NCBI GenBank assembly: GCA_040905475.1
Contig: JBBDRM010000078.1
Coordinates: 1 to 33,310, forward strand
Direction of reading: 5' to 3'
From: Actinomycetota bacterium
Lineage (GTDB): Bacteria > Actinomycetota > AC-67
Length of the DNA: 33,310 nucleotides
Positions 1-33,310 of the stretch are shown here, piece by piece (the stretch's first letter is position 1; every line of letters starts with the position of its first letter). Position numbers and translations under genes: made by a program. Below the pieces are notes generated by a model. That model was not told where the DNA came from. It made no database searches and worked only from the letters and a program-made list of their open reading frames with translations.

Positions 1-420
1 GCGTACGGTTACGTACAACCCGACGCGGAACAGGCGTCCCTCGCCGCGCGCGATCGCCGCGCCGATCTCAGCCGCGTCTTCGGCTGCGGCCTCCAGCTCT
101 GGATCTGCGAGGCGATCACGTTTGGCTTCGATCCGGCGGGTCGACTCGAGCCGAGCGAGCTGGCGCCGGAGATGTCGCGCCGCTTCGTCGTTCGGCATCG
201 GACCGACGTGCACCGATACGTCGATCGCCCCGGGATAGGACGCGAGCGGCGCGAGCCAGCCGGGCCCGACCTCACGCGGATAGCCGGTCACCGCGAACGT
301 CTCGCACCACGTGCCCCCAGCGTGCAGGCGCCGCGGCAGAACCTCGACGGCATCGGGTCCGAGCAACCCTCGCGGCGGGGTCGTTCTTGGCGCGCTGCGA
401 GGTCGCTTGAAGACCCTCAT
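1..420 (-). CDS. VirB4-like conjugation ATPase, N-terminal fragment (runs off window)
   Basis: An open frame starts at ATG 420 and runs off the left edge without a stop, giving 140 codons. The start overlaps the stop of the PrgI-family gene (ATGA), so the two are co-translated. The visible protein has a stretch reading LLGPDAVEVLPRRL, then FAVTGYPREVGPGWLAPL, then an Arg/Glu-rich region that looks helical (RRQLARLESTRRIEAKR, about residues 85-105) and ends in GRLFRVGLYVTVR. This matches my memory of the N-terminal domain of the actinobacterial SCO6880/VirB4-type T4SS ATPases, which normally follow a PrgI protein. The Walker motifs would lie outside the window, so ATPase function rests on family resemblance and position. 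It would power substrate transfer or pilus assembly at the membrane. Confidence 0.75.
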   Translation of the reverse strand, partial: MRVFKRPRSAPRTTPPRGLLGPDAVEVLPRRLHAGGTWCETFAVTGYPREVGPGWLAPLASYPGAIDVSVHVGPMPNDEAARHLRRQLARLESTRRIEAKRDRLADPELEAAAEDAAEIGAAIARGEGRLFRVGLYVTVR

Positions 421-1325
421 CGAGCCGCCTCCACGACACCGCTGAAACGCGCGGCCGCCGAGGCCCCTTGCGGCGATTCGGGATCGCACGCGCGCGCCAA
501 CATGTACGTCGCTTCGGTCTCTTCGAGTCTGCTCAGGCGGATGCCAAATCCGCGAAGAAGCGTCGCGGCCTCCTCGATGCGATGTTCGAGACGAGGAGCC
601 GCGGTCGCTCCGGCCTCCGGCGAGGGTTCACGGAAACAGATCAGGACCTGACGTGCCAGAACGTCCCGCCGCGCACCAAGGGATCGGAGGAACTCCACGT
701 GCGCTCGTGCTGCCTGCTCGAGCGCGGCGTGAGGAAGTCCCACCGCGCGATCCTCGATGTCTGCTACGACGGCACCGAGATTCGCTCTGTCGGAGCGGAT
801 GAGGATCTGGATCGGTGCATCCAACGCGTTGAGGAGTCGTCCGAACGCCTCAACGAGCGCACGCTGCTCGGTCTCGGATCGCAAGGCAAAGTTGATCGAC
901 GACGCGCGGCAGACAACCACATGTCCTTCCGAGCCCAGAGCGATCGCGCCGGTCTCATCGGGGCAATCCATCGGTAGTTCCAAGGGAACCAATGGCACCG
1001 CCACCCCTGGTGCCCAGGACGGCAGGCCGGCGATCCCCTCGGGCGCCAGAGCCCGCCGCCGCGGTGTCCTGAGATGCTTGAGTGCGGCGGCCGCAAGCCC
1101 CTCAAGACTCGTTCCTTCGACCTTGACCGTGGCCCAGACGAATCCAATCGTTGTGATCGGCACGGCGATCACACCGAAGACGAACGCGGGGATGAATCTG
1201 CCCGCCACGACCCACAGTCCCCAGAGGACCAGCGCGTGCGCGCCCAGGATCGCAACCTGCCGCGCGGTCAAGCCCGCGAGCACGCGGTCGGCCATGTCGA
1301 CGTCGGCTGGAACCCTGACCTTCAC
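417..1325 (-). CDS. PrgI-family T4SS membrane protein (VirB3-like)
   Basis: This 302-aa protein begins at GTG 1325, which overlaps the TGA of the upstream TrbL-like gene (GTGA). The N-terminus reads VKVRVPADVDMADRVLAGLTARQ, followed by two hydrophobic segments (about residues 27-46 and 49-66). That is the PrgI-family layout: a short cytosolic lead, then a membrane hairpin. PrgI proteins are the VirB3-like partners of VirB4 ATPases in Gram-positive conjugation systems, and a VirB4-like gene follows directly. The long C-terminal domain (about 80-302) is soluble and Ala/Arg-rich, with a conserved-looking patch around ALGSEGHVVVCRASSINFALRSE. In-frame codons upstream of the GTG lie inside the previous gene and are unlikely to be used. 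Confidence 0.75.
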   Translation of the reverse strand: MKVRVPADVDMADRVLAGLTARQVAILGAHALVLWGLWVVAGRFIPAFVFGVIAVPITTIGFVWATVKVEGTSLEGLAAAALKHLRTPRRRALAPEGIAGLPSWAPGVAVPLVPLELPMDCPDETGAIALGSEGHVVVCRASSINFALRSETEQRALVEAFGRLLNALDAPIQILIRSDRANLGAVVADIEDRAVGLPHAALEQAARAHVEFLRSLGARRDVLARQVLICFREPSPEAGATAAPRLEHRIEEAATLLRGFGIRLSRLEETEATYMLARACDPESPQGASAAARFSGVVEAAR

Positions 1326-2356
1326 GCCGCCGCCTTCGCCGCCGCCGACACCGCAGCCTTGCCTGTTCGCTTGGCCTGAGACCACGCGCGCGACCCGCTT
1401 CCGGCCAACGCGAGGTTCAAGGCCCAGAAGGGGATCTTGTAGAGCAGGTAGAGCAAGCATCCGACGACGAGCAGATCGATCAGACCGCTGCCGATCGGCA
1501 ATCCCAACACGCCGTCGCCGCTCAAGAAGACTCTGAACGCGGACGCGAGAAGGAGCGACTGGAGAACGGGAGCGGCAAGCAGGGCAAGGGTCGCTCGCCA
1601 CCAGCTCCGCGCGAGACCTTCGCTCTGAGGCAGCGCGTGTCCCACAAGCATCAGCGGCGCGCCGGTCGCAAGGATCACGAGCGCCGCGATCCGGATGACG
1701 TAGGAGATCACCACGAGGATGGCGAGCACAACGACGGCGAGTGCGAACAGCGCCAGGAACGGATTGCCCAGCGCCGCGGAGGCCAGCATGGTGCTCATCC
1801 GATCCGACGCGTCGGCGGGATCGAATGCCGCGCCGAGCATCGCGCGCGACAACGCGTTGGATAGGTTAATCATCTGTCCGAGCAGCAACAGGCTCACGTT
1901 GGCTGCTCCCGCAGCGAGAAGCAGCCGTGGGAGCAGTTCCTTCGCCGTCAACTGCGAGCTGAACCCTCCGCCTCCGCTCATCACGATCGCTGCGCCCGCA
2001 AGCACGAAGAGCAACAGCATCGCGTCGGCGATCCCCAGGGAGAAGCGCCACAGCTCGCCCACGCGCGCGTTGTCCGGCAGCATCGGAGTCGCGAACACCG
2101 TGCGGCCGAGCAGATCGAATACCGGCCGAAGCGCCGCCGTGACCAGATCGGCGAACCATTGGCTGATCGCGTAGCGGACGCGCCCGATGATGTCCCAGAA
2201 CGGCGGTTTCGAGGGTGGCTGGAGATCGGGACTGGGCGACGGATTGGGCGACACGGTCGGCGTGGGAGAACTCGCTGGCGCCGGAGTCTGGGCCGCCGAC
2301 GTGATCGGAGCCGCGACGAGAGCGGTCACCAGAGTGAAGACCAGGAGCGCGCGCAT
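1322..2356 (-). CDS. TrbL/VirB6-like polytopic T4SS membrane protein
   Basis: This 344-aa protein starts at ATG 2356, two bases after the stop of the pilin gene. Residues 1-23 (MRALLVFTLVTALVAAPITSAAQ) form a signal peptide. A Pro/Ser/Thr-rich linker follows (about 24-52), then an amphipathic region and at least five or six hydrophobic segments. The C-terminus is Ala/Lys-rich. A signal sequence, linker and polytopic core placed between a VirB2-like pilin and PrgI/VirB4 is the arrangement of TrbL/VirB6 channel components of Gram-positive T4SSs, which form part of the inner-membrane translocation channel. The assignment rests on topology and neighbours, because VirB6 families share little sequence. 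Confidence 0.7.
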   Translation of the reverse strand: MRALLVFTLVTALVAAPITSAAQTPAPASSPTPTVSPNPSPSPDLQPPSKPPFWDIIGRVRYAISQWFADLVTAALRPVFDLLGRTVFATPMLPDNARVGELWRFSLGIADAMLLLFVLAGAAIVMSGGGGFSSQLTAKELLPRLLLAAGAANVSLLLLGQMINLSNALSRAMLGAAFDPADASDRMSTMLASAALGNPFLALFALAVVVLAILVVISYVIRIAALVILATGAPLMLVGHALPQSEGLARSWWRATLALLAAPVLQSLLLASAFRVFLSGDGVLGLPIGSGLIDLLVVGCLLYLLYKIPFWALNLALAGSGSRAWSQAKRTGKAAVSAAAKAAA

Positions 2357-2358
2357 GC

Positions 2359-2643
2359 CTACGCTCCGATGATCCCTTTGGCGATGGCAACCACGACCGG
2401 CGCCAGCAGTGCCAACGCCAGGCCGATGACTGCAGACTTCGCGGCGCCCTTTGCCTTCTCCACCCCGGACGGGTCCCCGCCGGCGATCACGTAGCGAACA
2501 CCCGCGTAGGTCAGCATCGCGATCGCCAGCGCCGCGAGCACCGCGACGAGTGCGTTCCGAACGCCGTCGAGGATGCGTACGATCCGATCCATACCGGGAT
2601 CGGCCGCGAGCACCACGAACATCTTGATCATCGTTGCCTTCAT
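2359..2643 (-). CDS. TrbC/VirB2-like pilin subunit, first gene of T4SS operon
   Basis: This 94-aa protein starts at ATG 2643, directly behind a purine-rich ribosome binding site (GAGAGGAGAGAG). It contains two long hydrophobic segments (about 29-52 and 68-90) separated by a short polar loop, YVIAGGDPSGVEKAKGAAKS. The pattern TYAGVRYVIAGGDPSGVEKAK is typical of small TrbC/VirB2-like pilins and of the actinobacterial pilin-like proteins found with TrbL. It would be inserted in the membrane and may assemble into the conjugative pilus or channel. An internal ATG at codon 5 is an alternative start, but it lies further from the binding site. It is followed within two bases by the TrbL-like gene. 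Confidence 0.7.
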   Translation of the reverse strand: MKATMIKMFVVLAADPGMDRIVRILDGVRNALVAVLAALAIAMLTYAGVRYVIAGGDPSGVEKAKGAAKSAVIGLALALLAPVVVAIAKGIIGA

Positions 2644-2661
2644 CTCTCTCCTCTCTGATGG

Positions 2662-2753
2662 GCCGGTCGGCGGGACGGGAGCGCTGCGGCACAACCTCCT
2701 TTCGGCCGTTGCTTCTGCATGCCGTCTGAGAGCGTCCCGCCCGCACGACCGGC
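2662..2753 (-). ncRNA. Candidate structured 5' leader RNA of the T4SS operon
   Basis: Reading the minus strand, arm GCCGGTC (2753-2747), a 5-base bulge and arm GGCGGGACG (2741-2733) pair perfectly with CGTCCCGCC (2677-2669) followed directly by GACCGGC (2668-2662). That is a 16-bp helix with one bulge. Inside it, 2725-2720 pairs with 2691-2686 (five Watson-Crick pairs and one G-U), and CAAC (2711-2708) pairs with GTTG (2695-2692). The resulting 12-base apical loop carries a Shine-Dalgarno-like AAAGGAG. The fold ends 18 bases before the pilin ATG. It does not match any riboswitch class I know. It may be a cis-regulatory leader, an RNA-binding protein target or a processing site. Confidence 0.5.
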
Positions 2754-2763
2754 ACCCATACAA

Positions 2764-2788
2764 AAGGTCCGGCGCGATGCCGGACCTT
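2764..2788 (-). terminator. Perfect 10-bp inverted repeat, probable terminator of the sigma-like gene
   Basis: AAGGTCCGGC (2764-2773) and GCCGGACCTT (2779-2788) are perfect inverted copies around a 5-base loop. On the minus strand the stem ends in CCTTTTG, giving a short U run of the kind expected for an intrinsic terminator. It lies about 80 bases past the stop of the sigma-like gene and upstream of the T4SS leader. It could instead act as an operator or attenuator for the T4SS operon, because little space is left between it and the leader RNA for a separate promoter. Confidence 0.55.
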
Positions 2789-2811
2789 GACAGCGAAACG
2801 CTCGTTTTCGA

Positions 2812-2828
2812 CGGTAGAGAAACTTCAG
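2812..2828 (+). promoter_or_regulatory. Single CGGTAGA box sharing 17 identical bases with the Tad operator
   Basis: CGGTAGAGAAACTTCAG here is identical over 17 bases to the minus-strand sequence 16140-16124 upstream of the Tad operon. It lies between the end of the sigma-like gene and the T4SS operon, but points away from the T4SS genes. Only one heptamer is present; the preceding 11 bases do not match. It may be an operator half-site for the T4SS operon or a remnant. The sequence identity is certain, the function is inferred. Confidence 0.5.
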
Positions 2829-2869
2829 AACTGGTTGACGACTTAGCGCCATGCGATGCAAGACGCGCT

Positions 2870-3568
2870 TCAGAGATCCTTCAGCCAATGGGCAAGGCGC
2901 TGCCGCGCGCGATGGCGGGCCTGCTGCGCGGCCGCAAGGCTCAGCTCGTAGCGAGCGGCCACTTCACCGATCGTCGACCTCGTCGCGAGGAGCAGCTCGA
3001 CCTGGCGCCGGTCGATGAGCCCCTCGCCGAGCGCGCGCGCGAAGCTGACATCGGACAGCTCCTCGATCGAAGTCGTTGCGCTCGCATCGACCGCATGACT
3101 CACTTCCGCGGATGCGGCGCGTTCGGCCTGACGCAACGCTCGCCTCGCACGTCGCCGAGCGCCAAGCAACAGGTACCGCGCGACATATCTCGAGTGTGGT
3201 TTCACGCGCGCGGCTGCTTCCCAGAAGCCGGTCAGGAGTTCGGCGAACAAGTCCTCCTGGTCAACGTTCGATCTCGCGGAGAAGGCGCGGAGCAGCGCCG
3301 AGAGCCCGGGCAAGAACAACCAACACAGCACCACGCCGGCCATCTCGTCGCGCGGCTCGTGACACGCCTTGCGGCAGAGCGTCACGTGGATCGAGTCCTT
3401 CTGGTCGCGCGAGCCCGCAACCGGACCGCGACATCGCTGGATGAGATCCTCGAGCGTCCGCGCGTCTCCGAGTGCGCCGTTGCGGCTCCACCCCTCGACG
3501 GCTTTCGTCAGTCGCCCAGAAGCACGCTCCATCTCGAAGGCCCGCTCGATGACACCGAACATCTCCAT
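2870..3568 (-). CDS. Sigma-70/ECF-like regulatory protein
   Basis: This 232-aa soluble protein starts at ATG 3568; a second ATG two codons later is possible. Around residues 100-122, NVDQEDLFAELLTGFWEAAARV resembles sigma region 2 (DxEDLxQExFLRxW), followed by a basic helix RYLLLGARRRARRAL. Around 185-228, DRRQVELLLATRSTIGEVAARYELSLAAAQQARHRARQRL resembles the region 4 helix-turn-helix. Residues 1-95 are unlike ordinary ECF factors. It is divergent from the response-regulator gene and shares with it a palindromic operator region, and its transcript probably ends at the 2764-2788 hairpin. A specialised sigma factor or sigma-like regulator for the neighbouring T4SS and Tad operons is plausible. 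The region 2 match is weak and no promoter specificity can be read. Confidence 0.55.
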   Translation of the reverse strand: MEMFGVIERAFEMERASGRLTKAVEGWSRNGALGDARTLEDLIQRCRGPVAGSRDQKDSIHVTLCRKACHEPRDEMAGVVLCWLFLPGLSALLRAFSARSNVDQEDLFAELLTGFWEAAARVKPHSRYVARYLLLGARRRARRALRQAERAASAEVSHAVDASATTSIEELSDVSFARALGEGLIDRRQVELLLATRSTIGEVAARYELSLAAAQQARHRARQRLAHWLKDL

Positions 3569-3597
3569 GGCACGGAGCGTGATCGGTGGGTCTGGCG

Positions 3598-3619
3598 TTT
3601 CTCGGGCGTTCGTCTACCG
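3598..3619 (-). promoter_or_regulatory. Degenerate tandem CGGTAGA operator facing the sigma-like gene
   Basis: On the minus strand CGGTAGA (3619-3613) is followed 11 bases later by CGCCCGA (3608-3602), and each is followed by a CGAA or GAAA spacer. Over 29 bases the sequence matches the Tad operator at about 22 positions. It lies roughly 45 bases upstream of the sigma-like ATG. This is the weakest of the tandem sites. Confidence 0.45.
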
Positions 3620-3650
3620 CGCGGCAGTCGACGGCACCGGTAGACGAACG
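3607..3650. repeat. Perfect 13-bp inverted repeat in the divergent regulator promoter region
   Basis: CGTTCGTCTACCG (3607-3619) and CGGTAGACGAACG (3638-3650) are perfect inverted copies separated by 18 bases. Each arm contains one CGGTAGA heptamer, oriented toward the gene on its side: the sigma-like gene to the left and the response regulator to the right. The symmetry suggests a shared operator read in both directions. A cruciform or transcript hairpin is also possible. Confidence 0.6.
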
Positions 3651-3659
3651 GTAGAGCAA
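3638..3659 (+). promoter_or_regulatory. Tandem CGGTAGA heptamers (11-bp period) upstream of the response regulator
   Basis: CGGTAGA occurs at 3638-3644 and 3649-3655 with spacers CGAA and GCAA, so the period is 11 bp. The geometry is that of direct-repeat operators used by OmpR/PhoB-type and SARP-type regulators. The site lies about 60 bases upstream of a predicted -35 box and 126 bases upstream of the response-regulator ATG, so autoregulation is a natural reading. Downstream bases (AAAC...CAGGCCCC) are also shared with the Tad site. Confidence 0.6.
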
Positions 3660-3718
3660 ACGGGCAGGCCCCCCCGGTCTGCAGTTTTCCTGAAGTCGCC
3701 ACCCTGGCCGACCCGGAC

Positions 3719-3748
3719 TTCACAAACAGTGGTCGAGAGGTCCATAAT
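3719..3748 (+). promoter_or_regulatory. Predicted sigma-70-type promoter of the response-regulator gene
   Basis: TTCACA (3719-3724) and CATAAT (3743-3748) each match the -35 and -10 consensus at five of six positions, with an 18-bp spacer. Transcription would start near 3755, giving a leader of about 26 bases to ATG 3781. The AT-rich -10 stands out in GC-rich surroundings. Confidence 0.5.
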
Positions 3749-3780
3749 CGGACGAACGCTCTCAAAGGTTGCCCAAACGG

Positions 3781-4542
3781 ATGGCCCCAGATCCGTATCC
3801 CGCAGCTGAGCCTCGCGACAGTGAGGGTCTGAGTTCGCTCGCCGATTCCCGCACCGTCCTCGTCGTGTCTCCAAACCCCCCGATCGCCGGTGAGTACGTC
3901 GGGGCGCTTCAAGACCTCGGCCTCCCAGCGCTCATGGTCGCGCGTCCACGTCAGGCTCTCTACTGGTTACGCGAAGTGCCGCCAGCGCTCGTTCTGGTCG
4001 ACCTCCAAGCAGACGGCGCGAACATTCTCGTCCCCGAGCTTCGCCGACAAGGCCGCGAGGTCGTCGTCCTCAGCGACGACGCGAGATCGCGGCAGATGGC
4101 GTTGGCCGCTGGCTGCATCGAGGCGCATCATCGCTCCGACGGTGCGCGCGAGATCGCGTGCCACATCGCTTCGCTCGTCCGCGCGCGCGACGTGAAACGG
4201 ATCGGACGCATCACTGCCGGACCGCTCGTCGTCGATCTTTCAGGAGGCCGGTTGGTGTACGAGGGCCGGGACATCCCCGTATCGCCTCTCCTGCTGAACC
4301 TCGCTGCGCACCTCGCTGCGCGCGCGGGAAGTTTCGTTCCGGCATCGGTCTTGTTGGAGGAGGTGTGGGGCGAGCCGTGGGCAGAACCCGGCAAGCTTCA
4401 GCTCGCTGTCCTTCGTCTTCGGCGAAGACTGAACCTTGATTCTCGCTCGTTGCTCCTGGCGTCCCGCAGAGGGCACGGATATGGAGTATTCCCCGAGAGT
4501 CCACTGAGTGATCGACCTGCGCTCCGCAAGCGCGGCGTCTGA
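3781..4542 (+). CDS. Atypical OmpR/PhoB-like response regulator
   Basis: This 253-aa protein starts at ATG 3781, with AAAGG about 12 bases upstream; an in-frame TTG at 3769 is the alternative. Residues 24-140 look like a receiver domain: VLVVSPN at strand 1, then PALVLVDLQADG with the candidate phospho-acceptor Asp74. The usual acidic pair after strand 1 is replaced by Ser-Pro, and no conserved Lys is seen near the end of the domain, so normal phosphorylation is doubtful. Residues 145-240 form a winged helix of the OmpR/PhoB type (LRRRLN...LLASRRGHGYGVF). No histidine kinase is adjacent. It probably binds the CGGTAGA direct repeats near its own promoter and possibly those of the Tad operon. 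Direct regulation is inferred. Confidence 0.75.
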   Translation: MAPDPYPAAEPRDSEGLSSLADSRTVLVVSPNPPIAGEYVGALQDLGLPALMVARPRQALYWLREVPPALVLVDLQADGANILVPELRRQGREVVVLSDDARSRQMALAAGCIEAHHRSDGAREIACHIASLVRARDVKRIGRITAGPLVVDLSGGRLVYEGRDIPVSPLLLNLAAHLAARAGSFVPASVLLEEVWGEPWAEPGKLQLAVLRLRRRLNLDSRSLLLASRRGHGYGVFPESPLSDRPALRKRGV

Positions 4543-4551
4543 ACGGACCCT

Positions 4552-4576
4552 TGCGCTTACCGAGCCCTCAAGCGCA
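4552..4576 (+). terminator. Possible weak terminator after the response regulator
   Basis: TGCGCTT (4552-4558) and AAGCGCA (4570-4576) are perfect 7-bp inverted copies around an 11-base loop, ten bases past the stop codon. The following bases (GATGTTGT) do not form a clean U run, so this could equally be a chance hairpin. Confidence 0.3.
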
Positions 4577-4633
4577 GATGTTGTCACACACGGGGGTTAG
4601 GCTCTGGCAAGGTACCGAGCGATGGGAGGAATC

Positions 4634-4786
4634 ATGGCCACTCACGACATCGGCGAGAAGCCTGGCGTCGGGCGATATTGCTGTACGGACTGCGGATGGT
4701 CGGTCTACCTCGACAATGCAGACGACAGGCTGCCGCCCTGTGGCAATTGCGGCAAGGGCCAAGACACCACCTACCAGGACTGCTAA
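4634..4786 (+). CDS. Small zinc-ribbon protein, 50 aa
   Basis: The start is ATG 4634, preceded by a good ribosome binding site, GGGAGGA (4624-4630). The 50-residue product reads MATHDIGEKPGVGRYCCTDCG at its start and carries two Cys pairs, CTDC (17-20) and CGNC (36-39), in the spacing of a zinc ribbon. The opening KPGxGxYxCxxCGW pattern is shared with short zinc-ribbon proteins in many bacteria. A metal-binding structural role is likely, but the biological function is unknown. The frame of the following DUF4238 gene is open beneath its 3' part, so the two probably overlap. Confidence 0.7.
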   Translation: MATHDIGEKPGVGRYCCTDCGWSVYLDNADDRLPPCGNCGKGQDTTYQDC

Positions 4787-5700
4787 CGAAGCCGGCCCGA
4801 AGGCACCACAAGGTTCCGCAGTTCTACCTGCGGAGGTTCGCCGACGCGGACGGACGCCTCATGGCCGTGGACATGGAAGAGGGCCGCTGGTATCTGACCA
4901 CCGTGAGGAACGCAGCCGCCGAGCAAGACTTCTACACGATCGAGCTGGACGGGAAGCGCTCCGACCTTGCTGAGAAGGCTCTGGGAGGCATCGAGGCAAA
5001 GGTCTCGCCGGCCTTTGCGCGGATCGATGAGGGCATGTGGCCTCCCGATCTGGACGTGCGCACCGGACTCGTCAACTTCCTCGCCCTCCAGATGGTTCGG
5101 GGAGGTGACTGGCGAGAACAGATCCGCTCAGCCGAAGAAGAAGCCATCATCAAGAAGTTGGCTCCCGTCGCCTCGGATCCACGCGCTCTACGAGACGCAG
5201 TCGAGTCGGTCACCAGCCAGAGGCTCGGCAAGTCGCAGATCCGAGCGCTGCAGAGTTCCCTTGCAGACGGTGTCGTACCGGTCGATTTCCCTACTGGGTT
5301 CCTGGTCAACAAGATGTTCGAACGAGGCGCGCGTCTCGTCGATCTGTTGGCTCGAATGACGATGCAGCTCGTGGAAGCGGAGAGCGGGTTCTTCTGGACA
5401 TCAGACACGCCCGTCTACTTCGACGGAGAGTACGACTTCGATCACGCCTCCCGGCAAGTGAAGGTCAAGCGATTCGAAGTGACGATGCCGCTGGATCCAA
5501 CCCATTCGATCGTTCTGCTCACACCGAGCGCCAGGGGCGAGGTCAAGCGCCGGGTTGGGGAAGCAACGGTCCGCGAGTGGAACCGGCGGCTGGCCGGGAT
5601 AACCGAACGTCGTCTCTACGCCCGACCAGACACTGTGGAGCTCGACCGGCGCGGCGGTTCACTGAGAGACCTTCAGACAAGCGAAGTGGCCGAGCGTTAG
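4696..5700 (+). CDS. DUF4238 domain protein
   Basis: From residue 37 of this frame the sequence RRHHKVPQFYLRRFA matches the N-terminal signature of DUF4238 (HxxPxxYLrxFa). Further family-like stretches are VRTGLVNFLALQMVRG and FFWTSDTPVYF (strand-like, near residue 235). DUF4238 proteins have no settled biochemical function and are scattered among accessory regions. The start is unresolved. There is no ATG, GTG or TTG between the zinc-ribbon stop (4786) and the HHKVP motif, so translation must begin inside the zinc-ribbon gene (ATG 4696 given here; TTG 4678 and TTG 4747 also fit) or at a CTG near 4780. The gene ends at TAG 5700, converging on the Tad operon. Confidence 0.7.
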   Translation: MVGLPRQCRRQAAALWQLRQGPRHHLPGLLTKPARRHHKVPQFYLRRFADADGRLMAVDMEEGRWYLTTVRNAAAEQDFYTIELDGKRSDLAEKALGGIEAKVSPAFARIDEGMWPPDLDVRTGLVNFLALQMVRGGDWREQIRSAEEEAIIKKLAPVASDPRALRDAVESVTSQRLGKSQIRALQSSLADGVVPVDFPTGFLVNKMFERGARLVDLLARMTMQLVEAESGFFWTSDTPVYFDGEYDFDHASRQVKVKRFEVTMPLDPTHSIVLLTPSARGEVKRRVGEATVREWNRRLAGITERRLYARPDTVELDRRGGSLRDLQTSEVAER

Positions 5701-5736
5701 CTCGCATGTCGGTTCGGTCTCATCGACAACTTGGAT

Positions 5737-8544
5737 TCATCCCACCGACAGTGACCTTGTCGCATCCCCTGTCGCGACTCTCGTTGGATCTGCAGCGGCG
5801 AGGGATCGTGCTATGCGTTGGGTTTCTGGATCCGCCTCTACATCCAACTCGGTCGCAAGCAGTTGGCGAAGTTTGTTGTAGCGCTCGGTGGCCGCGGCGC
5901 GACGACCGAGAGCGGACTCCACCAGCATCGCGCGACGCCATAGGTCTTCGCACAAGACGTCGACCTCGATCGCTCGCTCGAGGACTTCGAGTGCCTCTTC
6001 GTTCTCGCCGACCTCGGTGAGGATCTCGGCGAGGCGCGCCGCCGCGCGCGTGAACATGCTTCGGTAGCGCTCGCGAATGGGTTCAGCCCACGGATACGAC
6101 AACTCATCGCAGAAGTTGCCCCGGTAAAGCGCGACAGCCTGCCGCAGCTTCTTGACCGATCTGGCGACGTCGCCGCGCTCGGCTTCCTTCGCGAGACGTG
6201 CGAACTCGAACGCATCGACCCACCAGGAGCCCTCTTCGAGTCGCCATGCTTCCTCGACCTTGACGAGGTACATCCGAGGATCGTTCGCGACGCGCACTTG
6301 CACCCTGACGGTCGACAGCGCCTTGTCGAGGAAGTACTGCGGCGGATCGTCCCCGGGCCACAACTCATCGCAGATGCGCTCTTTCGGAGCGCCGTCCGGA
6401 TGGGCAACGAGATACGCGAGCAGCTCGCGAGATTTCTTCAGCCAGCCCTTCTGCCGAACCCGTCCGTCACGACTGACCTGGAATGAACCGAAGCAGCGGA
6501 CGGCAGGGACGTCGGGTGGCGGCGTCGGTGCCAGGCACTCCGCACGAGAGGGAAGCTCATGTGGCTGAACGCTGTTTCGAGGCAGCACGATCGAACGGTG
6601 GTCGCCAGGATCATCGAGCTCCGGGGGAACCTCCTCCCTCTCATCTTCTGCCGCGCGCGAAACGAGGCGCAGCGCCTCCTGCATCGCGCTCTCGTCGAGG
6701 ATGAACGGCGCGAGCTTTGCGGGAACGTCAAGATCCGTCTCAACGTCGAGGGCATCACTTTCCGCGGTGATGTTCAGAGAACCCGCCGGTCGCCAGCCAA
6801 GAGCGATGATCGCGCCGCCGAATCGCTGCGCTTGGGAACAGATGGCCTCGATCAAGCCTCGCATCGCCGGTGGCGGATCGGAGACGACGAGCACGAGCGC
6901 CGGGAGTTGCTCGTCGGAGTGCGTGGCGAGATGCTCCCAGATGTCCTCGACGCCTTCCTGTTGGAAGAGATGCGCGCGTCTGACGAACTCGGCCTGGATG
7001 CTCTGGAGGATCGCGGAAGCTTCATCCCACTCGACGTTGTCCGACACGTGTGGAACTGCCACGGTGCGGCCGAGTTCGGTGGCCCCAAGGAGAACGACCT
7101 GCAAGTCACCGGGCTCGGACTCGGTCGCATGCGTGAGCAACATCTGACGGACGAGCCTCTCGGACTCCGCGCCGGTAATCGAGATGACGCCGATCCCGAC
7201 CGGCGCAACGTGCACGGCAGTCGCGTCTCCGGCATGGCCAAGAGGGACAAGAAGTCCGCGCTGCATCGGTGTTGAGATCCGACGGAGTCGGACCGGAAAC
7301 GGGCTCTTCAGCTCGGCCTTGATGACGCCGTCCGCTCTTTCGAACCGGAGCTGGGGAGACATGCGGCCGCCTGACGGTCGAGGAAGAGCAGCCTTGCTCG
7401 GACCGAAGAGGATCTCGATCCGTTGTCGACCCTCGGTAGCCGCAAGGAAGTGCGGCCACTCGCCGGTGTGCGCTCGCCACGTGGCCGCAACCTCGTCCAA
7501 GGCAACGTCGATCGGCGTCGTCGTGGGCGTTGCTCCGCCTGCTCGGAGATCGCGAACGAGCCGTTCCGGCATCTCAATCTCATCTTCATCGGACAGCGGC
7601 CGTCGGGTGCGTCGGCGCCGCAGACGTGCGAGCAGTTCCGCGCTCAAGAGGCCGCACGCGAAGGACGCAGCAACCACAGCTCCCGACGGGAGATGCACGA
7701 CCGGACCAGGAGAGGGCACGTCGACGACGTCGTCGTCGGGCGTTGCCGTCGGATGCTCCGTCGATGTGCTCGCAATGTTGGAATCTCTGGCCACCGGAGT
7801 ACGAACCGAGGCGGGAGGGGAAGCGTTCTCGGATGCCACGTGTGTCGCGGTCGGGGCCGGAGTCGCCTTTGGCTCGTCGCGCTTGTGGTCGGGGGTTGGC
7901 GTGCCGACCATCTTTGCGGGCAACTCGAGTACCCATCCGGGGTGGATGAGTCGTGGATCGCTAAGCGTCCGACCGTCGTGGAAGCGCTGCCCCTTGTTGA
8001 GTCGGTAGATCTCGTTCCAGCGGAAACCCGAGCCGAGATGGCGCTCAGCGATGCGCCACAACGAGTCTCCTGCTCGCACTGTGTATCGCGACTTCGGCTG
8101 AGGTTTCTGCTCGACAACCGCGCGATCGTTCCCATCGGTAACCATGACAGTAGCCGCCGCGGAAGGCATCGGATGCGCGACCGAGACGCGGACGACCGAC
8201 AGCGACGCGGCCACGAAGGCGCCGCCGACAGCAAGATCAACGCACCGGCGCAGCAGCGCGGGCGCGATGCGGTCGGTTACTCGCAGCCATCCTTCCGATC
8301 CCGTGCGCCTCGCGAGGATGACGGCAACGGTTCGAAGAACGACGGCAAGCGCGACGTAGATCCACAGCGTCCACGCTAGGAGGGCGAGGACGTTCAGGAT
8401 CGGCTCCAGCGGCATGTAGGTGCTATCGAGGTTCCCGAACGAGCCCGCTGTCGGAAGATGCGGGGTGCCTGCCGTTGACGTGAGCGCTGACGGTACGCCG
8501 GCAACGAACATGAACAGCGCGAACCCGGCAAGGGATCGCTTCAT
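5737..8544 (-). CDS. Membrane protein with LysM and C-terminal winged-helix/BTAD (SARP-like) domains
   Basis: This 935-aa protein is the last gene of the Tad operon. It starts at ATG 8544, overlapping the previous stop (ATGA). An N-terminal signal or first transmembrane segment (about 5-25) is followed by two more (about 50-73 and 97-115). A LysM-type domain spans about 150-210 (YTVRAGDSLWRIAERHLG... to GWVLELP). A Pro/Thr-rich linker and another hydrophobic segment follow (about 295-312), then a basic stop-transfer RLRRRRTRR. Residues about 400-660 form an uncharacterised soluble region. From about 680 to 925 lies a SARP-like winged helix (VRCFGSFQVSRDG) and a BTAD helical-repeat domain (RGNFCDELSYPWAEPIRERY). 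It may link cell-wall or pilus state to transcription. DNA binding by a membrane-tethered BTAD protein is inferred. Confidence 0.75.
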   Translation of the reverse strand: MKRSLAGFALFMFVAGVPSALTSTAGTPHLPTAGSFGNLDSTYMPLEPILNVLALLAWTLWIYVALAVVLRTVAVILARRTGSEGWLRVTDRIAPALLRRCVDLAVGGAFVAASLSVVRVSVAHPMPSAAATVMVTDGNDRAVVEQKPQPKSRYTVRAGDSLWRIAERHLGSGFRWNEIYRLNKGQRFHDGRTLSDPRLIHPGWVLELPAKMVGTPTPDHKRDEPKATPAPTATHVASENASPPASVRTPVARDSNIASTSTEHPTATPDDDVVDVPSPGPVVHLPSGAVVAASFACGLLSAELLARLRRRRTRRPLSDEDEIEMPERLVRDLRAGGATPTTTPIDVALDEVAATWRAHTGEWPHFLAATEGRQRIEILFGPSKAALPRPSGGRMSPQLRFERADGVIKAELKSPFPVRLRRISTPMQRGLLVPLGHAGDATAVHVAPVGIGVISITGAESERLVRQMLLTHATESEPGDLQVVLLGATELGRTVAVPHVSDNVEWDEASAILQSIQAEFVRRAHLFQQEGVEDIWEHLATHSDEQLPALVLVVSDPPPAMRGLIEAICSQAQRFGGAIIALGWRPAGSLNITAESDALDVETDLDVPAKLAPFILDESAMQEALRLVSRAAEDEREEVPPELDDPGDHRSIVLPRNSVQPHELPSRAECLAPTPPPDVPAVRCFGSFQVSRDGRVRQKGWLKKSRELLAYLVAHPDGAPKERICDELWPGDDPPQYFLDKALSTVRVQVRVANDPRMYLVKVEEAWRLEEGSWWVDAFEFARLAKEAERGDVARSVKKLRQAVALYRGNFCDELSYPWAEPIRERYRSMFTRAAARLAEILTEVGENEEALEVLERAIEVDVLCEDLWRRAMLVESALGRRAAATERYNKLRQLLATELDVEADPETQRIARSLAAADPTRVATGDATRSLSVG

Positions 8545-9398
8545 CGCTGGATCACCGCTTGCGACTCCCGAACCGGGTACTCGCCCCGCGCGGTGCGAGT
8601 GATTCCCGGCAGCACGATCCACGCGCCGCCGTCGACGCGGTAACGAACTTCGAAGACGAAGGAGACGTCGACCGGATATCCCTGCGGAAGTCCGGCAGAG
8701 GACCGTTCATAGACGTGCCGCACGGTCGATCGATCCGGATAAGCGCGTCCCGGCGAGTCGCTCGACACGACGGTCCCGTCTCCGAAGGACCACTGGTAGT
8801 GCGTGACTCGTGCCTCAACCTCGACGAGCCATCCGAACGCGTCGGTGCTGCGCCTGAGAGTCGCCCCGTTGTACCCGTCGAGCCAGAACCATGAGTCGAC
8901 ACCGACGATGCCTCGATCAGGGTTGATCTCCACCGACGCGCGCGGCACCGGCAACTGGTCTCGAAGCCGTTGCGCAACATCGAGCGGATCGGCTGGTGGC
9001 GGAACCGGATTGCCACCGTCGTCGATCACGATCTCGATCCAGACGACCCCCTTCCATTCGCCGTCGCAGATCAAGTTGTACGGCGCGTAGCGCATGCGGC
9101 GACCCCAGTACTCAAGCTCGATGCTCTGGTCCCACTGATCGGGCTTGAGCTCTTCAAGGTGGCATTGAGGTCCTGATGCAGAGCCACCTCCGCCGTTGCC
9201 ACCGCCTCCGCCGCCGGGCTGTGTTCCCCCGGTTCCCGCGTCGACGTTCACACCGTCGTCGTCGGTGTCGACCCAGATGTCGATCGGAGGTTTGATGGGA
9301 TCCTCTTCCGCGCGCGCGACGAGCGGGGCGAGCATCGGCAACGCCATCGCGACGAAGAGGGCGACTACCTGAAGCCGACGATTAGGGTGACCTTCCAT
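8541..9398 (-). CDS. Secreted PKD-like surface protein of the Tad operon
   Basis: This 285-aa protein has a clear signal peptide (about 1-30, with VVALFVAMALPMLAPLV then ARA|EE). A Gly-rich linker follows (about 55-75) and then a long extracellular region. The stretch YQWSFGDGTVVSSDSPG near residue 200 is a PKD-type signature. The start at ATG 9398 overlaps the preceding gene by 34 bases and is the only one that keeps the full signal peptide. It overlaps the LysM-BTAD gene by ATGA. It is probably an exported accessory component of the pilus or cell surface. The exact function is unknown. Confidence 0.55.
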   Translation of the reverse strand: MEGHPNRRLQVVALFVAMALPMLAPLVARAEEDPIKPPIDIWVDTDDDGVNVDAGTGGTQPGGGGGGNGGGGSASGPQCHLEELKPDQWDQSIELEYWGRRMRYAPYNLICDGEWKGVVWIEIVIDDGGNPVPPPADPLDVAQRLRDQLPVPRASVEINPDRGIVGVDSWFWLDGYNGATLRRSTDAFGWLVEVEARVTHYQWSFGDGTVVSSDSPGRAYPDRSTVRHVYERSSAGLPQGYPVDVSFVFEVRYRVDGGAWIVLPGITRTARGEYPVRESQAVIQR

Positions 9399-9880
9399 AT
9401 CCCATTCACCTCCTTGAGCGTGTATGTGGTGCGAACGCGCTCGTTGGGGTCCTTCTCGACCGGCTGCATCGTCTTGGGGTCGAGGCGTACGGAGTGGTTG
9501 CGGTAGTTGTCCTCGATGGAGACGGCGTTTTCGTTGACGACCGTGATCCGATAGTCGTGCTCCACGCGGATGCGCACCGGCTGGTTCTTCGTGCGTTGCG
9601 CTTCCACTTGCTGACGATGGTTCTGCAGCGCGTCCTCGGCCAGGACGTCGGGTAGCCGTGACGCGTCGAGTTTGAGCATCGATTCTGCGTAGACGTCCCA
9701 GTACTGGAGGTAGGCCTGCTCCGCCTGTGTGCGAACGTCGGTCGGCGTCGGTGAAGGCGACGATTTCCCGCCGGGCGGTGTTTCGTCTCCGCCGATGAGG
9801 ATGAAGCCGACGACGAGCCCCACGATGATGAGGCCCAGAAGTGTTCCCCCGACGACGAGGGTGCGCGTTCGGTCAGCCAT
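9365..9880 (-). CDS. Membrane-anchored protein with NTF2-like soluble domain
   Basis: This 171-aa protein starts at ATG 9880, one base after the stop of the TadG-like gene. One transmembrane segment (about 9-30, VVGGTLLGLIIVGLVVGFILIGG) is followed by a Pro/Ser/Thr-rich linker (about 32-47). The soluble domain opens AYLQYWDVYAESMLKLDASRLPDVLAEDAL and ends TTYTLKEVNGIWKVTLIVGF. That layout fits the NTF2-like/IMS-type fold, but I cannot assign a family. It faces outside the cell if the anchor is N-in. It belongs to the Tad operon by overlap and spacing. Confidence 0.55.
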   Translation of the reverse strand: MADRTRTLVVGGTLLGLIIVGLVVGFILIGGDETPPGGKSSPSPTPTDVRTQAEQAYLQYWDVYAESMLKLDASRLPDVLAEDALQNHRQQVEAQRTKNQPVRIRVEHDYRITVVNENAVSIEDNYRNHSVRLDPKTMQPVEKDPNERVRTTYTLKEVNGIWKVTLIVGFR

Positions 9881-9881
9881 C

Positions 9882-10313
9882 TCATCCCTCCGGTCCTTCG
9901 ATCCCCGCGCGCGGTCGCGCGGCGGCGTGGGCCCCGGTCCGCACGGTGCGGATGCCGAGCAGTCCCATCATCACCGTCGGCCTGTCTTGGATCAGGTCAA
10001 CGGTGACCCGGAGAGTATCGGCGGAGACGGTCGCCCGACCGTCGAAGCCGGCGGTTCGCAGGTAGTCGCGCGCGGCCTGACGTGCATTATCAGCGTCGAG
10101 GCGCACGGTGCCGCCGTCCCGGAGCGTGGCGACGTCGAGGGACATCGCGCCGGCTCGCGCGGCGCTATCGGCGAGACCCTGCAGATCTCGGCGGGCCGCG
10201 AAGAGCACGCCCCCGTCGATCACGAGCGCGGTGATCGCGAGCAAGCCGAGCAGGACGACGGCCACCAGGGGTGCGACCACACCCCGCTCGTCACGAACAC
10301 GCCGGCGGATCAT
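9882..10313 (-). CDS. TadG-like pilus-associated protein
   Basis: This 143-aa protein starts at ATG 10313, overlapping the TGA of the TadE-like gene before it. The N-terminus RRRVRDERGVVAPLVAVVLLGLLAITALVIDGGVLFAARRDLQGLADSAARAGA is the putative Flp-pilus-assembly TadE/G-like pattern: a short basic lead, one transmembrane helix, then the xxRRxLQxxADxAALAGA motif. Full-length TadG carries a von Willebrand domain, but here only about 90 residues follow the helix, so this is a short form. It is probably a minor pseudopilin or surface component. Confidence 0.75.
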   Translation of the reverse strand: MIRRRVRDERGVVAPLVAVVLLGLLAITALVIDGGVLFAARRDLQGLADSAARAGAMSLDVATLRDGGTVRLDADNARQAARDYLRTAGFDGRATVSADTLRVTVDLIQDRPTVMMGLLGIRTVRTGAHAAARPRAGIEGPEG

Positions 10314-10723
10314 CGTGACTTGTACCTCTCGGTCAGCTCGGTGTGGCGAGCGGTGACGGCGAACGAGCCGGGGAGGATCCCGAACGCCGGCAAGTCCGAT
10401 AGCTGGACGCGGTACGAGACGCGCACCTCGTAGGCACTTCCACGATCGAACGAACCGGTCTGCTGCACGCTCAGGCGTGCAGGGTCGAGGCCGAAGCCTG
10501 AGGCAACTTCGCGCGCTCTCGCCAGGGCGACGCTTCTCGCCGTGCCAACGTCCGGTGCCTCCGCTGCCGCTCGGGCGGCTTCTCTGGCCGCCGACAGAAC
10601 CGCCGACTTCGTCGAGACCACCCGCCCAGATCCGACGATCACCGCGAGCAAGAGAATCAAGGCAGGCGCGACGAGCACCAGCTCGACCGCCGCGGTGCCG
10701 TCCTCCTTCTTCACGGTTCTCAT
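10310..10723 (-). CDS. TadE-like minor pseudopilin (second copy)
   Basis: This 137-aa protein starts at ATG 10723, overlapping the previous stop. The lead KKEDGTAAVELVLVAPALILLLAVIVGSGRVV is the TadE-type signature, with G-x-A-A-V-E ahead of a single transmembrane helix. Then follows an Ala-rich helix AVLSAAREAARAAAEAP and a beta-rich C-terminal domain. TadE-like proteins are processed by a prepilin peptidase and act in Flp pilus assembly. No peptidase gene is visible in this window. Confidence 0.75.
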   Translation of the reverse strand: MRTVKKEDGTAAVELVLVAPALILLLAVIVGSGRVVSTKSAVLSAAREAARAAAEAPDVGTARSVALARAREVASGFGLDPARLSVQQTGSFDRGSAYEVRVSYRVQLSDLPAFGILPGSFAVTARHTELTERYKSR

Positions 10724-11118
10724 GGTCCATCACCCGCCGGACGGAACCGTTCGCGGTAGGCGGTGGCATCGGCACTGAGACTCAGCCTCGACAGTCCCGG
10801 GATCGGAAGCAGCCCTCGCATGGACGCGTTGACGCGCGCGCGCACCGTTTCGGATCCGATGGTGACGTCGACGGTGGCGTTCTGCGCCGTGCTCCCGAGC
10901 CCCGCTTGGAGCACGTCACGAGCGCGTGACTCCGCCGATCCGGCGCGCCCATCCTCGGCTGCTGCTGCTCTCGCGGCCTCCAGAGCGGCCGTCTTGGTCA
11001 CGTGTTCGGCGTGGTACCAAAGACCGAACTGCAGGATGCCGAGCACGAGCAACATCAACGCGGGAGCAACGATCGCCAGCTCCAACGCCGCGGTGCCACG
11101 CTCGCTTCGGAATCGCAT
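10720..11118 (-). CDS. TadE-like minor pseudopilin (first copy)
   Basis: This 132-aa protein starts at ATG 11118, whose A is shared with the TGA of the Flp-like gene (TGATG); GTG 11121 is an alternative. The N-terminus RFRSERGTAALELAIVAPALMLLVLGILQFGLWYHAEHVTKTAALEAARAAA is a clear TadE pattern with the processing-site Gly and Glu. The C-terminal half (about 60-132) is a small beta-rich domain with VTIGSETVRARVNASMRGLLP. It is paralogous in layout to the next gene. Confidence 0.8.
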   Translation of the reverse strand: MRFRSERGTAALELAIVAPALMLLVLGILQFGLWYHAEHVTKTAALEAARAAAAEDGRAGSAESRARDVLQAGLGSTAQNATVDVTIGSETVRARVNASMRGLLPIPGLSRLSLSADATAYRERFRPAGDGP

Positions 11119-11306
11119 CACCCGATACCTCGTACGGCGTCGCCCATCTTGGTGAACAGGAACGAGAGTCCGCCGAAGAAGTACTGGACGGCTCCCAGGA
11201 TCACGAGCACCGCGAGCGCGCCGAGCACCGTGTACTCGACGTAGACCTCGCCACGCTCATCACGGAGCGCGATCCGACTGAGGAACCACGAAATGATCGC
11301 CTGCAT
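11118..11306 (-). CDS. Flp-type pilin-like protein
   Basis: This 62-aa protein starts at ATG 11306 behind a good binding site (GGGAGGTGGAG). The core DERGEVYVEYTVLGALAVLVILGAVQYFF has the type IVb (Flp) arrangement: a polar lead, Glu-Tyr at the start of the hydrophobic helix, then about 20 hydrophobic residues. It is short, like Flp pilins. The position after TadC and before the TadE-like genes supports a major pilin role. Confidence 0.7.
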   Translation of the reverse strand: MQAIISWFLSRIALRDERGEVYVEYTVLGALAVLVILGAVQYFFGGLSFLFTKMGDAVRGIG

Positions 11307-11323
11307 CTACTCCACCTCCCTTC

Positions 11324-12253
11324 TCACAGTCCCGTGACCCGAAGCAGTTGCACCGCCGCGGGGTAGAGCACGACAACGAAGAACGCCGGCAGGATCAGCG
11401 CGCCGACCGGCAGCAGCATCCGGATCTGCGCTCGCTCGCCCGCTTCGATCAGCTCGAGACGCCGCCGCTCACGGACCGCGCGCGCCTGCGCGCGCAGCGC
11501 TTGGGTGATCGGCGTGCCTTGCGCCGTCGCCGTCCGGATGGCGGTGGACAACGGCTCGATCTCCGGGAGCCCGACCTCGGCCGGCAAGCGCGCGAGCGCC
11601 ACAGAAGCCGGCTCTCCTCGAAGCTGTGCATCGCGGAGCATCCGTCGCACCGCGGCGAACAGTTGACCGTCTGCCGAGGTGACGGCCTGCTCCAGTGCAC
11701 CTTCGAGACCGAGTCCCGCCGAAACGGCGAGGGTGAGCATCTCGGTGAGTCGCACCAACTCCTCGCGCAGCCGCCTGCGCGCAGTCTGGGCGCGCGAACG
11801 CAGCACAAGATCCGGGAGCATGAACCCGAACCCTGCCATCGCGAGCCACACGATCATGGGAGTCCTCGGGGCGATGCCGATCGTGCCCGCCGCGGGGAGA
11901 AACGCGAAGCCGACAACACCGCTGGCGAACTTCTGTCCGAAGAACAACGCGAGCCCCGCGCGGTCTCCGGTGATCCGCAAGCGTTGTTCGGTCGTGTGAA
12001 GATCGAGACCGAAGCGCGTGAGCGCGCGGGCGACCCACTGGCCTGCTCGCTCGATGTGCGGCCGCAGGAGCTGCTCGAACACCTCGGTGCGGAACACGCG
12101 CTCCCCGGATTTCGGCAGATCGGGCTCCTGTTTCGGACGCAGAGCGGCGAGGCGCGCAGCGATCGTCGGATGCGGCGCGCCGTGCGGCTGCGCCGTCAGC
12201 ACGCTGAGCGCTCCGAGGCCGAACAGCGTTCCGAACAAGACCGCAGCGATCAC
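11324..12253 (-). CDS. tadC: TadC-like pilus assembly membrane protein (T2SF family)
   Basis: This 309-aa protein starts at GTG 12253, overlapping the TadB stop (GTGA). Residues about 1-20 are hydrophobic. Two more membrane segments lie near 110-150, and a final one is near the C-terminus (LLPVGALILPAFFVVVLYPAAVQLL). Between them lies the T2SF-type cytoplasmic helical domain, with RLTEMLTLAVSAGLGLEGALEQAV and GTPITQALRAQARAVRERRRLELIEAGERA. TadB and TadC form the inner-membrane platform that works with the TadA ATPase. Order TadA-TadB-TadC and the T2SF pattern make the call firm. Confidence 0.85.
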   Translation of the reverse strand: MIAAVLFGTLFGLGALSVLTAQPHGAPHPTIAARLAALRPKQEPDLPKSGERVFRTEVFEQLLRPHIERAGQWVARALTRFGLDLHTTEQRLRITGDRAGLALFFGQKFASGVVGFAFLPAAGTIGIAPRTPMIVWLAMAGFGFMLPDLVLRSRAQTARRRLREELVRLTEMLTLAVSAGLGLEGALEQAVTSADGQLFAAVRRMLRDAQLRGEPASVALARLPAEVGLPEIEPLSTAIRTATAQGTPITQALRAQARAVRERRRLELIEAGERAQIRMLLPVGALILPAFFVVVLYPAAVQLLRVTGL

Positions 12254-13044
12254 CGCAGGCCTCCTTCGATCCTGGCCGCCCGCTTCATCGCCTGATAGCC
12301 GAACCAGATCAGAACGATCGCGAAGCCGAGCACCGCCTGACCCCCGGGCGTTGCGAACGGCTCCAGATACGCGGGGTTGGCGCGCCGGATCGCAACCAGG
12401 AGCAGGATCGGGACCGCGGCGACGATCCGTGCCGACATGCGCGCGCGCGTCTGCCGTGCGCGCGCTTCGCGAACCGTCGCGGCTTGAGCGGTTGCGGCTT
12501 CGGCCAGAGAGTCGAGGACCTCGGTGAGGTTGCGCGAGCCAAGCCGGTCGGCCAGCTCGAGCGCGGATGCGAGGAGATCCGCGGAGGGATCCTCTATGCG
12601 GTGCGCGAAGGCGCCCGCAGCATGCGCGAGTCCCGATACGCGCGCCTCCGCGACGAGCCGCCGAAGATCCGGCGCGATCGCTTCGGGCGCGTTGGACGCG
12701 GCTTGCCCGAGCGCATCGGCCAGCCCGATTCCCGAACGGATCGCATCGCGCAGCCGCGCCGATAGTTCGGCGATCGCCTCGCGCTTCGCCGACCGCACGC
12801 GCTCCTCGCGCGAGCGAATGATCCCGCGCGGCACGGCTGCGCCCAACGCCGCGCCGGCGATGACAGCGACCGGCCAGCCGGTAGCCAACAACGCAACGGC
12901 TGCACCGGCGATGCCGGCGAGGCTGGACGGTCCGAGATCCCGGATCCGGCGAAGCGGATCGACATGGACGTCGGGACGGACGAGCGCGTCGTAGACGAAG
13001 ACGAGTCCGAGGCCGAAGGCGGTCGAGACCAGCAGAGCGTCCAC
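12250..13044 (-). CDS. tadB: TadB-like pilus assembly membrane protein (T2SF family)
   Basis: The 264-aa protein starts at GTG 13044, one base after the TadA stop, with GGAG six bases upstream. An upstream in-frame start would sit inside tadA. It has N-terminal hydrophobic segments (about 4-20 and 44-75), the T2SF helical domain (ELSARLRDAIRSGIGLADALGQAASNAPEAI, about 95-125) and two C-terminal membrane segments. It is the partner of TadC in the pilus platform. Length is in the usual range for TadB proteins of Gram-positive bacteria. Confidence 0.85.
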   Translation of the reverse strand: MDALLVSTAFGLGLVFVYDALVRPDVHVDPLRRIRDLGPSSLAGIAGAAVALLATGWPVAVIAGAALGAAVPRGIIRSREERVRSAKREAIAELSARLRDAIRSGIGLADALGQAASNAPEAIAPDLRRLVAEARVSGLAHAAGAFAHRIEDPSADLLASALELADRLGSRNLTEVLDSLAEAATAQAATVREARARQTRARMSARIVAAVPILLLVAIRRANPAYLEPFATPGGQAVLGFAIVLIWFGYQAMKRAARIEGGLR

Positions 13045-13045
13045 C

Positions 13046-14323
13046 TCAGCTCCACCTCTCCGCGCTGGTCCCATTCAAGCGCGCGAGCGGGACGACGACA
13101 GCGGCTTCGGGCAACCGGTCGGCGAACCGTGGGCGAACACCGGTGCGCACGAGGCTCCCGTCCTCGTCACGGAACAGGTCGTTGGTCAGCACGCGCCCGG
13201 CTTCGAGGCCGGCGACCTCTGCAATCTGCACGACGCGTCGCCGGCCGGCGCGCTGATCCAGTCGAAGATGCACGACGAGATCGATGGTCTCCGCGATCAT
13301 CTCCGAGGCGATCTCGGACGAGACCTGCTCGTCGGCCATCAAGACGTACGTGCGCAGCTTCGACAAGGCCTGCCGCGCCGAGTTCGCATGGATGGTGCCC
13401 ATCGAACCCTCGTGCCCCGTATTCATCGCCGAGAGCATGTCGAGGGCTTCGGGGCCGCGAACCTCACCGACGATGATCCTGGTCGGACGCATCCGCAAAG
13501 CGTGGCGAACCAGATCGCGGATCGAGACACGGCCGGCACCTTCGATGTTGGCCGCGCGCGACTCCAGCGCCACGCAATCCGGGAGAACGTCCTCCAGCCG
13601 AAGCTCGACCGTCTCCTCGATGGTGACGATGCGCTCGTCGACGGGGATCGCGCGCCCGAGCGCGTTCAGCGTGGTGGTCTTCCCCGACGCCGTGCCACCG
13701 GAGACGAGGATGTTGAGCCCGCCGCCTACAGCGGCGTGCAGGAACTCTGCCGCATCACGCGGCAACGTGTCGAGGGCGACCAGCGCATCGAGATCCTCGG
13801 CGACCATCCGGTGGCGTCGGATCGTGAGGCAGGTTCGGCGCGCGAGTGGCGGGATGATCGCGTGAAGTCGCGCGCCGTCCGGCAGGCGCACGTCCACGGC
13901 GGGCGAAGCCTCGTCGATCCGGCGGCCGGCGCGCGCCACGACTCGGCTGAGTAGGGCGCGCAGTTCCTCCTCTGATGCGAACCCCGACGCGAGCGTTTCC
14001 TTTTCGCCGCCGGCACGGACGACGAAGCCCTGCTCGGGTCCGTTCACCACGATCTCCTCGACGTTCTCGTCGTCGAGCAACCGCTGCAGCGGACCCATGC
14101 GGAAGAAGATGTCGAACATCTCCCGCGCGATCTGGGTTCGCGACCCGGGCGAGAGCGCCTCGGAACCGGCGAGCACGCGACGTCTGTTCTCGCCTTCGAC
14201 CAACTCGACAAGGAGCGCCCACGCGCGCGCTTCGGTGTCCTCACCGCCGCCATCCGAGAGCGTGCCGCTCAGCTCTTCTTGCGCGCGGAGGCGCAGAGAC
14301 TCGACGACTTCGGCCGTCTTCAC
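13046..14323 (-). CDS. tadA: TadA/CpaF secretion ATPase
   Basis: This 425-aa protein starts at GTG 14323, overlapping the CpaE stop (GTGA). The P-loop is GGTASGKT (209-216). An Asp/Glu region RIVTIEETVELRL follows (231-243), then the Walker B region TRIIVGEVRG (281-290) and the His box HEGSMGTIHANS (304-315). These are the hallmarks of the TadA/CpaF branch of type II/IV secretion ATPases. It powers Flp pilus assembly as a hexamer at the inner face of the membrane. The N-terminal domain (1-120) is typical of CpaF. Confidence 0.95.
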   Translation of the reverse strand: MKTAEVVESLRLRAQEELSGTLSDGGGEDTEARAWALLVELVEGENRRRVLAGSEALSPGSRTQIAREMFDIFFRMGPLQRLLDDENVEEIVVNGPEQGFVVRAGGEKETLASGFASEEELRALLSRVVARAGRRIDEASPAVDVRLPDGARLHAIIPPLARRTCLTIRRHRMVAEDLDALVALDTLPRDAAEFLHAAVGGGLNILVSGGTASGKTTTLNALGRAIPVDERIVTIEETVELRLEDVLPDCVALESRAANIEGAGRVSIRDLVRHALRMRPTRIIVGEVRGPEALDMLSAMNTGHEGSMGTIHANSARQALSKLRTYVLMADEQVSSEIASEMIAETIDLVVHLRLDQRAGRRRVVQIAEVAGLEAGRVLTNDLFRDEDGSLVRTGVRPRFADRLPEAAVVVPLARLNGTSAERWS

Positions 14324-15060
14324 GCGACCGCGACCTCCTTCGGCTCATCGACACAGTTGATGCGCGCGTTGATGCCGGTGGCGAGGCCGTCGAAGGCGCG
14401 CGCAATGGGACCCTTGCTGATCGGCATCTGCGACAGCAGCGCTTTGCGGGCCGAACGCCGATGGATCGGTGTGGATGCGAGCACGTCGCGACCGAGCGCG
14501 TTCCCCACCTCCGTGAGGTCTGCTGGGCGCCGGCGCTCGGCACCCGACAAAAGAACGCTGACCCGGTCACGCGCGACACCTTCGGACTCCAGCAGCCGCA
14601 GCGCGCGTTCCGCCCCAAGAACCGACACCAGATCTGGACGGACCACCAGAAGCACGAGATCGCAACGCGCGGCTACGCGTGCGCCTCCGGCTGTGACTCG
14701 CCCCAGATCACACACGACCGGGCGATCGTCGCCAGCGTTCCTGACCGAGTGGGCGAGCAGATCCACGCTCACCGAAAGCGCCGACGCTTCCGGGAATCCG
14801 CACACGACGTGCACCCCCGCTCGGTCCTCCGCTTCGGCCAGGAGCGCCCCCGGCTGCGGAATCCCGTTGTCCATCCGCAGGAGTGGATAGATGCCGCGGC
14901 GCGTGTCCAAGCCGAGGTAAGCAGCGACGTCGCCACCGGCGGGATCCAGATCGAGGAGCAGGACCTCCTCGCTCGCGCGCGCCATCGCAGCCGCCAGGTT
15001 GATCGCGGCGAACGTCGTCCCCGGCGAACCCTTGCCCGAGCAGACGGCGATCACGCTCAC
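14320..15060 (-). CDS. CpaE/TadZ-like ParA-family ATPase
   Basis: This 246-aa protein starts at GTG 15060, overlapping the CpaB stop. The N-terminus VIAVCSGKGSPGTTFAAINLAAA is a deviant Walker A: the signature Lys10 is present, but the second Lys of GKT/S is Thr, as often seen in CpaE/TadZ. The LLLDLDPAGGDVA stretch (about 34-46) gives the ParA switch region. CpaE/TadZ places the Tad machinery in the cell. It lacks the N-terminal receiver domain found in many CpaE proteins, so it is a short form. Confidence 0.8.
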   Translation of the reverse strand: MSVIAVCSGKGSPGTTFAAINLAAAMARASEEVLLLDLDPAGGDVAAYLGLDTRRGIYPLLRMDNGIPQPGALLAEAEDRAGVHVVCGFPEASALSVSVDLLAHSVRNAGDDRPVVCDLGRVTAGGARVAARCDLVLLVVRPDLVSVLGAERALRLLESEGVARDRVSVLLSGAERRRPADLTEVGNALGRDVLASTPIHRRSARKALLSQMPISKGPIARAFDGLATGINARINCVDEPKEVAVA

Positions 15061-15698
15061 GAGTGACCTCCCGAGAGCAACACGAGATCTATCTCGCCTG
15101 CGGTGCGTGCCTCTGCGAGCGCGCGCGCCTCCTCGAGCCGAAGTCGCAGCGTCACGAGCACGCCGCCGCCTTCCTCAGGCGCCGCGTGCGTCACCGCCAA
15201 CACCGTCACCGACGGGAACAAGATCGTCGTTTGCGGATCTCCGCGACCCGGGGCGCGGCTCGCGATCACAGCGACCCGATCTCCGGCGCGCACGCTCCCT
15301 GCGGCTGCGCGGTCGGGTTTCAACTGGAGACTCATCGCCACCGTCCCCGGCGGCAGCGGCGGAGCATCCGACACCGAGTTCGGAGTCAGAAGCTTTCCTT
15401 CCCACAACGGCTCGGTCGCGACGCGCCCGACGATCGAGTTCTGCATCGAGGCCGGCAGGTAGGCGATCCCGCCCGCCAGCGACGCCTCAACGACGCGGAT
15501 CTGCGAGGCCTCGATCACTGCGCCCGGCTCGACTGAGCCGGCTGCGACCAGGACCGGGATCCGAGCCTGAGCAGACTTGATGAGCGACGCGCCACCGACG
15601 ACGGCGACCATCATGAGCAGCAGCCCTACCGCGACCCGCAGGTCCAGTCGCCGGAGTCGAGAGTGAGCCCTCGGAAGCACTGCCTCGGCGGTCGCCAT
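15057..15698 (-). CDS. CpaB-like SAF-domain pilus protein
   Basis: This 213-aa protein starts at ATG 15698 behind a strong binding site (GAGGGAGGC) that lies in the end of the Phd-like gene. It has one transmembrane helix (about 22-43, VAVGLLLMMVAVVGGASLI), then a SAF-type domain: IPVLVAAGSVEPGAVIEASQI, then GRVATEPLWEGKLLTPNSV. A beta-rich C-terminal domain follows. CpaB/RcpC proteins are Tad pilus assembly factors; in Gram-positive bacteria they occur without the secretin. Confidence 0.8.
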   Translation of the reverse strand: MATAEAVLPRAHSRLRRLDLRVAVGLLLMMVAVVGGASLIKSAQARIPVLVAAGSVEPGAVIEASQIRVVEASLAGGIAYLPASMQNSIVGRVATEPLWEGKLLTPNSVSDAPPLPPGTVAMSLQLKPDRAAAGSVRAGDRVAVIASRAPGRGDPQTTILFPSVTVLAVTHAAPEEGGGVLVTLRLRLEEARALAEARTAGEIDLVLLSGGHS

Positions 15699-15980
15699 CT
15701 AGCCTCCCTCCTTCACGTTTTGAGCCAGCAGATCCAGGTACGCCTCGATCGACAGGGACTCCGGGGCGTAGCCCTTGCCCTGCAGCAGCGCCTTGATGAG
15801 CGCGTCCCGGCGGGCCAGCTCGGAGAACTGCAGGTAGTCGGCATGGGAGATGAGCGCCGCCACCGGCTTGTCGAAGCGGAGCAACAGGTAGTGCACCCCC
15901 GCCTCGACCTGGGGCAATAGCTCGTGGAACTCCTTGCGGAGCCTGCCAACGCCGATCGCCTCGACTCGTCGTAGATCCAT
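15699..15980 (-). CDS. Phd/YefM-like antitoxin-type protein heading the Tad operon
   Basis: This 93-aa protein starts at ATG 15980 and ends at 15699, adjacent to the cpaB start. The core EAIGVGRLRKEFHELLPQVEAGVHYLLLRFDKPVAALISHADYLQFSEL has the Phd/YefM pattern: an N-terminal DNA-binding alpha/beta domain with L-R-x-x-x-x-x-L-L and the KPVAxLIS-x-x-D-Y strand. The C-terminal tail (about 58-93) would be the toxin-binding or variable part. No toxin gene is adjacent; it is the first gene of the Tad operon, so it may have become an operon autoregulator. Confidence 0.65.
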   Translation of the reverse strand: MDLRRVEAIGVGRLRKEFHELLPQVEAGVHYLLLRFDKPVAALISHADYLQFSELARRDALIKALLQGKGYAPESLSIEAYLDLLAQNVKEGG

Positions 15981-16051
15981 CTCACCCGAGGCTTGGACGC
16001 GCTCGCGTCCCCAGCCAGGGACAGACCTACACCCCGGCGGGCGCGCGTTAG

Positions 16052-16093
16052 CTTTCCGGAACCTTTCCGGACGCTTACAAGTTCCCTTACAAG
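16052..16093. repeat. Two short tandem repeats upstream of the Tad operon
   Basis: CTTTCCGGA occurs at 16052-16060 and 16063-16071 (period 11). CTTACAAG occurs at 16074-16081 and 16086-16093 (period 12). They lie between the CGGTAGA operator and the Tad operon start and could be further binding sites for helical-phase-sensitive regulators, or could overlap the Tad promoter. Confidence 0.5.
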
Positions 16094-16133
16094 CGAACAT
16101 CGGCCCGATCTTGGCGGAGGGGCCTGAAGTTTC

Positions 16134-16151
16134 TCTACCGTTTGTCTACCG
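16134..16151 (-). promoter_or_regulatory. Tandem CGGTAGA operator of the Tad operon
   Basis: On the minus strand CGGTAGA occurs at 16151-16145 and 16140-16134, an 11-bp period with spacer CAAA. It points toward the Tad operon, about 154 bases from its first ATG. Together with flanking bases it matches the response-regulator operator (3638-3659) over roughly 40 bases and shares a 17-base identity with 2812-2828. It could equally influence the divergent DISARM operon. Confidence 0.6.
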
Positions 16152-16363
16152 TCGGCAAGAAGAGCCGCTTAACCGCGAGTGTCAGCAGCGCAAGGAGTGA
16201 GGTAACCCAAATAGGCTGTTGTGCGCTACGGGCGAAGAACTACAGCAATGTAATTGTCGGTCGGCACGAGCAAGATGTCGTGCGAGCCTTTCTTGACGCT
16301 CGACTGCGCGTATCGAAGCATTGGCGCGCGGGGGTGATATTGGTTCCAGGGAGGATCAAGCAG

Positions 16364-16417
16364 TTGAACGCTTTCGAAGCACAACAAGTACTGACGCGCA
16401 AGGGCACGCGGAAATGA
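16364..16417 (+). CDS. Possible 17-codon leader ORF coupled to drmD
   Basis: A strong binding site, AGGGAGGA (16348-16355), lies 8 bases before TTG 16364, which opens an 17-codon frame (NAFEAQQVLTRKGTRK after the start). Its stop TGA overlaps the drmD ATG as ATGA. The drmD start itself has a weaker AAGGG site. The leader may feed ribosomes to drmD by coupling. The frame extends upstream to 16142 without a stop, so it could be the tail of a longer small gene; no better start is visible. Confidence 0.4.
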   Translation: MNAFEAQQVLTRKGTRK

Positions 16418-19400
16418 CGGAGCTAGGACAGCACAGAGGTGGGCGCGCAGCAGATCTGCTGCCGGAACGCCTGCCGGACGTGGGCGAGCTCGTTCATGTC
16501 CGATCCCGCCGCTGGCTCGTCGAGGATGTCGTCGAGCCCGACGATCCCGCGCACTCAGCGCGCGTCCAGCTCGCGTGCGCTGACGATGACGCGCAGGGGC
16601 AGATCCTCGAGGTCTTCTGGGATCACGAGATCGATCGCTGGATCATGGAAGAGGAAGGTTGGGCGGATCTCGCCTCGAAGGGTTTCGACCAGCCGGACCG
16701 GTTCGCGGCCTTCTTCCACACGCTGCGTTGGGGTTGCGTCACCGCGACCGACCCGGACCTGTTCCAGGCGCCGTTCCGCGCTGGCATCAAGATCGACGCA
16801 TATCAGATGGAGCCGCTCCGCAAGGCTTTGCGACTCCCGCGCGTCAACCTCTTCATCGCCGACGACACGGGCCTTGGCAAGACGATCGAGGCGGGGTTGA
16901 TCGCACGCGAGTTGCTGCTGCGCAAGAAGGCGAAGACGATCGTCGTAGGCGCGCCGGCATCGGTCCTCGAGCAATGGAAAGGAGAACTCGAGGACCGCTT
17001 CGGGCTGGCGTTCGAGATCTTGGACCGCAACTACATAACACGGATGCGACGCGAACGCGGGTTCGGCGTGAACCCGTGGCGCACGCACAGCCGATTCCTC
17101 ATCTCGCACAACCTGCTGATCAACCCGGCCTACGCGGACCCGATGCGCGAATGGCTAGGCCCAATGCTCCCTGGCAGCCTGCTCATCCTCGACGAAGCAC
17201 ACCACGCTGCACCGTCGAGCGGGGGCAAGTACGGGATCGAGACGAAGTTCACACGCGCGATCCGCGACCTCTCCTCGCGGTTCGAACATCGCCTGTTCCT
17301 CTCGGCCACGCCGCACAATGGCCACTCGAACAGTTTCTCGACGTTGATGGAATTGCTCGATCCCTACCGCTTCACGCGCGGCGTTCCGGTGCGGAAGGCA
17401 GCGATGGAAGAGGTGATGGTGCGTCGCCTCAAGGAGGACATCCGCAACGTCCAGGGTGGATTCCCGAAGCGCATCGTCGAGCGGGTCGCGATCGACGACC
17501 TGCCGGATGATGCGCCGGAGATCGTGCTGTCGAAGCTCCTCGACGAGTATCGAACCGCGCGGGAGGAACGGTTCAAAGGCACGAGCAAGCGCTCGCGGGC
17601 GGCCGCCGGACTGCTCGTCGTCGGGTTGCAGCAGCGACTGCTGTCATCGACCGAAGCGTTCGCTCGCACCCTGAAGGTTCACCGCGCCACGGTCGAGCGC
17701 CACTGGGAGAAGGCGGCGAAGGAAGCCACTGAGACCGCAACCGAGCACGATGCAAGTCTGTTCACGTCATCGCCGGACGCCGACGACGAGCGGGCGACAT
17801 GGGAGCCGGACGAGCAAGAGGCGGAGGAAGCCGCGCAGACGGAGAGCGTGACGCGGCTGGCCGAAGTCGAAACGAGCCGCGACGAGGAAGCTGAGCGGCT
17901 CTGGAAGCGTGAGCAAGCCCTGCTCGACCAGATGCAAACGATCACCGACCAGTCGCGGCACATGCCCGACGCGAAGGTTCGGTGCCTGCTCGACTGGATC
18001 CGCGACAACATGTGTCCCGATCTGCCGGCGTTCGGAAAGCAGCTCAAGGGTGCAGCGCCGACCTGGAACGAACGACGCGTGCTGATCTTCACCGAGAACC
18101 GCGAGGGAACGAAGCGCTACCTAAAGAGCATCCTGGAGCAAGCGATCGAAGGGACCGACCGCGCCGACGAGCGCATCGCGGTCATCGACGGTCTCACGGC
18201 GGGCGCGCGCCGCAAGGAGATCCAGCGACGCTTCAATGTGGATCCCGCGAAGGAGCCGTTGCGCATCCTGCTCGCAACCGATGCCGCGCGCGAAGGCCTC
18301 AACTTCCAGGCCCACTGCGCGGACCTGTTCCACTTCGACCTTCCATGGAATCCGGGGCGCATCGAGCAGCGCAACGGCCGTATCGACCGCAAATTGCAGC
18401 CCGCCGACGAAGTGCGCTGCCACTACTTCGTCCTGCCGCAGCGCGCGGAAGACCACGTCCTGGAGGTTCTCGTCAAGAAGACCGAGAGGATCAAGAAGGA
18501 ACTGGGCAGCCTCTCGAAGGTCATCGAAGACGATGTCGAGCGCATCCTTGCTCAGGGGATCCGCCACGCCGACGTGGACAAGCTCTTGCAGCAGATCGAG
18601 GACGCAGACATCGAGGCGGAGCGCAAGCGCCGGACCGAGGAAGAACTCGATGTAGCGAGGGATCGCGAAGAGAAACTCAAGACACAGATCGCGAAGTGCC
18701 AGACGCTCCTCGAGCGCTCGCGGGAGTGGGTCGGGTTCGAGGCACCAGCCTTCCGCAGCGCACTGTCTTGCTCGCTCGAACTGATCGGCTCCGAGGCCCT
18801 GACCGAGTCCACCGATGAACACGGACGCAAGGTCTGGACGTTCCCCCCGTTGGACCGTCGCGTCGAGACCGACCCGAGCTGGGCCGCGACGCTCGATTCC
18901 CTGCGCGTCCCGCGGCGCAGCGATCAGAAGGTAACGGACTGGCGGCGAGAAGCCCCTGTTCGCCCCGTCGTATTCGAAGACGCCGGTGTGCTCAGCGACG
19001 ACACGGTTCATCTTCACCTAGAGCAGCGCGTCGCCCAGCGGCTCCTGGCCCGGTTCCGCGCACAGGGCTTCATCCACCATGACCTGTCGCGCGCCTTCCT
19101 GGCGCAGGCAGCCGACTCCATCCCGCGCGTCATCCTGCTCGGCCGATTAGCGCTCTACGGGAGCGGAGCGGAGCGCCTCCATGAGGAGTTGGTTCCGATC
19201 ACTGCGCGGTGGCTCGAGCCTTCGCAGCGCAAGAAGCCGCTGAAGGCCTACGGGCGCGACGCGGAATCCAAGACCCTTGAGCTCCTGGATGAGTCACTGC
19301 AAGGGGGTCGCGTCCAGCCTAATGACGCGATCCGTGACAAGCTCCTCGATGCAGCCGCAGGGGACATCGCGGAGCTTCTCCCACAGCTCGAGCCACGCGC

Positions 19401-19728
19401 ACAAGAACTCGTCGCAGCCGCGACCGACAAGCTCCGCAGCCGCGGAGAACGCGAAAGGAAGGACCTCGTGGAAACGCTCGAGCGTCAGCGCGAGCGGGTC
19501 ATCGCCGAACTCGCGAAGCACGAGAAGGACCACAAGCAACTCACGCTCGACTTCGATGTCGAGGAGCGCCGGCAACTCGAGGCGAACATGGGTTTCTGGA
19601 AGACGCGCCTGAAGCAGTTCGACCAAGACCTTGAGACCGAGCCGCAGCGGATCAGAGACTTCTACGAGGTTCGCGCGCACCGCATTGAACCCGTGGGCCT
19701 GGTCTACCTCTGGCCGGAGACCAACTGA
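16414..19728 (+). CDS. drmD: DISARM class 1 SNF2-like helicase DrmD
   Basis: This 1104-aa protein is the first DISARM gene. Start ATG 16414 is coupled to the leader ORF. The SNF2 ATPase core shows motif I DDTGLGKT (150-157), DEAH (260-263), and SATPHNGH (297-304). The C-terminal helicase lobe has RVLIFTENREG (about 555), LLATDAAREGLNFQ (about 620) and RIEQRNGRIDR (about 650). Long Glu/Lys-rich, coiled-coil-like regions flank it (about 450-520 and 680-770). DrmD occurs only in class 1 DISARM, an anti-phage system that combines methylation of self DNA with blocking of incoming DNA. All key motifs are intact. drmMI starts two bases after its stop. Confidence 0.9.
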   Translation: MTELGQHRGGRAADLLPERLPDVGELVHVRSRRWLVEDVVEPDDPAHSARVQLACADDDAQGQILEVFWDHEIDRWIMEEEGWADLASKGFDQPDRFAAFFHTLRWGCVTATDPDLFQAPFRAGIKIDAYQMEPLRKALRLPRVNLFIADDTGLGKTIEAGLIARELLLRKKAKTIVVGAPASVLEQWKGELEDRFGLAFEILDRNYITRMRRERGFGVNPWRTHSRFLISHNLLINPAYADPMREWLGPMLPGSLLILDEAHHAAPSSGGKYGIETKFTRAIRDLSSRFEHRLFLSATPHNGHSNSFSTLMELLDPYRFTRGVPVRKAAMEEVMVRRLKEDIRNVQGGFPKRIVERVAIDDLPDDAPEIVLSKLLDEYRTAREERFKGTSKRSRAAAGLLVVGLQQRLLSSTEAFARTLKVHRATVERHWEKAAKEATETATEHDASLFTSSPDADDERATWEPDEQEAEEAAQTESVTRLAEVETSRDEEAERLWKREQALLDQMQTITDQSRHMPDAKVRCLLDWIRDNMCPDLPAFGKQLKGAAPTWNERRVLIFTENREGTKRYLKSILEQAIEGTDRADERIAVIDGLTAGARRKEIQRRFNVDPAKEPLRILLATDAAREGLNFQAHCADLFHFDLPWNPGRIEQRNGRIDRKLQPADEVRCHYFVLPQRAEDHVLEVLVKKTERIKKELGSLSKVIEDDVERILAQGIRHADVDKLLQQIEDADIEAERKRRTEEELDVARDREEKLKTQIAKCQTLLERSREWVGFEAPAFRSALSCSLELIGSEALTESTDEHGRKVWTFPPLDRRVETDPSWAATLDSLRVPRRSDQKVTDWRREAPVRPVVFEDAGVLSDDTVHLHLEQRVAQRLLARFRAQGFIHHDLSRAFLAQAADSIPRVILLGRLALYGSGAERLHEELVPITARWLEPSQRKKPLKAYGRDAESKTLELLDESLQGGRVQPNDAIRDKLLDAAAGDIAELLPQLEPRAQELVAAATDKLRSRGERERKDLVETLERQRERVIAELAKHEKDHKQLTLDFDVEERRQLEANMGFWKTRLKQFDQDLETEPQRIRDFYEVRAHRIEPVGLVYLWPETN

Positions 19729-19730
19729 CG

Positions 19731-22700
19731 ATGGCCAAGCTCGACCCCCAGGTTATCGACCACCTCGAGTGGCTCGGTTTCGTGCAGCCGACGGGCCTGG
19801 TCGTTTCGGCCCCAGCACTGGTACGCGCCGGCGCGATCCTCGATCGGCGTGATGTCGAAGGTCAGCGCCTGCTTCAGGCGAGCGTGGCCCAGCGGCCGGG
19901 TCCGACCGATGCAGACCCGGTCGACTACCTCCCGGACTTCCGTGCGTTCGCTGAGCAGGTTCTCGGATGGGGCTTCTCTCCCAAGGCTTACGCGGGCACA
20001 GACGAAGTCCCGGTGCCCGATGAGCTCTCGGTCGCCTTACCGGCCTACGACGAGATGTTGCGCCCCCACTTCGCCGTGCGCGATCTGGAGCCGGCCGAGG
20101 GTGCGTGCCGGTGGCAGTTGCTGGTCCGTGTGCTCGAGACCGGACAGGGGTTCGATGATGAGATCCGCGAAGGCGGGCATCTGGAAGCGAGCCCGACCAG
20201 CCGCATGGAGCGGCTGCTGCGCGAGAGCGGCGCCCCGGCGGGACTCCTGTTCAATGGTCATGCGCTGCGGCTGATCTCCGCGCCGCGCGGCGAAAGCTCG
20301 GGCTGGGTCAACTTCGCGGTCGCCGACATGCTCCAGACCGCGGGCCGGCCGATCTGCACCGCGATGCGCCTGCTGCTCGGTCAGACCCGGCTCCTCACCC
20401 TGCCAAGGAACCAACGGCTGCCCGCGCTGCTCGACGAGAGCCGCAAGTTCCAGAACGAGGTCAGCGAAAAGCTCGCCGAACAGGTCCTGCACGCACTGTA
20501 CGAACTGCTGCGCGGATTCCAGGCGGCCCACGACGCGAGCGGGGCCACGCTCCTGTGTGACCCGCTCCAGGACGATCCAGACGAGGCGTATCGCGCCTGG
20601 CTCACCGTTATCCTCAGACTCGTGTTCCTCCTGTACGCCGAGGAGCGCGACATGCTCCCCGGCGACGCCACCTACACCCAGCACTATTCGCTCGGTGGCC
20701 TCTTCGAACGCCTGCGCGAAGATGCGGCGCTGTTCCCGGACACGATGGACCAACGGTTCGGAGCGTGGGCACAGTTGTTGGTGCTGTTCCGGATTGTGTT
20801 CGACGGGGCGACGACGCTGGACCTGCCGCAGCGTCACGGCGCGCTGTTCGACCCGGACCGCTTCCCGTTCTTGGAGGGGCGCCGATCGGCAGGAAGCCGC
20901 CAAGTGCACGAACGCATCCAAGCACCGCTCGTCCCGGATGGAACCATCTACCGGGTGTTAGAGGACCTGCTCATCCTCGATGGTGAACGCATCTCGTACC
21001 GGGCGCTGGACGTCGAGCAGATCGGTTCGGTGTACGAGACCATGATGGGCTTCCGCCTCGAGACGACGACCGGAACCTCTGTCGCGGTGAAAGCGCAGAA
21101 GAAGCACGGCGCCCCGACGGCGCTCGACCTTGAGGAACTACTCGCCCAGCCGGGGAAGTCCCGGACCAAGTGGATCCTCGACCGCGCCGACCGCAAGGTT
21201 CCACCCAAGGTCGCGAAGTCTGCCGAAACCGCCGAGTCGCTCGCCGATCTGCATGCCGCGCTGGAGTCCATGATCGACAAGGCGGCCACGCCAGACCTCG
21301 TCCCCAAGGGCGCGATGGTGTTGCAGCCAAGCGAGGAACGCCGGCGCTCGGGCTCGCACTACACGCCGCGCGCCCTCACCGAACCGATCGTCCGAACGAC
21401 CTTCGAGCCGATCCTCGCGCGCCTCCGCGGAGGCGATGGCTTGGTGCCGACGCCCGAGCAGATCCTCGACCTCAAGGTCTGCGACCCCGCGATGGGGTCG
21501 GGGGCGTTCCTCGTCGAAGCCTGTCGGCAGTTGGGTGACGCTCTCATCGAGTCCTGGCGCGCGCACGATCAAGTTCCTGTCATCCCACCCGACGAGGACG
21601 AGGTCATCTTCGCGCGGCGCTTGGTCGCCCAACGCTGTCTCTACGGCGTAGACCGCAACCCGGTTGCCGTCGACCTGGCGAAGGTGTCGCTCTGGCTGGC
21701 GACTCTGGCGCGTAATCATGCCCTGACGTTCGTCGACCACGCCCTGCGTCACGGCGACTCCCTCGTCGGTCTCTCGGTGTCCCAGATCGAGAACTTCCAC
21801 TGGGATCCCGCCGTTGACTTCAAGAGGCCGCTTCGGGACCGCATGGTCGAGCACCTCGACGAGGTGTCGCGGTTGCGTTCGCAGATCCGTGAAGCGGACG
21901 AGGGCACCGGCGACTGGGAGTTGCGGGATCTGTGGGACAAGGCGTCCTTCGAACTCGACCGTGTGCGGCTGCTTGGTGATCTGGTCATCGCAGCCTTCTT
22001 CGAAGGCGCGAAGACAAGTGATCGCGAGGTCATCCGCACGCGCTACGTCCAAGCGGTCACCCAGGGTAATGCTCACGAGTATCGCGGAATGTTGAACGAC
22101 CTCCGCAGCGCGGATCCGCCACTCGTTCCCTTCCACTGGGAGATCGAGTTCCCCGAGTCATTCGACCGCGAGAACCCTGGCTTCGACGCAATCGTCGGCA
22201 ACCCCCCTTTCGCGGGTCGCACCACAACTACGCACGCGAACGCGTCTGGGTACCTAGACTGGCTGAAGCTGTTGCACGAAGGTAGCCACGGCAACTCGGA
22301 CTTGGTCGCCCATTTTTTCCGCCGAGCCTTCACGCTGATTCGAAGTGACGGAGCGTTCGGGTTGATTGCCACCAACACAGTCGCGCAAGGAGATACTCGG
22401 GCAACCGGTCTCTATTGGATCCGAGCAAATGGCGGTGAGATCTATAGCGCGGAAAGGCGTCGGAAGTGGCCGGGCAGAGCTGCGGTAGTAGTGAGTGTGG
22501 TTCATGTCGCGAAAGGGCGCCTACTCAATCGACCGACCATCGACCGTCAGCCCGTAGAGAAAATCACTGCCTTCCTCTTCCACGCTGGGGATGATTCCGA
22601 TCCATCGAGGCTCCGATCGAATGCCCGACGGGCCTTCCAGGGAAGCGTGGTCGTAGGCCTCGGCTTCACGTTCGACGAATCAGACGGAGAGGGGGAAGCT

Positions 22701-23699
22701 AACTCAATGACGGAACTGGCGCGCCTGCAAGTCGAAGATGAGCGGTGTCGCCAAGTCATATACCCGTACATAGGAGGAGAGGACCTGGCGTCCAATCCCC
22801 ACCATAAGCACCAACGGTACATCATCAACTTCGGTTCGCGTTCTGAGGCTGATTGTCGGAGAGAGTGGCCAATGCTTATGAATATCGTCGAGGCGAAGGT
22901 GCGCCCCACCAGGGAGGCTGCACTTGCCAAGTCCTTCAGCAAAGACAAGGCCAAGCGGGCTGAACGATGGTGGCAATTCGCGCGAACGGCCGGGGAACTA
23001 TACGAGGCCATTGAGCATATCAGTCGTGTTCTTGCGATCTCTCAGACTAGTGCGACGCCAGCATTCGCGTTCCTTCCGAAGGGAATGGTCTATTCCAACA
23101 AGCTCGTATTGATAGCTCTAGATTCGTGTGCGGCCTTTGCCGCACTGCAGAATCGCGTTCATGATGAATGGTCGCGCTTCTTCGGCTCAACGATGAAGGA
23201 CGACCCCGTTTACACGCCCTCGGACTGTTTCGAGACGTTCCCGTTCCCCGAGAATTGGGAAACGCACCCGGATCTCGAGACGGTCGGCAAGGCTTACTAC
23301 GAGTTCCGCGCGGACCTGATGATCCGCAACGACGAAGGGCTCACGAAGACCTACAACCGTTTCCATGATCCCGACGAGCGCGACCCGAGAATCATGAAAC
23401 TCCGCGAACTGCACGCTGCGATGGATCGTGCGATGCTCGATGCCTATGGCTGGAACGATGTGCCGACCGATTGCGACTTCCTGTTGGACCACGAGGTCGA
23501 CGAAGAGGACAGCAAGCGCAAGAAGCCGTGGCGGTATCGCTGGCCCGACGAGGTCCGCGACGATGTTCTCGCGCGGCTGCTGCAACTCAACGCCGAGCGC
23601 GCCGCCGCCGAGACCCGTTCCGGTGCGACCCCCAAGCGAGCAACGGGGCGGTCCAAGCGTGAGGGACAGATCCCTGAAACGTTGGGTCTTTTCGAATGA
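19731..23699 (+). CDS. drmMI: DISARM class 1 N6-adenine DNA methyltransferase DrmMI
   Basis: This 1322-aa protein carries the S-adenosylmethionine-binding motif DLKVCDPAMGSGAFLVEACRQ (about 578-598) and the catalytic NPPF (about 823-826) in FDAIVGNPPFAGRT. This order is that of gamma-class N6-adenine methyltransferases of the large Type IIG/PglX kind. The N-terminal region (1-500) is helical, as in related large enzymes. Sequence after NPPF, to about residue 1150, is the probable target recognition part. In DISARM the enzyme marks host DNA. The base composition drops in that part (about 53% GC in 23041-23160 against about 68% in 21421-21480), suggesting exchange of the recognition region. It ends with ATGA into the next gene. 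Confidence 0.9.
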   Translation: MAKLDPQVIDHLEWLGFVQPTGLVVSAPALVRAGAILDRRDVEGQRLLQASVAQRPGPTDADPVDYLPDFRAFAEQVLGWGFSPKAYAGTDEVPVPDELSVALPAYDEMLRPHFAVRDLEPAEGACRWQLLVRVLETGQGFDDEIREGGHLEASPTSRMERLLRESGAPAGLLFNGHALRLISAPRGESSGWVNFAVADMLQTAGRPICTAMRLLLGQTRLLTLPRNQRLPALLDESRKFQNEVSEKLAEQVLHALYELLRGFQAAHDASGATLLCDPLQDDPDEAYRAWLTVILRLVFLLYAEERDMLPGDATYTQHYSLGGLFERLREDAALFPDTMDQRFGAWAQLLVLFRIVFDGATTLDLPQRHGALFDPDRFPFLEGRRSAGSRQVHERIQAPLVPDGTIYRVLEDLLILDGERISYRALDVEQIGSVYETMMGFRLETTTGTSVAVKAQKKHGAPTALDLEELLAQPGKSRTKWILDRADRKVPPKVAKSAETAESLADLHAALESMIDKAATPDLVPKGAMVLQPSEERRRSGSHYTPRALTEPIVRTTFEPILARLRGGDGLVPTPEQILDLKVCDPAMGSGAFLVEACRQLGDALIESWRAHDQVPVIPPDEDEVIFARRLVAQRCLYGVDRNPVAVDLAKVSLWLATLARNHALTFVDHALRHGDSLVGLSVSQIENFHWDPAVDFKRPLRDRMVEHLDEVSRLRSQIREADEGTGDWELRDLWDKASFELDRVRLLGDLVIAAFFEGAKTSDREVIRTRYVQAVTQGNAHEYRGMLNDLRSADPPLVPFHWEIEFPESFDRENPGFDAIVGNPPFAGRTTTTHANASGYLDWLKLLHEGSHGNSDLVAHFFRRAFTLIRSDGAFGLIATNTVAQGDTRATGLYWIRANGGEIYSAERRRKWPGRAAVVVSVVHVAKGRLLNRPTIDRQPVEKITAFLFHAGDDSDPSRLRSNARRAFQGSVVVGLGFTFDESDGEGEANSMTELARLQVEDERCRQVIYPYIGGEDLASNPHHKHQRYIINFGSRSEADCRREWPMLMNIVEAKVRPTREAALAKSFSKDKAKRAERWWQFARTAGELYEAIEHISRVLAISQTSATPAFAFLPKGMVYSNKLVLIALDSCAAFAALQNRVHDEWSRFFGSTMKDDPVYTPSDCFETFPFPENWETHPDLETVGKAYYEFRADLMIRNDEGLTKTYNRFHDPDERDPRIMKLRELHAAMDRAMLDAYGWNDVPTDCDFLLDHEVDEEDSKRKKPWRYRWPDEVRDDVLARLLQLNAERAAAETRSGATPKRATGRSKREGQIPETLGLFE

Positions 23700-25279
23700 G
23701 CGAGAAGAAGCCGCCTATCCAGTCCTTGACCGTCTTCCTCATCAAGACGGGCACGAAGGCGTATGAGGAGGCTCTCGACGAAGACGAGGTCAGGGTCCTC
23801 ACCCGATATGAACTCGACTCATCCACGCCATTCGAGGGGGTCGTGTTCCTGGGGCCTCAGCAAACCGCTCAGCCGCGATGGTTCGACTTCCTCGAGGCTG
23901 GCGTGAAGGGGAATCTCGATCGTCGCCGTAACTCAAACACTAGCTCCGTCCTCTTCATCAAATCCGCAAAGAGAATCCTTGCTTTCACCTTCGGCTACGG
24001 CAGAAGCTGGTTGCGGCCGAACCGGATCGAGCGGGGGTTCGGGCTTCGTGTCGTGCTCAACACGGTCGACGAGGCCGGGTTGCGAAGCGTCGATACGAAG
24101 ACGGTGCAGGAGCTAACGGTGCACACTCGCCGCCAGACCAGCCGCAGCTCGCGGCTTTCAGAATTCGGGGTCGACAAGGAGGAGGACCTCCTAGGCTCTG
24201 TGGCGGGCGTGCCCAGCGACCCAGCTTTTGCAAGAGTCGTGAGCGGCGCCGACGCCCTGCAGTTTCGAGCGTCGCTCGAATTCGGCGACCTCGGAGCCAA
24301 ATGCCGGGAAGTCCTAAACGCGTACCGGAGTGACAGCTACAAGAAGCGGGGATTCGAGTTCGTGGATCACGTCAAGACTGTGACGGATCCGGAAATGATC
24401 GGAATGCTGGACGAACAACTCCTGCCGGCTCTTCGACTCGGGAGCAGTGATGGGCTACACATGGCACCGCCCGAGATAGTCGACTGCGACAGGATTGACG
24501 GGTTCAGTTTCGTCAAGAGTGGGGCTCCAGAACCGGACCTGTCGCTCGGATCGCTCCATGCCCAGATTCGCAGTCCAGAGAACATCTCCATCGAGCGACT
24601 CCGACGCCAACGGATCTTCCTTCATTTTGCGGAGTCCGCGGAGCCAATCTCGAGGTGGTCCGTCTATCGCGCCCTCGTTGCTGAGAGGGACGTGAAGGGG
24701 CGGCGCTATGTCCTCTCCGGGGGCGAATGGCATGAGATCGAGAAACAGTTCTCCAAGAGAATCGACAACCGGGTCGATCGCATCCCAAGGGCAGGTCTGA
24801 ACCTCCCGTCGGCGAAGCAAGGTGAGTATGAAGGGGCATACAACAAACGTGCAGCTGGGCGCGGCATCTATCTCCTGGACAAGAAGTGTGTGCGCGCCGA
24901 CGGGGACCAGATCGAGTTGTGCGACCTTTACGTAAGCAACGATCGTCAGTTTGTCCACGTGAAGCGATGGAACCAGTCCTCGACGCTAAGCCATCTCTTC
25001 GCACAGGCCCGAGTTTCCGCAGAGGCCTTCCTGTCCGATGAGGGGTTCCGTGAGGAGGCGCGGGTGCTCCTGGCGGATCGCGCCGCCTCCCTCGCTGCGC
25101 ATGTCCCTCGCGACCGTCCGGATCCAAATCGCTATCGAGTCGTCTTCGCCATTATCAAAGGCGGACCGGGCTGGAGGCGTGCACTTCCATTCTTCTCCAA
25201 GTTGCATCTAGTGCGGTCAGCTGAGTCGCTCCGGACCTTGGGGTTCGACGTACGCCTCGAGAGGATAGAAGTCGAATGA
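23696..25279 (+). CDS. DUF6119/TIGR04141-family protein embedded in the DISARM operon
   Basis: This 527-aa protein overlaps drmMI and drmA by ATGA at both ends, so it is a built-in operon member. Family-like stretches are LFIKSAKRILAFTFGYGRSWL (about 86-106), ERGFGLRVVLNTVDEAGLRSVDTKT (about 112-136), RQTSRSSRLSEFGVD and, late, VHVKRWNQSSTLSHLFAQARVSAEAFL. These match my memory of the sporadically distributed TIGR04141/DUF6119 family. The C-terminal half has E407, D410 and HVK (K423) in IELCDL...FVHVK, a spacing reminiscent of a PD-(D/E)xK nuclease core. The standard class 1 DISARM list (drmD, drmMI, drmA, drmB, drmC) does not include it as far as I know. Function is unknown; a nuclease or sensor role is inference. 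Confidence 0.75.
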   Translation: MSEKKPPIQSLTVFLIKTGTKAYEEALDEDEVRVLTRYELDSSTPFEGVVFLGPQQTAQPRWFDFLEAGVKGNLDRRRNSNTSSVLFIKSAKRILAFTFGYGRSWLRPNRIERGFGLRVVLNTVDEAGLRSVDTKTVQELTVHTRRQTSRSSRLSEFGVDKEEDLLGSVAGVPSDPAFARVVSGADALQFRASLEFGDLGAKCREVLNAYRSDSYKKRGFEFVDHVKTVTDPEMIGMLDEQLLPALRLGSSDGLHMAPPEIVDCDRIDGFSFVKSGAPEPDLSLGSLHAQIRSPENISIERLRRQRIFLHFAESAEPISRWSVYRALVAERDVKGRRYVLSGGEWHEIEKQFSKRIDNRVDRIPRAGLNLPSAKQGEYEGAYNKRAAGRGIYLLDKKCVRADGDQIELCDLYVSNDRQFVHVKRWNQSSTLSHLFAQARVSAEAFLSDEGFREEARVLLADRAASLAAHVPRDRPDPNRYRVVFAIIKGGPGWRRALPFFSKLHLVRSAESLRTLGFDVRLERIEVE

Positions 25280-28200
25280 GAACTACGTCACCGGTCGAAG
25301 TCCGTGAAAGTCTCGTGCAGGCCCTTCGACTCGACCTGGTCGGCCCCTGGGTCGATCATGCGTTCATCGACGAGCAACTGCCGGGTTGGGTTCGCCCGTC
25401 GACCTGGTATCTGGGAGGGTTCTTGATCCCCTCGGGAAGCCCGCCTGAATCCCAGGGTGACGACGATGAGAGTGACGACGTCGACGAGATCCCGGAGTCG
25501 GGTGGCGCCAGCGAAGAGAACGCCGACGATCGCAAGGCCGCCAAGAAGGGGTTCTTCCCGTCCTCGATGGGGCTGAGCTTCCTCACGCCGGCCGGCGCGA
25601 ACGACCTGACCGTGACCGTCCGTTGGGGGGACTACCGACAGGTAGACGCGCCGCCCGATGGGGCGAACGGCGAGGGCGGAGGCGACGGCGACGGCGACGG
25701 CGACGGCGAGGGGGATGCGGGAAGCGGCAACGGCGAGGGCGGGAAGTCCTCGAAGAAACTTTGGCAGCGTTTCGAGCGCATTGAGCGAATCACGGTCCCG
25801 GTCGCGTCCAAGGTTCATCCGGTTCCGAACTCGGATGGCCTCGAGGTGCAGGTGGTCGAACGTCCGATCTCCGATGAGATGGACGAGCAGATCCCGCGCG
25901 GAACCCGCTCCGTTTCGGTGTTCCTGGTCAACCGGCGGACTCCCAACGAGGACGCACCGGACGAAGGATTCGTGTTCCAGGCGGAGTTGCGGGTGGGGTG
26001 CGAACGGCCCTTCGTGCCGCGGCCGGATCTGCGGGGCCGGCTCGCCGAAGACTGGGACGAACAAGTCGCGGACCTTCATTTCGCGGACTCTCCCGGATAC
26101 GCGACCGGCCACGGGGTTTCGGTCGGGTGGACGATCACCGACGACGAGAGTCGCGAGCTGTGGACCACCTGGATCCCCGACGCCGAGGTCGAGAAGACCG
26201 CCACGGTCGCGGTTGCGGGAGTCGAACTCGCGATGGAGGCCCTCGGCGCGTTGACGGACGGCGCCGCCGCGAAGGCGGCGCTCGAGCCGCTGGTCCAGCA
26301 GTACCGGACCTGGATCGATGAGCGTCGACCGCTGATCGACGCGCTGTCGGGATCGCGTCGTGACGCGGCGGAAGAACTCGTTCGACTCGCTGGGATCGCG
26401 GCGGATCGGATCGAGCGCGGTATAGACGTGCTCGCGTCCGATCCGGACGCGTTGGATTCTTTCCGTGTCGCGAACCGAGCCGTGTCGCGGGCGCTGCGGC
26501 GTCGGCTCGATATCGCGGACCCGAAGTGGCGGGCGTTCCAGCTTGCGTTCATCCTGCTGAACTTGCCCGGACTCGCCGATCCGACCGATCCTCATCGAGA
26601 GACGGTCGATCTGTTGTTCTTCCCGACCGGCGGCGGGAAAACGGAGGCCTACCTAGGCCTGGCCGCATTCACGATGGTCCTGCGCCGCTTGCGGCATCCG
26701 CAGGACGCTGGTCTTGCTGGTGCGGGGGTCAGTGTCATCATGCGTTACACGCTGCGACTGCTGACACTCGATCAGCTTGCGCGCGCGGCAGGTCTCGTGT
26801 GTGCGCTCGAACTCGAACGAGAGGCCGATGTTCCGCGGTACGGGACGTGGTCCTTCGAGATCGGGCTGTGGGTGGGCAAGGCGGCAACGCCCAACATCCT
26901 CGGAAAGAAGGGTGATGGCCGCAGCGACAGCGCGCGAGCGAAGGTCAATCAGTTCAAGAACGACCCGAAGAGTAAGCCGTCACCGATCCCGCTCGAGAAC
27001 TGTCCGTGGTGCGATGCGCGCTTCCAACCGACATCGTTCACTTTGCTTCCCGATAGCGATAAACCAAGCGAACTGCGCATCGTCTGCGCGAACTTCGAGT
27101 GTGACTTCACGCGCGACCGTCCTCTGCCGATCGTCGCCGTAGACGAGCCCATCTATCGTCGCCTCCCTGCCTTCCTCGTTGCGACGGTTGACAAGTTCGC
27201 CTCCCTGCCGTGGGTTGGCACCTCGGGCGTGTTGCTCGGCGGTGCTGACCGCCACGATGCTCACGGGTTCTACGGACCCGCGGAGCCCGGGCAGGGGGGT
27301 CGGCTGGAGGCGCCGCTGCCGCCGCCCGATCTGATCATCCAAGACGAGCTCCACCTGATCTCGGGCCCCTTGGGCACGATGGCAGGTCTGTATGAGTCGG
27401 CCATCGAGGCGCTCTGCGCGCGCGAGTTGGATGGGCGACCGGTACGACCGAAGATCGTGGCTTCCACGGCGACCGCGCGGCGCGCGCAGGACCAGGTGCA
27501 GGCGCTATTCGCTCGGCCGATCACGCACGTCTTCCCACCACCGGGTCCGGATCGGCGTGACTCGTTCTTCGCTCGCACGCTTCCATCGACCGAGGTGCCA
27601 GCGCGCCTCTACATCGGGATCGCGGCACAGGGTCGCAACCCGAAGGTTCTCATGCGGCGGGCATGGCTCGCCCTGATGGGCGCGGCTGAGCGCGCCTATC
27701 GCGACGCGGGCGGCCACAAGAACACCGACAACCCCGCCGACCCCTACATGACGGGACTCGGGTACTTCAACGCGCTCCGCGAACTCGGTGGTGCTCGTCG
27801 CATCCTCGAAGAAGAAGTGCAGAACACGGTGAAGGAGTACGGAGCGCGCAAACGCATCGGCGAGGACCCTGGGCTGTTCCATGACCGCAAGACCTTCTCG
27901 GAGGTCCTCGAGCTCACCTCACGTGTGCCGACCGACAAGATCGCGGAGGCGCGGAGACGCCTGGGGCTTGCATTCCACGAGAAGCAGCGCGTGGACTGCG
28001 CGATCGCGACGAACATGATCTCGGTGGGTCTCGACATCCAGCGGCTCGGGCTCATGCTCGTGCTCGGACAACCGAAGACCCATTCGGAGTACATCCAGGC
28101 GACCAGCCGCGTTGGCCGAGATGATTCCAAGCCGGGCCTGGTCGTGACTCTGCTGAACATCCACAAGCCGCGCGACCGGTCGCACTACGAGCGGTTCCGT

Positions 28201-28725
28201 CACTACCACGACACCTTCTATCGGTCAGTCGAAGTCGCGAGCGTCACGCCGTTCTCTGCGCGCGCGCTCGACCGTGGATTGGCAGGGGCGCTGGTGACGC
28301 TTGCCCGTCACAGGGAGCCGTTGCTGACACCGCATCGCGGTGCAGAGAAGATCGCTGCTGTGCGCGCCGACCTCGAGGTTGCGCTGCTCGACACTTTCCG
28401 GGCTCGACTCGAACAGCAACCCATCAGCGATCCGGCTGAACTGAACGAACGGCTGCTGAGCGTGCGTAGCCGCATCGTGGATCTCCTCGACTCGTGGCTC
28501 AAGATCGTCGACGACTATCAGCAGGCAGGTGTTGAGGTTCAGTACCAGAAGTACGAAACGGTTCGCGCGGCTGCACGCCCGCTGCTTCGTGAGATGTTGG
28601 ATGAGGACTTCGAGACCGAGCACCACCGGAAGTTCCGCGTGAACCGTTCGCTGCGCGACGTCGAGCCACAGGTCAATCTGTTCATTAGGGATCTCACCGG
28701 AACCAAGGGCGGGGGCGGCAAGTGA
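25276..28725 (+). CDS. drmA: DISARM helicase-like protein DrmA
   Basis: This 1149-aa protein starts at ATG 25276 inside the previous stop (ATGA). Residues about 129-156 form an acidic Gly/Asp/Glu linker. The helicase core has PTGGGKT (450-456), a DEAD-like QDELH (689-693), STATARR (about 728) and, in the second lobe, ATNMISVGLDIQRLGL (about 910-925) and QATSRVGRD (about 943). A zinc-finger-like insertion has Cys576, Cys579, Cys604 and Cys609. DrmA is one of the three core proteins (A, B, C) of all DISARM systems. With DrmB it is thought to act on incoming DNA. All motifs look intact. Confidence 0.92.
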   Translation: MRTTSPVEVRESLVQALRLDLVGPWVDHAFIDEQLPGWVRPSTWYLGGFLIPSGSPPESQGDDDESDDVDEIPESGGASEENADDRKAAKKGFFPSSMGLSFLTPAGANDLTVTVRWGDYRQVDAPPDGANGEGGGDGDGDGDGEGDAGSGNGEGGKSSKKLWQRFERIERITVPVASKVHPVPNSDGLEVQVVERPISDEMDEQIPRGTRSVSVFLVNRRTPNEDAPDEGFVFQAELRVGCERPFVPRPDLRGRLAEDWDEQVADLHFADSPGYATGHGVSVGWTITDDESRELWTTWIPDAEVEKTATVAVAGVELAMEALGALTDGAAAKAALEPLVQQYRTWIDERRPLIDALSGSRRDAAEELVRLAGIAADRIERGIDVLASDPDALDSFRVANRAVSRALRRRLDIADPKWRAFQLAFILLNLPGLADPTDPHRETVDLLFFPTGGGKTEAYLGLAAFTMVLRRLRHPQDAGLAGAGVSVIMRYTLRLLTLDQLARAAGLVCALELEREADVPRYGTWSFEIGLWVGKAATPNILGKKGDGRSDSARAKVNQFKNDPKSKPSPIPLENCPWCDARFQPTSFTLLPDSDKPSELRIVCANFECDFTRDRPLPIVAVDEPIYRRLPAFLVATVDKFASLPWVGTSGVLLGGADRHDAHGFYGPAEPGQGGRLEAPLPPPDLIIQDELHLISGPLGTMAGLYESAIEALCARELDGRPVRPKIVASTATARRAQDQVQALFARPITHVFPPPGPDRRDSFFARTLPSTEVPARLYIGIAAQGRNPKVLMRRAWLALMGAAERAYRDAGGHKNTDNPADPYMTGLGYFNALRELGGARRILEEEVQNTVKEYGARKRIGEDPGLFHDRKTFSEVLELTSRVPTDKIAEARRRLGLAFHEKQRVDCAIATNMISVGLDIQRLGLMLVLGQPKTHSEYIQATSRVGRDDSKPGLVVTLLNIHKPRDRSHYERFRHYHDTFYRSVEVASVTPFSARALDRGLAGALVTLARHREPLLTPHRGAEKIAAVRADLEVALLDTFRARLEQQPISDPAELNERLLSVRSRIVDLLDSWLKIVDDYQQAGVEVQYQKYETVRAAARPLLREMLDEDFETEHHRKFRVNRSLRDVEPQVNLFIRDLTGTKGGGGK
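25681..25704 (+). repeat. GGCGAC hexanucleotide repeat (four copies) inside drmA
   Basis: Four perfect GGCGAC units encode Gly-Asp four times (residues 136-143), followed by GGCGAG. They sit in the acidic Gly-rich linker between the N-terminal domain and the helicase core. Slippage would change linker length by two residues per unit and keep the frame. Confidence 0.8.
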
Positions 28726-30515
28726 GCAAGCGGGGGCACGGACAGGTTCGGCGGAGCCAGATCATCACCACATACGGTCCCGGCGCACTCATCGACCTCC
28801 CGGATCACTCGGCCATCGTCGGCGGGCTGGACACGTGGGGGAAACTCGACGACCTGGACGAGATCATCGAGCCGCGGCTGACGCGAAAGCTTCAGAACAT
28901 GACCGGCGTGATCGCCCCACGCCTGTACTCACCGCCGCCAGACTCCAACGACCCTCGTGAGACTAAGAAGGGAATCGGCGTGTGGCGGTTCCCGGAATGG
29001 TTCGTGGTCCGCGAGAAGGATGGAGCAGGTCAGAGGTCGCGCTCGCGCAGACTCGTTTCGCGGAAGGCGCTCGACGACAATGGCCGCTTCGACGGACTTC
29101 AGGTCGTCCCGACGCGCTTCGTGCGCGCATGCCCTCGTGGCCATGTGGACGACCTCGATTGGTATGTGTACGTCCATGGAACTCAGAGTGACTGTTTGCG
29201 AACGAGGCAACTGTGGCTCGATGAACGGGGAACCGGCGGAGACCTCGGAGACCTCACCGTTCGGTGCGAATGCAAAGCATCGAGGCCGCTCTATGAGGCC
29301 AGCAACATCGAGACCATGCCGCTGGGGATGTGTCGCGGTCGTCGCCCATGGTTGGGACTCAACAGCGCCGAGGACTGCAACCAGCCGAGCCGGTTGTTGA
29401 TCCGGACCGCAGCCAACGCGTACTTCCCGCAAGTGGTCAGCGTGCTCTCCCTGCCCGAGCGTGGGTCCGCCGTCCAAGTGGTCGTTCGCGATTTGTGGAC
29501 ACAACTCCAAACCGTTGAGAGTCCGGCGGAGCTGGCATTCTTGAAGAAGCAGCCGCAGATCACCGAGAAGCTCGCTCCCTTCTCTGACGCCGAAGTCATG
29601 GATGCCATCCAGGAGATCAAGGGTGGCGCCCAGGTCGAGCGACCGGTCAAGGAGGTGGAACTCGAAGCTCTGTTGGCAGCACCCGATGGGTACGGCGACG
29701 ACGTCCCCATGGACCCGGACTTCCACGCACGCCGCCTACCGGAGCACGTCTGGCGGAACGCCAAAGTGTCGGATGACGTGGAGTCGGTCCTTCAGCTTCA
29801 CCGGCTCCGCGAGGTGATGGGATTGGTCGGCTTCACCCGCTTCGAGGCGGTGACGCCGGACATCCACGGCGAATATGAGACCGACGTTGAACGCGCCGAC
29901 ATCGCCCTTGAGCCTTCGTGGTTCCCGGCCGTCGAGAACCGCGGGGAAGGCGTGTTCATCCAGATACGCGCGGACGCGATCGAGCGCTGGCTGAAGGAAT
30001 CCGGCGTTGCCGGTCGGCTGGACCTCCTCGCCCTTGGGCACAGGCGCTGGGCGGATGCTAGGAAGAGCAAGCGACTCTTTCCCGGAGGGCCATACGTCCT
30101 CTTGCACACCCTCGCTCACCTGCTCTTGCAATCGCTGGCGATGAGCTGCGGGTACCCGGCGAGCTCTATCCGGGAGCGGATCTACACCGAAGGAGGACGG
30201 TACGGGATCCTTCTCTACACAGGAAGTCCGGACTCCGAAGGTACGCTCGGCGGCCTCGTTCAGCAGGCGCGCCACATCGAGGAGCATCTCGCGCGCGCAC
30301 TCCGGATGGGCGCCCTCTGTTCGAACGACCCGATCTGCGCTCAGCATGAGCCTGGGTCCAGTCTGGAAGAGCGTTGGCTCCACGGGGCGTCGTGTCATGG
30401 CTGCGCGTTGATCGCGGAGACGTCGTGCGAGATGCGCAACGACTACCTCGACCGGGCGCTCGTCCTCCCTATCCTCGGCGTTGACGACGCCGCCTTCTTC
30501 GTCGATGGCGTGTGA
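28722..30515 (+). CDS. drmB: DISARM DUF1998 protein DrmB
   Basis: This 597-aa protein starts at GTG 28722, overlapping the drmA stop (GTGA). The N-terminus RRSQIITTYGPGALIDLPDHSAIVGG is typical of DrmB. The C-terminal DUF1998 region shows LLHTLAHLLLQSLAMSCGYPASSIRERIY (about 464-492) and GILLYTGSPDSEGTLGGLV. Cys clusters CSNDPIC and CHGCALIAETSC (about 530-565) probably bind zinc. DrmA and DrmB form a complex required for DISARM. The length is as expected, and the stop overlaps drmC. Confidence 0.92.
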   Translation: MSKRGHGQVRRSQIITTYGPGALIDLPDHSAIVGGLDTWGKLDDLDEIIEPRLTRKLQNMTGVIAPRLYSPPPDSNDPRETKKGIGVWRFPEWFVVREKDGAGQRSRSRRLVSRKALDDNGRFDGLQVVPTRFVRACPRGHVDDLDWYVYVHGTQSDCLRTRQLWLDERGTGGDLGDLTVRCECKASRPLYEASNIETMPLGMCRGRRPWLGLNSAEDCNQPSRLLIRTAANAYFPQVVSVLSLPERGSAVQVVVRDLWTQLQTVESPAELAFLKKQPQITEKLAPFSDAEVMDAIQEIKGGAQVERPVKEVELEALLAAPDGYGDDVPMDPDFHARRLPEHVWRNAKVSDDVESVLQLHRLREVMGLVGFTRFEAVTPDIHGEYETDVERADIALEPSWFPAVENRGEGVFIQIRADAIERWLKESGVAGRLDLLALGHRRWADARKSKRLFPGGPYVLLHTLAHLLLQSLAMSCGYPASSIRERIYTEGGRYGILLYTGSPDSEGTLGGLVQQARHIEEHLARALRMGALCSNDPICAQHEPGSSLEERWLHGASCHGCALIAETSCEMRNDYLDRALVLPILGVDDAAFFVDGV

Positions 30516-31294
30516 TGCGTCGGATCATCGATCTGCCCCCGCACCTGAAGAAGCGACTCGCCGGCGCACTCGACTCCGGCATGCTGACAGAGCCGTTCGC
30601 CCCGGGCGCCGTCCGTTCCGTCCTCGGCGTCAGCGAAGGCATCGACGACGTGTGCGCCGCTCTTCTGGAACTCACCAAACTGGGAATCATGGGTCGGGCT
30701 GCCGGCGCGTGGATCCGCACGGTCGATGAGATGGCCGCGCGCGTCGCGCAACCGGACCTGGTGTGGTCTGGTCCCGAGGTTCCCGGACTCCATGCGCGCG
30801 ACACCCGGCGCGTCTATGAGGAACTTCTCGGCTCGGCCGAGCGATCGGTCTGGGCCAGCACATACGCATTCTTCGATGGCCCCAAAGCGTTCAAGGTCAT
30901 CGCCGATCGGATGGCCGCGATCCCCACGCTCCGCGTCACGCTCTTGATGAACATCCAGCGCAAACGGGGAGACAATAGCGCCGCCGACCAACTGGTCCGC
31001 CGGTTCGCCGATCGTTTCTGGAGCGTTGAATGGCCTGGTGAGAGTCGACCGACCGTCTACTACGATCCGCGGGCGCTCGAACTTGGGGGTCCTGGCGGCG
31101 TCCTCCACGCGAAGGCCGTCGTGACCGACGACGTGGCTGTGTTCGTCACGTCGGCGAACCTCACTGAAGCCGCGCTAGACCGCAATATCGAGATTGGGAT
31201 CCTCATCCGCGATCGCGCCCTCGCGCTAAGTGTCGCCACACACTTTCAGGGCCTGATCGATCAGGGATTGCTGGCCCCTTTGCCCGGAGCGTGA
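30515..31294 (+). CDS. drmC: DISARM phospholipase D-like protein DrmC
   Basis: This 259-aa protein starts at ATG 30515 (TGATG overlap with drmB; GTG 30512 is the alternative). It has a single HKD-type motif, H198-A-K200 with D205, followed by TSAN and then ALDRNIEIGILI. One motif per chain suggests a dimeric PLD-fold nuclease like Nuc. The N-terminal 90 residues are helical. DrmC is the third core DISARM protein, reported as less essential than DrmA and DrmB. It is the last gene of the operon. Confidence 0.9.
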   Translation: MRRIIDLPPHLKKRLAGALDSGMLTEPFAPGAVRSVLGVSEGIDDVCAALLELTKLGIMGRAAGAWIRTVDEMAARVAQPDLVWSGPEVPGLHARDTRRVYEELLGSAERSVWASTYAFFDGPKAFKVIADRMAAIPTLRVTLLMNIQRKRGDNSAADQLVRRFADRFWSVEWPGESRPTVYYDPRALELGGPGGVLHAKAVVTDDVAVFVTSANLTEAALDRNIEIGILIRDRALALSVATHFQGLIDQGLLAPLPGA

Positions 31295-31430
31295 ATCGGT
31301 GCGGGAGTCCACGTTTGAGAGATACGCCCTATGACTACCGCAATTGCCAGTCCTTGTTCGCCGGACGAAACGATCGCGACACCGATGCGGCGACAGTGTC
31401 TTGGCCGAGCAACGACATGCCCGCGGAGCA

Positions 31431-31460
31431 TTCCCGGCCGGGCTTTCGCCCGACCGGGAA
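31431..31460. terminator. GC-rich hairpin between the convergent DISARM and phosphatase operons
   Basis: TTCCCGG-C-CGGGC, loop TTTC, GCCCG-A-CCGGGAA gives a 12-bp stem with one mismatch. It lies 137 bases past the drmC stop and 8 bases past the phosphatase stop. No U run follows on either strand, so it is either a factor-assisted terminator or a 3'-stabilising hairpin. Nothing else is seen in 31295-31467. Confidence 0.5.
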
Positions 31461-31467
31461 AGGGTAA

Positions 31468-32070
31468 TCATCGCGTTGTGCGTAGCAGCATCTGTATCTG
31501 CGATTTCGTTTCGATCGCCTCCGAGCAGTAGGTACGCCGGATCCGAGTGACAGCTCGCTTCGTGCTCATCCCTTGCAGGATCAGGAGCGCCGCAAGCGTG
31601 GTTCCGGTGCGTCCGTGCCCGCCGGCACATCCGATCTCGACGCGCTTGCCTTGCGCGGCTTGGTTCAGTACCCAGTGCAACGCGCGCATGAACCTACCTG
31701 GCTCGCGTGGAACGCCGAGGTCCGGCCATGGGTAAACGAGCAGCTTCGACGGCCGATACTGCGCGAAGCGTGGACGGAACCCCGGCGAGCAAAGCATCGT
31801 GACGCTTGCCCAACTGCCGTCAAGGTACATGCCGACGTCGGGCCATTCCATGTCGATATGGCCTTGGGGTCGGTCGAACCAAGCGGACGCGAACACGGTG
31901 ACACCGTCGAGCAATTCGACGGGTTCACGCCAGTGCCGGCATTGCGGTCGCCATGGAGCGATCCGCGTGGGCGCGCTCGGCAACCTTCTGTTGTGCGTGG
32001 GTCCTTCCCAGTCGGGCACTCCCTCGTCGAAGTCGTCCCAGTAGGCGTCCATCTCACGTTCTTGGGTCAT
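31468..32070 (-). CDS. Protein tyrosine / dual-specificity phosphatase
   Basis: This 200-aa protein starts at ATG 32070 behind AGGAAGAG. The catalytic loop is C148-AGGHG-R154 (Cys-x5-Arg), followed by TGTTLAALLI, and the WPD loop is present as YPWPDLGVP with the general acid D117. Both hallmarks of cysteine-based protein phosphatases are therefore intact. The N-terminal 60 residues are Pro/Trp/Arg-rich and unlike common family members. It is the last gene of a three-gene minus-strand set. Its substrate is unknown; it may hydrolyse phosphotyrosine or another phosphate ester. Confidence 0.75.
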   Translation of the reverse strand: MTQEREMDAYWDDFDEGVPDWEGPTHNRRLPSAPTRIAPWRPQCRHWREPVELLDGVTVFASAWFDRPQGHIDMEWPDVGMYLDGSWASVTMLCSPGFRPRFAQYRPSKLLVYPWPDLGVPREPGRFMRALHWVLNQAAQGKRVEIGCAGGHGRTGTTLAALLILQGMSTKRAVTRIRRTYCSEAIETKSQIQMLLRTTR

Positions 32071-32083
32071 CGCTCTTCCTTTC

Positions 32084-32791
32084 TCACGCGACGTCGTCGT
32101 AGCTGTCGAGGATCTGCACGCCGAGCCAGGTGGGATCGTGGTCGGCGCGCTGCAAGTAGTCCTGACGCCGCCATCGCCGCCTGACATCTACCGAGGCGTG
32201 GTGAAGCAGGACGGGATAGTCGTCGGCTCCATGTGCTTCGAGCACTTCGGGCAACTTGGAAACGTTGTAGAGCTTGTTCAAGATGCACCCGGTGTTGTGC
32301 TGAAGGTTGAAACACTGATCGACGAACAGGCGCGGCTTTCGTTTGCCTTCGAGATACGGACGGAGTGCGCGCACGGCGCACGCCCACGGGTAGCCGCCGA
32401 AGTTTCGCCGCCATCCGGGATTTCCGAATGCTTCCTCGGCGAGGTCGAGCGCATCGAGGCCGAACTTGCGTCGGATGACGGTCCACACGAGCCATGCTTT
32501 GCCGCGCGCGGTGTCGGAAACCTCGCGGAAGAACGGTTCGAGTTCGGGCGGCAACTCTTCGAGGTAGCGCTTGGCGTAGCGAAGCTCTCCGCCGATGGCC
32601 ATGTCGAGGTATCCGGCGAACTCGTTGGCGAGGGTGCGTTCGTGTCGGTCGAGTAGCTCGCATGCGAGTGCGTCGCCTCGCACGTTGGCGAGGTTTTCGA
32701 GGAGATAGAAGTCGGCGGCGTCCTGGGTGATGTCACGGTCGGGATCGAGGCGCCGGCCGCGCGCGACTGTGCGTTCGTTGATCGTGGACAT
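32084..32791 (-). CDS. Unrecognised 235-aa protein
   Basis: The start is ATG 32791, with a strong site AAGGAGGAGG just upstream. The 235-residue product is soluble, helical-looking and rich in Arg, Leu and Glu (VRGDALACELLDRHERTLANEFAGYL; LEELPPELEPFFREVSD). Tryptophans are frequent in the middle (KAWLVWTVIRRKFG; NPGWRRNFGGYPWACAVRALRPYL). No known domain is recognised. It is flanked by a RadC-like gene 26 bases before and the phosphatase gene 13 bases after, so it is part of one operon, typical of plasmid or integrative-element accessory modules. Confidence 0.65.
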   Translation of the reverse strand: MSTINERTVARGRRLDPDRDITQDAADFYLLENLANVRGDALACELLDRHERTLANEFAGYLDMAIGGELRYAKRYLEELPPELEPFFREVSDTARGKAWLVWTVIRRKFGLDALDLAEEAFGNPGWRRNFGGYPWACAVRALRPYLEGKRKPRLFVDQCFNLQHNTGCILNKLYNVSKLPEVLEAHGADDYPVLLHHASVDVRRRWRRQDYLQRADHDPTWLGVQILDSYDDVA

Positions 32792-32817
32792 GGTTACCTC
32801 CTCCTTGTTGTCGTGTG

Positions 32818-33249
32818 CTAGAGGGCTCCGTGATCGCGGAGCGAGGCGAAGCCCGTCGGGGTGACGACGAGGTGATCGACGAACTCGACGCCGAGCAGAT
32901 CGGCTGCCCGTGCGACCCGACGCGTGAGCGCGATGTCGTCGGGACTGGGTGTCGCCTCGCCGCTGGGATGGTTGTGCGCGAGCGCGAAGGCAGGTGCGGC
33001 GGTGAGAAGGACGGCGCCGAACAGGATCTGCATGTCGACCTGAGCGCTTGCGATGCCGCCGCGTGCGATCTCGTGATAGCCGCGGAGGCGGTGCCGTCGG
33101 TCGAGATGCATGCACAGAACGATCTCTTGCGGTTCGTCGCAGATCAGGCTGCGTGCAACGGTCGCGAGATCGGCCGGTGCCCAGATCTGGGTGCCGAAGG
33201 GAGCGCCCGCAGGTTCGCGGACGAGCGTGAGTCGATAACGCTCGGTCAT
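32818..33249 (-). CDS. RadC-like JAMM/MPN+ protein
   Basis: This 143-aa protein starts at ATG 33249 behind AAGGAGG. It has the JAMM metalloprotease-like motif: E42, then H92-N-H94-PSGEATPS102-PDD105, which fits HxHx7SxxD. The helix-hairpin-helix domain of full-length RadC is missing; such short RadC-like proteins are common on plasmids and integrative elements. The catalytic residues are intact, but no substrate is known for the family. Confidence 0.8.
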   Translation of the reverse strand: MTERYRLTLVREPAGAPFGTQIWAPADLATVARSLICDEPQEIVLCMHLDRRHRLRGYHEIARGGIASAQVDMQILFGAVLLTAAPAFALAHNHPSGEATPSPDDIALTRRVARAADLLGVEFVDHLVVTPTGFASLRDHGAL

Positions 33250-33310
33250 GGCTGGTCCTCCTTGGTTGAGAAAATGGAGAAGGGACCGGGACGGCGTGCG
33301 AGCCGTTCCC

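Follow-up and report, generated by a model that had tools for sequence, protein, structure and literature searches.

Is a gene that is embedded, with overlapping ends, in a complete class 1 DISARM operon a component of that system or a guest within it? The question is raised by a reading frame encoding a 527-amino-acid DUF6119/TIGR04141 protein in a 33,310-nucleotide stretch of actinomycetotal DNA (contig JBBDRM010000078.1, assembly GCA_040905475.1), the whole of which is referred to here as the window. An earlier note on this DNA had taken the product to be either a sixth DISARM component or the mark of a variant subtype.

The operon and the gene within it

The gene, which starts with ATG, lies between drmMI and drmA and shares an ATGA with each of them (Table 1), as had previously been described. 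The matches of its product to both family models run end to end, and the gene is therefore intact; DUF6119 is the only annotation of the protein in Pfam. The surrounding genes named in the earlier note were borne out by PADLOC and NCBIfam scores that were above cut-off or very high for all five drm genes, which lie on the same strand with gaps of -4 to +2 bases and, in the order drmD-drmMI-DUF6119-drmA-drmB-drmC, constitute a complete class 1 DISARM operon in its usual arrangement. No family of the PADLOC DISARM models matched the 527-residue protein, and its absence from both the PADLOC and the NCBIfam models agrees with the earlier placing of the gene outside the class 1 set. That it is translated with the system is a reading of the overlaps; the accompanying statement that it is no passenger does not follow from them. 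An assembly artefact was rejected, the reading frames and overlaps being intact on both sides. The operon is adjoined by a divergent Tad/Flp pilus operon, and a tyrosine-phosphatase-like gene converges on the end of the DISARM operon.

Table 1. Features of the window, contents of the drmMI-drmA slot in other class 1 DISARM operons, and associated loci.
Locus	Feature	Position	Strand	Support or remark
Window	drmD, SNF2-like helicase	16321..19728	+	NF038317, 1016 bits (cut-off 610)
Window	drmMI, adenine methyltransferase with MmeI-type target recognition domain	19731..23699	+	PADLOC DrmMI, 1281 bits; Pfam Eco57I, MmeI_TRD
Window	TCGAATGAG, 9-bp direct repeat, drmMI/DUF6119 junction copy	23692..23700	+	
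Window	ATGA, DUF6119 gene start overlapping drmMI stop	23696..23699		
Window	DUF6119/TIGR04141 gene in drmMI-drmA slot	23696..25279	+	Pfam DUF6119 (PF19614), 1-524 of 524, 488 bits (cut-off 27); TIGR04141, 1-516 of 516, 475 bits (cut-off 35)
Window	C-terminal domain, residues 350-527, putative nuclease-like core	24743..25276	+	Conservation in 66 homologues; pLDDT 96.7
Window	TCGAATGAG, 9-bp direct repeat, DUF6119/drmA junction copy	25272..25280	+	
Window	ATGA, DUF6119 gene stop overlapping drmA start	25276..25279		
Window	drmA, YprA-family helicase	25276..28725	+	NF038325, 1134 bits (cut-off 950)
Window	drmB, DUF1998/MZB protein	28722..30515	+	NF038324, 548 bits (cut-off 240)
Window	drmC, phospholipase D-like nuclease	30512..31294	+	NF038319, 161 bits (cut-off 133)
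Window	Tyrosine-phosphatase-like gene	31468..32187	-	
L043	Slot: methyl-directed AspBHI/Mrr-type endonuclease			525 bits
L044	Slot: HTH-type and SDH-type protease genes		opposite	
L048	Slot: Schlafen-AlbA_2/HATPase protein			
L164	Slot: MqsA and SecB with IS element			
L166, L167, L176, L177, L186	Slot: HTH-ImmA/IrrE cassettes			Operons of Pseudomonadota; domain scanned in L176, the other four assigned by sequence likeness and annotation
L169	Slot: three genes		antisense	
L188	Slot: insert of ~1 kb			
L189	Slot: PARIS-like AAA_15 and DUF4435 pair, overlapping drmMI end	8892..10875		Trichormus variabilis plasmid; DUF4435 slightly below cut-off
L190	Slot: HATPase and Methyltransf_35			
L042	~1257-amino-acid gene, convergent after drmMI	9179..12952	-	Weak PADLOC match to PD-Lambda-4_A
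L051	Class 1 DISARM operon with two tandem drmMI	3426..11790	-	
L077	Relative of the L042 gene	2784..3803	-	
L119	DrmD-like SNF2 helicase, DUF6119, type III-type methylase	6957..13140		Neisseria
L161	HrgA between hsdS and hsdR	11109..12038		Vibrio rotiferianus plasmid

The drmMI-drmA junction

Twenty-eight class 1 operons with drmMI and drmA on one stretch, the source locus included, were read junction by junction. At least one extra gene occupied the drmMI-drmA junction in 14 of the 28, and in 14 the two genes were abutting or nearly so. Comparison within these same loci, a small sample partly hand-picked from plasmid matches, indicated that occupancy was concentrated there: the drmD-drmMI junction held a gene in 2/28 (p 0.0008) and the drmA-drmB junction in 0/27 (p 1e-5), and when five related HTH-IrrE cassettes were counted once the drmMI-drmA figure became 10/24 (p 0.007 and 2e-4). 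The junction is a variable slot, whose contents are set out in Table 1, and the slot itself may be undescribed. At the source locus the occupant is the DUF6119 gene; in a close relative of that operon (L055, with DrmA 52% and DrmMI 49% identical) the same junction is empty.

Several further observations were made in these operons. The HTH-ImmA/IrrE regulators are in most cases followed by a small protein that appeared PIN-like by eye. In the operon with tandem drmMI genes, ~1.1 kb separates drmD from the first drmMI copy. In Myxococcus eversor (L079, L178), the DUF6119 gene lies apart from the class 1 DISARM operon, whose slot is empty. The genome with the closest drmD and drmMI, in which no drmA was seen, carries a long gene convergent after drmMI (L042); a relative of this gene converges on the closest homologue of the DUF6119 protein (L077).

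Neighbourhoods and predicted structure of DUF6119 proteins

Homologues were collected from genome contigs of many phyla and an archaeal MAG using a query of five closer sequences, a scan of genome contigs with the 527-residue protein as the single query having given no matches, and the resultant 80 loci were read together with as much as 10 kb of flanking sequence in either direction. Most were solitary, with no adjacent restriction-modification (R-M) gene and wide gaps on both sides, which agrees with the description 'sporadically distributed' in the family name; the family thus does not depend on having an R-M partner. An R-M-type gene was present nearby at about 15 of the 80 loci by our count (a lower bound, few query proteins having been used for such neighbours) and on several plasmids.

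The clearest cases were type I operons. The arrangement hsdS-DUF6119-hsdR, with genes adjoining or overlapping, was found on four alphaproteobacterial plasmids (Actibacterium, Mesorhizobium, Mameliella and Paracoccus) and in an Aenigmatarchaeota MAG, and the gene directly follows a type IIG enzyme in L088 and in L077, the latter holding the closest relative (57% identity). In both the type I and the type IIG cases it sits, as at the source locus, right after a methylase or specificity gene. A BREX locus (L078) has the order pglZ-brxL-DUF6119 with a gap of 161 bases, and in Neisseria (L119, L124) the gene has a SNF2 helicase on one side and a type III methylase on the other. Sets of these three kinds of gene, the helicase being DrmD-like and the methylase type III-type, also recur in L114 and L125; in the two Neisseria genomes the genes overlap. 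On the Vibrio rotiferianus plasmid, HrgA fills the position held by DUF6119 in type I operons elsewhere, and immediately upstream of that operon is a gene for a DUF6119 protein.

On balance these data favour regarding the DUF6119 gene as an interchangeable accessory of methylation-guided operons, probably a backup nuclease effector, which at the source locus occupies the variable drmMI-drmA slot. A bolder version, possible but advanced only tentatively, would make the junction a slot dedicated to cargo, namely second-line effectors that can replace one another, and would see in DUF6119 a new nuclease-effector family that guards BREX, DISARM and systems of type I, type IIG and type III-like kind, each time coupled to the methylase or specificity gene. 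The foremost alternative is a stand-alone restriction nuclease with a target of its own, sharing only transcription with DISARM, as most members of the family appear to be. The preponderance of solitary homologues and the separation of the two in Myxococcus eversor are consistent with such independence, but repeated tight or overlapping insertion after methylase or specificity genes of unrelated systems suggests that the coupling matters, and this alternative is considered rather unlikely.

A full-length structure model of the protein (pLDDT 92.1, pTM 0.86) and one of its C-terminal domain were used to consider what such an effector might do. Conservation across 66 homologues was strongest in the C-terminal domain, in which E379, D395, E407, D410, H421 and Q437 were invariant (66/66) and K423 was present in 65/66, the conserved motifs being H421-x-K423, SHLF and E407xxD410. 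The modelled order of helix, three strands, helix and strand recalls the alpha-beta-beta-beta-alpha-beta core of PD-(D/E)xK enzymes. For the residues expected in that superfamily, an acidic one on strand 2 and (D/E)-x-K on strand 3, the invariant E407xxD410 and K423 would be candidates, although all 66 homologues begin the latter motif with His, giving H-x-K in place of the usual E-x-K. The top PDB match of the domain in Foldseek was a weak one to the CdiA-CT toxin chain 4g6u (probability 0.75, E 0.006, TM ~0.3), a nuclease of related fold; neither model gave a PDB match at E<0.001. A profile search of PDB sequences gave no match, a low-threshold Pfam scan of the 66 C-terminal domains recovered no nuclease family, and comparison of the C-terminal profile with one Mrr-type and one Shedu sequence, each a single template and hence a weak test, returned nothing. 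The predicted fold and the conserved residues make a nuclease-like C-terminal domain plausible, and the model suggests that the protein is fairly probably a nuclease; from the predicted fold, a killing step exerted by it would be plausible as well.

The full-length model, when searched in Foldseek, matched RdgC proteins over ~300 columns (probability 0.69-0.87 and 0.80-0.82, with low TM-scores) and a phage protein annotated as an exonuclease (E 2.4e-5); the RdgC-like stretch presumably sits in the long N-terminal part. Profile comparison with RdgC by hhalign gave a probability of 0.1%, and membership of that family was not evident at the sequence level. That the protein combines a DNA clamp with a nuclease is a possibility suggested tentatively by these models. 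The same matches, being the best structural ones over such a length, together with the non-canonical H-x-K motif, would also be compatible with a non-catalytic DNA-binding regulator, a clamp like RdgC or RexA that tunes methylation or restriction. However, it is the C-terminal domain that is most strongly conserved, at charged residues of a kind common in active sites, and hhalign found no RdgC sequence similarity, so that a purely regulatory role is judged distinctly improbable.

For the favoured accessory effector, the following course of events may be envisaged. The gene would have been inserted into the variable slot between drmMI and drmA, and its product would be co-produced with the methylase and helicase. 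The N-terminal part may hold on to DNA much as RdgC does, and the C-terminal nuclease-like domain, of PD-(D/E)xK-type topology with an unusual H-x-K motif, would most likely act on nucleic acid, the protein probably serving as a second, backup effector that cuts phage DNA or nucleic acid of the cell once DISARM is either engaged or inhibited. Observed directly are the position of the gene, its conservation, the variability of the slot and the recurrence of the family in other operons of R-M type; the nuclease fold is a prediction, and both the backup function and what sets it off are inferred.

Relation to DISARM and to known systems

The proposal of the earlier note, a true sixth component that would mark a new subtype of class 1, is in keeping with the complete operon and with the ATGA overlaps on both sides of the gene, but recurrence with DISARM in other genomes, by which core membership was judged, was not found. 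DrmMI, DrmA and DrmB were absent from the flanks (up to 10 kb) of all 80 homologue loci, where the only DISARM-like matches were SNF2 helicases with weak DrmD similarity; the number of homologues between drmMI and drmA, the check that the note itself had named, was accordingly 0/80. Conversely, DUF6119 was present in none of the 27 other class 1 operons, so that no recurring subtype emerged, and the empty junction of L055 points the same way. Within the phylum, 11 of 397 genomes carried DUF6119 and 13 carried DrmD above cut-off, with both in the source genome alone, against 0.36 expected by chance (probability of at least one, 0.31). Among 399 Pseudomonadota, a sample centred on a genome chosen for having DUF6119, the counts were 11 for DUF6119, 5 for DrmA and 0 for both, and on plasmids no accession was common to the 32 DUF6119 records and the 60 listed of 85 DrmA records. 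The association of DUF6119 with DISARM is so far that of a single locus, the only one of those examined with a family member inside a DISARM operon, and co-occurrence is at the level of chance, an outcome that the earlier note had itself named as refuting; a sixth component is thus very improbable. A standard class 1 gene was also rejected, DUF6119 being absent from DISARM models and not recurrent with the system.

Composition and flanking repeats bear upon how the gene came to its position. Its GC content of 59.9% is the lowest in the operon (63.3-65.2% for the five drm genes), and its codon distance is the largest, although drmC is nearly as far. The 9-bp direct repeat TCGAATGAG occurs twice in the window, once at each DUF6119 junction and nowhere else. 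The five matching bases beyond the ATGA fixed by the overlap have a chance of ~0.0015, a figure for a repeat chosen after being seen, and shuffled windows contained at least two copies in 7 of 100 cases; the repeat may be due to chance, and is compatible with insertion at a former drmMI/drmA overlap. DUF6119 and DrmA were both absent from four other genomes of the same class, and the whole island was therefore probably acquired. A passenger without a role, kept briefly after insertion, might account for the divergent composition and for the repeat as an insertion footprint, but with a full-length frame retaining every invariant residue, and a family that recurs in the same kind of position, it is scarcely credible.

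The accessory effector favoured here has counterparts among known systems. The prrC gene lies inside the type I EcoprrI operon and encodes a latent anticodon nuclease that is held in the R-M complex (PMC3874165; PMC2610378). It is likewise an effector gene within an R-M operon, but the likeness is one of operon position only, PrrC being by annotation of a different protein family from DUF6119. BREX loci carry exchangeable auxiliary or backup effectors, including PD-(D/E)xK, Schlafen and PARIS proteins, embedded in a methylation-guided system (PMC12839542). The DISARM slot holds effectors of the same kinds, namely a methyl-directed endonuclease, a Schlafen protein and a PARIS-like pair, although the set was described for BREX rather than DISARM and DUF6119 is not named in it (PMC12839542). 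PARIS is triggered by an anti-restriction protein. The RdgC fold also occurs in RexA, a phage-exclusion protein that binds DNA (PMC11077077); the likeness of the DUF6119 model to RdgC extends over the ~300 columns noted above, at low TM-scores and with no similarity in sequence. The literature searched contained no described function for DUF6119 or TIGR04141, and no paper naming either as defence.

Compared with class 1 DISARM itself, the source operon has the five genes in their usual order and differs by a single drmMI-drmA gene that is absent from the PADLOC and NCBIfam models and from the other loci examined. DISARM can do without DrmC, and recruitment of other nucleases has been proposed for DrmAB (PMC9142583). 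The slot and the family found in it merit tests: a variable slot with nuclease-type genes is a direct place to look for the DNA-destroying activity of the system, and DUF6119, which recurs next to methylases in lineages far apart, offers a concrete and assayable candidate effector.
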